Of a DNA stretch of 64,000 nucleotides, positions 1 through 64,000 are shown piece by piece. Below the pieces are notes generated by a model, which saw nothing but the letters and a program-made list of their open reading frames with translations, was not told the origin of the DNA and searched no databases. The position numbers were made by a program, and so were the translations under genes. Origin of the DNA: Leifsonia sp. fls2-241-R2A-40a (GTDB lineage Bacteria; Actinomycetota; Actinomycetes; Actinomycetales; Microbacteriaceae); contig NZ_JARVRS010000001.1 of NCBI RefSeq assembly GCF_030209575.1, positions 1,922,001-1,986,000 on the forward strand, given 5' to 3'. How positions within the stretch are numbered: position 1 is the stretch's first letter; every line of letters starts with the position of its first letter.

Positions 1-1
1 G

Positions 2-247
2 TCGAGCACAGCGGACGAGAACGGCCGACCCTTCCTCGAGCCGATCACTGACGCGCAGATCGCGGACGCCCTGAGTGCCGCGGCGGCGGTCGGCGACGAC
101 CGCATCCAGAAGGCCGCGACGGGAAGCGTGGACCCCGAGGGATGGACGCACGGCTCGGCCGAGCAGCGCCAGCGCTGGTTCTCGACCGGCTACAAGCAGG
201 GCGCGAAGGCCTGCGACACGTTCTCCGTCCCCGGATCCGGCCTCTGA
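2..247 (+). CDS. Neutral zinc metallopeptidase, C-terminal fragment
   Basis: Only the last 81 codons are in the window, so the start and the HExxH zinc site are outside. The visible part contains a run of the type [14 protein letters not shown], then [13 protein letters not shown] and a CDTF near the end. This resembles the C-terminus of the YpfJ-like putative neutral zinc metallopeptidase family, in which an HG(T/S)SEQR segment precedes a final Cys-Thr-Phe. The gene ends 41 bp before the proline iminopeptidase. Membrane attachment and substrate cannot be judged from this piece. Confidence 0.65.
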
Positions 248-279
248 CCTGGCACGGAAGGGGCGCGGTATCCCGCTAG

Positions 280-1752
<1,473 letters not shown>

Positions 1753-1776
1753 GGCTTCCCCCCTTGGGTTTGAGAT

Positions 1777-1807
1777 ATCCTCACCATTCTGGCGTATTAG
1801 TGAGGAT
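1777..1807. promoter_or_regulatory. Inverted repeat ATCCTCAC-N15-GTGAGGAT upstream of cytidylyltransferase
   Basis: Two perfect 8-bp arms (1777-1784 and 1800-1807) lie 25-55 bp upstream of the GTG start at 1752. The arm contains the TCCTCACCA core found near other EPS genes at 11.2, 20.9 and 28.0 kb. The spacing suits a dimeric regulator overlapping the promoter. Function is inferred. Confidence 0.45.
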
Positions 1808-1840
1808 TTGTCACCAGGGGTGACGGGGGGATCGGGCGGA

Positions 1841-2410
1841 TCAGCTCCTGGTCGCTCGGAGGGTGTGTGCCACCCGCTGGGCCAGCGGGTCGATCTGGCC
1901 GAGCGCAGCGACGAAAGCGGCCTCGCCCCGGCCGTACGGATCAAGGATGTCGCCCTCGTCGTAACCGCGCCGGGTCGCCGACCCGAGCGAACGGACGCGC
2001 TGGGTCGGCCGGTGGGCCGCGGCCCAGGCAACGAGGTCGGCGGGAGAGAGGCCCTCCGGTGCGTCGGCGGACGCCTCGTCGAACTCGGTGAAGGTGAAGA
2101 CCCGCCGGACGACGGCGGGAACATGCTCCATCACCCAGGCGCGGTGCTGCTGCGTCGCCGTCAGGATGAGGTCCGAGCCGAGCAGCAGCTGGCGGTCGGC
2201 CTGCCGCGCCGAGAAGCGGTCCACCTCGATTCCGCGCTCCTCCAGCATCCGGTCCATGGGGGGATGGACCGGCCAGCCGACCTCAGCGTGGGTGCCGGCA
2301 GAGGTGACCGAGAATCGTCCGTCGGACTCCAATTCCTGGGCCAGGACGTACTGCATCGCGGGCGAGCGGCAGATGTTGCCCGTGCAGACGGTGAGGATGC
2401 GGAAGGGCAT
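1841..2410 (-). CDS. Low-molecular-weight protein-tyrosine phosphatase
   Basis: The N-terminus carries the P-loop CTGNICRS (C-x5-R-S, residues 9-16), with the loop immediately after the first strand as in Wzb/Etp/PtpA. A DPYGRGE segment near residue 165 gives the C-terminal catalytic Asp-Pro. At 189 residues it is slightly longer than the usual 150. Such phosphatases dephosphorylate the Tyr-rich tail of Wzc/CpsD autokinases, and a kinase of that kind is encoded at 13.1-14.7 kb, so control of EPS assembly is the likely role. It is divergent from the beta-helix gene at 2613. Confidence 0.88.
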   Translation of the reverse strand: MPFRILTVCTGNICRSPAMQYVLAQELESDGRFSVTSAGTHAEVGWPVHPPMDRMLEERGIEVDRFSARQADRQLLLGSDLILTATQQHRAWVMEHVPAVVRRVFTFTEFDEASADAPEGLSPADLVAWAAAHRPTQRVRSLGSATRRGYDEGDILDPYGRGEAAFVAALGQIDPLAQRVAHTLRATRS

Positions 2411-2436
2411 GTCTCCATTCTGTCCGATTGGACTAC

Positions 2437-2456
2437 CACCCGAATTGGGGGGTTAT
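2437..2456. promoter_or_regulatory. C-rich/G-rich dyad between divergent EPS genes
   Basis: CACCCGAATTGGGGGGTT followed by ATA lies in the 202-bp region between the phosphatase (minus) and the beta-helix protein (plus). The ACCC...GGGT arms resemble the dyads at 20946-20963, 28057-28074 and 42551-42568. Role unknown. Confidence 0.3.
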
Positions 2457-2612
2457 AGTCTCCTGGTGGCTTCCCGCGACTGCCGGTAGGTTTGCCGGTT
2501 ACGATCCGCTAAACGGCCAACGCTCTGCTAGGTTGCAGGGAAGCTCCGCGCAGAAGGCCTGGTCTCACCTTCGTTTTCTGTTCGTGAACTAACCAGCATT
2601 GGAAGACAGTCC

Positions 2613-5306
2613 ATGGTCCGCAAGGCCAGACACCGCCTCGCCAACACCCCCACCTCCCCCACTCATCCGACACGATCCCCCAACCGGCTCAAAGGTCTCC
2701 TCGCCGGTCTCGGCATCACCGCCGTGGCCGCTACGGCGGTCCTGACGATGCCGCTGGGTGCGACGGCTGCGACCTCGTACGACACGGGGAAGACCGTCGT
2801 CTCCGACGCCTTCAACCGCTCCATCGCGAGCGGCTGGGGCAGCGCCGCTGTCGGCGGCACCTACTCCGTCAGCAAGCAGGGCGGAATCTCCGTGTCGCCC
2901 TCCGCGGGCGGCGCCCTGACGGCTCCGGCCCCGGGCCAGTCGACCCAGGCCCTGCTCGGCTCCATCGCGGAGCGCGACATCCACGCAACGGATCAGCTGA
3001 CCGTCTCCGCCCTGCCGAGCTCCGGCAACGGCGTGTACTCCGCCGTGCGGCTCCGCGTCGCCGGTGCGCACGCCTATGTCGCTCAGCTGCGCGTCAACCC
3101 GCGCGGCGTGGCGACCCTCGCCGTGCTCCGCGCCGGCGACGCCGGTGGCCAGCAGGCGACCCTCGCCCCCGAGCGTGTGGCCGTCCCGAAGGTGGCCGCC
3201 GGTCAGCAGCTCATCCTGGAGGCCCAGGCGACGGGGACCAACCCCGTCACCATCTCCGCGCGTGCCTATGTGAAGGGCTCCGCTGCCCCCGCGTGGCAGA
3301 GCGTCGCGACGGACTCGTCCGCCCAGCGCCTCGCCGGCGCCGGTGCGCTCGCTGTCTGGACCTACGCGTCGAGCGCATCCTCTCCTGTGACGCTCCGCCA
3401 CTCGGCGCTGAACGCCCAGCAGCTGCTCCCGCGCACGTCGACCACTCCGATCCCGAAGCCGACGATCACGCCGAAGCCGACCGCGACTCCGGCGCCCCCG
3501 GTCACCCCGCCGGCGCCCCCCGCGCCGCCGGCTCCCCCGGCTCCGCCGGCGCCTCCGGCTCCGCCCGCACCTCCGGCACCGCCGGCACCGGGCACCGGCG
3601 GCTCGACGAACGTCGTCACCGCAGGTCTCGACCTGACCGGCGTCCGTAAGACCACCGGGTCCGTCGACCCCGGCCAGACCGCCTACCCGGTCCCCGCCAA
3701 CGCGATCTTCGTGTCGCTGCAGGGCTCCGACAGCGGCTCCGGCTCGCAGGCCAGCCCGTTCCGCACGGTGGCGAAGGCCATCCAGGCCGCTGTCTCCGGA
3801 CAGACCATCGTGCTCCGCGCCGGCTCGTACAACGAGAGCGTGACCCTTCCCCCGGGCAAGCAGCTGACGCTGCAGTCGTTCCCGCACGAGGCCGTCTGGT
3901 TCGACGGCAGCGTCCCGGTGACGTCCTGGACCAAGAGCGGTTCCGTGTGGATCTCCACCGGCTGGAACCACGTGTTCGACCACAGCCCGACGTACTCCCG
4001 TGGAGCACCCGACGGCACGGCCGACGCCTGGACCTGGATCAACCCCGCCTACCCGATGGCCGCGCACCCCGACCAGCTGTTCGTGAAGGGCACGTCCCTT
4101 CAGCAGGTGTCGCGTGCGGCCCAGGTCGTCCCGGGCACCTTCGCCTACGACGAGGCGTCGAAGACGCTGATCACGGGAACCGACCCCTCCGGTGGCGACA
4201 CCCGGGCGAGCACGCTGCAGAAGGCCATCACGGTCGCGAACAGCGGTGACGTCCTCCGCGGTTTCGGCATCCGCCGCTACGCCGACTCTGTTCCCGACAT
4301 GGGCGCACTGACGGCCGGCAAGGGCAGCACGACTCTCGAGAACGTCGCCGTCACGGACAACGCGACCCAGGGCATCTTCCTGGGCGGGGCGAACAACATC
4401 GTCCGCAACGTCACCGTGGCGCGCAACGGCCTCACCGGTCTGCACCTCGACTACGCCGACAACCTGACGGTGAAGAACCTCCTCGCGGCGTACAACACCG
4501 ACGAGCACTTCAACACCTCCCCGGTGTCGGGCGGTCTGAAGATCACGCGTTCGCGCGGGGTCAGCGTGACCGACAGCGCGTTCGTCGGCAACTACGGCCA
4601 GGGTCTCTGGACGGACATGGCGGTCTACGACATGACGTTCGCGAACAACGACTACCTCCGCAACCTGGGCAACGGTCTCGTCATCGAGATCTCCGGGAAG
4701 GCGCTGGTGTCGAACGCGAAGTCCATCGGAAACGCGATGGGCGGCATCAAGGTAGACAGTTCCGCCGATGTCCACATCTGGAACTCGACCCTCGCCGACA
4801 ACAAGCGTGACGTCGACATCACCCAGTCGACCCGCCGCGGCACCAACGCGTCGGACTACGGTCACGACCCGCGACGTCCGTTCCCGGACCCGACCATGAC
4901 CTGGATCAGCTCCGGCACCCAGGTGAAGAACTCGATCCTGTCCGGATCGACCGGCAACTGCGTGCTGTGCATGGAGGACTACTCCCACCAGTTCTCCGCA
5001 GCGACACTGGGCACGAGCGTCTCGAACAACCTCTACCAGCGACCCTCGGCCTCGCAGCCGAGCTGGCTGTCGGTGTGGTCGCGTGGCGCCAGCAACCCGG
5101 CGATCTACTCCACGCTGAGCGCGTTCCAGAGCGGAACCGGTCAGGGCGGATCGAGCGCCGAGATCGTCGGCCCGAGCCTCGTCACCGCGACGGGCGCTCC
5201 GACGGCGGTCGCACAGGCCCACGGTTCGCTGGCGACAGCGGTCCCGGCGCAGGTCGCTTCACTGGCCGGCCAGCCGGCCGGAGTCCCGCACCTCGGGGCC
5301 TGGTGA
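2613..5306 (+). CDS. Secreted right-handed beta-helix protein with Pro-rich linker
   Basis: The 897-residue product begins with basic residues and a hydrophobic segment ending GATAA, a Sec-type signal peptide. Residues about 60-270 form a beta-rich domain starting DAFNRSIASGWGSAAVGG, also present at the C-terminus of the protein encoded at 16151-20836. A Pro-Ala linker of PAPPAPPAPP type follows (about 285-325). The rest begins VSLQGSDSGSGSQASPFRTVAKAIQAA, a DUF1565/pectate-lyase-like start, and continues as a parallel beta-helix with Asn/Gly/Val rungs. Such folds are common in polysaccharide lyases and surface-binding proteins; the location in an EPS locus suggests processing or binding of the polymer. 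No catalytic residues can be assigned. The 3' end overlaps the flippase gene by 48 bp. Confidence 0.8.
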   Translation: MVRKARHRLANTPTSPTHPTRSPNRLKGLLAGLGITAVAATAVLTMPLGATAATSYDTGKTVVSDAFNRSIASGWGSAAVGGTYSVSKQGGISVSPSAGGALTAPAPGQSTQALLGSIAERDIHATDQLTVSALPSSGNGVYSAVRLRVAGAHAYVAQLRVNPRGVATLAVLRAGDAGGQQATLAPERVAVPKVAAGQQLILEAQATGTNPVTISARAYVKGSAAPAWQSVATDSSAQRLAGAGALAVWTYASSASSPVTLRHSALNAQQLLPRTSTTPIPKPTITPKPTATPAPPVTPPAPPAPPAPPAPPAPPAPPAPPAPPAPGTGGSTNVVTAGLDLTGVRKTTGSVDPGQTAYPVPANAIFVSLQGSDSGSGSQASPFRTVAKAIQAAVSGQTIVLRAGSYNESVTLPPGKQLTLQSFPHEAVWFDGSVPVTSWTKSGSVWISTGWNHVFDHSPTYSRGAPDGTADAWTWINPAYPMAAHPDQLFVKGTSLQQVSRAAQVVPGTFAYDEASKTLITGTDPSGGDTRASTLQKAITVANSGDVLRGFGIRRYADSVPDMGALTAGKGSTTLENVAVTDNATQGIFLGGANNIVRNVTVARNGLTGLHLDYADNLTVKNLLAAYNTDEHFNTSPVSGGLKITRSRGVSVTDSAFVGNYGQGLWTDMAVYDMTFANNDYLRNLGNGLVIEISGKALVSNAKSIGNAMGGIKVDSSADVHIWNSTLADNKRDVDITQSTRRGTNASDYGHDPRRPFPDPTMTWISSGTQVKNSILSGSTGNCVLCMEDYSHQFSAATLGTSVSNNLYQRPSASQPSWLSVWSRGASNPAIYSTLSAFQSGTGQGGSSAEIVGPSLVTATGAPTAVAQAHGSLATAVPAQVASLAGQPAGVPHLGAW

Positions 5307-6635
5307 TGCGAGCGCGGCCCGCCGTGCGAGGTCGCGCCTGACCCACCAGAAGTTGGGGATCACCTGGCAGAGCAGGACGGAGATCGCCGTTCCGACGATC
5401 GGCCCTCCTGCTCCCAGGACCCCGATGAGGTACCACGACAGGCCGAGATTGAGGGGCACGCTGACCAGGATCGGCCAGACCTGGAAGGCGAGCCCCCGCT
5501 CGTCCGTCATGTACATCCCGATCGGGTACTTGGCTGCTTGCAGTGTGATGAACACCACGTAGCCACCGATCAGCCAGCCGTCGAGCGTGATCCGTCCAGC
5601 GGAGACGAACGACGTCAGCAGCGGCGCGATGAGGGCGAGCAGGACGGCCCCCACCAAGCCGAGCACGGTGAACCAGAGGGTCGGCCGGAGCGGTGATGTC
5701 ACCGTCCGGTCGGCCCTCGCCCGTGCGAAGATCGGCCACAGCGCGATGCCCGAGGCGGCGATGGTGGCCAGCAGGATGTTGAAGAGCTGCGACGCCAGGT
5801 TGTACTGCGCCAGCTCGTCGCCGGTCGTCAGATGGCTGAGCAGCAGCCGGTCGGTCTGCATCGCGATCGGCAGGGCGATCATCTGCACCAGCATCGGCCA
5901 CGCGGTGCTCCGTACGCGGACGCCCGGGTAGCGCCGCGGGTGCAGCGCCTCCCGCACGGCCGGACCCAGCTGGCGAGGCAGCGCGCGCGACGCCAGCAGC
6001 AGGCAGAGGATGGAGCACGCCGCGCTGGCGAGGAACGAGTAGACGGCGATCGCCGACTCGGCCGGCAGCGCGAGCATCGCCGACCCGGCGACCAGCACGA
6101 AGATGATCGGCGCCACGACGGCCTGCGTCGCCACCTGGAGCGCGTTGCGGCCCAGCCCGATGAGCAGCCGCGGACCGATCGCCAACGGCAGCGCGAGTCC
6201 GAACACCACTCCGCACACCAGGGCCGCGGTGCTTCCGCTGCCCGGGATCAGGCCCGCTCCGAGCAGGGTCGGCCACAGCCCGAACAGGCTGATCAGGATG
6301 CACACGGCCACGATCACGAGGCCGGACATCGTGAGCACGCGGATCGTGGTGGCGATGGTCCGCCGCAGCGTCTCATCCCGTCGCGGGTCGTCGGAGGAGG
6401 CGACGGCGTTGATGAGCACAGCGCCCATCCCGAGGTCGGCGAACGGCAGTAGTGCCGGCAGCGCGGTCAGCAGGCCGTACTGGGCGTAGGCGGCGACGCC
6501 GAAGTTCTGGATGATGACGCGGCTGGTGACGATCCCGAGCAGCCCGGAGATCCCCATCACGATCACCTTGGCGGCGGCGGTGGAGCCGACGGCGGTGGCC
6601 ATCCGGCTGCGCGGCCGGGTCGCGACGTGCGTCAT
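5259..6635 (-). CDS. Polysaccharide flippase, Wzx/MATE-like
   Basis: The 458-residue product is almost entirely hydrophobic segments joined by short loops, with a GSTAAAKVIVMGISGLLGIVTSRVI start that is typical of the MOP-superfamily polysaccharide transporters. It would flip the lipid-linked EPS repeat unit across the membrane. The ATG at 6635 was chosen because it overlaps the TGA of the upstream glycosyltransferase in an ATGA, indicating translational coupling; upstream sequence in the open frame is Arg/Pro-rich and not transporter-like. It is last in a five-gene minus-strand operon. Confidence 0.85.
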   Translation of the reverse strand: MTHVATRPRSRMATAVGSTAAAKVIVMGISGLLGIVTSRVIIQNFGVAAYAQYGLLTALPALLPFADLGMGAVLINAVASSDDPRRDETLRRTIATTIRVLTMSGLVIVAVCILISLFGLWPTLLGAGLIPGSGSTAALVCGVVFGLALPLAIGPRLLIGLGRNALQVATQAVVAPIIFVLVAGSAMLALPAESAIAVYSFLASAACSILCLLLASRALPRQLGPAVREALHPRRYPGVRVRSTAWPMLVQMIALPIAMQTDRLLLSHLTTGDELAQYNLASQLFNILLATIAASGIALWPIFARARADRTVTSPLRPTLWFTVLGLVGAVLLALIAPLLTSFVSAGRITLDGWLIGGYVVFITLQAAKYPIGMYMTDERGLAFQVWPILVSVPLNLGLSWYLIGVLGAGGPIVGTAISVLLCQVIPNFWWVRRDLARRAALASPGPEVRDSGRLAGQ

Positions 6636-7729
6636 GCGGTCGCCCCCTTCGGCTGGAACAGCCAGCGGTCGGCCGCGAGGCGGCCGTCCTCGTGCGGCAG
6701 CGTGCTCAGGATGCGCTGAGCGTCGGCGACCGCATCCTGCTGCGAGGTGAGCGAGTGCGCGAGCGCGGTGCCCCACTCGGCCGGGGCGGCGTGCGGGGCG
6801 AGCACCGTGTGCCCGTTCTCTGTGAGCCAGGCGGCCAGGCCGGTCTCGGAGCTGGTCACGATCCGGCACCCGTGGGCGAGCGCCTCGACGATCGGGAGGC
6901 CGATCTGCTCGCGCCACAGCGGGCGCGGCTGGGAGGGGAGCACGAGAGTGCGCGCGGCCCGGAGTTCGCGGTGGATGTCCGCTCGGGGCGGGTCGACCAG
7001 CAGCCGGATGCTCGGGTCGGCCGCGGCGGCGCGGCGCACGTCGTCCTCCAGCGGCCCCATCCCGACGATCACGAGGGTGGCGTCGGGGCGCGCGGTCCGG
7101 ACCGCGGGCCACGCCGCGAGCAGCTGGGGGAGTCCCTTCCGCTCGCTGAGCGAGCCGACGAACAGCACGCGCGAGCCGTCGCGCGGTGACGCGGCGCAGT
7201 CGCAGGCAGAGGGAAGAGCCGGGATGAGCGTCGCGTCCTTCGCCGCCGGGAATCGGCGGGCGTACACGTCGCGGGCGCCCGGGGTGCCGAACGCGACGCG
7301 GTCGACGCGGCGCCACACGTAACGCGCGAGGGCCAGTTCAGCCCGGCGGCGGAGCCGCGAGCGCAGGCGGGGTGCGCGCACGTCGAAGACGTCGAGGTTG
7401 CCGATCGCGTAGGTGACGACGGCGGGGGCCCGTCGGCCGAGCAGGCGACCGACGCGCGTGGCGGCCAGGACGGCGGCGGTGCGCGGGAGGGACGCCAGGT
7501 CGAGCGGCTCGTTGACCTCGAGCTCGGTCCAGCGCCCGCTCATCGCGAGGGCGACCGACTTCGCCGCTCCCGCCTGCACCAGGTCGAGGCCGCGTGCCTG
7601 CTCCTGGTCGAAGTCGTAGCGCCGCCGGCGGTAGACGATCGTCGCCGGCTCCAGCGCGCGGGCGCGCTCCAGATGCGCGGTGCGCACCTGGTCGTAGAGG
7701 CGCACGCGGGTGTGCACGAGAGCGGTCAC
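6632..7729 (-). CDS. Glycosyltransferase, GT-B fold (GT4-like)
   Basis: The 365-residue product has the GT4 C-terminal half: VLFVGSLSERKGLPQLLAAW near residue 190, TLVIVGMGPLEDDVR, and an EQIGLPIVEALAHGCRIVTSS segment matching the E-x7-E donor-binding region. The N-terminal half is less conserved and should bind the acceptor. It would add one sugar of the EPS repeat on the cytoplasmic face. It is coupled by 4-bp overlaps to the flippase downstream and the GT2 gene upstream. Sugar specificity cannot be read from the sequence. Confidence 0.85.
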   Translation of the reverse strand: MTALVHTRVRLYDQVRTAHLERARALEPATIVYRRRRYDFDQEQARGLDLVQAGAAKSVALAMSGRWTELEVNEPLDLASLPRTAAVLAATRVGRLLGRRAPAVVTYAIGNLDVFDVRAPRLRSRLRRRAELALARYVWRRVDRVAFGTPGARDVYARRFPAAKDATLIPALPSACDCAASPRDGSRVLFVGSLSERKGLPQLLAAWPAVRTARPDATLVIVGMGPLEDDVRRAAAADPSIRLLVDPPRADIHRELRAARTLVLPSQPRPLWREQIGLPIVEALAHGCRIVTSSETGLAAWLTENGHTVLAPHAAPAEWGTALAHSLTSQQDAVADAQRILSTLPHEDGRLAADRWLFQPKGATA

Positions 7730-8724
7730 GTGGTCTGCTCCCGACGCGCGTACTCCTGGTAGACCCGGCCGATCGCACCCGACACCATCCCGCAGCCGCG
7801 GTAGACGCCGCGCTGCCCGCGCGCCCGGTGACGGAGGTCTCCGGTGACCGATCCGACCGCCCAGCGGCCGAGGCCGAGAACGACCCGGCCTGCTCCGCCG
7901 GCTGCGCGGCGGACCCGCACGGCCGCGCGGCGCGCTCCGGGCGGCTCCATCAGCGCATCCACGATCGCCGCGGTGTTGCCGTGGCTGAACGAGCGGTGCA
8001 GCAGCCAGCGGCGCTGCAGGCGCTCAGTGGGCCACTCGTCGTCGAGCACGGCCTCGTCGCACCAGACGATGCGGCCGCCGCGCCGGACCAGCTGGCGGGT
8101 GAAGAGGTTGTCCTCGCCGCCGGAGAGTCCGAGGGTCTCGTCGAAGCGCAGCCCCAGCCCGCGCACGGCCGCCCGGTCGAGCAGGAGGTTGTTGGTCGCC
8201 GCGATGGCGAGGGTGTCGCCCGTCCGGTGGCTGGGTCGGCGGAGGAAGTCGCCGGCGACGACCCAGGGGTCGGCGCCGTCGGGGTAGTCGGAGATCACGC
8301 GCCCCATGACCGCGGTCGGGCGGGTGTCGATGTACGTCTCGGTCAGTCGCACGAGCCAGCCCGGCCGCGCGCGCTCGTCGTCGTCGATGAACACGATGAG
8401 GTCGCGGTCGGCGGTCTCGTCCAGGGCGCGGTTGCGCGCGGCGGCGATCCCGCGGCGCTTCTCGGTGAGGTACCGCACGCGAGTGGACGGCACGGAGGTC
8501 ACGAGTTCGCGCGCGCTCTCGTCCGGGTCGTTGTCGATGACGAGCAGGTCGGACTCGATGCCGGAGGCCGCATCCAGCTCGCTCAGCTGGTCGAGCAGTT
8601 CGGGGAGGGCGACGGCGAGCAGGTGCGGCCGGCGGTAGGTGAGCACGACGACGGTGAGCGTCCCCGTCGCGGTGCGGAGCGCCGGCTGCGTCGCACCGCC
8701 CAGGGTGCCCGGATCGGAGGTCAC
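7726..8724 (-). CDS. Glycosyltransferase family 2
   Basis: The product (332 residues) opens with a GT-A nucleotide-binding start, TLTVVVLTYRRPHLLAVALPELL, and has the metal-binding FIDDDERARPGWL (DxD-type) motif near residue 110. A GGEDNLFTRQLVRRGGRIVW segment provides the ED acid/base pair. The GTG at 8724 overlaps the stop of the upstream gene in GTGA and is preferred to the ATG 117 bp upstream, which would prepend a low-complexity Arg-rich stretch. It is a soluble or peripheral transferase for EPS assembly. Confidence 0.85.
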   Translation of the reverse strand: MTSDPGTLGGATQPALRTATGTLTVVVLTYRRPHLLAVALPELLDQLSELDAASGIESDLLVIDNDPDESARELVTSVPSTRVRYLTEKRRGIAAARNRALDETADRDLIVFIDDDERARPGWLVRLTETYIDTRPTAVMGRVISDYPDGADPWVVAGDFLRRPSHRTGDTLAIAATNNLLLDRAAVRGLGLRFDETLGLSGGEDNLFTRQLVRRGGRIVWCDEAVLDDEWPTERLQRRWLLHRSFSHGNTAAIVDALMEPPGARRAAVRVRRAAGGAGRVVLGLGRWAVGSVTGDLRHRARGQRGVYRGCGMVSGAIGRVYQEYARREQTT

Positions 8725-9809
8725 GGGGTGACCTCCTGCGCTTCGGCGCGCACCGGCGCCTCGGCGTCGGCGCGGTGGCCGCGCTTCAGGGCGAGCGCGC
8801 GGCGGTAGGCCGTGGCATGGGCGCTTCCGGTGCGCTCCCACCCTCGTGCGGAGAGATTCGGCGAGGCCGACCGCCCAGCGGTACGACCGGACGCGAGCGC
8901 ATCCACCAGGGCGGCTGCCGAGAGCTCACCGTCGAAGAACCGCACCCAGCCGCGGCCTACTTCTTCGGACAGCGCCTCGTTCACGGCGTTGCGCGGGACG
9001 AGCACCGGCCGGTCGAGCGAGAGCGCCGCAAGCAGTCCGCCCGAGTTGTGCATGAAGCGGTAGGGGAGCACGACCAGCTCCGACGACGTGACCGCCGCGA
9101 CCAGTTCGCTGTCGTCCAGGTGGCGCAGGGTCGCCGTGATGCCGGAGCGGTCGTGAGCGGCGGTGCGAACCGTCCGCTCGAGCTCCGTGCCGGTGGGGCG
9201 GCCGCCGATGCTCAGGGTGAGCGTCGGATCCGCCTGCCGGGCCGCCTCGAAGGCCGCGATCAGCGACTCGACGCCCTTGTACCGCCGGATGAGACCGGTG
9301 AAGGCCAGTCGACCCGGGATCGCCTCGGAACGCGGCTGCTCGGCGAACCAGTCGCGGTAGTGGCCGTGCGGGATCAGAGCGACGGCCGCGCCGTCCGGGA
9401 CGGGGGTCTCGGTGTTGAGCACGATCCGCAGAGTCGTCATGCGGTCGATCAGGGCGAGCAGGGCGCGCTCACGACGGTTGAGGCCGTCCGGGAGCCCGAC
9501 GTTGTGCACGGTGCGGACGAGCGGGATGCGCAGCACCGTGAGCTTGGCGAGGAACACCAGCACCAGGAACTGGCGCACCAGCATCCGGAGCGGCGTCCGG
9601 CCCCCGACGAGGATCTCCGGCCAGTGCGAGTGGTACACGTCGAAGCGGCCGAGCAGGGCGGTCCGCCAGGAGAACGGCAGGACCGTCACGCCGGGCTGCT
9701 CGCGCAGCGAGCGCGCCAGCATGATCAGGTACGGGTTCGTCGTCGGCCGTGGGACGGGGAAGGACTGCAGGACCGTCAGTCCGCGCCCGTCGCGCTCACG
9801 CGGGGACAT
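8721..9809 (-). CDS. Glycosyltransferase, GT-B fold
   Basis: The 362-residue product begins TVLQSFPVPRPTTNPYLIMLARSL and has DVYHSHWPEI and RTVHNVGLPDGL acceptor-side motifs that resemble GumI/AceC-type GT-B transferases. The C-terminal half has RLAFTGLIRRYKGVESLIAAF and VVLPYRFMHNSGGLLAALSLDRPVL, the donor-binding region. It overlaps the upstream PaaK-like gene by 14 bp, so the five genes from 11127 to 5259 form one tightly coupled operon. Mannose or glucose transfer is possible, but specificity is unknown. Confidence 0.8.
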   Translation of the reverse strand: MSPRERDGRGLTVLQSFPVPRPTTNPYLIMLARSLREQPGVTVLPFSWRTALLGRFDVYHSHWPEILVGGRTPLRMLVRQFLVLVFLAKLTVLRIPLVRTVHNVGLPDGLNRRERALLALIDRMTTLRIVLNTETPVPDGAAVALIPHGHYRDWFAEQPRSEAIPGRLAFTGLIRRYKGVESLIAAFEAARQADPTLTLSIGGRPTGTELERTVRTAAHDRSGITATLRHLDDSELVAAVTSSELVVLPYRFMHNSGGLLAALSLDRPVLVPRNAVNEALSEEVGRGWVRFFDGELSAAALVDALASGRTAGRSASPNLSARGWERTGSAHATAYRRALALKRGHRADAEAPVRAEAQEVTP

Positions 9810-11127
9810 CGCTGCGGATGTAGCGGATCTTGCCGCCGTCGTGGGGGATGGAGCTGACGAGCTCGAGCCGCACAGGGACGCTGCCCTGCACGATGTCGCG
9901 GATGCGGTCGACCGACTGCTCGATCGCGGTCACGGCGTGCTCGTCCGGCGCGGGGACGCAGCGGACGACGATCGAGTAGTCCGACAGCTGGTGCACCTGG
10001 AACTGGCGGACCTCGTCGATGGCGTTGCTGAAGAGCTGGGTGAGGCCCTCGCCGGCGACCACGCGGCCGTCCGGCAGGTGCAGCGCCTCCGAGACGCGGC
10101 CGGCGACGTTGGCGATGCGCGGCAGCGTGACGCCGCAGGCGCAGCGGCCGGCGATCGTGGTGGTGCGGTCGCCGAGGCGGTACCGGATGAGCGGGAAGAC
10201 GCGGTTGGTGAGGTCGGTGGCGACCGTCTCACCGAGTTCGCCCGGCACGACCTGCTTGTTCTGGTCGTTGAGGACTTCGATGACGCGGACGTCGGCGAAG
10301 ACGTGCATCCCGTCGTTCTCGCGGCACTCGCCGGCCATCCAGGGGATCTCCGCGCAGCGGTAGTGGTCGTAGACCGGTGCTCCGAACGTCCGCTCGATGA
10401 GGGCGCGCTGGGCCGGGGTGACCGGTGCGGCGGTGACCGCGATGGCTTTCGGCGAGTGGAAGGCGATGCCGGAGCGCTCCAGGAAGGAGGCCAGCTCGAC
10501 GATGCCGCCGACGTAGCCGACGAGCACCTCGGGCTTGGCGCTCTCCCACTGCGAGATGAAGGAGCTGACCGAGTTCTCGTCCATCCGGTAGGCGTCGAGC
10601 TGGATGCGCCGCGAAGGCCACCACTGCAGGTCGTGCTTGCGCGTCGCGCTCTTGCTCTTCACCTGGCGGGACACGAGAGCGACGTTGTCGGACGGGTGGA
10701 TGCCCCACCAGCTGAACAGGCGCCACTCGATGGTCCGGGTGGGGGTGCGCAGGTCGCGGAGCAGCTTGAGCGGCTCGCCGGTGCTGCCTCCGGAGGTGGA
10801 GACCACCGAGTTCTCGGGGGTCGCCTCGGTCGAGCGGATGTCGTCGAAGTGCGCGCGCACATCCGACTTGGTCACGATGGGCAGCGAGGTGAACGCCGCC
10901 GGGTCGGTGAGGTCCTGCGGAGTGATCCCCGCATCCCGGTAGAGGTCGCGGTAGAAGCGGGTGTTCTCGTAGGCGAAGCGTGCGTGGTCGATGGCACGCC
11001 GGGCCTGCACCGCCGCGAGCTCTTCGGGCTCGAGCCGCTGATCGCGCAGCAGGCGGTCGTACATGGCTTTGTTGTCGCGGAGAAACAGATCCCGCTTCAT
11101 GTCGAACACGAGTCGGCGAAAAGTCAC
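9796..11127 (-). CDS. PaaK/CapK-like adenylate-forming enzyme
   Basis: The 443-residue product matches the phenylacetate-CoA ligase (PaaK)/CapK branch of the ANL superfamily. The P-loop STSGGSTGEPLKLL is near residue 110, DHYRCAEIPWMAGEC is the acceptor-pocket segment, and the IRYRLGDRTTTIAGRCACG motif carries the conserved Asp. The C-terminal lid domain follows. The GTG start at 11127 has GGGAGG upstream. CapK-like members are found in capsule loci and are thought to activate small carboxylic acids, so this one may decorate the EPS with an acyl group. The acid is not known. Confidence 0.8.
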   Translation of the reverse strand: MTFRRLVFDMKRDLFLRDNKAMYDRLLRDQRLEPEELAAVQARRAIDHARFAYENTRFYRDLYRDAGITPQDLTDPAAFTSLPIVTKSDVRAHFDDIRSTEATPENSVVSTSGGSTGEPLKLLRDLRTPTRTIEWRLFSWWGIHPSDNVALVSRQVKSKSATRKHDLQWWPSRRIQLDAYRMDENSVSSFISQWESAKPEVLVGYVGGIVELASFLERSGIAFHSPKAIAVTAAPVTPAQRALIERTFGAPVYDHYRCAEIPWMAGECRENDGMHVFADVRVIEVLNDQNKQVVPGELGETVATDLTNRVFPLIRYRLGDRTTTIAGRCACGVTLPRIANVAGRVSEALHLPDGRVVAGEGLTQLFSNAIDEVRQFQVHQLSDYSIVVRCVPAPDEHAVTAIEQSVDRIRDIVQGSVPVRLELVSSIPHDGGKIRYIRSDVPA

Positions 11128-11216
11128 GGCGTCCTCCCTGGTCGGGTTCGGGTAGATTCGACGCGCCGGCTCAAGCCGGTGATGAAATCAGGATATTGTC
11201 TCAACGCCCGAAAGCG

Positions 11217-11235
11217 AAGTTTTCTCACCTTTATT
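11217..11235. promoter_or_regulatory. TTCTCACC-type motif upstream of GT2 gene
   Basis: AAGTTTTCTCACCTTTATT sits 15 bp upstream of the GTG start at 11250, in the 122-bp divergent region between the PaaK-like and GT2 genes. It resembles the motifs at 20888 and 27997. A second TTGTCTCAA occurs about 20 bp upstream. Function inferred only. Confidence 0.35.
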
Positions 11236-11249
11236 GGGGGTACTGGGAC

Positions 11250-12221
11250 GTGGAATCGGCCTCGAGCGCGACCGCGGTGGTCGTCGTCAACTACGCAGCC
11301 GCCGCCCTGGTCGCAGAGAACCTGCGCGGATTGCAGGCCGAGCGGCCGGATGTGCTCTTCGTCGTCGTCGACAGCTACTCGGGCGCGGAGGAACGCGAGC
11401 GGGCGCGGCGACTGGCCGCGGAGCGAGGCTGGGACCTCGTCACACCGTACGTCAACGTCGGCTTCGGCGGCGGCTGCGACCTCGGCGTCGCGCGCGCGCT
11501 CGAACGCGGAGCGGACCGGGTGCTGCTGCTCAACCCCGACGCGCGCCTCGCCGAGGGTGCTCTGGCTCTCTTGGAGGCTGAGGTCGCGGCGGATCCGCTG
11601 GCGCTGGTCGCACCCCGCATCGACCGGCCGGACGGATCGGTGTGGTCGGTCGGATCGGACCTGTACCTCGCCGACGGCCGTATCCGCTCGCCGCGCGCCC
11701 GGGATCGGTTCCCCGGCGCCGAGAGGGCCTTCTGGCTGAGCGGCGCGTGCCTCCTGCTCTCCCGCGAGCTGTGGGAGCGGGTCGGCGGGTTCCGCGACGA
11801 CTACTTCCTGTACTGGGAGGACGTGGACCTCTCGTGGCAGGTCGTCACCGTCGGCGGACGGCTGGTGGTGCGGGAGGATGCGCACGCCGTTCACGCCGAA
11901 GGCGGCACGCAGGGCACGGCGGAGCACGACCAGGGCCGGCAGTCGTCCGGGGAGCCGAAGTCGGACGTCTACTACTTCCACAACATCCGCAACCGCCTCG
12001 TGTTCGCCCGGCTGAACCTCCCCGAGGAGACCGTCGCCCGGTGGCGCGGCCTCCGGCTGTCGCTCCGGATCGCGTGGGAGGTGCTGCTGCAGGGCGGACG
12101 GCGCCAGCTGCTGCGTCGTCCCGGGCTCCTGCTGCTCGCTGCGCGGGCGGTCCGCGAAGGCCGGCGGTTCGCCGCATCCCCCACCAAGAGGGGCCAGAAA
12201 GGTGAGAATTCCTCGCGGTAG
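11250..12221 (+). CDS. Glycosyltransferase family 2 (rhamnosyltransferase-like)
   Basis: The 323-residue product starts SATAVVVVNYAAAALVAENL, then has FVVVDSYSG, NVGFGGGCDLGVARALERGAD and LLNPDARLAEGAL, the GT2 donor site with a DxR-type metal motif. YFLYWEDVDLSWQV supplies the catalytic ED. This is the WbbL/RfbF-like arrangement. A GTG at 11250 was chosen since the conserved domain begins a few residues later; the open frame further upstream has no resemblance to the family. It is the only plus-strand EPS gene in this stretch and is divergent from the PaaK-like operon. Confidence 0.87.
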   Translation: MESASSATAVVVVNYAAAALVAENLRGLQAERPDVLFVVVDSYSGAEERERARRLAAERGWDLVTPYVNVGFGGGCDLGVARALERGADRVLLLNPDARLAEGALALLEAEVAADPLALVAPRIDRPDGSVWSVGSDLYLADGRIRSPRARDRFPGAERAFWLSGACLLLSRELWERVGGFRDDYFLYWEDVDLSWQVVTVGGRLVVREDAHAVHAEGGTQGTAEHDQGRQSSGEPKSDVYYFHNIRNRLVFARLNLPEETVARWRGLRLSLRIAWEVLLQGGRRQLLRRPGLLLLAARAVREGRRFAASPTKRGQKGENSSR

Positions 12222-12269
12222 ACTGCTGGGGCACGGAATACCCGACACCGTGCAACTGGGAGCGTAGCC

Positions 12270-12935
12270 ATGACCACTCCGGCCGACCAGGACGACGAGC
12301 CCCGTCGTCGCCGTCTCGTCCCGTGGATCGCGGGCGGCAGTGCCGTCCTGCTGTGCGCCGCGGGCATCACCTGGGGTGTGCTCTCGGCGCAGTCGTCGAC
12401 GCCGCCGTCGACGCCTCACACCCTCGTCGCGGTCGGGACCCCGGTCCCGAGCGCACCGGCCATCACCGGCCCCACCGCCACCGGCGCACCCAAGTCGAGC
12501 GACGCGCCCAAGGGCGCCGACGCCACCCCGACACCGGACCCGCGCTTCGGCGCCCCCGTCGCGGAGACCGTGACGACCGGCGACAGCAGCTCCTTCGGCG
12601 GCGGCGTCACCGTATCGGTGTCGCCGTTCACCGAGGTCGACGTGAAGGCGTCCGGACCCGGTGAGGTCAACGGTCCGGGCATGAAGGCGACCGTCGTCGT
12701 CAAGAACGGCGGATCGAAGCCGGTCGACCTCAGCTCGCTCAGCGTCAACGGATACTACGGCGACGACTACACGCCGGCGTCGCCGGTCGCCTCCCAGACC
12801 ACGGGCCTCAGCGGCGCACTCGCGGCCGGCGAGCAGGCCTCCGGCGAGTACGTCTTCTCCGTTCCGAAGGGATCGGAGTCGGCCTTCCGCGTCACCGTGG
12901 GCAGCGGCTCCTCGTCGCTCGTCCTGGTCAAGTAG
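12270..12935 (+). CDS. Membrane-anchored DUF4352-like protein
   Basis: The 221-residue product has a short Arg-rich cytoplasmic start, one transmembrane segment (about residues 18-40), a Pro/Thr/Ala linker (about 45-95) and a C-terminal beta-sandwich-like domain with KATVVVKNGGSKPVDLSSLSVNGYYGDDYTPA. The pattern of a hydrophobic anchor, low-complexity linker and DUF4352-like domain is common in actinobacterial surface proteins of unknown role. A GGAG precedes the ATG by 8 bases. It lies 48 bp after the GT2 gene and is followed by a strong hairpin, so it may be the end of that transcript. Confidence 0.6.
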   Translation: MTTPADQDDEPRRRRLVPWIAGGSAVLLCAAGITWGVLSAQSSTPPSTPHTLVAVGTPVPSAPAITGPTATGAPKSSDAPKGADATPTPDPRFGAPVAETVTTGDSSSFGGGVTVSVSPFTEVDVKASGPGEVNGPGMKATVVVKNGGSKPVDLSSLSVNGYYGDDYTPASPVASQTTGLSGALAAGEQASGEYVFSVPKGSESAFRVTVGSGSSSLVLVK

Positions 12936-12951
12936 CCCTCCAGCGACACGA

Positions 12952-12991
12952 AAGCGCCGGTGGTCCCTCTCGCGAGGGGCCACCGGCGCTT
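12952..12991 (+). terminator. Strong stem-loop terminator
   Basis: AAGCGCCGGTGG pairs perfectly with CCACCGGCGCTT around a 16-base loop that itself has complementary CCCTC/GAGGGG. It lies 16 bp after the stop at 12935. The CACGAAAGCG lead-in is identical to that of the hairpin at 32096. No clear T-run follows, as is usual in high-GC genomes. Confidence 0.75.
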
Positions 12992-13008
12992 CGTCGTCCG
13001 CCCTTCAC

Positions 13009-13100
13009 GTCGGAGATCCGACGGCGAGAGTGGGAGATTCGGCACGCAACCCTCCGAATCTCCTGCCCCACCGCGGTCCGTCGGAGATTCGGCGGCGCTT
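13009..13100. repeat. Dispersed dyad repeat related to the 31.7-kb tandem array
   Basis: This intergenic segment has GGAGATTCGG (13033-13042) pairing perfectly with CCGAATCTCC (13054-13063), followed by TGCCCCACCGCG and another GTCGGAGATTCGG. The same order of elements (dyad, TGCCCCACCGCG, GTCGGAGAT) occurs in each 141-bp unit at 31671-32093. It is 42 bp past the stop of the autokinase gene. Confidence 0.65.
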
Positions 13101-13142
13101 CCCCGACGTTGCGCCCGCGGGCGACCGTGAGCGCGTACGGGG

Positions 13143-14684
13143 CTACTTCTGGGCGACCTGCGGTGCGGTGGACGGAGTGTCGTCGGCGGGCTCGTCACCG
13201 GCTTCGCTCGCGGGAGCAGCGGGTTCGGCCGCAGGAGCCGCCGCAGCCGCAGGCGCCGAGCGCGGGGGAACGGCCGCCGGCGCAGCGCCGCTCGGCCGGC
13301 GGGGTCCGGCGGCGGGTGCCTCGGGACCCGGCTTCGCATCCTCGTCGAGCTGGTAGTAGTAGTACGCGTTGCCGGGGCGCTTGCCGCGCGCCTTGTTGAG
13401 CACGGTTCCGGCGACCGAGCCGCCCGCGCGGCGGATGGCGTCCACCGTGTGCACCAGCTGGCTGCGGCGGACCGCCGTGCGGTCGACCACCACGACAGTG
13501 GCGTCGGATTCCGGCACCAGGGAGGCCGCGTCGGCCACTGCCGCCAGCGGCGGGGTGTCGATGACGATCACGTCGTACATCGTCCGGGCTTCCGCGATCA
13601 GTGCGCTCATGGCACGCGACGAGAGCAGCTCGCTCGGGTTCGGCGGGATGCGTCCGGCGGTCAGCACCGTGAGCGAGCCGTCGCCCCAGGGCTGGACGGC
13701 GTCGGCGAGCGACACCCGGCCGGCGAGGATCGTGCTGAGGCCCGTCTCGGGGACGAGGCCGGTGTAGCGGGCGATCGCCGGACGGCGCAGGTCCGCGTCG
13801 ATGAGGAGCACGCGCCGGCCGCCCTCGCTGAGGGCGATGGCGAGGTTGGTGGCCACAGTGGACTTGCCCTCGCCGAGGATGGATGAGGTGAGCACGAAGA
13901 CCGGGGAGGAGACGTCGACCGCGACGAACTCGAGGTTCGCCCGGAGCTGCCGGAAGTCCTCCGCGCTGCTGGAGCGGGTGTCGCCGACCATCGCGAGGCC
14001 CTGAGTGGCGCCGCGCCGACGGCGGATGGTGCCGAGGCTCGGCGCCCCGCTGACCGCGGCGGTCTTCTCCTCCGAGTCGACGCGCGTGCTCATCGCCTCC
14101 CACAGCAGGAGGCCGCCCGCGGCGATGAGGATGCCGACGACCAGGCCGATCAGGATGTTGAGGCGCTCGTTGGGCGCCGACGGTCCGACCGGCTCGACGG
14201 CCGGTTCGATGATCCGCGTGGTGACCGTGCCGTTGCCCTGGGCGTTCTTGGGCGCGATGTCCTCGACCTGCGCGCGCAGGCTCGCCGCGGCCGCGTTGGC
14301 GATGTCCGTCGCCTGCTTGGCCGACGTGTCGGTCACATCCAGCTGGAGCACGACGGTGTTCTGCGGCGTCGTGACCGCGATCTGCTTCGCGAGCGCCGCC
14401 GGCGTCACGCTGAGGTCGAGGCTGTCGATGACGGGCTGCAGCACCACCGGCGCGGTCGCCAGCTGTGCGAAGGAGAGCATCTGGTTCTGGGTGTACGTCG
14501 ACCCCTGGTTGATGTCGTTCCCCGTGACGCCCGCGCTGAGGGAGAAGTAGAGGCTCGTCGTCGACGTGTACTCGCGGGTGGCGAGCTGGCTGAGTCCCCA
14601 GCCTCCGATGGCGCCGATGAGCGCGCCGGCGACGACGACGTACCAGAAGTGGCGGAACAGGGCGAGATACGGGTTCCGGGTCAT
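13143..14684 (-). CDS. Polysaccharide chain-length regulator/tyrosine autokinase (Wzc/CpsD-like)
   Basis: The 513-residue product has an N-terminal Wzz-type domain between two membrane segments (about residues 15-35 and 175-195), then a BY-kinase domain. Walker A is SSILGEGKSTVA (near 265), Walker A' is VLLIDADLRRP, and Walker B is VIVIDTPP. A YYYY cluster near residue 440 is the probable autophosphorylation site. An Ala/Pro-rich acidic tail of about 70 residues follows, which is longer than usual. Both domains are on one chain, as in Wzc and many actinobacterial proteins. The phosphatase at 1841-2410 would be its antagonist. Start overlaps the stop of the polymerase gene (ATGA). Confidence 0.9.
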   Translation of the reverse strand: MTRNPYLALFRHFWYVVVAGALIGAIGGWGLSQLATREYTSTTSLYFSLSAGVTGNDINQGSTYTQNQMLSFAQLATAPVVLQPVIDSLDLSVTPAALAKQIAVTTPQNTVVLQLDVTDTSAKQATDIANAAAASLRAQVEDIAPKNAQGNGTVTTRIIEPAVEPVGPSAPNERLNILIGLVVGILIAAGGLLLWEAMSTRVDSEEKTAAVSGAPSLGTIRRRRGATQGLAMVGDTRSSSAEDFRQLRANLEFVAVDVSSPVFVLTSSILGEGKSTVATNLAIALSEGGRRVLLIDADLRRPAIARYTGLVPETGLSTILAGRVSLADAVQPWGDGSLTVLTAGRIPPNPSELLSSRAMSALIAEARTMYDVIVIDTPPLAAVADAASLVPESDATVVVVDRTAVRRSQLVHTVDAIRRAGGSVAGTVLNKARGKRPGNAYYYYQLDEDAKPGPEAPAAGPRRPSGAAPAAVPPRSAPAAAAAPAAEPAAPASEAGDEPADDTPSTAPQVAQK

Positions 14685-16000
14685 GACGGTTCCTTAAGGG
14701 GGATCGGGCGGGACTGGCCGGTCGGGGCCGTGATGGTCGAGTCCTGTAGTGCAAGGCTGCCACGCGCGGTGCGCGACAGCCACTGGCCGGTCGCGGCGAT
14801 GCCGACGACGGCGAACAGGAAGATGGAGTACTGGGTGATGAGGGCGACGGTCGCAAGGGCCGGGATCTGGGCTACGATCGCGATGGTCGCCGGAACGGCG
14901 CGCCCCCGCAGCACGGTCCAGACGGCGCAGATCAGCGCGACGCAGGCGAGCACCATGGCCAGGATGCCGTTGGTGAGGCCGGTGAGGACCAGCTGGCTGT
15001 CGATGGACACGAAGTGCGCGAAGTGGAGCGTGCCGGCCGAGTCCTTCTGTGCCGAGTCGGCGACCCCGATGGGGTTCATGCTGCCGAGGAGGGAGAGGAG
15101 GTCGCCGCGGTAGTCGGCGCTGCCGGTCGCCTCTGTGCCGGCGTCGTCGAAGACCGAGAGCACGAGGGGCGATGCCGCGACGGCGGCGATCGCGAGGACG
15201 GTGAGGGTGATGCCGCGCGCCTTCACGGACAGTTCGCGCGAGAAGAACACGGAGAGCAGGAGCCCGATCGCGGCGCAGAGCATCGCCGTGCGGCTGAAGC
15301 TGACCACGCAGCCGCCGAGCAGGACGGCCACCATGAGCAGCCGGACCCACAGCCGGAACGGCGCGGCGATGGCGAAGGGGATGGCGAGCGCGAGGCTCGA
15401 GCCGAGAGCGATCGAGTGGCCGAATGCGGCCTCCGCGCGGGGGACGCCTCCGCGGATCTGGATGGTGCCCCAGGCGCTGTAGAGGCCGTTGCCGGCATGG
15501 ATGAGCACGAACGGGTTGAAACGGGTGACGAACTCGATCACCGCGAGCGCCCCCACGATCGTGAAGGCGATGGCGATCGCTCCGCTGAGCCACGCCATGG
15601 ACACGCGCAGGGAGGCCAGCCGCCCGACGATGTAGCCGATGGCGAAGTACGACACCATCGTGATCAGCGTGGCGAAGGCGATCGACGAGTTGGCGCCGAA
15701 CAGCCCCGCGACGCCGATGACCATGAGCACGACGAGGAAGGCGTCCGTCCAGACCAGGTCGAACCGGGGGACGGGGATGAGCGCGGCGATCACGACGAGT
15801 CCGACCGCGCTCACGGCGGGAAGGAACAGCTTGCCGTTGAAGCCGACGCCCACGCCGATCCAGATCGGGATGAGGCACAGGGCGGCGAGCCAGAGCGCCA
15901 CCGAGAGCCGGGGCGCGTGGCGGAGGACGAGGAGCAGCACGACGGCAGCGACGACGGCGAGCACCTGGATCATCAGGTGGTCAACGGACGTGCCCGTCAT
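14681..16000 (-). CDS. O-antigen ligase/polymerase family protein (Wzy-like)
   Basis: The 439-residue product has about ten hydrophobic segments and the periplasmic-loop signature of the Wzy_C/O-antigen ligase family, including PRAEAAFGHSIALGSSLALAI and VVSFSRTAML. It would polymerise flipped EPS repeat units on the outer face of the membrane. It is translationally coupled to the downstream autokinase, which would control chain length. The ATG has GAGAGG upstream. Ligase versus polymerase activity cannot be separated by sequence; polymerase is favoured by the context. Confidence 0.82.
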   Translation of the reverse strand: MTGTSVDHLMIQVLAVVAAVVLLLVLRHAPRLSVALWLAALCLIPIWIGVGVGFNGKLFLPAVSAVGLVVIAALIPVPRFDLVWTDAFLVVLMVIGVAGLFGANSSIAFATLITMVSYFAIGYIVGRLASLRVSMAWLSGAIAIAFTIVGALAVIEFVTRFNPFVLIHAGNGLYSAWGTIQIRGGVPRAEAAFGHSIALGSSLALAIPFAIAAPFRLWVRLLMVAVLLGGCVVSFSRTAMLCAAIGLLLSVFFSRELSVKARGITLTVLAIAAVAASPLVLSVFDDAGTEATGSADYRGDLLSLLGSMNPIGVADSAQKDSAGTLHFAHFVSIDSQLVLTGLTNGILAMVLACVALICAVWTVLRGRAVPATIAIVAQIPALATVALITQYSIFLFAVVGIAATGQWLSRTARGSLALQDSTITAPTGQSRPIPLKEPS

Positions 16001-16101
16001 GGTGGTGCCTCTCGTCTGCGGGTCGGGCGCAAGTGCCGGGGTCGGTCCGGCTGAGAAGTTGTCTCATGGTACTCGGACGGGCCTGGGGCCCTGTACGAGC
16101 G

Positions 16102-16136
16102 GACCGGGCGGGGCGTGTTGCATGCCCCGCCCGGTC
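16102..16136 (-). terminator. Hairpin after the LamG/PKD gene
   Basis: GACCGGGCGGGGC pairs perfectly with GCCCCGCCCGGTC around a 9-base loop. It starts 15 bp past the stop of the minus-strand gene that ends at 16151, so it probably terminates that transcript. Confidence 0.65.
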
Positions 16137-16150
16137 GAGTGCTGGTCGGA

Positions 16151-19100
16151 TCAGGCCACCGGCACCACCTGGTACCCGGTGTAGCGCACGACCACCGGGG
16201 TGGTGGTCGACGTCGCCGACAGGTACTCGCGGAGGCCGACGCTACCGGCCGTCTGTAGGGCGGCGGTGGTGTCCGTCGCCTGCAGCTGCCAGGTGGCGGG
16301 GGCCGCCTGGGACGCCGACCAGACCGAGGCCCGGATCGTCGTCGGGTTGGTGCCCGTCACCTGCACCCGGACGGACAGGGTGTCGCCCGCCGCGTACGTG
16401 ATGCCGGCGATGTTGGCGGCCGACAGCGTGGTCGAGCCCTGCAGGAGCTGCAGCTGGACCTGACCGGTCGACTTCACCCAGACGCGGGCCTCGTAGTCCG
16501 TCGCCCCGACCAGGCGGCCGATGGCGGAGACGTAGGTCCCGCCGCCGGTCGGCATCGTCGTGGTGCTGAACTTGACCGTGGTGTCGGTGCTGGTCGAGCT
16601 GACCCCCGCGAGGGAGCTCGTCCGGCTGGATCCGGCGGGTGCGGTCTGCTGACCGTAGCCCGGAGCGACCGCGTAGTTGGTCGCGCCGCCGCTCACGGTC
16701 CAGGCGCCGCCGGTGTCCGCGGATCCCCAACCGCTCGCGAGCGTGCGGTTGAAGGTGTCCGCTGCGAGCGGCTGCGGGCCGACCGGGGCCGTCGGGCTGA
16801 CGGTCGCGGTCTTCTGCGCGGTCGCGCCCTGGTTGTCGGTGACCGTCAGCGTGATCGTGTAGGTCCCGGCCGCGGCGTAGGTGTGCGTCGCGGTCGCGCC
16901 CGTCCCGGTCTGCCCGTCACCGTAGTTCCAGGCGTACGAGGCGATCGTGCCGTCCGGGTCGGCCGAGGCCGATCCGTCCACCGACACCGTCAGGTTCGAC
17001 GTCGAGTTGGTGAACGAAGCCACCGGGGGCTGGTTGACCGGGGGAGCCGTCGGGCTGACGGTCGCGGTCTTCTGCGCGGTGGCGCCCGTGTTGTCGGTGA
17101 CCGTCAGGGTGACCGTGTAGGTCCCGGCCGCGGCGTAGGTGTGCGTCGCGGTGGCACCGGTGCCTGTCTGCCCGTCACCGTAGTTCCAGGCGTAGGAGGC
17201 GATGGTGCCGTCCGGGTCGGACGATCCGGAGCCGTCCAGCGACACGGTCAGGTTCGACGTGCTGCTGGTGAAGGCGGCGACCGGCGGCTGGTTGGCCGGG
17301 GCTGTCACGGTGACGCTGTGGGTCGTGGCGGTGGAGGCCAGGCCCTGGTTGTCCGTGACGGTCAGGCCGACCGTGTACGTGCCTGCGGCGGCGTACGCGT
17401 GGCTGGTCGTCGCTCCGGTGCCGGTCTGGCCGTCTCCGAAGTCCCAGGCGTAGCTCGCCACGGTCCCGTCGGGATCGCTGGACGTGCTGCCGTCGAGGGA
17501 GGCGGTCAGGTTGCTCACCGTGGAGGTGAACGCGGCGGTCGGGGACTGGTTGGCCTTGGTTGCGACCACCGAGTGGGTGACAGCAGCCGAGGTCGCACCC
17601 GCGTTGTCGGTGACCGTCAGCGTGACCGTGAAGGTGCCTGCGGTGGCGTACACGTGGGTCGGGGTCGCGCCGATGCCCGTCGAGCCGTCACCGAAGTCCC
17701 AGGCGTACGAGGCGACCGTGCCGTCCGGGTCGCTCGACGTCGTGGCGTCGAACGCTCCGCTCAGGTTGGTCATCACGTTCGTGAAGGCTGCGGTGGGCGC
17801 CTGGTTGGGCTTGTTGCCGGTACCGAGGTTGTAGTGGTTCAGCACGGTGGATGCGTCGAGCACGGTCGGGTAGACCGCCGCCTCGTCGATGGTCCCGTTG
17901 AACCACGGGCTGGACGAGCCCCAGGTCGTGTCCCCGCCGATCCGCCAGTAGCCGCTGTAGCCCTGTGCGGAGGTCTGCGGGTTCGTGCCCGAGAGCTGGC
18001 CGTCGACGTACAGCTTCATGCCGTCCGGGCCCTGGCTCGCGACCACCTGGTGCCACGCTCCGTCGTTGTAGCTCGGTCCGGTCGTGATGGTGTTCGTCTG
18101 ACCGGTCCAGGTTCCGAAGACCAGCTGGCCGTTGTCCTGCATGTAGACGTGACGGTCGTAGTTGCTGGAGGTTCCGCTGGTCGCGTCGCCGAATCCGATG
18201 ATCTTGCCTCCGGAGTTCGTGGTCGTCTTGAACCACGCTTCCTCGGTGTAGACCGTCGGGTTCGAGTCCTGCGTCCCGTTGACCACCGCGCCGCCGTTGA
18301 ACGACACAGCGGTGTTGGAGACGCCCGCGAGGGCCCCGGCCGCCTGCTGGCTGTAGGTGCCGATGTAGTTGCCGGTCACACCGTTCGGACCGGAGTCCGC
18401 AGCGGTGCTGCCCAGCGTCTCACCGAGGCGCCAGTAGAACTCGGGGTTCCCGGCGTAGACCGCAGCACCGTACGCGTCACTCGGCGCGGCCGGGATGGGC
18501 GACGGCTGGCCCGCGGCCACCATCTGCGATGCGATGGTGTTGCGGCTCAGCGGGGCGGGGTAGATCGCGACCTGTGCGATCGAGCCGGCGAAGTTCTGGC
18601 TCGAGGGCTGGGACGGCCATCCACCGATGTTGTCTCCACCGATCCGCCAGTAGCCGGAGTACTGCTGTCCGGAGGTGACGTCCGTGCGGGTGCCGACGAG
18701 CTTGCCGTCGACGTACAGCTGCATTCCGCCGGAGCTGAGGCTCGCCGTGATCTGGTGCCACTTCCCGTCGTTGAACGACGCTGCACTGTTCACGGTGGCC
18801 ACGCCGCCCGGGTAGACGCCGAACCAGATCCGGCCGGAGTTGTCCATGTAGACGTGCCGGTCGTAGCTGCCCGAGTTACCGGTGTTGGAGTTGCCGAAGC
18901 CGAGGATCTTGCCACCGGAGGTGGTGGTGGTGTTGATCCACGCCTGAACCGTGAAGTTGTTCGATCCGGTGATCTGCTGGCCGGGGGTCACGAAGCTGTT
19001 GCCGTCGAAGACCGCCGATCCGGAGCCGGTGAGCGGTCCGTCCGTCGAACGGGTCACACCGGCCGGCAGCGTCAGGTCGTTGAACCCGACGTGGTCGTAC

Positions 19101-20836
19101 GCGGTCTGTCCGCTGGTCTCATCCATCGGCCAGTAGGACGTGGCGCCGGCACCGGTCACGCTGTCGGAGTAGTCGCTCGACGTGTTGGTGGAGGCCACCG
19201 TCACGCTGGGCGTATCCCTGTTCGTGGTGTTGTTGTCCGGGTCGGAGACCTTGACGTGATAGATGTGCGTCGATCCCGGGGCGAGGCCGGTGTCCACGAA
19301 GCCCATGGCGGGTGTCGTGTAGAAGTTCGACCGCTGGGTGACCGTGTAGACCGGCGTGGTCCCCGCGTCGCGGTAGACCTTGTACGTCAGGTAGCCGTTG
19401 TCCTGGTCGTACGTGGCATTCCACGAGACGCGGACCTGGCCGCTGGCGAACGAGACCGCCTTGGGGACGAGCGGGATGCCCTGCGGGCCGACCTTGTTCG
19501 GGGCCACGGAACGGACCGCGAACCGGGTGAGGCCCTGCGAGGCGACGCCGTTCACGCTCGGGAACTCGCCACCGGCGATGATGTACTTCGAGTTGCCGGC
19601 GACAGACCAGGTCGCCTGGCCCTGACCGGTGTACTTGCCGGTGGTGAAGTTCGGGAAGTAGTCCTGCAGCGCCGGGGAGGGCTTTCCGCCCCAGTTGAAG
19701 TAACCCATCGGGTCGTTGGCGAGGGTGCCGACCGCTGCGGCCGAGAAGGCGAGCAGGTGGTGGAAGGTCCACGTGGGCGAGGTCTGCGGGAAGCCGCCTC
19801 CGGCGATGTTGCCGCAGTAGTGCGGGTGGCCGACGACGTACAGCAGCGAGTTCACGGGGAACACGGAGTACGTGTCACCGTGGCAGTCCTCGATCCACTG
19901 GATGTTGCCGGAGACCGGGTCCGCCGAGAAGGAGCCCTCGAGGTTGCCCGTTCCGCCGACCCAGTCGTAGCCGGAGCCGTAGACGGCCGTCGGCGTGGTG
20001 GCCAGCGACGTGATGCCGGCGTTCTTGCCGTAGTCCTGGACCGTCTGGTTCGCCGCCCACGGGAGGTAGGCGCCCGTGCCGGCGTCGACGGCGCCGAGAC
20101 CGAGGGCCGCCATGCCGGAGAGGCTGGCGAACTGGCCGCCGACGTAGAGACGCGTGCCGTCCGTGCTCGCCGCCATGGCGTTCACGTTGTAGTCCGCGTC
20201 CGCCTGGAACGGCAGCGTTGCTCCCGTGTTGGGGTCCAGTGCGGCCACGCGCTGCTTGGCGACGCCGTTCGCGGTGGTGAACCAGCCGCCGGCGTACACC
20301 GCGTTGTTGGTCACCGCCAGCGCGCGTACCGAGGAGCCCATGATGGGCTTGAAGGAGGCGATGCGCTGGCCGGTCGCGGTGCTGTACGCCGCGATGCGGT
20401 ACGCGCCGACCCCATCCGCCGTCGTGAAGTCACCGGCGACGTACACCTTCGTGCCGTCGGGAGACCCGGCGACGGCGAGTGCCTGCGCGTTGAGGCTGGG
20501 GGCGAAGGAGCTGATCAGGTTGCCGGTGGTGACGTCGAACGCGAGCACGTTGTTGCGCGTGACCGTGTTGACGCCGGCGGCCGAGCCCGCGGGGCGGGCG
20601 GTGGTGAACTTGCCCGCCACGTAGTCGACATTGCCCACCACGGCCTGCGACCAGACGACGCCGTCGATCTGCGGGGTGGGGAGCACGTCGGACGTGACGG
20701 TGGGTGGTGTCGCCGGATCGGCAGGGTTGGGAGGTGCACTGTCTGCGAATGCGGGGCCGGCGGCGAAGAAGGTGCCGAGGCCGAGCGCGATTGCTGTTGT
20801 GATGGCGAGCGTTCGCGCTCGGGTCAGTCGGTTCAT
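16151..20836 (-). CDS. Large secreted LamG/PKD multidomain protein
   Basis: The 1561-residue product starts with a signal peptide ending AFA-DS. A propeller-like region follows (about 40-450) with repeats such as VYVAGDFTTADG and LYVGGQFASLSG. Then come a fibronectin-III-like segment, two LamG/concanavalin domains with MQLYVDGKLVGT and MKLYVDGQLSGT, four PKD repeats with SYAWDFGDG or SYAWNYGDG, and a final domain starting TFNRTLASGWGSADTGGAW that also occurs near the N-terminus of the beta-helix protein at 2613. The ATG at 20836 follows GGAG. It is probably an extracellular carbohydrate-binding or matrix protein; no sortase motif or anchor is seen. Confidence 0.82.
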   Translation of the reverse strand: MNRLTRARTLAITTAIALGLGTFFAAGPAFADSAPPNPADPATPPTVTSDVLPTPQIDGVVWSQAVVGNVDYVAGKFTTARPAGSAAGVNTVTRNNVLAFDVTTGNLISSFAPSLNAQALAVAGSPDGTKVYVAGDFTTADGVGAYRIAAYSTATGQRIASFKPIMGSSVRALAVTNNAVYAGGWFTTANGVAKQRVAALDPNTGATLPFQADADYNVNAMAASTDGTRLYVGGQFASLSGMAALGLGAVDAGTGAYLPWAANQTVQDYGKNAGITSLATTPTAVYGSGYDWVGGTGNLEGSFSADPVSGNIQWIEDCHGDTYSVFPVNSLLYVVGHPHYCGNIAGGGFPQTSPTWTFHHLLAFSAAAVGTLANDPMGYFNWGGKPSPALQDYFPNFTTGKYTGQGQATWSVAGNSKYIIAGGEFPSVNGVASQGLTRFAVRSVAPNKVGPQGIPLVPKAVSFASGQVRVSWNATYDQDNGYLTYKVYRDAGTTPVYTVTQRSNFYTTPAMGFVDTGLAPGSTHIYHVKVSDPDNNTTNRDTPSVTVASTNTSSDYSDSVTGAGATSYWPMDETSGQTAYDHVGFNDLTLPAGVTRSTDGPLTGSGSAVFDGNSFVTPGQQITGSNNFTVQAWINTTTTSGGKILGFGNSNTGNSGSYDRHVYMDNSGRIWFGVYPGGVATVNSAASFNDGKWHQITASLSSGGMQLYVDGKLVGTRTDVTSGQQYSGYWRIGGDNIGGWPSQPSSQNFAGSIAQVAIYPAPLSRNTIASQMVAAGQPSPIPAAPSDAYGAAVYAGNPEFYWRLGETLGSTAADSGPNGVTGNYIGTYSQQAAGALAGVSNTAVSFNGGAVVNGTQDSNPTVYTEEAWFKTTTNSGGKIIGFGDATSGTSSNYDRHVYMQDNGQLVFGTWTGQTNTITTGPSYNDGAWHQVVASQGPDGMKLYVDGQLSGTNPQTSAQGYSGYWRIGGDTTWGSSSPWFNGTIDEAAVYPTVLDASTVLNHYNLGTGNKPNQAPTAAFTNVMTNLSGAFDATTSSDPDGTVASYAWDFGDGSTGIGATPTHVYATAGTFTVTLTVTDNAGATSAAVTHSVVATKANQSPTAAFTSTVSNLTASLDGSTSSDPDGTVASYAWDFGDGQTGTGATTSHAYAAAGTYTVGLTVTDNQGLASTATTHSVTVTAPANQPPVAAFTSSTSNLTVSLDGSGSSDPDGTIASYAWNYGDGQTGTGATATHTYAAAGTYTVTLTVTDNTGATAQKTATVSPTAPPVNQPPVASFTNSTSNLTVSVDGSASADPDGTIASYAWNYGDGQTGTGATATHTYAAAGTYTITLTVTDNQGATAQKTATVSPTAPVGPQPLAADTFNRTLASGWGSADTGGAWTVSGGATNYAVAPGYGQQTAPAGSSRTSSLAGVSSTSTDTTVKFSTTTMPTGGGTYVSAIGRLVGATDYEARVWVKSTGQVQLQLLQGSTTLSAANIAGITYAAGDTLSVRVQVTGTNPTTIRASVWSASQAAPATWQLQATDTTAALQTAGSVGLREYLSATSTTTPVVVRYTGYQVVPVA

Positions 20837-20887
20837 GGTCGGGTCTCCATGGGGGGTCGGGTCGGGCCGAGTGATGTCCCTCCACTG

Positions 20888-20908
20888 AAGTGACACTTCC
20901 TCAACATT
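20888..20908. promoter_or_regulatory. AAGTGAC-TTCCTCAACATT motif
   Basis: AAGTGACACTTCCTCAACAT plus T lies 52 bp upstream of the minus-strand start at 20836. It matches 27997-28018 (AAGTGACTGTTCCTCACCAA plus TT) at nearly every position; that site is upstream of the minus-strand EPS initiating transferase. A TATATAAGG that could be a -10 lies about 25 bp further upstream on the minus strand. A shared operator is inferred. Confidence 0.45.
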
Positions 20909-20945
20909 GCCTACAGGCTATCGCCTTATATAGGGGTGGCAAGTG

Positions 20946-20963
20946 CCCCCAATCCGGGGGTGA
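20946..20963. promoter_or_regulatory. CCCCCAATCCGGGGGTGA dyad
   Basis: Five-bp perfect arms (CCCCC/GGGGG) lie in the 221-bp divergent promoter region between the LamG/PKD gene and the GT4 gene at 21058. It resembles the dyads at 2437 and 28057; the latter also continues GGGGGTGA then ATT and TCA. Role unknown. Confidence 0.35.
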
Positions 20964-21057
20964 GCATTATTCAGTTTGTTGCGATCTGAGTTACTGTAGC
21001 CAGCACGACCACTACCGACCTGGTGGTCATCGCGGCATTCGCCGAGGGGAGGAACGA

Positions 21058-22224
21058 ATGGCTGAATCGCGTGCGCGCACCGACGTTCCCACCGTGCGGA
21101 TCCTGGGCACCCACGGCGTCCCCGCCAACTACGGCGGCTTCGAGACCGCGGCCGAGAACGTCGCGCTGTTCCTCCGGGACCAGGGCTGGCGCGTCATCGT
21201 CTACTGCCAGGCCGAAGGCACCGGTCCCATCGTGACCGACGAGTGGAACGGCATCGAGCGCGTCACCATCCCGGTGTCGGCGAAGGGATGGCTCGGCACC
21301 AGCCGCTTCGACCTCCGCTCCATCGCGCACGCCTCCCGCGATCGCGGGCTCCACCTCACCTTCGGCTACAACACGGCCGTCTTCAACATCTGGCAGCGCC
21401 TCAAGCGCATCCCGAACGTGATCAACATGGACGGGATCGAATGGTCCCGCGCCCGCTGGGGCAAGATGCGGCAGGCCATCCTCTACATCAACGAGCGCAT
21501 CGCCTGCTTCGTCGGGAACACACTCATCGCCGACCACCCGGAGATCGAGGTGTACCTGCGCCGCAAGGCGCCGGCTCGCAAGATCACGATGATCACCTAC
21601 GGCGCACACCGCGTTGACGACGCCCCTGAGGCGCCGGCGCGCGAGCTGGGCCTGGAGCCCGGGCAGTACTTCACGCTCATCTGCCGCCCGATCCCCGAGA
21701 ACTCGATCCTCGAGCTCGTCACCGCCTTCTCGGCGGAGCGCCGCGGCGTGCAGCTCGCGGTGTTCGGCAACTACCAGCCGGATGAGGACGACTACCACCG
21801 TGCCGTGGTCGACGCCGCCAGCGACGAGGTCCGCTTCGTGGGCTCGGTGTACGAGCCGGACCGCATCGCGGCCCTCCGCTTCCACAGCCTCGGCTACTTC
21901 CACGGCCACACAGTCGGCGGCACCAACCCGTCGCTCGTCGAGGCCATGGCGGTGGGCAATCCCGTGCTCGCCCACGACAACGCCTACAACCGGTGGGTGG
22001 CACAGGATGCCGCCCTCTACTTCTCGACCACCTCCGAGGCCTCCGCGCACATCACGCGCCTGGTCGCGGACGCCGGGCTCCGCGCGGAGCTCGCCGCCGC
22101 TGCGCGCGAGCGCCACGCCACCGAATTCACCTGGGAGCACGTCGCCGGTCAATACCGCGACGTGCTCGCCTCCCACCTGGAGCGCACACATGACGATCGA
22201 CGCACCCTCAACCCGGCCCGCTGA
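21058..22224 (+). CDS. DUF1972-type glycosyltransferase (GT4, rhamnosyltransferase-like)
   Basis: The 388-residue product starts VRILGTHGVPANYGGFETAAENVALFL, the DUF1972 N-terminal signature of GT4 enzymes such as WsaF-like rhamnosyltransferases. The donor half has FTLICRPIPENSILELVTAFS and GHTVGGTNPSLVEAMAVGNPVLAHD with the conserved Glu. The ATG follows GGGGAGGAACGA, a strong ribosome site. It overlaps the next gene by 35 bp, forming a three-gene plus-strand operon with the Gfo/Idh/MocA protein and the TIM-barrel-like protein. Confidence 0.87.
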   Translation: MAESRARTDVPTVRILGTHGVPANYGGFETAAENVALFLRDQGWRVIVYCQAEGTGPIVTDEWNGIERVTIPVSAKGWLGTSRFDLRSIAHASRDRGLHLTFGYNTAVFNIWQRLKRIPNVINMDGIEWSRARWGKMRQAILYINERIACFVGNTLIADHPEIEVYLRRKAPARKITMITYGAHRVDDAPEAPARELGLEPGQYFTLICRPIPENSILELVTAFSAERRGVQLAVFGNYQPDEDDYHRAVVDAASDEVRFVGSVYEPDRIAALRFHSLGYFHGHTVGGTNPSLVEAMAVGNPVLAHDNAYNRWVAQDAALYFSTTSEASAHITRLVADAGLRAELAAAARERHATEFTWEHVAGQYRDVLASHLERTHDDRRTLNPAR

Positions 22225-23353
22225 CGACGCGACCGCCGCGACACCGCGGCGGACCGTCCGTCTCGGCGTCGTGGGGCTCGGCAAGATGGGCCTCTCGCAC
22301 CTCTCGATGATCAACGCCCACCCCGACGTCCAGGTGGAGGCGGTGGTGGATGCGGCCGGCTACATGCTCGACGTGCTCGGGAAGTACACCGGGATGGCCA
22401 CCTTCCCCTCCATCGACGCGATGCTCGCCGCGACCGACCTGGACGCCGTCCTCGTCGCGACGCCGACGCGTCTCCACGCACCCATGGTGCGGTCGCTGCT
22501 CGAAGCGGGCGTCGACGTGTTCTGCGAGAAGCCGCTCAGCCTGACGGCCGCCGACTCGGAGGAACTCGCGGCGCTCGCCGCGGAGCGCGGACGGGTCACG
22601 CAGGTCGGCTACCACAACCGCTTCGTCGGAGCCTTCCGCGAGGTCAAGCGCCTGCTGGATCTCGGCGCCATCGGACGCGTGACGCACATCCAGGCCGAGG
22701 CCTACGGTCCCGTCGTGCTGCGCGGCAAGGGCGGCACCTGGCGCAGCGACCGCAATGAGGGCGGTGGCGCCCTGTACGACTACGCCGCCCACCCGCTCGA
22801 CCTGATGACCTGGTACGCGGGCGAGGTTCAGGGCGCCGGCGGAACCGTGCTCGAGTCGGTGTTCTCCAGCTCCACCGAGGACCAGGTCTACGGCACGCTG
22901 TTCTTCGGCGAAGGCGTCAGCGGCCAGCTGTCCGTCGACTGGTCGGACGAGTCCTACCGGAAGATGACCACGCAGCTCACGATCTCGGGCACGGCCGGGC
23001 GCATCCACGCCGACCGGCAGGAATGCCAGCTCTACCTGCGCGACACCGCACCGGCGATCGACGGCTATACGCCCGGCTGGAACGTCCGCTACACCACCGA
23101 GCTCACCGATCCCGTGTGGTTCTACCTCCGGGGCGAGGAGTACAGCGCACAGCTGGACTACTTCGTCCAGAGCGTGCTGCAGCGCCGCACCGACGGCCTC
23201 AACTCGTTCGCGAGCGCCGCGGCGACCGACCGTGCACTCACCCTGCTGACCGCCGATGCGTCCGGGACGCACACCACGACCGCCGACGGCACCCACCCTG
23301 CGACCGCGACCGCTGCCGCGAAGAGCCGACGCTTCCCTTGGAGAAGACGATGA
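22190..23353 (+). CDS. Gfo/Idh/MocA family oxidoreductase
   Basis: The 387-residue product has the Rossmann start VRLGVVGLGKMGLSHLSMI (near residue 25) and the family EKP motif in VDVFCEKPLSL, with the catalytic-domain segment GGGALYDYAAHPLDLMTWY. Enzymes of this family oxidise, reduce or epimerise sugars (often nucleotide sugars) with NAD(P). The ATG at 22190 has GGAG at 8-base spacing. The C-terminal tail after about residue 360 is low-complexity Thr/Ala. It probably makes an unusual sugar for the EPS, together with the downstream protein. Confidence 0.87.
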   Translation: MTIDAPSTRPADDATAATPRRTVRLGVVGLGKMGLSHLSMINAHPDVQVEAVVDAAGYMLDVLGKYTGMATFPSIDAMLAATDLDAVLVATPTRLHAPMVRSLLEAGVDVFCEKPLSLTAADSEELAALAAERGRVTQVGYHNRFVGAFREVKRLLDLGAIGRVTHIQAEAYGPVVLRGKGGTWRSDRNEGGGALYDYAAHPLDLMTWYAGEVQGAGGTVLESVFSSSTEDQVYGTLFFGEGVSGQLSVDWSDESYRKMTTQLTISGTAGRIHADRQECQLYLRDTAPAIDGYTPGWNVRYTTELTDPVWFYLRGEEYSAQLDYFVQSVLQRRTDGLNSFASAAATDRALTLLTADASGTHTTTADGTHPATATAAAKSRRFPWRRR

Positions 23354-24282
23354 CCACCTCTGCACAGAGCCCCATCCCGGCCGGCGCCCCCGTCGCCGCC
23401 CCGGTCGCCCTCGACCGTCTGCTGCTGGGCGACAACCAGTTCTTCGGCGTCAACCACATGTCGGAGGAGAAGGCGCGCGCCCAGTCGATGCGGTTCCAGC
23501 ACGTGGACGCGATCATGGAGGTGATCGACGCCGCGTACGACGAGGGCATCACCACCTTCATGTGCACCACCCACGACCGGATCGCCGAGATCACCGACCG
23601 CGTGCGGGCGAACCCCGAGCGCTACGCCGACTTCTCCTTCCTGCCGAGCATGCCGTACGCGCACAAGTACGCGGATGCCGTGACCGAGGCCGGCATGATG
23701 GGCGCCATCAAGCGCTTCCTGCCGGAGGAGGGCTTCGTGAACGCGGCGCTCCGCGGCGGCCGCGCACTCGCCAAGAAGGACGTGGAGGGCATCATCACAC
23801 TGCTGGTGGATGCCGAGCTCGCCATGTTCCGCGGCACGCGCACCCCGGTCGTCTGGCTGCAGAACGTGGTCGTCGACCTGCTGCTGGGGCTCGGCTTCCG
23901 CGACGCCTTCAGCGTCTTCGCCGAGCACGTGCGCTCGCGCTACGGCGCCGAGCCGGGCTTCATCACCATGAACCTGCCGCTGTGCCTGGATGTGCTGGCC
24001 GAGCAGGGCATCGAGAACCCGCTGGTCTGCTCCAACATCAACAAGATCGGCTTCCGGATGTCGGGCGGCCTCGACGCCTACCGCGAGGCTCTCGAGGAGC
24101 GGCCGTTCCGGGCCGTCGCGATGAGCGTGTTCGCCTCCGGCGCCATCCCGGCGCGCGAGGCGATCGAGTGGGTCGCGCAGCAGCCGAACATCGAGTCGAT
24201 CGTCTTCGGTGCGTCCACGCGGGCGCACCTGGCGTCGACCAAGGCCCTAGTGGACGAGTACTTCCCGGCTCGCGCCGTGTGA
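23350..24282 (+). CDS. TIM-barrel-like protein of unknown function
   Basis: I do not recognise this 310-residue protein with certainty. It starts LDRLLLGDNQFFGVNHMSEE, has alternating beta/alpha segments such as GITTFMCTTHDRIAEI, PGFITMNLPLCLDVL and FRAVAMSVFASGAIPAREAIEWV, and ends NIESIVFGASTRAHLASTKAL. The last segment resembles the phosphate-binding C-terminal region of aldo/keto reductases, but the AKR Tyr/Lys/His tetrad is not evident. It is translationally coupled (ATGA) to the Gfo/Idh/MocA gene. An enzymatic role in sugar-precursor metabolism is inferred from context alone. Confidence 0.5.
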   Translation: MTTSAQSPIPAGAPVAAPVALDRLLLGDNQFFGVNHMSEEKARAQSMRFQHVDAIMEVIDAAYDEGITTFMCTTHDRIAEITDRVRANPERYADFSFLPSMPYAHKYADAVTEAGMMGAIKRFLPEEGFVNAALRGGRALAKKDVEGIITLLVDAELAMFRGTRTPVVWLQNVVVDLLLGLGFRDAFSVFAEHVRSRYGAEPGFITMNLPLCLDVLAEQGIENPLVCSNINKIGFRMSGGLDAYREALEERPFRAVAMSVFASGAIPAREAIEWVAQQPNIESIVFGASTRAHLASTKALVDEYFPARAV

Positions 24283-25461
24283 GCGGCGCCGGCCGCTCCG
24301 GCGGCCGGCGACCTGCATCATCCCCCGGAGGGTGGCTGCGATCTCGCGGCGGTACCGGCCGAGGGTGAACTTCTCGAGCGCCGAGGCCCGTGCGTCCTCC
24401 GCCATGCGCAGCGCGCGGTCCGGGTCGTCCAGCAGCGCTTCGACGGCGTCCGCCATCGCGGCGGCATCCCCGGGCTCGACGAGAAGACCCGTGCGGCCGT
24501 CCTCGATCGACTCGAGGTGGCCCAGCGCCGCGGCGGCGACGACAGGGCGGCGCGCGAACTGCGCCTCCACCACGGCGTTGCCGAAGGGCTCGCGGAGCGA
24601 CGGGGCGAGGACGATGTCGGCGCGTTCGAGCGCCGGCCAGATCGGGGATACGTAGCCGGCGAAGTCGACGTGGCCGCGCAGATCGGGCTGGTCGGCCCGG
24701 TCGCGCAGCTCCTGCTCGTACCACTCGTAGCCCTCGAACGGCGTGCCGCAGAGCTCCAGCCGGACATCCCGGCCGCGTGCGCGGAGGATCGCCGCGGCTT
24801 CGACGGCCACGTCGGGCGCCTTGCGCGGCGAGAGGCGGGCGACGACGCTCAGCGTCACCGGCCCGTCGAAGGATCGGACCGGTGCAGGGACGACAGGAGG
24901 CTCGGTGACGCCGTTGTAGACGGGCACGGTCTTCTTGCCCAGGGCGGGGACAGCGGAGATGAGCGCCTCGGTGGAGGCGCGGCTGATCGAGATGATGCGG
25001 TTCGCGAAGAGCAGGGGGGCGTTGAGCGCGAAGCGCACCAGCCGCCCATCGGTGGTCTCGGCCTCGTGCACGTGGCAGACGACCGGCACGTGCGCCTGGC
25101 GCGCGGCGAGGATCCACCACGGCAGGGTCACGGTGTTGACGTAGACGACGTCCGGCTCGACCTCGCGGACCAGCTGGCTGAGCCAGCCGATCGAGCGCAT
25201 CCCGCGCCACCCGAGCGAGACGACGCCGCCGAGCGAGGCGTCGGCACGGCGGAGCACGGGGAACGGCCGGATCATCACATCCGCGCCGCGGCTGGTGATC
25301 CGCTCGGCGAGGGGGCCGTCGGAACCGAGCACGGCGAGCACGTCGAAGCCGTCCTCGATGAGCGCCTGGATGCTCTCCAGCATCTGCAGGTCCGACCCGT
25401 AGACGTCGCCGGAAGGGTTCGCGACGAGCGCGAGCGGGCGACGGTCAACGGGTGCGGGCAT
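24247..25461 (-). CDS. Glycosyltransferase, GT-B fold (GT4)
   Basis: The 404-residue product has a GT4 layout: LALVANPSGDVYGSDLQMLESI start, DVVYVNTVTLPWWILAARQA and VCHVHEAETTDG in the acceptor half. The donor half has LSVVARLSPRKAPDVAVEAAAI and LAPSLREPFGNAVVEAQFARRPVVAA with the E-x7-E pair. The ATG at 25461 was chosen for the family N-terminus; it overlaps the upstream phosphatidyltransferase gene by 17 bp. The 3' end overlaps the convergent gene at 23350-24282 by 36 bp. Confidence 0.86.
   Translation of the reverse strand: MPAPVDRRPLALVANPSGDVYGSDLQMLESIQALIEDGFDVLAVLGSDGPLAERITSRGADVMIRPFPVLRRADASLGGVVSLGWRGMRSIGWLSQLVREVEPDVVYVNTVTLPWWILAARQAHVPVVCHVHEAETTDGRLVRFALNAPLLFANRIISISRASTEALISAVPALGKKTVPVYNGVTEPPVVPAPVRSFDGPVTLSVVARLSPRKAPDVAVEAAAILRARGRDVRLELCGTPFEGYEWYEQELRDRADQPDLRGHVDFAGYVSPIWPALERADIVLAPSLREPFGNAVVEAQFARRPVVAAAALGHLESIEDGRTGLLVEPGDAAAMADAVEALLDDPDRALRMAEDARASALEKFTLGRYRREIAATLRGMMQVAGRRSGRRRSHGASREVLVH
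24287..24310. terminator. Bidirectional hairpin at convergent gene ends
   Basis: CGCCGGCCGC pairs perfectly with GCGGCCGGCG around TCCG. It follows the stop of the plus-strand operon at 24282 by 4 bp and lies inside the last codons of the convergent glycosyltransferase gene. It probably terminates the plus-strand transcript. Confidence 0.55.
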
Positions 25462-26218
25462 CGAGGACCTCCAGGTCGCGGAACCACTTGCGGAGCGCGA
25501 CGGCCAGGTACAGGGCGTTCGCGACGAAGAATGCGGTGTAGACCCAGAAGAAGAGCACGGGCCACCCGGCGGTGACGAACGCCAGGCACAGGAAGCCGTA
25601 GTCCATCGGCAGCGCGGCCAGGGCGCGCAGCGGGGTGCTGCGGCCGGAGTCGCTGGCGGCACTCGCCGCGGGCGTCCAGCCGCGCGAGCGCTTCAGCTGC
25701 TCGTTCAGGATGATCGTGAAGAAGATCACCGTGGCGACGATGCTGTAGCCCACGGGGATGAGCAGGGCGCCGGTCGGGATCGGGTACCAGCGGAAGAACA
25801 TGACCAGCACCGCCAGGTGGAGGGCGGCGATCTTCGTGGCGTCGACCACGTGGTCCAGCCACTCGCCCGAGAGCGACCCGCCCCCGCGCAGGCGGGCGAG
25901 CTGCCCGTCCGCGGAGTCGAAGGCGTACCCGATGGCCAGGGCGAGCCAGACCAGCACACCCGTCCACCACTGCGGCGGCACGAGCACGAGCACGAGGATG
26001 CCGGCGAGGCTGAAGCACGCGCTGATCGCGGTGACCGCGTTCGGCGTCAGGCCGGCGCGGTACGCGAACGCCGCCAGGTGCCGTCCGATGGGCCGGTTGA
26101 CGTAGATCGAGTATCCGGGGGCGCCGCGCGTCTTGACCTTCTGCGCGGCGGAGAGGCGGGCGACGATCGCGCGGTGACCGGCCGAAGGGGCGTTGGCGTC
26201 GATAGCGTCAGCGGACAT
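25445..26218 (-). CDS. CDP-alcohol phosphatidyltransferase family membrane protein
   Basis: The 257-residue product has the full CDP-alcohol signature DSADGQLARLRGGG, continuing to G-x3-D-x3-D in SGEWLDHVVDATK (residues about 95-120), with several membrane segments. The family moves a phospho-alcohol from CDP to an acceptor alcohol. Its coupling to the EPS initiating transferase (TGATG overlap at 26218) and the presence of a TagD-like cytidylyltransferase at 1330 suggest it may add a phospho-polyol to the polymer or its lipid carrier rather than make bulk phospholipid. That is inference. Confidence 0.85.
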   Translation of the reverse strand: MSADAIDANAPSAGHRAIVARLSAAQKVKTRGAPGYSIYVNRPIGRHLAAFAYRAGLTPNAVTAISACFSLAGILVLVLVPPQWWTGVLVWLALAIGYAFDSADGQLARLRGGGSLSGEWLDHVVDATKIAALHLAVLVMFFRWYPIPTGALLIPVGYSIVATVIFFTIILNEQLKRSRGWTPAASAASDSGRSTPLRALAALPMDYGFLCLAFVTAGWPVLFFWVYTAFFVANALYLAVALRKWFRDLEVLDARTR

Positions 26219-27735
26219 CAGTAGGCCCCCACAGGATGCGTGAGCACCTTGACGGTGCGCCACATGATCACGAGGTCGCCGGTCAGCGACCAGTTCTCCA
26301 CGTAGTAGAGGTCGAGGCGGACGCTCTCCTCCCAGGAGAGGTCGGAGCGGCCGTTCACCTGCCACATCCCGGTCAGCCCGGGCTTGATGTACAGGCGGCG
26401 GTGCACATGGTTCTCGTAGCCCTCGACCTCGGAGGGGAGCGGCGGGCGCGGTCCGACGAGGCTCATGTCGCCGAGGAAGACGTTGACCAGCTGGGGGAGC
26501 TCGTCGAGGGAGAACTTGCGCAGGGTGTGCCCGACGCGCGTCACCCGCGGGTCGTGCTTCATCTTGAACAGCAGGCCCTTGCCGTCGTTGTTCGCCTGTA
26601 GCTCGGCGAGGCGCGCTTCGGCGTCGATCACCATCGAGCGGAACTTGAACATCTTGAAGTGCTCGCCGTTGCGGCCGACGCGCTCCTGGGCGAAGATCAC
26701 CGGTCCGTTGTCGTCCAGCTTCACGGCGATCGCGATGGCGATGAACAGCGGCGCGAGGATGAGAAGGGCGATACCTGATGCGAAGAAGTCGAACGCCCGC
26801 TTGAGCACGTGCTTGCCGCCCTCGAACTGCGGGATCTCCACGTGGATGAGCGGGAGTCCCTCGACGGGACGGAAGTGGATGCGAGGCCCGGCCACGTCGG
26901 TGAGGGGGGATGCCAGCACGAGCTCCGTCGCCGTCCCCTCCAGCTTCCAGGCCAGTTTGCGGACGAAATCGCCGCTGCTGAGGGCGCGGCCGGCCACGAT
27001 AACCGTGTCCGCGCCCAGCCGCGCCGCAGCGTCCGCGACCCCCGACAGGTCGGAGACGATCGGTACCTCGCGCTCGGGGCTGGCGATGCGGCGCCGCATC
27101 TCGGCGTCCTTCTTCGCCCCCTTGCGCTTTCCGGTGTCGAGAGCGGCACCCACGACGTTGTAGGCCGCTCCCGACTTCTGGTGGATCTGCCGCACGACGT
27201 AGTCGACGTCGTCGAAACGCCCCACCACGAGGGCGCGCGACAGGTAGTGGTCGAAGGTGCGCTGCCGGATCAGCCAGTGCCGCCACATCCAGCGCGAGAA
27301 CAGCACGCCGGCCATGCCGGCGGGGAGCGCCACGATGAAGTAGCCGCGGGCGATGTCGACCTTGGCGACGAGGAACAGGATGGCGAGCACGCCGAAGGTG
27401 ATGGCGCTCGCCGACACGACACGGCGGTACTCGGAGACGCCCAGGCCCACGACCCGAGGGTCGCGGGTGTGGTAGACGGACAGCGTGAAGAGCCAGGTGG
27501 CGGCGATCAGCAGAGACACGTACAGGTAATCGATGTGGAAACCGGCCGTCGGGGGCACGGTTTCGTCGAAGCCGAAGCGCACGTAGACGGCGCCGATGGT
27601 CGCTGCGAGGATGATGGCCGTGTCGGTCGCCAGGAGGCGGTACCGGTAGAGGCGGGCCCAGGTGCGACCGGAGATCAGTTCGGGGAGGGCTCCGGCGGCG
27701 ACGGGTGCAGCGAGCCGCGGGCGGACGACTGTCAT
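26218..27735 (-). CDS. Polyprenyl glycosylphosphotransferase (EPS initiating enzyme)
   Basis: The 505-residue product has an N-terminal set of four to five membrane segments and a Rossmann-like CoA-binding-type middle region, as in WbaP/WcaJ. The C-terminal catalytic domain has KRAFDFFASGIALLILAP, ARV-type QERVGRNGEHFKMFKFRSM, DELPQLVNVFLGDMSLVGPRPP and KPGLTGMWQVNGRS. It transfers a hexose-1-phosphate from UDP-sugar to undecaprenyl phosphate, the first step of repeat-unit synthesis. It heads the operon with the phosphatidyltransferase and GT4 genes and is preceded by a 375-bp regulatory region. Confidence 0.93.
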   Translation of the reverse strand: MTVVRPRLAAPVAAGALPELISGRTWARLYRYRLLATDTAIILAATIGAVYVRFGFDETVPPTAGFHIDYLYVSLLIAATWLFTLSVYHTRDPRVVGLGVSEYRRVVSASAITFGVLAILFLVAKVDIARGYFIVALPAGMAGVLFSRWMWRHWLIRQRTFDHYLSRALVVGRFDDVDYVVRQIHQKSGAAYNVVGAALDTGKRKGAKKDAEMRRRIASPEREVPIVSDLSGVADAAARLGADTVIVAGRALSSGDFVRKLAWKLEGTATELVLASPLTDVAGPRIHFRPVEGLPLIHVEIPQFEGGKHVLKRAFDFFASGIALLILAPLFIAIAIAVKLDDNGPVIFAQERVGRNGEHFKMFKFRSMVIDAEARLAELQANNDGKGLLFKMKHDPRVTRVGHTLRKFSLDELPQLVNVFLGDMSLVGPRPPLPSEVEGYENHVHRRLYIKPGLTGMWQVNGRSDLSWEESVRLDLYYVENWSLTGDLVIMWRTVKVLTHPVGAY

Positions 27736-27859
27736 GCCTGCGCCTCCTTGTTCTGCTCGTACGCGACCGGGGAGCCGACGGCGGCTGGGGGGAAACCGTG
27801 GTCTCGAACGGCTTCACCGCCGCCGACTCCGCTCGTGGGGCGACCTCCGTGGGTCCGCG

Positions 27860-27913
27860 CGCGCCGAGCACTCCCCAGTCGGATGGGGTTGAGAGCGGGA
27901 AGTGCTCGGCGCG
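27860..27913 (-). promoter_or_regulatory. Large stem-loop in the 5' leader of the EPS initiator gene
   Basis: CGCGCCGAGCACT (27860-27872) pairs perfectly with AGTGCTCGGCGCG (27901-27913). Inside the loop CCCC and GGGG (27873-27888) can form a second hairpin. It lies 125 bp upstream of the start at 27735. It could act as an attenuator or RNA-stability element; without a T-run it is not a standard terminator. Confidence 0.45.
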
Positions 27914-27996
27914 GCGGAATCGGGTACACGGTTGTCACCTGCGGGTTCGGGTGTTGCGTTTCGGGTGATGCGATCGGATCGAGTTCCAGTCCCGTA

Positions 27997-28018
27997 AAGT
28001 GACTGTTCCTCACCAATT
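27997..28018. promoter_or_regulatory. AAGTGAC-TTCCTCACCAATT motif
   Basis: This copy is the best match to 20888-20908. A partly complementary ACTGAGAA follows at about 28024, so the site may form a dyad. On the minus strand it reads as GGTGAGGAA then GTCACTT, upstream of the EPS initiator gene. Function inferred. Confidence 0.45.
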
Positions 28019-28056
28019 CACAAAACTGAGAATACATCGATTTTGTGTCTGCGCAT

Positions 28057-28074
28057 CACCCGCAAGTGGGGGTG
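28057..28074. promoter_or_regulatory. CACCCGCAAGTGGGGGTG dyad
   Basis: Perfect CACCC/GGGTG arms. The sequence continues AATATTCCTCA, similar to the GAGCATTATTCA that follows the 20946 dyad. It is 37 bp upstream of the SRAP start. Role unknown. Confidence 0.35.
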
Positions 28075-28110
28075 AATATTCCTCAATTTTGAGGGGCCTA
28101 TGCTGGGCGC

Positions 28111-28827
28111 ATGTGCGGCAGGTTCGCGATGGATGACAAGGTCAACGCCGAGATCACCGACTTCGTCGAGCAGACCGGCCGGCGACCCGAGGAGTGGAGA
28201 GCCGACTGGGAGTCGGCGTACAACCTTGCGCCGACCGACGACATCCCGGTGCTGATCGACTCGGCCAAGACCCGCGAGCTGCGTTTCGAGCGCGCGCACT
28301 GGTCGCTGGTGCCGTCGTGGTCGGAGACGCTCAAGCTCAAGTTCCCCACCTTCAACGCGCGTGCGGAGGAGATCGCCGAGAAGTCGACCTGGCGCAAACC
28401 GGTCCAGTCGCACCGGGCGATCGTGCTCGCCCGCGGCTACTACGAGTGGCAGGGGCCGAAGGGCCACAAGACGCCGTTCTTCATCCGCTATCCCGAGGGG
28501 CGGCTGATGGGCTTCGCCGGGCTCTACTCCTGGTGGCGGGACCACAGCAAGGCGGAGGACGACCCCGACCGCTGGGTGCTGACCGCGACCATCCTCACCT
28601 CGGATGCGGTGCAGACCCTCGCGGACATCCACGACCGGAATCCCGTGATCCTGCCCGAGGAGATGTGGCAGCACTGGATCGACCCGTCGATCGTCGGAGA
28701 CCAGGCGCTCGTCGACGAGGCCGTCCGGGCCGGTGTGGCGGAGGCGGAGACCCTCCGCTTCGACCAGGTCGCGCCCTTCAAGACCAGCGACGACGGGCCG
28801 CAGCTGATCGAGCCCGTCAGCGCGTGA
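28111..28827 (+). CDS. SRAP domain protein (HMCES/YedK family)
   Basis: The 238-residue product starts MCGRFAMDD, so Cys2 becomes the catalytic N-terminal nucleophile after Met removal. It has the FNARAEEI motif, the ARGYYEWQG strand with the conserved Glu, and HDRNPVILPEE, where the usual HDRMP has Asn for Met. The family forms a covalent crosslink with abasic sites in single-stranded DNA and shields them during replication. The gene is alone between EPS operons on the plus strand, with its 3' end overlapping the GT39-like gene by 11 bp. Confidence 0.92.
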   Translation: MCGRFAMDDKVNAEITDFVEQTGRRPEEWRADWESAYNLAPTDDIPVLIDSAKTRELRFERAHWSLVPSWSETLKLKFPTFNARAEEIAEKSTWRKPVQSHRAIVLARGYYEWQGPKGHKTPFFIRYPEGRLMGFAGLYSWWRDHSKAEDDPDRWVLTATILTSDAVQTLADIHDRNPVILPEEMWQHWIDPSIVGDQALVDEAVRAGVAEAETLRFDQVAPFKTSDDGPQLIEPVSA

Positions 28828-30397
28828 GCTCGATGATGTCGCTGCGGTGCGTGTCGAGGCGTCGACCCGTCTCCGCGAAACCCAGCGCGTGCAAGTCGGC
28901 GAGACCCCAGGTGTCCTCCACGGTCGATCTGCCGTCCGGCGTCACGACCTCGAGCTCGATGAGCCACACCCGGTCGACCCCGTCGAACCGCCCGCGCTGG
29001 GCGGCCTGGGTCACCGAGTAGGCGCGATCCGCCCATCCGTCGTTGCGGTAGTACGGCACGCGCAGGGTCGGGTCCTTCACGCCGCGGAAGCCGGCCGGGT
29101 AGGTGCGCATCGCTAGCCGCGGCCGCTGCGAGGGTTTCGCCGACTCGTCGAAGACGACCGCGTCGCCGCGTCCGGCGTTGGCGGCCATGGCTGCGCTGAC
29201 CTCCGCCCAGTCGCTGTCGTTCTTCGCGTACGGTCCGCGCTGCAGCGCGTAGACCGGCGCGCAGAGCAGCGCGAACACGATCGTCACGCCCGCGGTCGCC
29301 GCCACGGTGCGCCGCGCATCCCCTCCGATCAGGCGCCCGAGCACCAGGATGCCCTCCGCGACGAGCAGCGCCGCGGCCGGCGCAGCGAAGGTGGAGTACC
29401 GGCCGGTGTACATCGGATACGCCGCATTGGCGAGCAGCATCGCACCGGTGGGCAGGAACAGCCAGGCCGAGGCGACCAGCCGGGTGGAGATCGCGCGCGG
29501 TCCGGGGAAGACCGGTCGGGAGGCGCGGAGCCGCCGGGCGCGCCAGGCCGGCCAGAGGCCGAACCCGATCAGGGCCCACGCCGCGATGGCCACCCAGGGC
29601 ATCCCGAACCAGAGGAAGTAGTACCAGATGGAGGGATCGTCCGGCGTCTCGCCGAGGTACTTGATCTGGCTGCGCTCCAGGTAGGCGAGCACCGCGAGCG
29701 GCGACACCGCGACGACGGCAGCGGCCGACGACAGCGCCCAGGCGCGCACCGTCGCGCGCGATGCCCGGGAGGCGAGCAGCACGGCCCCATGAGCCACGAG
29801 CAGGGTGATGGAGTACAGGAAGAGGTACGACATCGCGGCCATCCCGGCGCCGTACAGCACCCAGGCCAGCCGCCGCGCGGCCGGCGACAGGCGACGGCCG
29901 CCGCCGTCGACGAGCCACAGCAGCAGGAGCGTCAGCCAGGCGGCGGCTGCCGCGGAGAACGCGTACGAACGCGCCTCCTCTCCCGCGTAGGTGAGGCGAG
30001 GCAGCACCGAGGCGACCACGCCGCTCACCACCGCGGCCCGGAGTCCGCCGCGCCGTCCCGCGATCAGGGTGACGGCCGCGACCGCGGCACCCACGGCGAC
30101 CGCGCTGGGCAGCCGGAGCGCGAACGCACTGTCGCCCGCGAGCCGGATCCAGCCGTGCATGACCAGGTAGTAGAGCCCGTGAACCGCATCCACGTGGAAG
30201 AGCATCCCGAACAGGCTTCCGACGGATCTCTTCGCCGACAGGAGGGTGGCCGCCTCGTCGCCCCACAGCGACGGAACCCAGCTGAACGCGGCGCACAGCG
30301 CGGTCGCGACGACCCCGAAAAGGAGCGCGATCGTCCACGGCCTGACCGCGCGCAGCGGTTGGCCTGCCCGGGTGTCCGGCTCGAGGAGGACGGTCAT
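28817..30397 (-). CDS. GT39-like (GT-C) membrane glycosyltransferase
   Basis: The 526-residue product has an N-terminal membrane segment followed by SLWGDEAATLLSAKR, the GT-C acidic Asp-Glu motif in the first extracytoplasmic loop, HGLYYLVMHGWIRLAGDS and about ten further membrane segments. A C-terminal soluble domain of about 130 residues includes DAVVFDESAKPSQRPRLAMRTYP. Such enzymes use polyprenyl-phosphate sugars on the outer face, so it may glycosylate a protein or the EPS. It is a single gene convergent with the SRAP gene. Specificity is unknown. Confidence 0.8.
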   Translation of the reverse strand: MTVLLEPDTRAGQPLRAVRPWTIALLFGVVATALCAAFSWVPSLWGDEAATLLSAKRSVGSLFGMLFHVDAVHGLYYLVMHGWIRLAGDSAFALRLPSAVAVGAAVAAVTLIAGRRGGLRAAVVSGVVASVLPRLTYAGEEARSYAFSAAAAAWLTLLLLWLVDGGGRRLSPAARRLAWVLYGAGMAAMSYLFLYSITLLVAHGAVLLASRASRATVRAWALSSAAAVVAVSPLAVLAYLERSQIKYLGETPDDPSIWYYFLWFGMPWVAIAAWALIGFGLWPAWRARRLRASRPVFPGPRAISTRLVASAWLFLPTGAMLLANAAYPMYTGRYSTFAAPAAALLVAEGILVLGRLIGGDARRTVAATAGVTIVFALLCAPVYALQRGPYAKNDSDWAEVSAAMAANAGRGDAVVFDESAKPSQRPRLAMRTYPAGFRGVKDPTLRVPYYRNDGWADRAYSVTQAAQRGRFDGVDRVWLIELEVVTPDGRSTVEDTWGLADLHALGFAETGRRLDTHRSDIIELTR

Positions 30398-30507
30398 ATC
30401 TCAGCTTCTAGACGCTCGACGGGAACACCATCGAGACAACCAGATAACCCTGGGCGACGCGTGGGCGAGCACTACGGAAACTCACAGGCGCGGCGGCCTG
30501 CCGCCTC

Positions 30508-31545
30508 TCAGACCTCGCCGCGGCGCGCGCCCGCCCACAGGTCGACGCCGGAGTCGGTCGCGTGCTTGTCGATCGCGGCCAGCTCCTCCGCCGTGAAGTC
30601 GAGGTTGCCGAGCGCCGCGACGTTCTGCTCCAGTTGGTCGACGCTGCTGGCGCCGATGGTGAGGGAGGTGACCCGCTCGTCCCGCAGCGCCCACGCCAGG
30701 GCGAGCTGGGCGAGGGTCTGGCCGCGCTTCCCGGCGATGGCATTGAGCGCGCGCAGCCGGTCGATCGCCTCGTCGGTGAGCCAGTCGGTGTCGAAGGACG
30801 TGCCCGCGCTCGCGCGCGACCCCTCGGGGATGCCGTCGAGGTACTTGTCCGTGAGCATCCCCTGCGCCAGTGCGGTGAAGCCGATGACGCCGACGCCGAG
30901 CTCGTCGACCGCGTCGAGCAGTCCCTCGGTCTCGATCCACCGGTTGAGCATCGAGTACGACGGCTGGTGGATGAGCAGCGGGGTGCCGAGGTCGCGCAGG
31001 ATCTCGGCCGCCCGGCGCGTCTCCTCCGGTCCGTACGACGAGATGCCGACATACAGCGCCTTCCCCGAGCGGACGGCCGTATCGAGGGCCTGCATCGTCT
31101 CCTCCAGCGGGGTGGAGGGGTCGGGTCGGTGCGAGTAGAAGATGTCGACGTAGTCGAGTCCGAGGCGCGTCAGCGACTGGTCGAGGCTGGCGAGCATGTA
31201 CTTGCGGCCGCCGCCGCCCTGGCCGTAGGGGCCGGGCCACATGTCCCATCCTGCTTTGCTGGAGACGACGATCTCGTCGCGGTACGGCCGCAGGTCCTCC
31301 GACATGATGCGGCCGAAGTTGGTCTCGGCGGCGCCGTAGGGAGGACCGTAGTTGTTGGCCAGGTCGAAGTGCGTGATGCCGAGGTCGAAGGCGCGCCGCA
31401 CGATCGCCCGCTGCGTCTCGAACGGCCGGTCGTCGCCGAAGTTGTGCCACAGCCCGAGCGTCAGCACGGGGAGGTCGAGTCCGCTGCGCCCGGTGCGGCG
31501 GTAGATCATGTCGTCATAGCGGGAAGGGTTCGCAACGTGGGCCAT
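30508..31545 (-). CDS. Aldo/keto reductase, YghZ-like
   Basis: The 345-residue product reads MAHVANPSRYDDMIYRRTGRSG at its start, close to the YghZ/Gpr N-terminus, followed by LGLWHNFGDD. The AKR tetrad is visible as D in HFDLANNYG, Y in NNYGP, K in VVSSKAG and H in IFYSHRPD. SSYGPEETRRAAEI and TLTIGASSVDQLEQN bind NADPH. YghZ reduces L-glyceraldehyde-3-phosphate and methylglyoxal. The ATG at 31545 fits the family; a TTG 36 bp upstream in frame is possible. The GGAGG before the ATG has only one base of spacing. Confidence 0.88.
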   Translation of the reverse strand: MAHVANPSRYDDMIYRRTGRSGLDLPVLTLGLWHNFGDDRPFETQRAIVRRAFDLGITHFDLANNYGPPYGAAETNFGRIMSEDLRPYRDEIVVSSKAGWDMWPGPYGQGGGGRKYMLASLDQSLTRLGLDYVDIFYSHRPDPSTPLEETMQALDTAVRSGKALYVGISSYGPEETRRAAEILRDLGTPLLIHQPSYSMLNRWIETEGLLDAVDELGVGVIGFTALAQGMLTDKYLDGIPEGSRASAGTSFDTDWLTDEAIDRLRALNAIAGKRGQTLAQLALAWALRDERVTSLTIGASSVDQLEQNVAALGNLDFTAEELAAIDKHATDSGVDLWAGARRGEV

Positions 31546-31670
31546 GCCTCCACATTCGTACGGCCCCCGCCAGAAGTCCAACCGCTGGGACCGATCGGAT
31601 TGATCGACCCTCGTGCTGCATCGGCGCCGATGCGCCCGCTATCGGACGAGATTGCGCCGGCCCTGCCGGC

Positions 31671-32093
31671 GCTCGCAGCGTCGGAGATCCGGCCGCTATC
31701 GAAGGAGATTCGCCCGCGAATGGGCCGGATCTCCTGCCCCACCGCGTCGCGTCGGAGATGGGAGCGCTCCCGTCCTTCGATAGCCGCGGCGCGGGCTGTT
31801 GCCCTGGCATTGCTCGCAGCGTCGGAGATTCGGCCGCTATCGAAGGAGATTCGCCCGCGAATGGGCCGGATCTCCTGCCCCACCGCGTCGCGTCGGAGAT
31901 GGGAGCGCTCCCGTCCTTCGGTAGCGCGAGCAGCGGGCTGTCCCCGGGTGTTGCTCGTAGCGTCGGAGATCCGGCCGTTATCGAAGGAGATTCGCCGGCG
32001 AATCGGCCGGATCTCCGTCCCCACAGCGTTGCGTCGGAGATGGGAGCGCTCCCGTCCTTCGACAGCGGGAGCGACGCGCAGCGCGCCCCACAC
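31671..32093. repeat. 141-bp tandem repeat, three copies
   Basis: Units start at 31671, 31812 and 31953, exactly 141 bp apart. The first 108 bp of units 1 and 2 differ at one visible position (GAGATC versus GAGATT), while the last 30 bp vary; unit 3 is more diverged. Each unit has GGAGATCCGGCC (31683-31694 in unit 1) pairing with GGCCGGATCTCC (31723-31734), an inner ATTCGC/GCGAAT pair, and the palindrome GGGAGCGCTCCC. A degenerate partial unit (about 31631-31665) precedes the array. Because 141 is a multiple of three, frames stay open through it. A structured noncoding element is favoured. This array accounts for most of the 603-bp gap between 31546 and 32148. Confidence 0.85.
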
Positions 32094-32095
32094 GA

Positions 32096-32132
32096 AAGCG
32101 GCGGCCGCGCTCCAGGAGCGCGGCCGCCGCTT
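32096..32132. terminator. Perfect 18-bp stem-loop terminator
   Basis: AAGCGGCGGCCGCGCTCC pairs with GGAGCGCGGCCGCCGCTT around a single A. It follows the stop of the small membrane protein gene on the minus strand (ends 32149) by 16 bp. The CACGAAAGCG lead-in matches the terminator at 12952. Confidence 0.75.
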
Positions 32133-32148
32133 GGGTCGTACGAACGGA

Positions 32149-32307
32149 TCAGGTCCGGTTGGCGCCCCGCCTCATCCACCCGACGATGGCGGTGATCACG
32201 AAGAACACCAGGCCGAGGATGGCGAGCCACAGGAGTCCCTTGATGGCGAAGCCGAGGATGGCGAGGACCGCCCAGATCACGAGCAGGATGACGATGAGAG
32301 CTATCAT
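32149..32307 (-). CDS. Small hydrophobic membrane protein
   Basis: The 52-residue product is MIALIVILLVIWAVLAILGF followed by a second hydrophobic stretch and a basic C-terminus GWMRRGANRT. Two membrane helices are predicted by eye. Similar small hydrophobic proteins are widespread in actinobacteria and uncharacterised. The ATG at 32307 was chosen since the frame upstream is polar. A GGGAG lies about 12 bases before it. It is followed by a strong terminator. Confidence 0.65.
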   Translation of the reverse strand: MIALIVILLVIWAVLAILGFAIKGLLWLAILGLVFFVITAIVGWMRRGANRT

Positions 32308-32401
32308 GCGACCATCTGACTCCCAGGTCGCATTCAGGTCAATGGCCGGTGGGGGCCCTTGCATCGAGCGGCCCACTTGCGATACGGCCCGCGCGACCGC
32401 C

Positions 32402-33433
32402 CTACCGGATGGGCAGTTTCGTGTCGTCCTGGTGGTACAGGAACTCTTCGAGCGGGTACGGCTTGTGCTCGATCGCCGCGGCGATCGCCAGCTGCCCGAT
32501 CACCGTCTCGACCACGGCGCGCTCGAAGACGCCGAGTCCGGCGGGCAGCTGCACCACCGTGAGGTTCGCGTGTCCGGCACCCGGGACGTCCGTCGCAGCG
32601 GCCGTCGTCACCAGCACGACCGGAACCCCGGCATCGAGTACGGACGAGGGGATGCTCAGCTCGCGCCCGTCACCGAAGATCACCAGCGCATCGTCATCCG
32701 ACAGCACCTCCATCGGCCCGTGCAGGTACTGGAAGGTCTCGAAGGCGGTGCTCGGCGTGCGCAGGCCCTCGCGGACCATCAGCGACAGCTCGGCCGCCGC
32801 GGTCAGGGAGCCGCCGCGCCCGACGACGTCGATCGTCTTCGCCGCGGCGAGCACTTGCCCGATCGTCTCTGCCGCGCCGGCGTAGTCGCGCAGCGCGTCG
32901 GCGGCCCGGGCCGGGATGCGCGAGGCCTCCGCACCTGCGTCCACCGCTCCGACGTGATCGAGCAGCAGCGCGTAGGCGAGGATCGTCGCGGTGAAGCCGC
33001 TGGTGTAGACGGGGGAGTCGGGGAAGCCTCCCAGGCCGAGCACCGCATCCACTTCGTCCTTGATGGGCTGCTCCGGGAAGTTGCTGATCCCGATGCGCGT
33101 ACCCGCGGCCAGCCTGCGCGCGGCGGCGAGCGGTTCGGGGCTGCGCCCCGACTCCGACACGACGATGCTGTGATCGGCGCTCACCACCTGCAGCCCGTCC
33201 GCGACGTCGGAGGCGACGACTCCCGCTGCCGGGTGCCCGGCGGCCGCGAGAGCGGCCACCAGCGCATGCGACGAGTTCAGGGAGGCGCCCATCGCGACGA
33301 CCGCGACGCTGTCGTCAGCGCCCCACTGCGGCAGAGGGGCTGCGGCGAGATCGCGCAGCACCGTCTCGTGCGCGAGGGCGAGGTTCTCCGGCTGTGCGCG
33401 CATGGCGTCGACGAACGAGGCTTTGGGTTCCAT
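32402..33433 (-). CDS. SIS-domain sugar-phosphate isomerase/deglycase-like protein
   Basis: The 343-residue product has two SIS domains as in the GlmS isomerase half, AgaS and FrlB. VVAMGASLNSSHALVAAL and VVSESGRSPEPLAAARRLA are the first sugar-phosphate-binding segments; VVGRGGSLTAAAELSLMVREGLRTPSTAFETFQYLHGPM is the second, including the family ETFQYLHGP motif. It would process the phosphorylated amino sugar or fructosamine that the upstream ABC transporter brings in. AAGGAA precedes the ATG. It is the last gene of the transporter operon, 30 bp after the second permease. Confidence 0.83.
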   Translation of the reverse strand: MEPKASFVDAMRAQPENLALAHETVLRDLAAAPLPQWGADDSVAVVAMGASLNSSHALVAALAAAGHPAAGVVASDVADGLQVVSADHSIVVSESGRSPEPLAAARRLAAGTRIGISNFPEQPIKDEVDAVLGLGGFPDSPVYTSGFTATILAYALLLDHVGAVDAGAEASRIPARAADALRDYAGAAETIGQVLAAAKTIDVVGRGGSLTAAAELSLMVREGLRTPSTAFETFQYLHGPMEVLSDDDALVIFGDGRELSIPSSVLDAGVPVVLVTTAAATDVPGAGHANLTVVQLPAGLGVFERAVVETVIGQLAIAAAIEHKPYPLEEFLYHQDDTKLPIR

Positions 33434-33463
33434 GGGATTCCTTCTCTGGATGCGGGTGGTCGG

Positions 33464-34312
33464 TCAGCCCTTGACGGCGCCCGCGGCCATGCCGCTGACG
33501 ACGTAGCGCTGGAAGATCATCGCGACGATGATCGGCGGGAGCGCGGCGACGATGCCGCCGGCCGCCACGAGCCCGAAGTCGGTCGTGTACCGGCCGGCGA
33601 ACTCGCTGATGGCGACAGGGAGCGTCTTCGCCGCGTTCGACGAGGTGAAAATGAGCGCGTACATGAACTCGTCCCAGGCCAGCAGGAACGCGAACATGAT
33701 GGCGGCGAAGATGCCGGGCCGGGCGGCGGGCAGCACAACGCGGAACAGCGCGCCGAGGCGGCTGGCGCCGTCGATCCGCGCCGCCTCCTCCAGCTCCTCG
33801 GGGATCGTGAGGAAGTAGTTGCTGAGGATCCACAGCACGAACGGCACCACGAGAGAGCAGTCGACGATCACCAGTCCGATCACGCTGTCGAGCAGTCCGA
33901 GCGAGTTCAGGATGAGGTACAGCGGGATGAGCAGCGCGATCTGCGGGAGCATGTACGTCGCGAGGAAGAGGATCAGCACTGCCTGACGGAACCGGAAGCG
34001 CAGCCGGGCGAACGCGTACGCGCCGAGGATGCCGACGATCATCGAGATCGCCACTGTGCCGACCGCGACGATCGTGGTGTTGGCGAGCGCCGCGCGGAAG
34101 GTCGCGCCGACGCTGTCCCCGCCGCCGCGGAAGATCGTCTCGTACCGGCTCCAGTCGAGCGTGTCCGGGATCCACTGCAGCGGGGTCGAGATGAGGATGC
34201 GCTGCGGCGTCACGCTGGCGACCACCATCCACCCGAACGGCAGCAGGATCAGCACCGAGACGAATACCGCCGCCAGGTGGATGAGGATCGAGTTGCGGGT
34301 CGTGCGTTTCAC
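33464..34312 (-). CDS. Carbohydrate ABC transporter permease, MalG-like (CUT1)
   Basis: The 282-residue product has six membrane segments and the EAA loop EELEEAARIDGASRLGALFRVVLPAARPG (near residue 185) that contacts the ATPase. The GTG at 34312 overlaps the stop of the other permease (GTGA) and gives the family N-terminus VKRTTRNSILIH; the frame is open upstream but is in another gene. It pairs with the MalF-like permease in the membrane. No ATPase gene is in the operon, so a shared MsiK-type ATPase elsewhere is expected. Confidence 0.9.
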   Translation of the reverse strand: MKRTTRNSILIHLAAVFVSVLILLPFGWMVVASVTPQRILISTPLQWIPDTLDWSRYETIFRGGGDSVGATFRAALANTTIVAVGTVAISMIVGILGAYAFARLRFRFRQAVLILFLATYMLPQIALLIPLYLILNSLGLLDSVIGLVIVDCSLVVPFVLWILSNYFLTIPEELEEAARIDGASRLGALFRVVLPAARPGIFAAIMFAFLLAWDEFMYALIFTSSNAAKTLPVAISEFAGRYTTDFGLVAAGGIVAALPPIIVAMIFQRYVVSGMAAGAVKG

Positions 34313-35268
34313 AGCAGGCTCATCTCGGATCGGCGCAGCAGGCGGAGGTAGATGAAGGTCAGCACCAGGATGACCAGCACGATGATGTACGAGAGCGCGG
34401 CGCCGACTCCGAAGTTCTGGTCGGAGAACGCGGTCGTGTACGCGTAGTAGGCGACGGTCTGCGTGCCGTTGACCGGGCCGCCGCGGGTCATCGCGTAGAC
34501 GATGTCGAACACCTTGAACGCCTCCACCGTGCGCAGCACCAGCACGATGGAGATGGAGGGGACCAGCATCGGCAGCACGATCGACCGGAAGATCCGCGGC
34601 CAGCTCGCGCGGTCGACCTTCGCCGCCTCGTACAGCTCGCTCGGGATGGACGCGAGCCCGGCGAGCAGGAAGAACGCCACCAGCGGGGTCGTCTTCCACA
34701 CGTCCGCGAGGATGACCATGTTGAGCGCGAGGGTCGGGTCTCCGAGCCACGCCTGGTACTCGTGGATGATCCCGAGCTGGGTGAGGGCGGCGTTGAGGGA
34801 GCCGTACTGGGCGTTGAAGATGCCCTTCCACATGGCCGCGTTCACGATCGTCGGGATCGCCCACGGGATGATCACGATCGCGCGGAACAGCCACCGCGCC
34901 CGCAGCTTGGCGTTGAGCAGCCCGGCGACGATCAGGCCGAACACGAGCTCCAGCGCCGTGGAGACGAGCGTGAAGTACAGCGTCCGCCCCATCGCCGCCC
35001 AGAACCCGGACGACGTGAGGATGTGGACGTAGTTCTGCAGTCCGACGAAGGGGGTGTCGGTCGCCAGAGCCGAGTTCACCTCGAAGAACGAGATGAGGAG
35101 GGTGCGGAGGATCGGGTAGACGATCACTCCGAACACCGCGACCGCGGCGGGGACCAGCAGCCAGAAGGCGAGCCGTCCCTGGTTGTCGCGCTTGCGGCGG
35201 TTCCGTCGCCCGCCCGTGGTGGGCGCGCGTCGCTCCGTCTCGACTCCGGCGACCGACACGCCGCTCAT
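34309..35268 (-). CDS. Carbohydrate ABC transporter permease, MalF-like (CUT1)
   Basis: The 319-residue product has a basic cytoplasmic start, six membrane segments, and the EAA loop SELYEAAKVDRASWPRIFRSIVLPMLVPS near residue 215. The usual EAAxxDGA has Arg in place of Gly. Its ATG overlaps the TGA of the binding-protein gene, and its stop overlaps the MalG-like start. It forms the membrane channel of the sugar importer. Confidence 0.9.
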   Translation of the reverse strand: MSGVSVAGVETERRAPTTGGRRNRRKRDNQGRLAFWLLVPAAVAVFGVIVYPILRTLLISFFEVNSALATDTPFVGLQNYVHILTSSGFWAAMGRTLYFTLVSTALELVFGLIVAGLLNAKLRARWLFRAIVIIPWAIPTIVNAAMWKGIFNAQYGSLNAALTQLGIIHEYQAWLGDPTLALNMVILADVWKTTPLVAFFLLAGLASIPSELYEAAKVDRASWPRIFRSIVLPMLVPSISIVLVLRTVEAFKVFDIVYAMTRGGPVNGTQTVAYYAYTTAFSDQNFGVGAALSYIIVLVILVLTFIYLRLLRRSEMSLL

Positions 35269-36566
35269 CCCTGGGACTCGTTCGCGGCCTTGACCGCGTC
35301 GTCGAGCGCCTGCTGCGGGCTCTTCTTGCCGAGCAGCGCGTTCTGGATCTCGACCTGGAGCGCCTGCGACACCGTGTTGTAGTTCGCCACCGGCGGGCGC
35401 AGGATCATCGAGTCGTACGCCTTGCCGGCGGCCGCGAAGACCTCCGGGTTCGACTTGGTGATCTCGGGCTTGGTGTAGCTGGCCTTCCAGTTCGTCATCG
35501 ACGACTTCGTGTACTGGTCCTGCACGGCCTCACTGGTCACGTACTCGATGAACTTCCATGCGGCGGACTGGTGCTTCGACTTCGCACCGATCGAGAGGGC
35601 CATCGAGCCGTTCACGCCGGGGTTGTCTCCGCTGGGACCTGCCGGCGGGGAGGTGACGGCGACCTGGCCGACGACCTTCGAGATCGACGGGTCGTTCTGG
35701 TCGCGGAAGGTCGACTCCCAGTTCAGCTCCATCGCCGTCTTGCCCGCGGCCATGGACTTGTCGGTGTCGTCCTCCAGGAAGGTGGTCGATGCCGGGTCGG
35801 TGAGTCCGTCGTCGATCGACTTCTTCATGAACTCGAGCGCCTGCACGCCCGCGCCCTTGTTGATGTCGAGCTTCCCGCTGGAGTCGGTGAACTGACCGCC
35901 GTACGCCCCGAGCATGACCGCGTAGTCGCAGATCAGCGCCTCGGCCTGCGCCCAGCTCCAGGCGAGCGGGTACTGCACCACTCCCGCGTCCTTGAGCTTC
36001 TTGGCCACGGCGAGCACGCCATCCCACGTCTTGACGTCGTCGGGACCGGCGCCCACCTTGGCGAGCATGTCCTTGTTGTAGAAGAACAGCTTGGTGGAGG
36101 GGCCCCACGGCACGCCGTAGTACTTGCCCTTGTACTCGGCGCTGGAGAGGGCGCCGCCGAGCATGTCCGACTTCCAGCTGGACGGGAACCGGTTGGTCAC
36201 GTCGGTGATGATGCCCTTGGATGCGAACTCGGCCGGCCAGATCACGTCCGACAGCACGACGTCGTAGGTGCCCGCGGGCGCCGAGGTGACGATCTTGTCG
36301 TGCAGTGCCTCGTAGGCGACGAAGGTCGGCTTGACGGTGATCTTCGGGTTCTTCTTCTCGAAGGCCGCGATCATGTCGTTGATGTTCGACTCCGAGTAGC
36401 CGGCCTGCTTCATGAACAGGGCGTTGATCGTGCCCGTCCCGTCGCCCTGCCCGCCCGACGAGGTGCCGGCCCCGGTGACGCTGCAGGCGCTCAGCGCGAG
36501 GGCCGCGGTCGCCGCGAGCCCGACGGTCGCGAGGGCGCGGCGGCGCCCCCTGGATGTGGTTCTCAT
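35265..36566 (-). CDS. Sugar-binding lipoprotein (CUT1 solute-binding protein)
   Basis: The 433-residue product has a lipoprotein signal with lipobox LSAC at about residues 25-28, preceded by Arg-rich residues. The mature part has the family 1 solute-binding features: INDMIAAFEKKNPKITVKPTFVAYEALHDKI, YKGKYYGVPWGPSTKLFFYNKDML and AAWKFIEYVTSEAVQDQY. It captures the sugar outside the membrane for the two permeases. GGAGG precedes the ATG, which overlaps the kinase stop. Kinase and SIS neighbours suggest an amino sugar or a derivative as substrate, but this is inference. Confidence 0.9.
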   Translation of the reverse strand: MRTTSRGRRRALATVGLAATAALALSACSVTGAGTSSGGQGDGTGTINALFMKQAGYSESNINDMIAAFEKKNPKITVKPTFVAYEALHDKIVTSAPAGTYDVVLSDVIWPAEFASKGIITDVTNRFPSSWKSDMLGGALSSAEYKGKYYGVPWGPSTKLFFYNKDMLAKVGAGPDDVKTWDGVLAVAKKLKDAGVVQYPLAWSWAQAEALICDYAVMLGAYGGQFTDSSGKLDINKGAGVQALEFMKKSIDDGLTDPASTTFLEDDTDKSMAAGKTAMELNWESTFRDQNDPSISKVVGQVAVTSPPAGPSGDNPGVNGSMALSIGAKSKHQSAAWKFIEYVTSEAVQDQYTKSSMTNWKASYTKPEITKSNPEVFAAAGKAYDSMILRPPVANYNTVSQALQVEIQNALLGKKSPQQALDDAVKAANESQG

Positions 36567-37498
36567 GACTTCCTCCGTGTGTTTGTTGGTGCGAAGGGGA
36601 CAGCGGTGGCCGCCTCCGTGAGCCGCCGGGCGAGCGCGAGGGCGCCGCGCACCGGGGGGACATCCAGCAGGTGGATGGAGTGGGCGAGCCCGCGGGCGCG
36701 CAGGCGCTCGCCGAGGGCCTCGAACAGTCGTGGCTGGTGGCTGATCACGCCGCCGGCGCAGACCACGTCGGCGCCTGCCGCGCCGCGGCGGTGCACGAGC
36801 TCGACGCTGTGGGCGAGTTCGTCGGCGGCGTTCTCGACGACGCGGGCGGCGCGGGCGCTCCCGGCGTCGGCGGCCGCGAAGACCAGGGGAGCGGCTGCGC
36901 CCCACGCGGTGACGCGCGGCCGGACGGTCAGGGCGTTCGAGAGGCCGACGATCTCATCCACACCGAAGTGGGCGAACAGCAGGTCGGCGAGGGCATCGCG
37001 CGGCTCGTCCTCGTCCACCGCTTCGAACAGGGTCCGCACTGCGTCGCGCACCAGGGCGGGAGCGCTTCCCGGGTCGTTGAGGATGTAGCCGTAGCCGCCG
37101 GCGCTGACCAGCATCCCGTCGATCCGGCGGCCGACCACCTTGCTGCCGGTGCCGGCGATGACCGCGATCGCCTCGTCGAACCCGGCGGCGGGGCCGACCA
37201 GTTCGACGTCGTTGACGGCGAGGGCAGGGCCGTCGTGGAGCTGCGAGAGAGTCTCCGAGAAGGCGAGGGTCTGTCCCTCGCTGTCGAGGCCGTGGGCGCC
37301 GACGACGAGCGGGGCGGCATCCGCATCGGGCACCGCGTCGAGGAGGGCGAGCAGCCCGCGCACGTTGTCCTCCGAGTGGAGGTGTCCGCCGTGCTGCCAG
37401 TCGGCCGTCTTCACCGAGAGGTCGAGGAGCGCGGCGCCGGCGTCGTCCTCGACGCACACGTGCGTCTTGGTCCCGCCGATGTCGATTCCGACGATCAC
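36563..37498 (-). CDS. ASKHA sugar kinase, BadF/BcrA-like (N-acetylglucosamine kinase-like)
   Basis: The 311-residue product starts MIVGIDIGGTKTHVCVED, the phosphate-1 loop, and has AIAVIAGTGSKVVGRRIDG (phosphate-2) and a GGYGYILNDPGSA segment typical of the BadF/BadG family that contains N-acetylglucosamine kinase; DVVCAGGVISHQPRLFEAL is the adenosine motif. The GTG start has GGAG at 6-base spacing. It is the first gene of the uptake operon, with a good promoter 67-96 bp upstream. It would phosphorylate the imported sugar. Confidence 0.82.
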   Translation of the reverse strand: MIVGIDIGGTKTHVCVEDDAGAALLDLSVKTADWQHGGHLHSEDNVRGLLALLDAVPDADAAPLVVGAHGLDSEGQTLAFSETLSQLHDGPALAVNDVELVGPAAGFDEAIAVIAGTGSKVVGRRIDGMLVSAGGYGYILNDPGSAPALVRDAVRTLFEAVDEDEPRDALADLLFAHFGVDEIVGLSNALTVRPRVTAWGAAAPLVFAAADAGSARAARVVENAADELAHSVELVHRRGAAGADVVCAGGVISHQPRLFEALGERLRARGLAHSIHLLDVPPVRGALALARRLTEAATAVPFAPTNTRRKS

Positions 37499-37564
37499 GT
37501 CTGCTCCTCTGCGTCATTGAAGGGGTTCCTTCTTTCCTATCGGAGTGAGAAGAAGTTGGAGCTA

Positions 37565-37594
37565 AACCTAAAGGCCCTCTCCGACGTGTGTCAA
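37565..37594 (-). promoter_or_regulatory. Sigma-70-type promoter of the sugar uptake operon
   Basis: On the minus strand TTGACA (37589-37594) and TAGGTT (37565-37570) are separated by 18 bp. The kinase start at 37498 lies 67 bp downstream. The three palindromes at 37621-37673 end 27 bp upstream of the -35. Confidence 0.6.
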
Positions 37595-37620
37595 GAGCCG
37601 AACCTCGCGGCCGACCGTCG

Positions 37621-37673
37621 ATTCGTCACGAATGCGCGCGATTCGTCACGAATGAGCGCGATTCGTCACGAAT
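37621..37673. repeat. Three phased ATTCGTCACGAAT palindromes
   Basis: Identical 13-bp palindromes (ATTCGT-C-ACGAAT) start at 37621, 37641 and 37661, a 20-bp period or about two helical turns, separated by GCGCGCG and GAGCGCG. They lie 16 bp after the stop of the ROK regulator and upstream of the kinase promoter. They may bind the ROK regulator or another factor; a REP-like element is the alternative. Confidence 0.6.
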
Positions 37674-37689
37674 CGCTGTGGGAAGACGG

Positions 37690-38910
37690 TCAGAACGCGA
37701 GGTAGGCGAAGCCGTTGACCTCGGCGGCGGCCAGCTCCGCCGCGCCGAGCAGCACCGCATCCTCGCGGTGGGTCGCCGGCTCGATACGGGGGACGCGGAT
37801 GATGCGCCCGCGCAGCCGCTCCTGGATGCCCGGGATCACCGTGTCCGAGCTGCCGACGAAGCTGCTTCCCACGACGACCAGCTCGGGGTCGAGCACGATC
37901 ACCAGCGCCGCGACCGCGATGGCGACCATGTCGAGGATCTCGTCGGCCATCTCCTTAGCGTCGGCATTGCCGTCGCGAGCCAGCTCGAACACGTCCTCGG
38001 CGGTCAGTGCGCCGCTCGGCGGGAGCGGGATCCCCCGCTCGCGCGCCCGCTGGGTCAGCGCGAGCGAGCCGATGCGGTCCTCCAGGTCGCCTCGGGCGTC
38101 GTACGACCGCTCGAGCGACGACCGCTCCATCAGCAGGTACCCGATCTCGCCCGCTTCGGCGCGGGCGCCGCGGTGCAGTTCGCCGTTCGCGACGATCCCC
38201 GCGCCGAGTCCGTTCTCGAGGAACAGTGCCACCAGGCTGGACAATCCGCGCCCGGCCCCGGTATGGAGCTCCCCGTAGGCGAGCGCGTTCGCGTCGTTCT
38301 CGACGACCACCGGGAGGGGCGTGCGCTCGCGCAGCAGCGTCCCGAACGGCACGCCCGTCCAGCCGAACTCGGGCATCGTGCCGACGACGCCCTCCGGCTG
38401 CTGCACGACGCCGGGCACCGCGATGCCGACCGCGAGGCACGGGGTGCCCATCGAGTCGGCGGTGGCGATGAGATCGTCGAACAGCCGGAACACCTTGCGC
38501 AGCTGCCGGTCCTGGTCCGGCGCGCGCTGCGCCACCTCGGCGTCGTCGACCGGGCGCGGGCCCAGTTCGACGGAACGCCGGAAGACGATCTTGCCGTCGA
38601 AGTCGACCAGGATGCCGGTCACCGTCTCGGCGCGGAGCTGGATCGCCGCGACCAGCCGCGAGCTCCCGGCGTAGCGCAGCAGCACCGACGGCCGGCCGCC
38701 GGTCGACGGCTCCTGGCCTGCGGCGACGACGAGGCCGTCCTCGATGAGGGAGGCGGTGAGCCGGTTGATCGTCGCCGGGCTCAGCCCGGTCTTCACGCCG
38801 AGCTGCTGGCGGGAGAGTGCTCCAGAGTCGCGCAGCGCCTCGATGATGGCCGTCTGGTTGACGCGTGCGAGGGTGCTCGTGGTCGCCGTTGCGCGCGTCC
38901 TCTTCGCCAC
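37690..38910 (-). CDS. ROK family transcriptional regulator
   Basis: The 406-residue product has an N-terminal winged helix (about residues 15-80) with RVNQTAIIEALRDSGALSRQQLGVKTGLSPATINRLTASLIEDGLV, then a ROK sugar-binding domain with VGIAVPGVV, VVENDANALAYGE and GAGRGLSSLVALFLENGLGAGIV. The cysteine-rich zinc motif usual in ROK repressors is absent; the corresponding segment is EIGYLLMERSSLERSYDARGDLED. GAGGAGG precedes the GTG start. It probably controls the downstream transporter operon in response to the sugar or its phosphate. Confidence 0.88.
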   Translation of the reverse strand: MAKRTRATATTSTLARVNQTAIIEALRDSGALSRQQLGVKTGLSPATINRLTASLIEDGLVVAAGQEPSTGGRPSVLLRYAGSSRLVAAIQLRAETVTGILVDFDGKIVFRRSVELGPRPVDDAEVAQRAPDQDRQLRKVFRLFDDLIATADSMGTPCLAVGIAVPGVVQQPEGVVGTMPEFGWTGVPFGTLLRERTPLPVVVENDANALAYGELHTGAGRGLSSLVALFLENGLGAGIVANGELHRGARAEAGEIGYLLMERSSLERSYDARGDLEDRIGSLALTQRARERGIPLPPSGALTAEDVFELARDGNADAKEMADEILDMVAIAVAALVIVLDPELVVVGSSFVGSSDTVIPGIQERLRGRIIRVPRIEPATHREDAVLLGAAELAAAEVNGFAYLAF

Positions 38911-39134
38911 CGGCGCCTCCTCATCCCTGGCCTTCGGCCTCCGCCGCTTGCGCGACCTGGGGAAACTTTACTATCGCTCTGGATGGATGTGCGTGCGCGC
39001 TTGCCGGCCGCACCCGCGCCCCCGTCGCGCTCAGCATACCGACGCGCACCGAGCGACCCGCACCGGGTGACCCGCTCCGGGGGCACTCGAAATGGGGCGC
39101 GACCGCCGTCCGGGCACCGGCCTACCGTGGGGGC

Positions 39135-39557
39135 ATGTTCCGGTTCCCCCGTGAAGCGATGCGCCGGCGGCGGCCCGACCCCGCCGTCGGTTCCTTGCTC
39201 GCGGGCGCCATGGCGGGCGGGATCCGCGACATCTACGGCCACACCGTCACCTTCGTGCCGGAGGACCTCGTCTACGTCGAGCGGCTGTTCACCGACCTCG
39301 GTTCGGACGAGGGCTTCGTCGGCGACGACTTCACCCTGCAGAGCCTCGGCTGCCTGATCGGCGAGATCCTCGTCCGGACGGATGGCGGGCACTGGAGTCG
39401 CACCGCCCACCGCCGCGGCGGCCGGGACGACACCGGGCTGGAGGTCGTGCTGCCCAACGGCCGTGCCGTCAATCCGTTCCGTGCCGCGTACGACCGCGCC
39501 GATCGGGGTTCCGGCTCCTCCGTCATCGACTTCCGCCAGCTCGCACTCGCCTCCTGA
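39135..39557 (+). CDS. Hypothetical protein, DUF3806-like
   Basis: The 140-residue product is soluble and lacks a signal peptide. The core LVYVERLFTDLGSDEGFVGDDFTLQSLGCLIGEILVRTDGGHW, followed by GLEVVLPNGRAVNPFRAAYDR, has the look of DUF3806-type proteins, but I am not sure of the match. The ATG at 39135 is preceded by GTGGGGGC. It stands alone, 44 bp before the TMEM175-like gene, and no role can be given. Confidence 0.5.
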   Translation: MFRFPREAMRRRRPDPAVGSLLAGAMAGGIRDIYGHTVTFVPEDLVYVERLFTDLGSDEGFVGDDFTLQSLGCLIGEILVRTDGGHWSRTAHRRGGRDDTGLEVVLPNGRAVNPFRAAYDRADRGSGSSVIDFRQLALAS

Positions 39558-39600
39558 CCCCGCTCGGGGCACAGAATGGTGCCGACGGAGAGGGGCGCGG

Positions 39601-40218
39601 ATGTCGAAGGGTCGCCTGGAAGCCTTCAGCGACGGCGTGCTCGCCGTCGCGATCACTCTGCTCGTACTCGACCTGCATGTCGATCCGGGAGCGCGTGAGG
39701 GGCTGCTGGCGCAGTTGCTCGCGGCCTGGCCGTCCTTCGTCGCCTACATCGTCAGCTTCCTGGTGATCGGCGTGATCTGGGTCAACCATCACGCCATCGT
39801 CCGGTTCGTCGAGGTCGTCGACCGCCCGCTGCTGTTCTGGAACCTCATCCTGCTCCTGTTCGTCACGGCGCTGCCGTTCACGACGGCCACCCTCGCGGGC
39901 GCCCTGGCCGATGGCAGCGCATCCGACGTCCGCGTCGCCGCGGTGCTGTACGGCTGCACCACGACGGGCTTCGCCGTGGCGTTCACGTTCCTGTACGGCC
40001 GCATCACGAAGTCGCAGGTGACGGAGGGTCGGATGGATGCGGCCACGCGCAGGCGGGCGATCCGCCGGTTCGGTGTCGGCACCGTGCTCTACCCGGTCAC
40101 AACCGTGATCGGCCTGGTGAGCGCGCCCGCGATGCTGGCGGCGCTCGCCGCGCTGAGCTTCTACTACCTGTTCAACCAGACGGGTGCGTCCGAGCGCGAG
40201 CCACGCATCCCGACCTAG
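39601..40218 (+). CDS. TMEM175/DUF1211 family integral membrane protein
   Basis: The 205-residue product begins MSKGRLEAFSDGVLAVAITLLVLDLHV, which holds the RxxxFSDGV motif of helix 1 that lines the pore in bacterial TMEM175 potassium channels. Five or six membrane segments follow, including FLVIGVIWVNHHAIVRFV. Length fits the bacterial single-repeat form, which assembles as a tetramer. Potassium conduction is the family's known activity and is inferred here. Confidence 0.82.
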   Translation: MSKGRLEAFSDGVLAVAITLLVLDLHVDPGAREGLLAQLLAAWPSFVAYIVSFLVIGVIWVNHHAIVRFVEVVDRPLLFWNLILLLFVTALPFTTATLAGALADGSASDVRVAAVLYGCTTTGFAVAFTFLYGRITKSQVTEGRMDAATRRRAIRRFGVGTVLYPVTTVIGLVSAPAMLAALAALSFYYLFNQTGASEREPRIPT

Positions 40219-40280
40219 TCGGCGCCGCTCCTCATCGGCGACGCGGGCCGCTAATGTGTGCGTCGACGGGAGGAGGCCGC

Positions 40281-42515
40281 GTGCGGGTTCTGACGTGGCT
40301 GGGCCGGCACGACCCGGGGTACAGCGCGCTGCGCCGGGCCGGGCGTGCCGCGATCGCCGTGCCGCTCCTGTTCCTCCTCGGCAGCCGGGTGCTCGGGAAT
40401 CCGGAGATCGCCCTCTTCGGGGCGTTCGGCGCCTTCGCGATGCTGCTGTTCGTCGACTTCGGCGGTCCCGTGCGCGAGCGCATCCAGGCCCAGGTCGCGC
40501 TGGCGCTGGCCGGGGCGGTCCTCATCTGCCTGGGCACGCTGGCCTCGACGCAGCTCTGGCTGTCGGCGGTGGCGATGGCCGTGGTGGCGTTCGGCGTGCT
40601 GTTCGCGGGCTCCGTGAGCTCGGTGATCGCGTCGTCCGGCACGTCGCTGCTGCTGGCCTTCGTCCTTCCGGTGACGCTCTCCGGAACCGCCGCCTCGATC
40701 GGGCCGCGGCTGCTCGGCTGGGGTATCGCCGCCGCGGTGAGCGTCCTCGCCGTCTCCCTGTTGTGGCCGGCGCCGGTGCGCGAGCCGTTGCGCGGCCCGG
40801 CGATGGAGGCGTGCCGGGCACTCGCTGCGCGGTTGCGCGCCGACGGCGTCGTGCCCGCGCCCGGGCCGGACGTCGCCGTTCCCGGGGGCGACTCATCGGT
40901 CGCCGCGCTGCAGCGGACCTTCCTCGCCGCGCCCTACCGGCCGACCGGCCTGAGCGCGCCCGCCCGCACCGTCGTCCGGCTGGTCGACGAGCTGACCTGG
41001 CTGGATGCGGTGATCGCCCAGTTCGCCCGCCACGGCCGCGACCCCGACGCCGGACTGCCGGCCGATGCCGCCGCCTGGCGCATGCGGACCGCTGCGGCGG
41101 AGGTGCTCGACGAGGGCGCTGTCCTCCTCGGTCAGCACGGCGGCGACCCGACGGCTCTGGAGGCAGCGCTCGCGCGCCTCGCCGACGAGCGCAGCCGGGT
41201 CGAGGTCGCCACGCTCGCGCCCGCCCCGATGCCGCCGGGCACGGGCGGCATCCAGGCTGCGGAGGAGTTCGCCGCGGCGCTGGGCCCCGGCTTCCGGGCC
41301 CAGGAGCTCGCCTACGCCGTCGCGACCGTCGCCGGGAACATCGCCCTCACCGCGCGCGCCGAGCGCCGGACGTGGTGGCAGCGGATGCTCGGCCGCCAGC
41401 CGGGCGGCCTCAGCGGTCCGCTCGCCGCGGCGACGGAGCGCGCCACCGGCTTCGTCGGCCCGAATTCGGTGTGGCTGCGCAACAGCATCCGTGGGGCGAT
41501 CGGCCTCGGACTCGCGGTGCTGCTCGCGAAGCTCACCGGCGTCGAGCACTCGTTCTGGGTCGTCCTCGGCACCATGTCGGTGCTCCGCTCGAGTGCGCTC
41601 AGCACGGGGCAGACCGCTCTGCGCGGGGTCATCGGCACCGTGGTCGGAGTGATCGTCGGGGCCGCGGCGCTGTTCGTGATCGGGGCGAATCCGGTCGTGC
41701 TCTGGCTGGTGCTCCCTCCGGCGATCCTCATCGCGGGGATCGCGCCCGCTGCGATCTCGTTCGCGGCCGGTCAGGCGGCCTTCACGATCGTGCTCGTCCT
41801 GCTTTTCAACGTGATCGCGCCCACCGGCTGGACCGTCGGTCTCATCCGGATCGAGGACATCGCGCTCGGCTGTGCGGTGAGCCTGGTCGTCGGCGTCCTG
41901 TTCTGGCCCCGCGGGGCCTCCGCGTCGCTCCGGTCCGCCGTGGGCGACGCCTACCTGGCGAGCATGGAGTACCTGCGTGCGGCCGTCGCCTACGGGATGA
42001 CGCGCTGCGACCGGACGGCGCCGCACCGCTCCGAGCCGAGGCAGCAGTCCCTGGAGGCCGCCGCCGCCTCCCGCCGGCTCGACGACGCCTTCCGCACCTA
42101 CCTGACCGAGCGCGGCACGAAGCAGCGCCCGCTCGCCGAGGTCTCGGCGCTGGCGACCGGCGTGGCGGGGGTGCGTCTGGCCGCCGATGCCATCGTCGAG
42201 CTGTGGCGCGGGCAGCCGGCGGGGGACGGCGACCGGAGTGCGGCGCGTGACGCGCTGGATGCGCGGCTGGGTCGTCTCGAGGGCTGGTACCGCTCGCTTT
42301 CCGACGCCCTGACCGCGCGCGACCCTCTCCCCGTCCCCGACCATGCCGACCCATCGGCGGAGAGCGCCCTCGCTGCCGCGGTGCTCGGCGAGGCGGCCGA
42401 CCCGAGCGGTGCGACGGCCACCGCGGTACGCATCATCTGGACCGCGGACTACCTGGAGGTCGTCCGCCGGCTCGAGCGGGCCATTGTCGCTCCGGGCGCC
42501 CCACCCGGCGCCTGA
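40281..42515 (+). CDS. FUSC family membrane protein
   Basis: The 744-residue product has two blocks of six or so membrane segments (about residues 20-150 and 410-540) with a soluble region after each, the layout of the fusaric acid resistance/aromatic acid exporter (FUSC/AaeB-YccC) family. Characteristic parts are NPEIALFGAFGAFAMLLFVDFGG and GVEHSFWVVLGTMSVLRSSALSTGQTALRGVIGTVVGVI, the latter matching the conserved FUSC_2 segment. The GTG at 40281 is preferred to an ATG 27 bp upstream because GGGAGGAGGCCGC precedes it. It may export small organic anions. Confidence 0.83.
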   Translation: MRVLTWLGRHDPGYSALRRAGRAAIAVPLLFLLGSRVLGNPEIALFGAFGAFAMLLFVDFGGPVRERIQAQVALALAGAVLICLGTLASTQLWLSAVAMAVVAFGVLFAGSVSSVIASSGTSLLLAFVLPVTLSGTAASIGPRLLGWGIAAAVSVLAVSLLWPAPVREPLRGPAMEACRALAARLRADGVVPAPGPDVAVPGGDSSVAALQRTFLAAPYRPTGLSAPARTVVRLVDELTWLDAVIAQFARHGRDPDAGLPADAAAWRMRTAAAEVLDEGAVLLGQHGGDPTALEAALARLADERSRVEVATLAPAPMPPGTGGIQAAEEFAAALGPGFRAQELAYAVATVAGNIALTARAERRTWWQRMLGRQPGGLSGPLAAATERATGFVGPNSVWLRNSIRGAIGLGLAVLLAKLTGVEHSFWVVLGTMSVLRSSALSTGQTALRGVIGTVVGVIVGAAALFVIGANPVVLWLVLPPAILIAGIAPAAISFAAGQAAFTIVLVLLFNVIAPTGWTVGLIRIEDIALGCAVSLVVGVLFWPRGASASLRSAVGDAYLASMEYLRAAVAYGMTRCDRTAPHRSEPRQQSLEAAAASRRLDDAFRTYLTERGTKQRPLAEVSALATGVAGVRLAADAIVELWRGQPAGDGDRSAARDALDARLGRLEGWYRSLSDALTARDPLPVPDHADPSAESALAAAVLGEAADPSGATATAVRIIWTADYLEVVRRLERAIVAPGAPPGA

Positions 42516-42550
42516 GGCCCCTGGGGGCGATCCGCGCGACCCCCGAAATT

Positions 42551-42568
42551 GACCCCCATCTTGGGGTC
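42551..42568. promoter_or_regulatory. GACCCC-N6-GGGGTC dyad
   Basis: GACCCCCATCTTGGGGTC has perfect 6-bp arms. It lies in the 216-bp gap between the FUSC gene and the next hypothetical gene and resembles the C-rich/G-rich dyads in the EPS promoters. TACTGTTTAT about 20 bp downstream could be a -10. Role unknown. Confidence 0.35.
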
Positions 42569-42731
42569 CGCACTTTGGTGGACAGACCGGTACTGTTTAT
42601 CCCAACCCCACCGGCCCCGAACCGTTGGGGGGATGCACCGTCGACGAGAGATCGCAGACGGCTTACCCGATCATCCGTTACCGTCGACGCTGATGCCCAG
42701 TGCGTCATCACATCAACGTTTGCGCTTTTTT

Positions 42732-43205
42732 ATGGAAAGTACCCGAGCTTCCATGCTGCGAAACATCGATCCCATCATTCAAGGTCCCCTTCTGTCCGCC
42801 CTCGAGGCGGTGAAACCGGGAGGCTGGATCGCGATCACGTCCGTTGCGGCTCCCGGCACCGCCGACACGATCACCGTCGACGCCCCGCTCGACCGGATGG
42901 CGCCCGCGCTGTTCCAGGCGGTCCCGCTGAGCAGCCAGGCCGAGCCGATCATCGGCTGGCTGGCTGACGCTGCCGACGACGACGCGCTCGACGCGTTCTT
43001 CGCCGTGCAGGGTTCCGCCCGCGACGCCGAGCGACGTTCCTTCGAGATGGGCCGCCTCCTCGAGGTCCCCTCCGAGGTCTGGGACAACGTCGAGCTGACG
43101 CTCGTCGTCGACTCCCCGGCCGAGTTCACCTTCTTCGCCTGCACCGGCGGCAGCCAGCACGAGCTGGTCGAGCTGCTCGCCGTCCCGGAGCGTCAGGCGG
43201 CCTGA
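42732..43205 (+). CDS. Hypothetical protein
   Basis: I do not recognise this protein of about 157 residues. It is soluble, acidic and rich in Ala, with GGWIAITSVAAPGTADTITVDAPLDRMAPALFQAV, DDALDAFFAVQGSARDAERRSFEMGRLLEVPSEVWDNVELTLVVDSPAEF and FFACTGGSQHELVELLAV. The start is uncertain: ATGs at 42732 and 42753 both lack a good ribosome site, and an ATG at 42633 follows GGGGGG directly. Codon use from about 42750 onward is clearly coding, with the normal high third-position GC. Confidence 0.55.
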   Translation: MESTRASMLRNIDPIIQGPLLSALEAVKPGGWIAITSVAAPGTADTITVDAPLDRMAPALFQAVPLSSQAEPIIGWLADAADDDALDAFFAVQGSARDAERRSFEMGRLLEVPSEVWDNVELTLVVDSPAEFTFFACTGGSQHELVELLAVPERQAA

Positions 43206-43233
43206 GCGCCGCTTCCCCGGCGGGTTCGACGAC

Positions 43234-43518
43234 TCAGATACCCCATTCGTCGAACTCGTCGGTGGGCGGACCCACCGACTCCATCGTGGACGCGCCTGCC
43301 GCGGTGAGCTCCTCGTCCTGCTCGGGCTCCGGCCTCTTCTCGATGGAGACGGGGGCGCCCGGCCGGACCAGTACCTCGATCTGCGCGCCGGCGGAGGTCA
43401 GGGTGATGAACCCGCCTCCCGAGCGCACCGCGCTGAGGATCTGCTCGCGCACGCGGTCGATGTCGTCCTCGTCGGCGACGAAACGCCGGCCGGCGATGTT
43501 CACGAGATAACTTGCCAC
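43234..43518 (-). CDS. Small acidic hypothetical protein
   Basis: The 94-residue product starts VASYLVNIAGRRFVADEDDIDRVREQILSAVRSGGGFITLTSAG and ends in an acidic tail with EPEQDEELTAAG and DEFDEWGI. The GTG at 43518 follows GGGAG with 7-base spacing, which fixes the start. The first half looks like a compact alpha/beta domain (strand, helix, strand). No function is known to me. A perfect inverted repeat lies 22 bp upstream. Confidence 0.6.
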   Translation of the reverse strand: MASYLVNIAGRRFVADEDDIDRVREQILSAVRSGGGFITLTSAGAQIEVLVRPGAPVSIEKRPEPEQDEELTAAGASTMESVGPPTDEFDEWGI

Positions 43519-43539
43519 GGGCTTACTCCCAGATTGCAC

Positions 43540-43559
43540 GTCGTGAGGACTCTCACGAC
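43540..43559. promoter_or_regulatory. GTCGTGAG-GACT-CTCACGAC inverted repeat
   Basis: Perfect 8-bp arms with a 4-base loop, 22 bp upstream of the GTG start at 43518. It could be an operator or an RNA hairpin in the 5' leader. Nothing else is evident in the 275-bp divergent region up to 43793 apart from the GGGGGG ribosome site of the next gene. Confidence 0.4.
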
Positions 43560-43793
43560 AGCGTCGGGGGCGCAGGCACGCTCGGCGATGCTTGTTGGAT
43601 GGTAACCCCGCTGCCTCCACACGGCCAGGGAAGCGGACGTTCTGTAAGCGAACCCCACGGTCCTGACGCGGGCGTCACTGAGAGTTCTTTCATGGTAGGT
43701 CGCTCCCTCGTGGCGTGAGCGGCCCAGCCAGGTGCATGACTGCAATAATCGCGCCTGGCTCGGTCTCGAGCGCAGAACCCTGGGGGGACGTGG

Positions 43794-45839
43794 ATGTCAC
43801 GTAATAGCAGCATTTTCGGGCGGCTTGCCGCCGCAGTCGCGGCCGCCGCAGCGGTCGTCCTGGCCGGACTCGGCGCGGCTCCGGCCGGCGCGGTTCCGGG
43901 CACGACGCCCACGCTCGCGGTCATCGGTTCCGTCACAGCCCCGAACGGCGGGGACACGTTCGCGACCGTGCCGAACATGGCGGTGGATGCTGCGCATCAC
44001 GCGCTGTACGCGCTCGAGGAGGGCGGCAGCCACAGCAGCCTGGCGGTGATCGATTCGGCGACGCGCACGGTGACGAGCAGCGTCGCGCTGCCGCACATCC
44101 CGAACGGCGTCTCGATCGACGCCGCCCGCGGCTTCGTGTACGTCACCGTCAGCGACATCAACGCAGGTACGTCGGCTCTGTGGGTGATCAGCAGCAGCAC
44201 GAAGGCCCACGTCGCCACGATCCCGCTGGGCGTCTTCCAGGTCGTCGGCGCCAGCGGCAACGCCGGGATCGCCGTCGACCCATCGACCGGATCCGTCTAC
44301 GTCCCCGGGGGTCTTCTCCAGGGCGGCACGAGCGTTCCGTCCCTCCAGGTCCTGACCGCGGCCCAGATCTCGACCGCCGTGGGAGGGACGACCGTCACGC
44401 CCACCGTCATCTCGCTGCCGTCTACGACGCAGGGGGCGAGAGCGGTCGCCGTCGATTCGGCCGCCGGCATCGTCTATGCCGTGGGCGAGGGTCTGTCGGG
44501 CTCATCGCTGTACGCGATCAGCGCCGCCTCGAACGCGGTGACCGCGACCATCCCGCTCAGTGGGCTCCCGAACAATCTGACCGTCGACTCCGCGTCGGGC
44601 ACGGTCTACGTCTCGCAGCGGACACCCGCCGGGTATGCACTGGCCGCGGTGCCGCGCGGCGCCGCTGCGGCGACCGCGACCATCGCCCTCCCCGCCGGAG
44701 GAGAGTCGCTCGAGGTCGACCCGAACCTCGGCACGCTCTTCGTCGCCATCTCGCAGCCGTTCGAGGGGGGCACGGTCAACGAGCTGCTCGCGATCAGCAC
44801 CGCCTCCCGTGCGATCGTCGCGAGCAGCCCGCTCCCCACTCCCGCTGGTCTGGCGCTGGACACGACGACCGGAACGGCATTCGTCTCGGGAGCCATGGCC
44901 GGCAATACGACCATCGCGGCGCTCCGTCTGTTCGGAGTGGCCCGCGTCGCCGGCGGCGATCGCTACGCGACGTCCGTCGCGGTCTCGCAGCGCGCGTTTC
45001 CCGGCACCGCGCCCGTGGTCTACATCGCCTCCGGAGCCAACTACCCGGACGCCCTCGCGGCCGGTCCTGCCGCTGCGAAGCGCGGGGGTCCGCTGCTGCT
45101 GTCCGCCCCGTACGCCCTTCCCGGCGACGTCGCCGCCGAGGTGAAGCGCCTCACGCCCGCGACGATCGTGGTCGTCGGCGGCCCCGCATCCGTCTCGGAT
45201 GACGTGCTCGCCCAGCTGCGTGCGATCGCCCCGGGAGCGACCATCGCGCGTGCGGCCGGGGACGACCGGTTCGCCACCTCGCGCACGGTGGTCGCGGGCG
45301 CCTTCACGACCGCGGGCACGGTGTACCTCGCGTCCGGCTCGAACTTCCCGGACGCGCTCGCCGCCGGCGGGGCCGCGGGCGCGCAGGGCGCGCCGATCCT
45401 CCTGGTCGACGGTGCGGCGAGCAGTGTCGATGCGGCGACGGCGTCCCTCCTGTCGACGCTGAAGGCGAAGAACGTCGAGCTGGTCGGCGGCACCGCGGCG
45501 GTGTCGGCGGGGATCGCCACGTCGCTCACCCATGCCGGTTACACGGTCGCCCGGCTCGCGGGCTCCGACCGGTACGCGACGGCGCAGGCCGTCAACGAGC
45601 ACGCGTACACCCACGCCTCGACCGCCGTCCTGGCCACCGGGTTCGGATTCCCGGACGCCCTGTCGGCGACGACCTGGGCGGCCACCACCTCCTCGCCGCT
45701 CTACCTCGCGCCGGGCTCGTGCGTTCCGCGCGGAGTCCTCGCCGACCTAGGTCGGCTGAGGATCGGCACCGTGACCCTGATCGGCGGACCGGCGGTGCTC
45801 ACCGCATCCACCGCGGCACTCACCCCCTGCGTCGGGTGA
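43794..45839 (+). CDS. Secreted beta-propeller/cell-wall-binding repeat 2 protein
   Basis: The 681-residue product has a signal peptide ending APAGA. Residues about 40-380 are YVTN-type propeller blades such as GIAVDPSTGSVYVPGG and NNLTVDSASGTVYVSQR. The last 300 residues are three CWB2 (PF04122) repeats beginning RVAGGDRYATSVAVSQRAF, ARAAGDDRFATSRTVVAGAF and ARLAGSDRYATAQAVNEHAY, each with FPDALAA-type and VVGGPASVS-type segments. CWB2 repeats bind cell-wall polymers non-covalently in clostridia. The protein is therefore likely to sit on the cell surface. It is convergent with the M50-like gene. Confidence 0.88.
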   Translation: MSRNSSIFGRLAAAVAAAAAVVLAGLGAAPAGAVPGTTPTLAVIGSVTAPNGGDTFATVPNMAVDAAHHALYALEEGGSHSSLAVIDSATRTVTSSVALPHIPNGVSIDAARGFVYVTVSDINAGTSALWVISSSTKAHVATIPLGVFQVVGASGNAGIAVDPSTGSVYVPGGLLQGGTSVPSLQVLTAAQISTAVGGTTVTPTVISLPSTTQGARAVAVDSAAGIVYAVGEGLSGSSLYAISAASNAVTATIPLSGLPNNLTVDSASGTVYVSQRTPAGYALAAVPRGAAAATATIALPAGGESLEVDPNLGTLFVAISQPFEGGTVNELLAISTASRAIVASSPLPTPAGLALDTTTGTAFVSGAMAGNTTIAALRLFGVARVAGGDRYATSVAVSQRAFPGTAPVVYIASGANYPDALAAGPAAAKRGGPLLLSAPYALPGDVAAEVKRLTPATIVVVGGPASVSDDVLAQLRAIAPGATIARAAGDDRFATSRTVVAGAFTTAGTVYLASGSNFPDALAAGGAAGAQGAPILLVDGAASSVDAATASLLSTLKAKNVELVGGTAAVSAGIATSLTHAGYTVARLAGSDRYATAQAVNEHAYTHASTAVLATGFGFPDALSATTWAATTSSPLYLAPGSCVPRGVLADLGRLRIGTVTLIGGPAVLTASTAALTPCVG

Positions 45840-45877
45840 GGTCCCGGGACGTCGCCCCGCCGGCCGGCTGATCCGCC

Positions 45878-48208
45878 CTACGGCGTAGGAGTCGCCGTCG
45901 GGGTCGACGGTTCGGCGGGCGCGGTGGCCTCGGCGGACGGCTCGGGCGAGGCCGCGGGCGTTCCGGCCGGGCCGGGCGTGCTGCCCGGCGCGGCCGGGGG
46001 AGCTGTGGCGTCGGTCCCGGGCGCGGCCGTCGGTCCGCTGCCGGGGGCAGGGGTCGCCGTGCTCGTGGGCGGCGCCGTCGGCGCCGGAGTGCTGCCGGTG
46101 GCGGGAGTCGCGGACGGGTCCTTCTGGATGACGGCCTTGAGCTGCTGCTCGAACTGCTGCAGCTGGGCCTGGACCTCGGTCATCGAGAGGCCCCCGAGGT
46201 TCTTCGAGAACGCCATGATCTGCGCCCACAGCGCGTTGAGGCTCGCGACCGTTTCCGCGCTCGGCGGTCCGCTGAGGGTGATCACCAGTTGTTCCGCGAG
46301 CGCGGCGGTGAGGCAGTTCAGGCAGCCGTAGTTCGCGGCCACCGACAGGTTCTGCGGAACGACGACGTCCGACTGCCCGACCACCAGCACGACCTGGAAG
46401 CCGACGGCGACGGTCGTGCAGCCGGAGCATTTGGCGAAGGCGTAGGCGCCGTTGGTGTTCAGCGCCGACGCGCCGTCCGTCACCCAGACCAGGGCGAAGG
46501 CGACGTCGTAGAGCACCGAGCCGTCGGTGGTGTTCACCGCGAGCGCCTGGTTGTCGCCGGGACGCGGGGGCAGCGGCTTGTCGAACGGGAACACCCACGA
46601 CGGGGCGTTCGTCGTGCGGGGGAGGAGCACCATGGCCAACTGCGGATGATCGGCGGTGGGCCGCGAGCCTCCCGTCCAGATGGTCTGCACCTGTCCCGAG
46701 GACCCGGCCGACAGGTGGCCGGGACGGTACTGCGCGGGGGCGATGATGTCCGAGATCGTGCCGCGCTCGTACGCCTGGATGGGCCGGTAGGTCTGCGGCG
46801 CCGGCCACCAGGCCCAGGCGAGACCGGCGATCAGGGCGAGCACCGTGGCCGCGGCGATCCCGCGGCGGACCGGTCGGCCTCGGGTCGAGGTCCACATCCG
46901 CGCCAGTCCGGATCGCGCCAGGCGCAGCAGGATGTAGAGGGTGCCGAGCACGGGCAGTGCGGTCGCGGCCATCAGCACGAGTTGCGCCGCACCCGCGGTC
47001 GCATCCCCGCGCCCGAACGCGCCGGCCACTGTGTGCCCGCGCTCGGAGAGCGCGACCCAGGCGGTGGCGAGGACCCGGGGAAGGGTCAGCACCATCATGG
47101 CCAGCGAGAAGATCAGCAGCGGCACGACGGTGAGCACCCAGACGCTCACGACGGCGCGCGCCCACGGCTTGAGCATCCGCGACTCGGGCCGGTTCCACCG
47201 CCAGGGGAGCAGCCCGAGGAGGGTCGGCCGGATGCGCTGGAACAGGTCCGGAACGCCGGTCAGGTCGGCGAGCACGTGGTAGCCGTCGAATCGCACCATG
47301 GGCAGCAGCTGGTGCAGCATCTGGAGGAGCTGGGTCACGACGACGAGCAGCAGTGCGTCGTACCGGGTGACCCACCAGACGCCGACGATGACGACGGCGA
47401 CGATCGCGTTGAAGTACAGGCCGCCGAGGTCGGTGCGCACGCGGCCCGCCCGTCCGAGCCGGTACGAGTCGGTCACGTCGGTGAAGAAGGCGGGCCAGAA
47501 CAGGTAGAGCCCGACGCCCATCCTGCCCGGCGTCGCGCCTCCGTACCGGGCGGCGGCGGCATGGCCGAACTCGTGGAAACCGGCCGACACGATGGTCACC
47601 GCGACGATCAGGAGCAGAACGCCCGGGTCCTGGAACGCCTGGTAGGTGGCGCCCGCCAGCCCCTGGACGGCGAGCAGCCACCAGCACGCCGCCACGAACA
47701 GGCAGAGCACGGGGATGACGGCGAGCGGATGGAACAGCGCGGCGAACGGCGCCGTCACGCGACGGGTCGCCTCCGGGTCGACGATCTCCTTCCGCAGGCG
47801 CAGCGCGAGCAGCGGATCGGAGCGCTTGAGCTCGGGCTGGGACCCGTCGGCGCGGGTCAGCAGGCCCAGCGGGCGCAGCGACGAGTCGATCAGCGCATCC
47901 ACGTCGTCGGCGCCGACCAGCCGTCCGACCCGGTCGGATGCTCGGGCCGCCACGTCGGCACTGCTGCTCCGGCCGTCGATCTCATCCAGGATCGCGTAGA
48001 GGAGCGGTGTGAGCTGCAGCGTCTGACCGTCTGAGCGCCGTACCAGCGCCGGCGGCTCGCGGTAGCCGGAGCCGCGCAGGGAGCCGAGCAGCTGCACGCC
48101 GTCGGCGCGGACCGGGACGTGAGCGTCCCGGTCCGCGCCTTCCGCACCGGGCGAGTCCGCGGAGGGGCGCTGCCCCTGGGCGGGGCTGCGCTCGGGGGTG
48201 ACCGTCAC
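45878..48208 (-). CDS. Membrane M50-like zinc metalloprotease with PqqD/RRE-like N-terminal domain
   Basis: The 776-residue product has a cytoplasmic N-terminal part (about 53-118) with LQLTPLLYAILDEIDGRSSSADVA and DDVDALIDSSLRPLGLL, which follows the PqqD-like RiPP recognition element pattern. Membrane segments follow, with HEFGH (residues 212-216) as the zinc site and MVRFDGYH (Asp308) as the probable third ligand, as in site-2 protease/YydH-like 'peptide zinc metalloprotease' proteins. After the last membrane segment (about 450-470) is an external domain with two CxxC pairs (C593/C596, C629/C632) and a Thr/Pro/Ala tail. It is 6 bp downstream of the repetitive protein gene, its likely substrate. 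Confidence 0.75.
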   Translation of the reverse strand: MTVTPERSPAQGQRPSADSPGAEGADRDAHVPVRADGVQLLGSLRGSGYREPPALVRRSDGQTLQLTPLLYAILDEIDGRSSSADVAARASDRVGRLVGADDVDALIDSSLRPLGLLTRADGSQPELKRSDPLLALRLRKEIVDPEATRRVTAPFAALFHPLAVIPVLCLFVAACWWLLAVQGLAGATYQAFQDPGVLLLIVAVTIVSAGFHEFGHAAAARYGGATPGRMGVGLYLFWPAFFTDVTDSYRLGRAGRVRTDLGGLYFNAIVAVVIVGVWWVTRYDALLLVVVTQLLQMLHQLLPMVRFDGYHVLADLTGVPDLFQRIRPTLLGLLPWRWNRPESRMLKPWARAVVSVWVLTVVPLLIFSLAMMVLTLPRVLATAWVALSERGHTVAGAFGRGDATAGAAQLVLMAATALPVLGTLYILLRLARSGLARMWTSTRGRPVRRGIAAATVLALIAGLAWAWWPAPQTYRPIQAYERGTISDIIAPAQYRPGHLSAGSSGQVQTIWTGGSRPTADHPQLAMVLLPRTTNAPSWVFPFDKPLPPRPGDNQALAVNTTDGSVLYDVAFALVWVTDGASALNTNGAYAFAKCSGCTTVAVGFQVVLVVGQSDVVVPQNLSVAANYGCLNCLTAALAEQLVITLSGPPSAETVASLNALWAQIMAFSKNLGGLSMTEVQAQLQQFEQQLKAVIQKDPSATPATGSTPAPTAPPTSTATPAPGSGPTAAPGTDATAPPAAPGSTPGPAGTPAASPEPSAEATAPAEPSTPTATPTP

Positions 48209-48214
48209 TGTCGG

Positions 48215-48856
48215 CTACTGCTGGATCGTCGACTGCTGGCCGGCAGTCGCGTCGGCGGAGCCCGTGATGTTCTGGTTGATGACCGCGTCCTGGTGCGAGA
48301 CCGCCGCGGCCTGGCTGTCGATCGATCCGATGTTGGCGGCGACGCTCGCATCGATCGGGGCCGCGACATTGGCGTTGGCCGCGATCGCTCCGTTGACGGG
48401 GGCGTCGAGGTTGGCGTTGGCGTCGAGGTTGAGGTCGACGTTGAGCAGGCTGCCGTCGGTGAGCGAGCCCGGGGTCGTGGTCGCCGCCGGGGCGGGATCC
48501 GGCGTCGGCGCGGCCGTGGTTGCATCGGCCGGCGTCAGCGTGCTGGCCTGGTCGGAGTGGGCGATCGCGTCTCCGGTGATGCCCTGACCGATGGCGGCGG
48601 ACTGGTCCGCGCCGGCCACCGCTGTCGACCCGGCGGAGAGCACGTTCGCACCCGCCGACGCCTCGACGGGGGCGGCGACGTTGGCGTTGGCCGCGACACC
48701 CAGGTCGACCGGGGCCGCGAGGCCGAGCCCGAGGTTCAGGTCGGCGTTGAGGTCGAGGATCGAGGCGACCTCTTTGTCGGGGAGGGCCGTGACCCCCTCG
48801 GCGGCCAGTTCGTCGGCCGACAGCGGCTGCAGGTCATCGTTCTGTTCGTCGTTCAC
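48215..48856 (-). CDS. Internally duplicated Ala/Asn-rich protein, candidate protease substrate
   Basis: The 213-residue product has no signal peptide or membrane segment. An acidic N-terminal part of about 33 residues (DLQPLSADELAAEGVTALPDKEVASIL) is followed by two copies of a roughly 72-residue repeat (34-105 and 138-209). Shared elements are DLN-L-L, ANANVAAPVEAS versus ANANVAAPIDAS, and a DQ/INQNITG-A section; a Pro/Thr linker joins them. It lacks Cys. The GTG start follows GGAG. The layout, a leader-like start, repeated core and adjacent RRE-like protease, fits a ribosomally made peptide precursor or a processed surface protein; neither is proven. Confidence 0.6.
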   Translation of the reverse strand: MNDEQNDDLQPLSADELAAEGVTALPDKEVASILDLNADLNLGLGLAAPVDLGVAANANVAAPVEASAGANVLSAGSTAVAGADQSAAIGQGITGDAIAHSDQASTLTPADATTAAPTPDPAPAATTTPGSLTDGSLLNVDLNLDANANLDAPVNGAIAANANVAAPIDASVAANIGSIDSQAAAVSHQDAVINQNITGSADATAGQQSTIQQ

Positions 48857-48982
48857 GTGCGACTCCGTCTCCGGGCACGAGCCCTGGTGGGCGCAGGCCT
48901 TCTGCGCGCTCCCGGCGGAAGTTACGCCGGCCTCGAGACGCTCAGGAAGACCGTTTCGCTGTGTGAAGGATCATGGTAAGAA

Positions 48983-48996
48983 GCGCGGAATTCCGC
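48983..48996. promoter_or_regulatory. CGCGGAATTCCGCG palindrome upstream of the duplicated-protein gene
   Basis: A perfect 14-bp palindrome lies 127 bp upstream of the GTG at 48856 in the 182-bp gap before the permease stop. It may be an operator for the two-gene unit. Confidence 0.35.
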
Positions 48997-49038
48997 GGAT
49001 TCGGCCGGCGCCTCCGCGCCCCGCGCGAGAGCCAGGTC

Positions 49039-50436
49039 CTACCGCGCCGCCTCCGACGGTGCGCCCTCACGCGTGATGATCGCGGCGTCTCCGTCCTCGT
49101 CGAGCTTCGCGCGCAGCGGCTTCCGGAAGGCCCGCGTCAGCACCAACAGGGTGATGATGCCGATGGTCAGCCAGACGATCCCGTAGGTGAGCGCATCCAG
49201 GTGGAGGTTCGCCCAGAGAACACCGGTCAGCAGCATCCCGATGCCGGGCAGCACGATGTTGCGGACCACCTGCTTCGCACCGCGCCGCTCCCGGCGACGG
49301 ATGGCGAAGTGGATGATGACCGTCGCGTTGACGACGGTGAACGCGATGAGGGCGCCGAAGTTGATCATCGACGAGACGAACTCGAGGGTGAAGGCGGCGG
49401 CGAGCAGCGAGACGACGCCGACGAGCAGCACGGCCGTCGCCGGGGTGCGGAAGCGCGGGTGGATGTACGCGAGGGTCCGCGAGACGCGGCCGCTGCCGTT
49501 GCGGGCCATGACGTAGATCATGCGGGAGACGCTCGCGTGCGACGCAAGGCTCGACGCGACGGCCGCGGCGACGGCGGCCGAGATGAACAGGATCTGGAAG
49601 AACAGGCCGCCGGTCTTCAGCGCGATCTCGGGCAGCGTGTCGTCGGTGAAGTGGAACCCGGCCGTGGTCGGGAAGCGCGACTGCGCGAACCACGCCGCGA
49701 TGAGGAAGATGGCGCCGCCGATCAGCAGGGCCAGCACGATCGCACGGGGGACGGTGCGCGCATCCTTCGCCTCCTCCGTGTACATGGTGATGGCGTCGAA
49801 GCCGATGAACGAGAAGCAGACGACCGTCGCCCCTCCGATCACCGCGCCGAGGTGCACGCCCTGGTGGACCAGCGGGTCCAGGCTGAACGGCGTCCCGTTC
49901 CCGGCCCCTGAGTTGAGCGCCGCCCAGGTGAGCACCACGAAGACGCCGATCAGCACGATCTGGAAGACGACCAGGATGCCGTTGACGCGCGAAGTCGACG
50001 ACATGCTGAACAGGTTCATCGCGGTGATCAGGGCGACGTAGCCGACCACCCAGATCCACCCGGGGACCTGCGGGAAGAACGACTCCAGGTACAGGCGCAC
50101 GATGAGCGCATTCACCAGCGGGAGGAGCAGGTAGTCGAGCAGCGACGACCAGCCCACCAGGAAGCCGACGTTCGGGTGGATGGTCTCCGAGGCGTAGGTG
50201 TAGGCCGAACCGGCGGAGGGGAACACCCGCGTCATGCGGCCGTAGCTGATCGCGGTGAACACCATCGCGACGAGCGCGACCAGATAGGCGGCCGGCACGA
50301 CCCCGTTCGTCTCGCCGGTGACGATGCCGAACGTGTCGAACACGGTCATCGGCGTCATGTAGCCGAGACCCAGTCCGACGATCGCCCAGAGGCCGAGGGA
50401 TCGCCGCAGCGAGTTGGGTGCGGGGGTGGAGGGCAC
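49039..50436 (-). CDS. APC family amino acid/polyamine permease
   Basis: The 465-residue product has about twelve membrane segments and APC-superfamily motifs: GLWAIVGLGLGYMTPMTVFDTFG at the start, AGSAYTYASETIHPNVGFLVGWSSLLDYLL in helices 2-3 and VVCFSFIGFDAITMYTEEAKDARTVPRAI in helix 6. The GTG start has AAGGAG upstream. It is divergent from the putrescine oxidase gene with a 191-bp shared promoter region, so putrescine or a related amine is the probable substrate. This is by context, since the family is broad. Confidence 0.85.
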   Translation of the reverse strand: MPSTPAPNSLRRSLGLWAIVGLGLGYMTPMTVFDTFGIVTGETNGVVPAAYLVALVAMVFTAISYGRMTRVFPSAGSAYTYASETIHPNVGFLVGWSSLLDYLLLPLVNALIVRLYLESFFPQVPGWIWVVGYVALITAMNLFSMSSTSRVNGILVVFQIVLIGVFVVLTWAALNSGAGNGTPFSLDPLVHQGVHLGAVIGGATVVCFSFIGFDAITMYTEEAKDARTVPRAIVLALLIGGAIFLIAAWFAQSRFPTTAGFHFTDDTLPEIALKTGGLFFQILFISAAVAAAVASSLASHASVSRMIYVMARNGSGRVSRTLAYIHPRFRTPATAVLLVGVVSLLAAAFTLEFVSSMINFGALIAFTVVNATVIIHFAIRRRERRGAKQVVRNIVLPGIGMLLTGVLWANLHLDALTYGIVWLTIGIITLLVLTRAFRKPLRAKLDEDGDAAIITREGAPSEAAR

Positions 50437-50550
50437 GCGAGCTCCTTCGCTCTTCTTCGGGACCGCGCCATCCTAAAGCCCAGAAGTGCGAAATCCGAAT
50501 CGAGCGAAGACCATCACATCGCTGTTTGCGAGATTTTGGTGTGGATTCAG

Positions 50551-50586
50551 TATCGATTTGACATTTCGACAGTCGATATCGATAGT
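50551..50586 (+). promoter_or_regulatory. puo promoter with overlapping inverted repeat
   Basis: TTGACA (50558-50563) and GATAGT (50581-50586) are separated by 17 bp. TATCGAT (50551-50557) and ATCGATA (50578-50584) form a perfect 7-bp inverted repeat that flanks the -35 and covers most of the -10, so a bound repressor would block RNA polymerase. The start codon is 42 bp downstream of the -10. Confidence 0.65.
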
Positions 50587-50627
50587 CTGCCCTCGATCGA
50601 ATCTCTCGAATATCGGAGCTGATAACC

Positions 50628-51995
50628 ATGGCCACCATCGAACGTGACGTCGTCATCGTGGGCGCCGGAGCGTCGGGCCTCACCGCCGCGACCGAACTGA
50701 AGAGGGCCGGCCTGACCGTCGCGGTCCTCGAGGCGCGCGACCGCGTGGGCGGCCGGCTCTGGACCGACGACATCGACGGCGCGACCCTGGAGATCGGCGG
50801 CCAGTGGGTCTCGCCGGATCAGGATGCGCTGCTCGAGACCCTCGCCGACCTCGGGCTCGAGACGTACTCGCGGTACCGCGACGGCATCAACGTCTACCTC
50901 GGCGAGAACGGCGAGCGCCGCACCTTCGAGGGCGAGATCTTCCCGGTCGCGCCGCGCACGGAGAAGGAGATCGTCGGACTCATCGAGCGGCTGGACGCCC
51001 TCGTCGCCGAGATCGATCCCGACCGGCCGTGGGCGCATCCGCGGGCGAAGGAGCTCGACGAGATCTCGTTCCGCCGCTGGCTCGAGACGCAGACCGACGA
51101 CGAAGAGGCCCGCCGCAACATCGGGATGTTCATCGCCGGCGCCATGCTCACCAAGCCCGCACATGCCTTCTCCGCCCTGCAGGCGCTGCTCATGGCAGCC
51201 AGCGCCGGAAGCTTCTCCAACCTGGTGGACGCCGACTTCATCCTCGACAAGCGCGTCAAGGGCGGCCTGCAGCAGGTTCCGCTGCTCCTCGCTGCGCGAC
51301 TCGGCGAGGATGTGCACCTCAGCGCTCCCGTGCGCACCCTCCGCTGGGACGAGTCCGGCGTGACGGCGATCGCCGACGGCGTGGAGGTGCGCGCCCGCTT
51401 CGCGATCCTGGCCGTCCCCCCGGTGCTGATCAGCCGCATCCAGTACGACCCGCCGCTTCCGCGCCGGCAGCAGCAGCTGCACCAGCACCTCTCGATGGGC
51501 TTCGTCATCAAGGTCCACGCGGTCTACGAGACGCCGTTCTGGCGCGACCTCGGCTACAGCGGAACCGCCTTCAGCCCGTACGAGCTCGTCCACGAGGCGT
51601 ACGACAACAGCTATCACGGCGACCCGCGCGGCACGCTCGTCGGCTTCGTGTCCGACGAGGCGGCGGATGACGTGTTCCGGTTGACGCCGGAGGAGCGCAA
51701 GGCGCGCATCCTCGAATCGCTGTCGCACTACTACGGCGAGAAGGCGCTCGACCCGGTCGTGTACTACGAGAGCGACTGGGGCAGCGAGGAGTGGACCCGC
51801 GGCGCCTACGCCGCCAGCTTCGACATGGGCGGCCTCGCCCGCTACGGCGCCGACCTGCGCACACCCGTCGGCCCCATCCACTTCTCCTGCAGCGATATGG
51901 CGGGCAAGGGCTACCAGCACGTCGACGGCGCGATCCGCGTCGGACGCGAGACGGCGGCCGCGATCGCCTCCGCACTGGTGCCCGCGGGGGCCTGA
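50628..51995 (+). CDS. puo: Putrescine oxidase (flavin monoamine oxidase)
   Basis: The 455-residue product has the FAD-binding start DVVIVGAGASGLTAATELKRAGLTVAVLEARDRVGGRLW and a C-terminal HFSCSDMAGKGYQHVDGAIRVG FAD loop. Long stretches (ATLEIGGQWVSPDQDALLETL, FIAGAMLTKPAHAFSALQALLMAASAGSFS, YYESDWGSEEWTRGAYAASFD) agree closely with what I recall of the Rhodococcus/Kocuria putrescine oxidases. The enzyme oxidises putrescine to 4-aminobutanal with release of ammonia and hydrogen peroxide in the cytoplasm. GGAG precedes the ATG. It is divergent from an APC permease. Confidence 0.88.
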   Translation: MATIERDVVIVGAGASGLTAATELKRAGLTVAVLEARDRVGGRLWTDDIDGATLEIGGQWVSPDQDALLETLADLGLETYSRYRDGINVYLGENGERRTFEGEIFPVAPRTEKEIVGLIERLDALVAEIDPDRPWAHPRAKELDEISFRRWLETQTDDEEARRNIGMFIAGAMLTKPAHAFSALQALLMAASAGSFSNLVDADFILDKRVKGGLQQVPLLLAARLGEDVHLSAPVRTLRWDESGVTAIADGVEVRARFAILAVPPVLISRIQYDPPLPRRQQQLHQHLSMGFVIKVHAVYETPFWRDLGYSGTAFSPYELVHEAYDNSYHGDPRGTLVGFVSDEAADDVFRLTPEERKARILESLSHYYGEKALDPVVYYESDWGSEEWTRGAYAASFDMGGLARYGADLRTPVGPIHFSCSDMAGKGYQHVDGAIRVGRETAAAIASALVPAGA

Positions 51996-52001
51996 GCGAG
52001 G

Positions 52002-52022
52002 GTGACCTCACGGAACGGTCAC
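52002..52022. promoter_or_regulatory. GTGACC-N9-GGTCAC inverted repeat upstream of oleA
   Basis: Perfect 6-bp arms lie 47-67 bp upstream of the oleA start in the 73-bp gap after puo. The size fits a dimeric TetR/GntR-type operator. Regulator unknown. Confidence 0.4.
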
Positions 52023-52068
52023 TGTCAACGCCCACGCTTTTCCAGCGCTCGACACTTATGGTGAGGAC

Positions 52069-53100
52069 ATGGCCCCTCTCCTCGGGAATGCAACCACCCG
52101 GCACAGCAACGTCTCGTTGCTCTCGGTTGCCACCACACTGGCGAATCGCGTAACCACCTCCGAGGAGATCGAGAGCCGTTTATTGCCGGTACTTCAGCGG
52201 CTGAAACTGCCGACCGGGCTGCTGGAGCGGATCGCGGGCGTCCGTGAGCGGCGCAACTGGGAGGACGGGGTCACCTTCGACTCGGCCGCGGTCGACGCGG
52301 GCCGGCGCGCACTCGCCGAGGCGGGAGTGCGTCCCGACCAGGTGGGGCTGCTGATCAACACCTCCATCACGCGCCCGCACCTCGAGCCCTCCGTCGCCGT
52401 GCGCATCCATCACGGCCTCGGCCTGGGGTCGTCGGCGATCAACTTCGACGTGACCAACGCGTGCCTCGGCTTCGTGAACGGGATGAACCTGGCCGCCGGG
52501 ATGATCGACTCCGGCCAGATCGACTACGCGGTGGTGGTGGACGGCGAGGATGCCGACCAGGTGCAGGTGAACACGATCGAGCGCCTGCAGCGCGCCGGTA
52601 TCGGGCGCGCCGATTTCATGAGCGAGTTCGCGAGCCTGACCCTCGGCTCCGGCGCGGCGGCCGCGGTCATCGGACGCACCGACCGCCACCCGGAGGGTCA
52701 CCGGATGCTGGGAGGCGTCACCCGGGCGGCGACGCAGTTCAACGCCCTGTGCGTGGGCAGCGTCGACGGCATGTTCACCGACGCGAAGGCTCTCCTGCGG
52801 GGCGGCATGGACCTCGTGACCGCCGCCTGGAAGGAAGCGCGCAAGCAGTGGAACTGGACCCAGATGGACCGCTACATCATGCACCAGGTGTCCGACGTGC
52901 ACACCGACGCCATCGTGAAGGCCGTGAAGCTTGACCGGACGCGCATCCCGCTCACGTATCCGACGCTGGGGAACATGGGGCCCGCGTCGATCCCGGTCAC
53001 GCTGGCCCAGGAGGCTCCCTCGCTGAAGCGCGGCGACCGCGTCCTCCTCATGGGGGTGGGCTCCGGGCTGAACACGTCCATGCTCGAGCTCGCCTGGTGA
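52069..53100 (+). CDS. oleA: OleA, thiolase-fold acyl-CoA condensing enzyme
   Basis: The 343-residue product is a KAS III-like thiolase. The nucleophile is in FDVTNACLGFVNGM; the His is in MHQVSDVHTDAI and the Asn in YPTLGNMGPASIP. INTSITRPHLEPSVAVRIHH carries the Glu contributed across the dimer in OleA. It joins two fatty acyl-CoAs head to head to form a beta-keto acid, the first step of long-chain olefin synthesis. The downstream oleBC and oleD genes confirm the assignment. Its stop overlaps the oleBC start (GTGA). Confidence 0.92.
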   Translation: MAPLLGNATTRHSNVSLLSVATTLANRVTTSEEIESRLLPVLQRLKLPTGLLERIAGVRERRNWEDGVTFDSAAVDAGRRALAEAGVRPDQVGLLINTSITRPHLEPSVAVRIHHGLGLGSSAINFDVTNACLGFVNGMNLAAGMIDSGQIDYAVVVDGEDADQVQVNTIERLQRAGIGRADFMSEFASLTLGSGAAAAVIGRTDRHPEGHRMLGGVTRAATQFNALCVGSVDGMFTDAKALLRGGMDLVTAAWKEARKQWNWTQMDRYIMHQVSDVHTDAIVKAVKLDRTRIPLTYPTLGNMGPASIPVTLAQEAPSLKRGDRVLLMGVGSGLNTSMLELAW

Positions 53101-55769
53101 CGGCTCCGCATTCGCGGGCGTCCGTCCCGCCGCCCGGCCTGCCCGGACTCACGCCGGCCCACTCGCGCATCGTCGCGGCCGCCGGCGCCGAGTGGCACCT
53201 GCTGGACACCGGCCCGGCGCTGGAGGCGGCGGGCGTCGCACCGGTGGGCACCCTGCTGTGCGTGCACGGCAATCCCACGTGGTCGTACCTGTGGCGCGCG
53301 CTCGTGGCCGAGTCCGTGGAGGCAGCGACGATCGATCCCGGGCGGGCGTGGCGAGTGATCGCGGTCGACCAGCTCGAGATGGGGTTCTCGGAGCGCACCG
53401 GCCGCGTCCGCCGCCTCGCCGACCGGGTCGCCGACCTGGGCGCGCTCACCGACACCCTCGGCCTTGGGGGGCCCGTTGTGACCGTCGGGCACGACTGGGG
53501 CGGACCGGTCAGCCTCGGCTGGGCGGTGGACCACCCCGAGCTCCTCGCCGGTGTCGTCCTGCTGAACACCGCGGTGCACAATCCGGGTGGGCGTCCCATC
53601 CCGGCACCGCTGCGGGCCGCGCTCGCTCCGGGCGTGCTCGGAGTGGCCACCGAAAAGACGTCCGCGTTCCTCGACACGACGCTGTCCCTCGCCCGGCCCG
53701 GGCTCGCTTCCGACGTGCGCGCCGCCTTCCGGTCGCCGTACGCGTCGTCCGGTCGTCGGGCCGGTATCCGCGACTTCGTCGCCGACATCCCCGTGGATGC
53801 GTCGCACCCGAGCTTCGCCGAACTCGGCCGGATCGCCGCAGGCGTCGCCGCCCTGCGCGTCCCTGCGCTCATCCTGTGGGGTCCGCAGGACCCGGTCTTC
53901 CGGGAGACGTACCTGCGCGACCTGCTGGAGCGCATGCCGCAGGCGCACGTTCATCGCTTCGAAGGCGCGGGGCACCTCATCGCCGAAGAGATCGGGTACG
54001 CGCCGATCGTCCTCGACTGGCTCGGGGAGCGGACCGCGCGGCCGGTCGCCGACAGCTCCGGATCCCACCGGTCGGAGGGCGCGGCCGGGGAGTGGTCGAG
54101 TGAACCGTTGTGGGCGTCCATCGAGGCGAACGAGGGCAGCGATGCGCCGGCACTGATAGACATGGGCGCTGGTCCCGAGGGATCGGCGCGGATCGTCTCT
54201 TGGTCACTGCTGGCCCGGCGCGTCGACGAGCTGGCGCACGGCCTGGTGGCCGCGGGCGTACGGCCCGGCGACCGGATCGGCCTGCTGGTGCCCCCGTCCG
54301 CGGACCTCACCGCCGTGCTGTATGCGGCCGTCCGGATCGGCACGGTCGTCGTCGTAGCGGATGCCGGTCTCGGCGTGCGCGGTCTCGGCCGGGCTATCCG
54401 GGGAGCGCACACCGACGTCATCGTCGGCGCCCTCCCCGGACTCGCCGCGGCCCGCGCCCTCGGCTGGCCGGGTCGCCGTATCTCCGTCCCGACGCTGTCG
54501 CCCGCGCTGGCGCGATCCCTCGGGGTCGAGCACTCGCTGGGCGACCTGCTGCGCCTGGGACGGGAGCGGGTCGCCGTCTCGTCGGGCGGCGCACCCCTCC
54601 CGGCCCCGGCACCGTCGGATCTCGCCGCCGTCCTCTTCACCTCGGGCTCGACCGGTCCGGCGAAGGGCGTCCGGTACACCCACGCGCAGCTGAGTGCCCT
54701 GAGAGATGCGCTCGCCGCCCAGTACGACGTCGGCCCGGGCGCCGGGATCGTCGCCGGATTCGCCCCCTTCGCGCTGCTCGGACCGGCGCTCGGGGCTCGG
54801 TCGGTCATCCCGGTCGGCGACGTGACGGCCCCGCGCACCCTCACGGCGTCCGCCGTCGCGGATGCGGCGCGCTCCGCCGACGCGACGGTGCTGTTCCTGT
54901 CGCCTGCGGCGCTCGCGAACGTGGTCGCGACTGCGGACGCCCTCGACGCCGGACAACGCGAAGCCCTCGCACACATCGGCACCGTCCTCTCGGCCGGGGC
55001 ACCCGTCCCGGCGCGTCTGCTCGAACGCATCGTCGCGCTGATGCCGCAGGCGACCGCCCACACGCCCTACGGAATGACCGAGGGGCTGCTGATGACCGAC
55101 ATCACCCTGGACGGCATCCGGGCTGCGGACGACGCTGACGCGGCAGGTCCGGGCGGCGTCTGCGTCGGTCGGCCGGTCGCCGGCGTGACCGTCGCGATCA
55201 GCCCGCTGGATGCCGACGGCCGACCGACCGCCGTTCTGACGACCGAGCCCGGCATCTCCGGCGAGATCGTCGTCGAGGCGCCGCACCTGCGCGATGGCTA
55301 CGACCGGCTCTGGGCCGTGGATCGCGTCGCGAGGGCGCACAGCGCAGGCCCCGGCGCGCGCCGCCACAGCACGGGCGACGTCGGCCATCTCGATGCAGAG
55401 GGCCGGCTCTGGGTGGAGGGCCGGCTCCAGCACGTCCTCGTGACCCCCGAAGGCGTCGTCACCCCGGTCGGTGCCGAGCAGGCGATCGAGGCGGTCCCGG
55501 GCGTCCGCCGTGCCGCCCTCGTCGGCGTCGGGCCGCGCGGCGTGCAGGCGCTGGTCGCGGTCGTCGAGACGGAGGCCCGAGCCCGGCCCGGTCTCGCCGA
55601 CGCCTCCCTCGCCCGAGCGGTGCGTGACGCCTCGCCGCATCCACTTGCGGCCGTGCTCACGGTGGCGACCCTGCCGACCGACATCCGCCACAACTCCAAG
55701 ATCGACCGGACGGCGCTGGCGGCATGGGCGGACTCCGTGCTCCGCGGCGAAAGGGCGCACCGGCCGTGA
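53097..55769 (+). CDS. OleBC fusion: beta-lactone decarboxylase and beta-lactone synthetase
   Basis: The 890-residue product has an N-terminal haloalkane-dehalogenase-like OleB domain (about 1-305): LCVHGNPTWSYLWRALV, nucleophile Asp in VGHDWGGPVSLGW, and base His in FEGAGHLIAEE. The C-terminal OleC domain (about 345-885) is an ANL adenylate-forming enzyme with AAVLFTSGSTGPAKGVRYTHAQL, TPYGMTEGLLMTD and RHSTGDVGHLDAEGRLW. OleC turns the beta-hydroxy acid into a beta-lactone and OleB decarboxylates it to the olefin. The fusion is the form known from actinobacteria such as Micrococcus. GTG start and GTGA coupling on both sides. Confidence 0.92.
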   Translation: MTAPHSRASVPPPGLPGLTPAHSRIVAAAGAEWHLLDTGPALEAAGVAPVGTLLCVHGNPTWSYLWRALVAESVEAATIDPGRAWRVIAVDQLEMGFSERTGRVRRLADRVADLGALTDTLGLGGPVVTVGHDWGGPVSLGWAVDHPELLAGVVLLNTAVHNPGGRPIPAPLRAALAPGVLGVATEKTSAFLDTTLSLARPGLASDVRAAFRSPYASSGRRAGIRDFVADIPVDASHPSFAELGRIAAGVAALRVPALILWGPQDPVFRETYLRDLLERMPQAHVHRFEGAGHLIAEEIGYAPIVLDWLGERTARPVADSSGSHRSEGAAGEWSSEPLWASIEANEGSDAPALIDMGAGPEGSARIVSWSLLARRVDELAHGLVAAGVRPGDRIGLLVPPSADLTAVLYAAVRIGTVVVVADAGLGVRGLGRAIRGAHTDVIVGALPGLAAARALGWPGRRISVPTLSPALARSLGVEHSLGDLLRLGRERVAVSSGGAPLPAPAPSDLAAVLFTSGSTGPAKGVRYTHAQLSALRDALAAQYDVGPGAGIVAGFAPFALLGPALGARSVIPVGDVTAPRTLTASAVADAARSADATVLFLSPAALANVVATADALDAGQREALAHIGTVLSAGAPVPARLLERIVALMPQATAHTPYGMTEGLLMTDITLDGIRAADDADAAGPGGVCVGRPVAGVTVAISPLDADGRPTAVLTTEPGISGEIVVEAPHLRDGYDRLWAVDRVARAHSAGPGARRHSTGDVGHLDAEGRLWVEGRLQHVLVTPEGVVTPVGAEQAIEAVPGVRRAALVGVGPRGVQALVAVVETEARARPGLADASLARAVRDASPHPLAAVLTVATLPTDIRHNSKIDRTALAAWADSVLRGERAHRP

Positions 55770-56758
55770 GGGTCCTGGTCACCGGAGCGAGCGGCTACCT
55801 CGGAGGCGCGGTCGCCCAGGCGCTCGTCGCCCGCTGCGACGAGGTCCGGACCTTCCAACGGCGCCCGTCGGGGGTGGCCGGCGTGCAGGATGTGCTCGGC
55901 GACCTGACGGATCCGGGTCGCGTCCGCGCCGCGGTGGAGGGTGTCGACGCGATCCTGCACCTGGCTGCGAAGGTGTCGCTGGCCGGTCCCGTCGCCGACT
56001 TCGACCGGATCAACGTCGAGGGCACCCGCACTCTCCTGGCGGAGGCGCGCGCTGCCGGCGTGCACCGCTTCGTCGACGTGTCGTCGCCCTCGGTCGCCCA
56101 CGCGGGCGACTCGCTGGTGGGCGACGGCGCGGGTCCGGCGGACCCCGCTCGCGCACGCGGAGACTACGCGCGCACCAAGGCGGCCGCCGAGCTCCTGGCG
56201 CTGGAGGCCGACGCGCCGGGGTTCGCGGTCGTCGTCGTGCGTCCGCACCTGGTGTGGGGGCCGGGGGATCCGCAACTGGTCGGACGCATCGTTGAACGCG
56301 CGCGTCAACGGAGACTGCCTCTCATCGGCTCCGGCGCCGCGCTCATCGACACCACCTACATCGACAACGCGGTGTCCGCGCTCCTCGCCGCCCTCGACCG
56401 CGCCGAGGATGTCCACGGGCGCGCGTACGTGGTCACCAACGGCGAGCCGCGTCCCGTCGCCGAACTGCTTGGCGGTATCTGCACCTCCAGCGGCGTCCCC
56501 GCTCCGTCGTGGCACGTGCCGGCGCGCGTCGCCCGGGCCGCCGGCGGTGCCGTCGAGGGCGTGTGGCGCATCCGGCCCGGACGCGACGAACCGCCGATGA
56601 CCCGCTTCCTCGCGGAGCAGCTCTCCACCGCCCACTGGTTCGACCAGCGCCGCACCCGCGAGGAGCTCCGCTGGTCGCCGACGGTGACCATCGACGACGG
56701 CCTGGCCACCCTCGCGCGGTGGTCGGCGGATCAGCGGGGTGGGTACGCCGCCGGTTGA
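55766..56758 (+). CDS. oleD: OleD, NAD(P)-dependent beta-keto acid reductase
   Basis: The 330-residue extended SDR starts VRVLVTGASGYLGGAVAQALV (TGxxGxxG) and has the YxxxK pair in GDYARTKAAAELLAL, with VVVRPHLVWGPGDPQLVGRI after it. It reduces the beta-keto acid made by OleA to the beta-hydroxy acid used by OleC. The GTG at 55766 overlaps the oleBC stop in GTGA and gives the family N-terminus. This completes an oleA-oleBC-oleD operon with overlapping genes. Confidence 0.9.
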   Translation: MRVLVTGASGYLGGAVAQALVARCDEVRTFQRRPSGVAGVQDVLGDLTDPGRVRAAVEGVDAILHLAAKVSLAGPVADFDRINVEGTRTLLAEARAAGVHRFVDVSSPSVAHAGDSLVGDGAGPADPARARGDYARTKAAAELLALEADAPGFAVVVVRPHLVWGPGDPQLVGRIVERARQRRLPLIGSGAALIDTTYIDNAVSALLAALDRAEDVHGRAYVVTNGEPRPVAELLGGICTSSGVPAPSWHVPARVARAAGGAVEGVWRIRPGRDEPPMTRFLAEQLSTAHWFDQRRTREELRWSPTVTIDDGLATLARWSADQRGGYAAG

Positions 56759-56803
56759 CGTTTGCGCGCCGTCGGTCAATACTTAGGCACATGCCTAGGT
56801 ATT
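56755..56803 (+). promoter_or_regulatory. Promoter and palindromic operator of the arsR-type gene
   Basis: TTGACG (56755-56760) and AATACT (56778-56783) are separated by 17 bp, so transcription should start close to the ATG at 56791. No ribosome site precedes that ATG, which implies a leaderless mRNA. A 26-bp near-perfect palindrome (56778-56803) begins AATACTTAGGCA and ends TGCCTAGGTATT, covering the -10 and the start codon. It is probably the autoregulatory site of the ArsR-type protein. Confidence 0.65.
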
Positions 56804-57129
56804 CGGATGAGCTGGACGCGGTGCTCCGCGCCCTCGCGGATCCGACCCGCCGGGCCATCGTCGAACGGCTGGTCATCTCGCCTGCCGTCGTCTCGGAGCT
56901 CGCGGAGCCGTTCAACATGGCGCTCCCGTCCTTCCTGCAGCACCTCGGGGTCCTCGAGAAGGCGGGGGTGATCACGTCCGAGAAGCACGGACGGGTCCGC
57001 ACGGTCAGCCTGCGCCCGGGCGCACTCGACGTGCTCCACCTCTGGCTGGGCGAGCAGAGCACCCCGGCAGAGCGCCAAGCCGACCGTCTCGGCATCCACC
57101 TCACTCGCACCACCCCGAAGGAGACCTGA
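56791..57129 (+). CDS. ArsR/SmtB family transcriptional regulator
   Basis: The 112-residue winged-helix protein has VLRALADPTRRAIVERLVISPAVVSELAEPFNMALPSFLQHLGVLEKAGVITSEKHGRVRTVSL, the standard ArsR DNA-binding core. The metal-binding ELCVCDL motif is absent. This sub-group is normally linked to SRPBCC (AHSA1) genes, as it is here. The operon is arsR-type, DHFR-like, SRPBCC. The start codon lies inside its own likely operator. Confidence 0.9.
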   Translation: MPRYSDELDAVLRALADPTRRAIVERLVISPAVVSELAEPFNMALPSFLQHLGVLEKAGVITSEKHGRVRTVSLRPGALDVLHLWLGEQSTPAERQADRLGIHLTRTTPKET

Positions 57130-57130
57130 C

Positions 57131-57778
57131 ATGACCCGCGTACGCATCTCCCTGTTCGCCTCGCTGGACGGCTTCACCGCCGTCCCCGAACCGACCGCCG
57201 ACAACCCGATGGGCGACGACTGGGGCCGGCTGACGGCCGCCTACGCCGCGACCCGCACCTTCCGCGAGCGGATCTTCGGCGACACGAGCGGAGCCGGCAC
57301 GTCGGGTCTCGACGACGCGCACGCCGCCGCGTTCTTCGAGGGGATCGGCGCTGAGATCATGGGCGCGACGATGTTCGGCCTGCACGCCTACCCCGACGAC
57401 CCCGACTGGAAGGGGTGGTGGGGCGACCGGCCGCCGTTCGGCACCCCGGTGTTCGTGCTCACGCACACCGCGCCGCGTCCGTCCATCCCGATGGAGGGAG
57501 GGACGACGTTCCACTTCCGCGACGCATCCATCCAGGACGTGCTCGCCGAGGCCGTCGACGCCGCCGACGGCCGCGATGTCCGCGTCGGCGGCGGGATCGG
57601 AACGGCTCGCGAGTTCCTCCGCGCCGGCCTCGTCGACGACCTGCACGTCATGGTGGCGCCGATCCTGCTCGGCAGGGGAGCGCGCGTCTGGGACGACCTG
57701 GCCGGTCTCGACCGCACCCACGACGTGACGAGCGAAGTGGCCGAGAGCGGCACCATCCACGTCACCTTCTCGCGATAG
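57131..57778 (+). CDS. Dihydrofolate reductase family protein (RibD C-terminal-like)
   Basis: The 215-residue product begins VRISLFASLDGFTAVPEPTADNPMGDDWG and has FVLTHTAPRPSIPMEGGTTFHF, VRVGGGIGTAREFLRAGLVDDLHVMVAPILLGRGARVWDDL and the closing beta strand. This is the pattern of the small DHFR/RibD_C proteins (YyaP/YwjB-like) found with ArsR/SRPBCC pairs. It probably binds NADPH; the substrate is unknown. The ATG follows the ArsR stop by 1 bp, with AAGGAG inside the end of that gene. Confidence 0.85.
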   Translation: MTRVRISLFASLDGFTAVPEPTADNPMGDDWGRLTAAYAATRTFRERIFGDTSGAGTSGLDDAHAAAFFEGIGAEIMGATMFGLHAYPDDPDWKGWWGDRPPFGTPVFVLTHTAPRPSIPMEGGTTFHFRDASIQDVLAEAVDAADGRDVRVGGGIGTAREFLRAGLVDDLHVMVAPILLGRGARVWDDLAGLDRTHDVTSEVAESGTIHVTFSR

Positions 57779-57787
57779 GACCTCCCC

Positions 57788-58258
57788 ATGACGATCGAAC
57801 GCCGCCTCGCCCGCGCCGGGTTCACCCTGACCCGCGACTACCCCGTCCCCGTGGACCGCGTCTGGTCCGCCTTCGCCGAGGAGGACCAGAAGCTGGAGTG
57901 GTTCGGCACCGGCGACGGCTTCGACGCGGGGGAGTGGGCGTTCGACTTCCGTGTCGGCGGCCAGGACGTCGCCGAGGGCACGTTCCACAACGGCCCGGTC
58001 TCGCGGTATGTCGGAATCTACACGGACATCGTCGAGGGCGTCCGCATCGTCGCGACCTACGACATGTGGCTCGACGGCGAGCACATGTCGACCTCCGTCG
58101 CGTCGTTCGAGTTCGAGCCGATCGAGGAGGGCACCCGCTTCACGCACGTCGAGCACGGCGTCTTCTTCGACCGGTTCTGGGCCGACGGGATCAACCGCGA
58201 GGAGGGCACCCGTGGTCTCCTCGACACCCTCGGCCGCCACCTCGCCCGGCAGCGGTAG
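57788..58258 (+). CDS. SRPBCC family protein (AHSA1-like)
   Basis: The 156-residue product has the AHSA1/CalC layout: FTLTRDYPVPVDRVWSAFAEEDQKLEWFGTGDGF, then FHNGPVSRYVGIYTDIVEGVRIVATYDMWLDGEHMSTSVASFEFEPIEEGTRFTHVEHGVFF and a closing C-terminal helix. It is a hydrophobic-ligand-binding fold. It is the last gene of the ArsR operon, 9 bp after the DHFR-like gene. The ligand is unknown. Confidence 0.88.
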   Translation: MTIERRLARAGFTLTRDYPVPVDRVWSAFAEEDQKLEWFGTGDGFDAGEWAFDFRVGGQDVAEGTFHNGPVSRYVGIYTDIVEGVRIVATYDMWLDGEHMSTSVASFEFEPIEEGTRFTHVEHGVFFDRFWADGINREEGTRGLLDTLGRHLARQR

Positions 58259-58341
58259 CAGGCCCGGAACCGTCTTTCCGCAGGATCCTCGTCGGCGTTA
58301 CCATCGCCTCGCACCCCGACACACCAGACAAGGGGGATGCG

Positions 58342-58512
58342 ATGACCGACGCCACGAATACTCCCGAGGACGAGCCGCTTCCCGTCCCTCGTGATTCGAA
58401 CCGGCGCGTCGACGACGACGGCTATCCGCTCCCGCCGCTCGACGCGGACCGCACGCCCGCGCCTCCCGCGATCAGCTCCAGCTTCGGGGAGGAGGTCCCG
58501 CGCGATGCCTGA
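58342..58512 (+). CDS. Small hydrophilic protein upstream of lysin-like gene
   Basis: The 56-residue product is polar and Pro/Asp/Glu-rich (TPEDEPLPVPRDSNRRVDDDGYPLPPLDADRTPAPPA). It has no signal peptide and no family I recognise. AAGGGGGAT precedes the ATG. It overlaps the lysin-like gene by 8 bp, so the two are probably made together. Confidence 0.5.
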   Translation: MTDATNTPEDEPLPVPRDSNRRVDDDGYPLPPLDADRTPAPPAISSSFGEEVPRDA

Positions 58513-59365
58513 CCTGCTTCCGCGGAGCATGGATGACATGCTCGCCTCGATGGGCTCCCCCGGGACCTGGGGGATCACCTGGCCGAACCCCTGGTGGCCG
58601 AGCGGCAACAGCACCTACGACGACTGCGCCGCCTGCGTCAGCTTCTACCTCTTCGGTCTCAACTCGTTCGACAACCCGTATTACACGTTCGTGTCGCAGA
58701 TCCAGAACTGGGGAGCCCACGCCGGTGTCTACCACGAGGGCTCCGCAGGCATCCAGCGCGGCGATGTGATCGGGTTCGACTGGAACGGCGACGGCGACTA
58801 CGACCACACCGAGATCGCGGTCGCCGTCTCGCCCGACGGTTCCGTCGTCACCTCTCGTGGCACCAATTCGAACCCCGGCGACGATATGCGCGACCGCACC
58901 CGCTCGGCGCGGTACATCCTCAGTTACATCCGGCCGCCGTACCTCGGCTCGCCGGGGCAAGGAGACGAGTTCGACATGGCCTCCCTCAGCGACCTCCAGC
59001 AGATCGTGGACGCCGCCGTCAACAACGCGGTCAACGCGGTCAACCAGTCACGACAGAACGAGAAGACCGCGATCCGGCGGGAGGGGCGCGGACGGCTGTA
59101 CTACTGCCCGAACCCGCCCGCGGGTCTCCCCCATTTCGTCGTGATTTTCTGGGACCGCGCCAGCAACAACATCCTGTACGCGAACGCCGACGCCGACGGC
59201 GGCATCACTCAGGCCCGCAACTGGAACCAGCTGTACTACCAGACGGCCGACACTGTGGAGCAGGCCATGAGCGCCGGGATCGAACCCGACCGCTTCCGCA
59301 AGCTGATCGACTTCGCCCTCGGCAAGGACTCCGCCTTCACGAACCAGCTGGCGGCGCACTCGTAG
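58505..59365 (+). CDS. CHAP/NlpC-P60-like cysteine peptidase (lysin-like)
   Basis: The 286-residue product has a papain-like amidase start, NSTYDDCAACVSFYLFGL with the probable nucleophile Cys, then GDVIGFDWNGDGDYDHTEIAVAV with the probable His, and SRGTNSNPGDDM. This is like the CHAP or NlpC/P60 domains of actinophage endolysins (residues about 20-155). After a short linker comes a segment with LSDLQQIVDAAVNNAVNAVNQSRQNEK. No signal peptide is seen, as in phage lysins. No other phage gene is nearby. The end overlaps the convergent MFS gene by 29 bp. Confidence 0.65.
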   Translation: MPDLLPRSMDDMLASMGSPGTWGITWPNPWWPSGNSTYDDCAACVSFYLFGLNSFDNPYYTFVSQIQNWGAHAGVYHEGSAGIQRGDVIGFDWNGDGDYDHTEIAVAVSPDGSVVTSRGTNSNPGDDMRDRTRSARYILSYIRPPYLGSPGQGDEFDMASLSDLQQIVDAAVNNAVNAVNQSRQNEKTAIRREGRGRLYYCPNPPAGLPHFVVIFWDRASNNILYANADADGGITQARNWNQLYYQTADTVEQAMSAGIEPDRFRKLIDFALGKDSAFTNQLAAHS

Positions 59366-60764
59366 GCGTGCGACGGACCGGCGATAGCGCCGGCGTCCCG
59401 ACGGCCGCCTGAGGATTGCGGATGCCCACCGCGGACACGATGCCCCCGGCGGCCACCGCCACCGCGGCCGCGCCCACGAGCTGGTGGAAGCTGCCCGCAT
59501 CCAGCGTCGCTCCGCCCACGGACCCCGCGAGCGCGATGGCCACGAGCCCGGCGATCCGGGACACCGCGTTGTTGACCGCGGACGCGATCCCGGAGCGTGA
59601 CCGGTCGACCGCCCCCAGGATCGTGGCGGTCAACGGGGCCACGGTGATCGCCATCCCCAGACCGAACACCGCGACTGCCGGCAGCACCTCAGTGAGGTAG
59701 TCCGCGTCGTTCCCGATCCGCAGCATCAGGCCGAAGCCGGCGGCGGCGACCAGCGGCCCGACGGTCATCATCACGCGCGGACCGACCCGTCCGCTCAGGC
59801 GCCCGAAGAACGCGGAGAGCGCGATGAGGAGGATGCTCGACGGCACCATGGCGAACCCGGCGAGCGTCGCACTGTAGCCGGCGCCCTGCTGCAGGAACAG
59901 GCTCAGCGCGAAGGTGCCGACGGCCACGCCGCCGTAGACGAACGCGGTCGAGACGTTGCCGACCGAGAAGTCCCGTTCGCGGAAGATGCCCAGCGGGAGC
60001 ATGGGCTGGGCGGATCGGCGCTCCCAGACGACGAACGCGACCAGCCCCGCGAGTCCCAGCGCCAGCGAGCCGATGATGACGGGGGAGTCCCACCCGAACC
60101 GGGGATGCTCGATCAGGGCGTAGACGGGGAAGCCCAGACCGACCACTCCCAGCACGGCGCCCGTCCAATCGATGCGGGTGCCGTGGGAACGCTCGGCCCC
60201 GGCGGGCAGGCCGCGCAGGAGGAGCAGGGTGACGGCGATCGGCAACAGGTTGATCCCGAACACCCACCGCCAGGAGAGCGCATCCACCAGGACGCCGCCG
60301 ATCACCGGCCCCGCGATGCTCGCGATGCTCGTGACGGCCGTCCAGACCCCGATGGCCCGCGCCTGCGCCTTCCCGTCGACGAAGGAACTGAGGATCAGGG
60401 CCAGCGAACTCGGGACGAGCAGCGCCCCCGCGATGCCCTGCACGCCGCGCGCGACGATCAGGAACGCGGCCGTCGGGGCCAGAGCACAGGCTGCGGACGC
60501 GACGGCGAACCCCACGAGTCCCCAGAACAGGACCCGCTTGCGCCCGAACAGGTCGGAGAGCGAACCCGCCAGCAGGATCACCGAGCCCAGGGTGAGGAGG
60601 TAGGCGTCGACGACCCACTGCTGGGCGGCGAGGCCGCCGCCCAGCTCCCGCCCGATGGCCGGCAGGGCCACATTCACGACCGTGCCGTCGAGGAAGGCGA
60701 TGAAGGTCGCGAGGATGGCAACGGTCAGCACGGTCCGCAGCTGCCTTGTCGTAGGGGCGGTCAT
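59337..60764 (-). CDS. MFS drug exporter (DHA2/EmrB-QacA type)
   Basis: The 475-residue product has a start TVLTVAILATFIAFLDGTVVNVALPAIGRELGG, which holds the DHA2 motif LD-TVVNVALP, then WVVDAYLLTLGSVILLAGSLSDLFGRKRVLFWGL (motif A) and GVWTAVTSIASIAGPVIGGVLVDALSWRWVFGINL (motif C). The length suits 14 membrane segments. It would export cationic or hydrophobic compounds by proton antiport. It stands alone on the minus strand. Confidence 0.9.
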   Translation of the reverse strand: MTAPTTRQLRTVLTVAILATFIAFLDGTVVNVALPAIGRELGGGLAAQQWVVDAYLLTLGSVILLAGSLSDLFGRKRVLFWGLVGFAVASAACALAPTAAFLIVARGVQGIAGALLVPSSLALILSSFVDGKAQARAIGVWTAVTSIASIAGPVIGGVLVDALSWRWVFGINLLPIAVTLLLLRGLPAGAERSHGTRIDWTGAVLGVVGLGFPVYALIEHPRFGWDSPVIIGSLALGLAGLVAFVVWERRSAQPMLPLGIFRERDFSVGNVSTAFVYGGVAVGTFALSLFLQQGAGYSATLAGFAMVPSSILLIALSAFFGRLSGRVGPRVMMTVGPLVAAAGFGLMLRIGNDADYLTEVLPAVAVFGLGMAITVAPLTATILGAVDRSRSGIASAVNNAVSRIAGLVAIALAGSVGGATLDAGSFHQLVGAAAVAVAAGGIVSAVGIRNPQAAVGTPALSPVRRTPTSAPPAGS

Positions 60765-60875
60765 GGTCTTCCTTCGTCAGGTCGGCGGCGCCCACACGGG
60801 TCGCCGCCAACTCTGACCGGAAAGGTGGCGCGGTTGTGACAGGGATGCGCGCTCTCCGTCGCAGCCCGGAGTCCC

Positions 60876-61337
60876 TCAGAGCGCGAGCGTCATGTAGACG
60901 GTGTTCGGGTCGGGCACGTGCCGACCGTACGGGTCGCAGACCTCGAACCCCGCCTTCCGGTAGAGGGCTCTGGCCGGCCGGAAGAAGTCCATGCTGCCGG
61001 TGTCCAGCGAGATGCGGCGGACGCGTCGGCTGCGCGCGTCGGCCAGGAGGTGGTACAGCATCCGGGAGGCGATCCCGGCTCCCCGGCGCGCGGGATCGGT
61101 GCGCATGCTTTTGAGCTCCTCGTGGCCCGGCTCCATGACCGCGAGAGCACCGGTGCCGACGATGTCCGAGCCCTCGTACGCGACGAAGAGCCGCACACCG
61201 GGGCGCTGCAGCGCGCTGAAGTCGAGGGCGTGGCGGCTCTCGGGTGGCGCGGTCGGCGCCAGCTCGTCGAGGTACGCCTGCAGGAACGAACCCAGCCGCG
61301 CATCGTCGAAGTCTGCCCGCCGGAACTCGATCGTCAT
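60876..61337 (-). CDS. GNAT family N-acetyltransferase
   Basis: The 153-residue product has the acetyl-CoA-binding motif RTDPARRGAGIASRMLYHLLADARSR (RxxGxG/A-type) near residue 85 and MEPGHEELKSM before it. The C-terminal part has SLDTGSMDFFRPARALYRKAGFEVCDPYG. This matches small GNATs of the PF00583 type. The substrate is unknown. Its ATG overlaps the stop of the Ni/Co permease gene, so the two are coupled. Confidence 0.88.
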   Translation of the reverse strand: MTIEFRRADFDDARLGSFLQAYLDELAPTAPPESRHALDFSALQRPGVRLFVAYEGSDIVGTGALAVMEPGHEELKSMRTDPARRGAGIASRMLYHLLADARSRRVRRISLDTGSMDFFRPARALYRKAGFEVCDPYGRHVPDPNTVYMTLAL

Positions 61338-62416
61338 CCCTTCAATCTAGCCAGCGGGCGCCGGCGCAGCCTGACGTCCCGGCCGCGCGTCAGCCGCTGG
61401 GCCGCGACTGCGGCGAGCCACACCACGATGAGCAGCCCCGCCACGCCGAACCCTACGGCGTTCAGGTCGAGGCTCGCGGCCCAGCTCCAGAGCGGCCCGG
61501 TGGAATCGAGCCGCCCGCCGACCACGCCGAGGAGCTCCACCGTTCCGATGACGAGTGCCACCCCGATGGAAAGCGACGTGACGGTGAGGTTGTAGCGCAG
61601 GCGGCGCCCGGGCTCGCGGAGTGCCCACCCGTAGGCGAAGCGCATGATGAGTCCGTCGGCCGTGTCGAGCAGCGACATCCCGGCCGCGAAGAGCAGCGGG
61701 AGGGCGAGCAGCGAGTACCAGGGGAGGCCGGCGACCGCGCTGGTCGCCGCAACGGCCAGCAGCCCGACCTCGGTGGCGGTGTCGAATCCGAGACCGAAGA
61801 GCAGCCCGAGCGGGAACATCTGCCACGGCTGGCGAACCCACCGCACGGCCCGGCCGAAGACCCGGACGAGCGGTCCGCCGCCTACCTGGTCGGGCTGCTC
61901 TGCGGGCTCCGCTCCGGAGGAAGCGTCGCGCATCCTTCGCATGATGCCGAGCAGTGCGACCAGGTTGACCGCGGCGATGGCGTAGAGGAACACCGCCGAC
62001 ACCGTCGTCCCGACGGCGCCGGTCACCTGATGAAGGGTCGAGGAGTCCGTGCGGATGGCCCCGACCAGGGCGTGAGCGCCCAGCGCGAGCGCGAGTGTCA
62101 GGCCGAACACGACGGTGGAGTGCCCCAGCGAGAACCAGAAGCCGACGGACACCGGGCGGCGCCTCCCGGCCAGGAGTGCCCGCGTCGTGTTGTCGATGGC
62201 GGCGATGTGGTCGGCGTCGAAGGCGTGGCGCAGGCCGAGCGTGTAGGCGGTGAGCGCCAGCCCCCACGCCGCACCCCGATCGGGGCGCCCGGTGCCCGTG
62301 AGGAGCAGAGTCGCTCCGGCGAGATGAAGCAGGACGATGGCGGCCGCCATCGCGCCGACCGGGCCCGCCGCACCCCGCGGCGAGCCCGCATCCCGACGGA
62401 TCATCCAGACCGGCAC
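61334..62416 (-). CDS. Nickel/cobalt permease, NiCoT (HoxN/NixA) family
   Basis: The 360-residue product has eight or so membrane segments and the NiCoT signatures RHAFDADHIAAIDNTTR (H-x4-DH, helix 2), FWFSLGHSTVVFGL (LGHS), and FGLGFDTATEVGLLA (GFDTATE). Family members take up Ni2+ or Co2+ with high affinity for metalloenzyme or cobalamin synthesis. The start is a GTG at 62416 or an ATG at 62404; neither has a strong ribosome site. It lies 7 bp after the molybdoenzyme gene. Confidence 0.9.
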   Translation of the reverse strand: MPVWMIRRDAGSPRGAAGPVGAMAAAIVLLHLAGATLLLTGTGRPDRGAAWGLALTAYTLGLRHAFDADHIAAIDNTTRALLAGRRRPVSVGFWFSLGHSTVVFGLTLALALGAHALVGAIRTDSSTLHQVTGAVGTTVSAVFLYAIAAVNLVALLGIMRRMRDASSGAEPAEQPDQVGGGPLVRVFGRAVRWVRQPWQMFPLGLLFGLGFDTATEVGLLAVAATSAVAGLPWYSLLALPLLFAAGMSLLDTADGLIMRFAYGWALREPGRRLRYNLTVTSLSIGVALVIGTVELLGVVGGRLDSTGPLWSWAASLDLNAVGFGVAGLLIVVWLAAVAAQRLTRGRDVRLRRRPLARLKG

Positions 62417-62423
62417 GTGCGGG

Positions 62424-63500
62424 TCAAACCACGTCGACGTAGATCACCTCGACCGCGTTGTTCCCATACCCCAGCCGGTTCCACTCGGGCACCTCGGGCT
62501 GGACGTTCCCGGCGGAGTCGGTGGCGCGAACGCGAAGGGTGTGCCGGCCGACGTCGGATGCGTCCCACTCGAAGGTCCACTCCTGCCACTGGTAGGGTCC
62601 CGTCGGCGGATGCAGGTCGGCGGGGTACCACTCGCCGGCCCCGGTCAGGCTGACCTCGACGCGTTGGATGGGGCCTCTGCCTGCCCACGCCTTCCCTCGC
62701 ACGAGGCACGGACCCGCCGGAATGACCGCTTCGGGCGCGGGCGAGGTGATCCGGGCGCGCACGCGCATGATGTCCACCCGCTCGGGCGGCCGATCCGGCC
62801 ACTCGTACATGTAGTGGCCCGTCTGGAATTCGCCCGAGAACGGATCGGTCAGTACGTCGATGCGTGCGAGCCACTTGACCGACGTGACGGCGTACCAGCG
62901 CGGGACGATCAACCGGAACGGGGCTCCGTGGTCGACGGGGAGGGGTTCGTCGTTCATCTCATAGGCGATCAGGATGTCGGACGCGGGATCCGCGGCGAGC
63001 GGCAGAGGAAGGGCGCGCTCGAACCTCAGGTCTTCGCGGTCGATGTCTGCAAGCACTGGGGTCAGGTGGTACGCCCCGTGGTCGGCGCCCGTGAGGAGCA
63101 CTTCGACCCCGCCCTCGGCCGGCTGCGCCATCGCCAGCACATCGCTGAGGCGGGCGCCCCGCCAGCGGGACGTGGACACGGCGTAGTCCCCCCACGGTTC
63201 TCCCGTCGGCAGGGGCCGCATCTGCAGCCGGCCGTTCCCCGCGCACTCCAGAGTGACGGCCTGCTCGTGCGCGGGCATCGCCTTCAGATCCTCGAGGGTG
63301 AGGGTGAGCGGGTTCGCGACGGCACCCCCGATCGAGAGCGTGCCGTCGTGCTCCGGCAGCGGAAAATTGCTGCGCACGTAGTGGAGTGCGATCGGGGTGA
63401 TCCCGCCCGCCAGTGCTTCCGGCGGTGCCTCCGCGTTGTACGGCGCCGGGTTGATGAGCTGCAGGGCTGCGCGGTCCTCGCGCAACTGTTCCGTGTCCAT
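62424..63500 (-). CDS. Sulfite oxidase-like molybdopterin enzyme
   Basis: The 358-residue product has the Mo-cofactor domain of the sulfite oxidase family: PIALHYVRSNFPLPEHDGTLSIGGAV, then AVTLECAGNGR with the Mo-coordinating Cys, and APFRLIVPRWYAVTSVKWLARIDVL. The C-terminal Mo-co dimerisation domain (about 245-358) follows. No Tat signal is seen, so it should be cytoplasmic, unlike SorA or MsrP. No haem domain is present. The physiological substrate is unknown. Confidence 0.87.
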   Translation of the reverse strand: MDTEQLREDRAALQLINPAPYNAEAPPEALAGGITPIALHYVRSNFPLPEHDGTLSIGGAVANPLTLTLEDLKAMPAHEQAVTLECAGNGRLQMRPLPTGEPWGDYAVSTSRWRGARLSDVLAMAQPAEGGVEVLLTGADHGAYHLTPVLADIDREDLRFERALPLPLAADPASDILIAYEMNDEPLPVDHGAPFRLIVPRWYAVTSVKWLARIDVLTDPFSGEFQTGHYMYEWPDRPPERVDIMRVRARITSPAPEAVIPAGPCLVRGKAWAGRGPIQRVEVSLTGAGEWYPADLHPPTGPYQWQEWTFEWDASDVGRHTLRVRATDSAGNVQPEVPEWNRLGYGNNAVEVIYVDVV

Positions 63501-63538
63501 CGGTGCTCCTTCTCTGTGCCTTCGGGATGTCCGTGCGA

Positions 63539-64000
63539 TCAGAAGTCCGCGTCCCGGAAGTCGGGCTCGCGGTCGTCGTTGAATGCGCCGATGCCCTCGG
63601 CGCGGTCGGGATGGATCGCCGTCCGCCAGTGGGCGTCCATCATGATCGCGATGGCCTGCTCGACCGGCTGCCCTTCGCCCAGCTGGACGGCGCGCTTGAC
63701 GGCCTGGACCGCGGTGGGGGAGTTCCCGGCGATCTTCCGCGCGATGGCGAATGCGGCGTCGAGCAGCGCTCCGGTGGGATGCAGCTCGTTGACCATGCCG
63801 AGCCGATGAGCTTCCGCGGCGCTGATCGGGTCGCCCGTCAGCAGCATCTGCATCGCCGGGCCACGCCCGAGGAGCCGCGGCAGGAAGACGGGAGAGCCGC
63901 CGCCCGCGGCAAGGCCGAGCATCGCCTCCGGCTGCGCGAACGACGCGCTCTCGGAGGCGATGATGAAGTCGCAGCTCTGCGCGAGCTCCGAGCCGCCGCC
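63539..64000 (-). CDS. Enoyl-CoA hydratase/isomerase (crotonase), C-terminal part
   Basis: The gene runs off the window; 153 codons and the stop are present. It starts in the oxyanion-hole motif GGGSELAQSCDFIIASESASFAQPEAMLGLAAGGGSPVFLPRLLG, then AMQMLLTGDPISAAEAHRLGMVNELHP, and ends in the C-terminal helix pair with AFNDDREPDF. The Glu in QPEAMLG sits where crotonases have a catalytic Glu. Whether it hydrates, isomerises or acts on another acyl-CoA is not clear. Confidence 0.85.
   Translation of the reverse strand, partial: GGGSELAQSCDFIIASESASFAQPEAMLGLAAGGGSPVFLPRLLGRGPAMQMLLTGDPISAAEAHRLGMVNELHPTGALLDAAFAIARKIAGNSPTAVQAVKRAVQLGEGQPVEQAIAIMMDAHWRTAIHPDRAEGIGAFNDDREPDFRDADF

Follow-up and report, generated by a model that had tools for sequence, protein, structure and literature searches.

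Conserved pair of an RRE-bearing membrane protease and a leader-bearing precursor in many actinobacteria suggests an as yet undescribed pathway that makes and exports small, probably unmodified peptides

RRE domains are best known as docking sites on peptide-modifying enzymes, and the YydH/LiaK epipeptide system has a radical SAM partner. The nearest described counterpart of the system reported here is that of the daptides. According to passages of the daptide paper (PMC10036551), daptide clusters encode an S2P protease with an N-terminal RRE together with several short precursors, the RRE-dependent MpaP removes the leaders, and leader residues L(-7) and M(-4) prove necessary with MpaB, which binds the leader through its RRE. 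Excerpts of PMC10885120 present the M50 protease EpeP as thought to cleave and export EpeX. The open-licence literature searched, preprints aside, showed no description of the present system, the daptide paper being the nearest; the words M50 and site-2 are absent from the RRE-Finder text, as is M50 from a 2025 RRE paper (PMC12710340).

In the window, by which we mean the whole 64,000-nucleotide stretch of Leifsonia sp. fls2-241-R2A-40a DNA that was analysed, two adjacent genes with GTG starts lie on the minus strand, as do all features given below. A precursor gene (48215..48856) encodes 213 residues comprising an acidic leader and two core units, and a second gene (45878..48208) encodes a 776-residue RRE-S2P (M50-like) membrane protease with a C-terminal outer domain; the source genome carries a single copy of each. 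The preliminary description had reported this pair, its 6-bp gap and the lack of an adjacent tailoring enzyme, and all of this stands. By Pfam, the eight window neighbours include neither a tailoring enzyme nor a radical SAM epimerase partner: they match FUSC, cell wall binding repeats, amino acid permease, amine oxidase, ACP synthase III and a hydrolase/AMP-binding fusion, and two matched no family. The stretch GGAGACGGAG precedes the precursor start, and nothing like it stands before the protease start, which comes 6 bp past the precursor stop codon; this arrangement suggests that the two genes may be translationally coupled.

The protease carries an RRE fused to an intramembrane S2P protease. 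Its N-terminal domain (residues about 35-122; 47843..48106) is modeled as three strands followed by three helices (block pLDDT 67-94), a PqqD-like winged-helix fold, and contains the RRE/PqqD pattern noticed at the outset (LTPLLYAILDEIDG from residue 66, DVDALIDSSL from 102). Profile and structure comparison agree with this pattern: a PqqD profile matched at E 2e-5, and the predicted fold matched the PqqD/RRE N-domains of TbiB1, LynD and TruD, in a second structure aligner rather than in Foldseek, where the whole 776-residue model had no match at E 0.001 or better. Here the RRE sits on the protease, whereas known RREs sit on the modifying enzyme or stand alone. The membrane core (residues about 145-470; 46799..47776) probably has seven membrane helices, within which lie the HExxH motif and distal Asp ligand of M50/site-2 proteases. 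These are the HEFGH zinc motif (212-216; 47561..47575) and FDGYH (307-311; 47276..47290), both already picked out in the preliminary description, and both invariant in 33 sequences, which argues for catalysis; D308 of the latter is presumably the third zinc ligand, a role we transfer from S2P proteases. Against PF02163 the protease scores 12 bits (E 0.13), under the gathering score of 27.2 bits, and we take it to be a divergent relative.

Two further parts of the protease are new relative to the preliminary description. One is the outer domain of about 230 residues (residues about 471-700; 46109..46798), with two CxxC pairs (C594/C597 and C629/C632; 46313..46429) that are invariant in 33 sequences; the other is a Pro/Thr/Ala-rich C-terminal tail (701-776; 45881..46108) with pLDDT below 50. 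Scanned alone, the outer domain matched neither Pfam nor NCBIfam at E 1, and the precursors and outer domains that were scanned gave no convincing family in either collection. Thioredoxin membership was considered and set aside, Thioredoxin_3 appearing at 0.14 and 0.63 only, in two outer domains, and Nuc_deoxyrib_tr reached 0.12 only. The outer domain of locus L067 matched BasB (NF053670) of the bindosome only at E 0.26; the papers found deal with surface structures of archaea, and we treated the match as chance.

Compared with the described systems, the window protease scores 112.1 bits against NF041824, the daptide intramembrane metalloprotease MpaP/DapP, and misses the curated cut-off of 300; four relatives score 95-110 bits. 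The two proteases share an RRE fused N-terminally to an S2P-type membrane protease, and the 4-Cys outer domain is added in the window protease. Against NF058609 (YydH/LiaK, EpeP) it scores 45.8 bits with a curated cut-off of 225; it is related to this M50 peptide-maturation protease over the membrane core at 6e-12, with the RRE and the outer domain added. Like daptide loci, many loci here encode several small leader-bearing precursors, and in our own comparison the daptide leader ELExMEAP and the short leaders ELPDREAM have a common E-L-x-x-x-E-A spacing. Daptide precursors, in contrast, have an invariant C-terminal Thr, whereas the window precursor ends in Gln and Thr is found in six of 25 short precursors. 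The daptide tailoring genes (DUF-RRE, alcohol dehydrogenase, aminotransferase, methyltransferase) have no counterpart in the eight window neighbours, and daptide cores are helical and rich in branched-chain residues, as stated in parts of PMC10036551, while the cores here are strand-like and alternating. The system would work like the daptide RRE-S2P but fails defining features of the daptide class.

The precursor itself divides into a leader, two cores and a linker. The leader (residues about 1-32; 48761..48856), supported by its conservation in 31 sequences, ends in TALPDKEVAS; L12, L25, P26, K28, E29, V30 and S32 are invariant among these sequences, and E16, L17, T23 and D27 nearly so. A leader helix is predicted at 14-21, the sole block of ten with pLDDT above 70 in a precursor model otherwise too weak for use. 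Core unit 1 (residues 36-107; 48536..48751) and core unit 2 (residues 138-211; 48224..48445), the latter supported by the repeat alignment and by period-2 conservation, flank a variable Ala/Thr/Pro-rich linker (48446..48535) that is gapped and weakly conserved in the alignment of 31 precursors. The earlier claims of an acidic leader-like start, a two-copy repeat and no signal peptide hold up: the whole precursor has 26 acidic residues and 1 basic one, along with 51 Ala and no Cys; the cores share 39 identities over 74 aligned columns (score 160, against a maximum of 76 in 1000 shuffles); and no signal peptide is visible by eye. The window precursor has no Pfam match, and its sequence resembles a fusion of two cores that share a single leader in front.

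A neighbourhood survey for co-occurrence of the two families, as the preliminary description had proposed, was carried out on named genome contigs and gave 32 loci from Arthrobacter, Paenarthrobacter, Sinomonas, Mycobacterium/Mycolicibacterium, Nocardioides, another Nocardioidaceae, Kribbella, Terrabacter and Intrasporangium. In 31 of the 32 the next gene upstream, on the same strand, is the precursor gene, and so it is in all 11 further long-form loci (L074-L082, L140 and L141). The exception, L026 from M. pyrenivorans, comes from a genome without a precursor-profile match, and its protease begins with an unlike stretch. In a class sample of 296 genomes, 24 match the precursor profile and 74 the RRE-S2P profile; ranked by best score and counted by hand, 46 of the 74 exceed 350 bits and the other 28 reach 88 bits at most. 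Twenty-three of the 24 precursor-profile genomes belong to the 46 (also by hand count), and the remaining one (G138) falls among the low scores because its protease match runs into a contig end. The other 23 high-scoring genomes have no precursor-profile match. In a phylum sample of 198 genomes, 18 score above 350 bits (hand count), namely five of the same class, already in the class sample, and 13 of other classes.

Nine loci from eight genomes have short genes in place of the precursor gene. There are 25 of them: eight loci contribute three apiece, and L073, which lies on a short contig, a single one. The encoded proteins have 66-92 residues, lengths that rest on start codons picked by hand, and in each a leader with LPDRE[AQ]MSL at its end precedes a single core of about 36 residues; three of these proteins that were scanned, and further precursors, had no Pfam match. 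The protease is in the same stretch in eight of the nine loci, where it has about 600 residues and no outer domain, and in seven of the nine a nearby gene encodes the outer domain on its own, with an N-terminal stretch that by eye resembles a signal peptide. In L065 the trio borders the end of contig C87 of G067, and the frames for the protease and the outer domain are found at the end of another contig, C40; no outer domain was found in L073. Given that the parts occur separately in these loci, the window protease can be read as their fusion. Across the eight trios, 23 of 24 precursors find their best match in another locus in the gene at the same position, so that the three types were kept apart, which suggests that they may work together.

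The cores show an unusual pattern of conservation. Every other column of the 25 short cores hardly varies, with a mean entropy of 0.19 bits against 1.25 bits for the remaining columns, and none of 20000 column permutations was as strong; the rows are related sequences and not independent samples, but it is column order that is tested. In the controls, the leader gave 0.74 and none of 717 protease windows was as strong. Ten cores of another clade show the same alternation (0 of 20000 permutations), and column permutation of the 31 long precursors gave period-2 values of 0.0009 (core 2) and 0.016 (core 1). A strand with one face buried or stacked would be expected to produce such period-2 conservation. 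The nearly fixed face of the short core consists of Asn, Ala, Gln and Ser and spans the whole core, which would suit self-assembly better than target recognition. Chaplins and curli, which are secreted functional amyloids, have motifs that resemble these strand-like cores, and the several paralogues per locus and the Cys-bearing core of the relative L186 add to the likeness, by analogy only: unlike chaplins and curli, the precursors here show no signal peptide by eye, match no Pfam family in the cases scanned, and come with a leader and a membrane protease instead. Chaplin membership was tried on two cores and rejected, with no Pfam match at 0.01.

Neighbour clustering covered 91 loci and frames of at least 100 residues, with clusters formed without family annotation, and yielded no tailoring enzyme or transporter shared across the family and no cluster of family-wide spread representing daptide-type tailoring genes. 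Beyond protease, outer domain, precursor and overlapping frames, the widest cluster was an ABC-type ATPase in 12 of the 91 loci, followed by clusters in nine (mostly mycobacterial) and seven loci, the last a response regulator by eye. The ATPase was identified by Walker A and signature motifs in nine of 90 loci, and in L131 by eye; in the nine it lies 61 bp away in L130 and 1.9-5.5 kb away in the others, on the other strand in five. We rejected a transporter as a fixed part of the system, given that this ATPase is in 12 of the 91 loci only, mostly distant and often on the other strand.

Sequence and structure prediction together support an RRE and an S2P core in the protease, conservation of the pair, a leader/core layout of the precursor, modularity of the outer domain and the strand-like alternation. 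They likewise support the earlier reading, in which the protease binds and cuts, or exports, the repetitive protein; we infer binding, cleavage and export, as well as the lack of modification and the assembly. We consider it fairly probable that the pair is a leader-guided peptide maturation and export system whose cores are unmodified and beta-rich. The acidic leader, through its LPDKE motif, would bind the cytosolic RRE domain, and the membrane core would cut at the leader-core junction, close to where LPDKEVAS ends in the window precursor and LPDREAMS in the short relatives; parts of PMC10036551 and PMC10885120 offer precedents for these steps in MpaP and EpeP. The membrane core would also pass the core part across the membrane. 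The core would be a chemically unmodified, Ala/Asn/Gln-rich peptide built for beta-strands, and core units may assemble with each other outside, possibly into a coat or into fibres on the cell surface. The 4-Cys outer domain, which is part of the protease here and a separate, secreted-looking protein in other loci, could receive, fold or anchor the cores. A bolder version, which we regard as possible but doubtful, is that extracellular beta-rich assemblies are made from unmodified leader-tagged peptides that the RRE-S2P protease selects and exports without Sec or a dedicated transporter, with the 4-Cys domain, within this branch, seeding or anchoring an ordered assembly of three core types or, as for the window precursor, of fused double cores.

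Several paralogous precursors per locus are common in bacteriocin and RiPP clusters, and their presence here would also fit a secreted antimicrobial or signalling system in which the protease matures bacteriocin- or pheromone-like peptides acting on other cells. A BTAD-type regulator divergently beside the protease locus L121, with a similar frame in L120 and L122, agrees with such a role. We think this unlikely, given that no candidate immunity or transport gene recurs family-wide in the 91 loci, that the window precursor has 1 basic residue against 26 acidic ones, and that the near-invariant face through the whole short core appears better suited to self-assembly. The product could also be a modified, membrane-active, daptide-like peptide, made by a RiPP pathway that has its tailoring genes at another site in the genome. 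The homology to the daptide protease (112 bits to NF041824), the shared leader spacing, the C-terminal Thr of six short precursors, and the RRE-S2P protease and several short precursors also seen in daptide clusters, as described in sections of PMC10036551, all lean that way; however, the NF041824 cut-off of 300 bits is missed by far, the Thr is missing from the window precursor and 19 of the 25 short ones, and neither the eight window neighbours (no tailoring gene) nor the 91 loci (no widespread neighbour) supply the enzymes, so that we hold this reading to be quite unlikely.

Classical S2P substrates have a membrane segment, and none is visible by eye in the precursor. This, along with the large outer domain, would be expected if the M50-like protein were mainly a receptor or chaperone and the repeat protein its uncleaved structural partner, with the leader as a docking tag. 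The invariance of HEFGH and FDGYH speaks against it, as do the daptide and epipeptide homologues, which passages of PMC10036551 and PMC10885120 link to leader removal, and we judge it highly improbable.

If leader-guided maturation and export of unmodified peptides is correct, RREs would also guide a stand-alone protease/exporter for such peptides, and a set of small actinobacterial genes, those scanned having no Pfam or NCBIfam match, could be assigned to a pathway. The existence of both split and fused forms offers a simple genetic handle: precursor, protease and outer domain could be deleted separately in harmless soil bacteria such as Arthrobacter.

Still more divergent relatives retain the leader motif LPx[R/K] and have diverse cores. 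From 22 of the 23 high-scoring genomes without a precursor match we took 23 loci (L113-L135); the remaining genome (G160) has its protease at the start of a contig (L137). In each of the 23 loci a reading frame upstream carries a leader, for example ELLPDRLTL, ELLPGREAL or ELLPTRETL. A strict leader pattern is present in 22 of the 23, with 37 matches in 34.5 kb upstream against 10 in 475.3 kb elsewhere, a count that is not independent because the patterns were chosen after seeing part of this set; a looser pattern is present in all 23 (44 in 39.1 kb against 34 in 488.7 kb). The test set outside the class comprised 15 loci from 13 genomes. Here the strict pattern is present in five loci (8 in 20.5 kb against 4 in 212.7 kb) and the looser one in 11 (19 in 23.5 kb against 22 in 212.7 kb). 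The precursor profile recovers three of the four loci without a looser-pattern match (L174, L178 and L181), the precursor of L178 being divergent on the opposite strand, and pattern or profile combined cover 14 of the 15; L180 has no precursor by either. The outer-domain profile matches eight of the 23 class loci and four of the 15 others, a weak match at 0.0057 being excluded, so this domain is not a general part. The protease of L121, and by eye that of L120, has a MinD/ParA-like ATPase part at its end. The distant cores vary widely, and their C-terminus is often Gln, frequently Gln-Trp or Gln-Gly. One relative, L186, has a Cys-bearing core, NVAVPVGIAANVCGINAAVLAQ.

In the Leifsonia window, the gene for the protease in which an RRE/PqqD-type domain is fused to an S2P/M50 core (RRE-S2P) converges with a plus-strand gene (43794-45839) whose secreted-looking product carries three cell wall binding repeats (CW_binding_2, Pfam 2.7e-42). 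Upstream of the precursor gene, Pfam searches identified an amino acid permease (49039-50436, minus strand) and an adjoining flavin amine oxidase (50628-51995, plus strand; 1.9e-80), followed at 52069-55769 on the plus strand by an ACP synthase III-like gene and, after it, a gene in which an alpha/beta hydrolase and an AMP-binding enzyme are fused. These two resemble OleA and OleBC, which act in the synthesis of olefinic hydrocarbons. Among the matches listed, clustering of neighboring frames placed a prolyl-oligopeptidase-like gene, recognized by eye, about 3 kb upstream of the pair in 14 Arthrobacter-type loci (in L005-L018 and L028-L033) and in none beyond that group.

The protease itself varies among relatives. 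In L121 (4834-7125), it continues in frame into a MinD/ParA-like ATPase part (CbiA, 3.4e-10), with a BTAD regulator gene divergent to it, and a similar ATPase part was identified by eye behind the L120 protease (6617-8902). Could these fusions represent an energy-coupled variant? In Mycolicibacterium pyrenivorans (L026), the protease is present, a precursor profile search of the genome returned no match, and the protease start (around 7900-8010) is dissimilar to that of its relatives; this locus has possibly decayed.

Precursors also depart from the usual form. L175, a short-gene locus, encodes a precursor with two core units behind a single leader, its frame ending 61 bases ahead of the protease frame; this precursor is a possible intermediate between the split and fused forms. 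The L186 precursor (4669-4980), which had no match in Pfam, joins the leader LPEREMMAL to a Cys-bearing core, NVAVPVGIAANVCGINAAVLAQ, which is reminiscent of chaplins. The three L119 precursors (4014-5411) differ from the other cores in combining paired Cys with His/Gly-rich or Gly-rich stretches.
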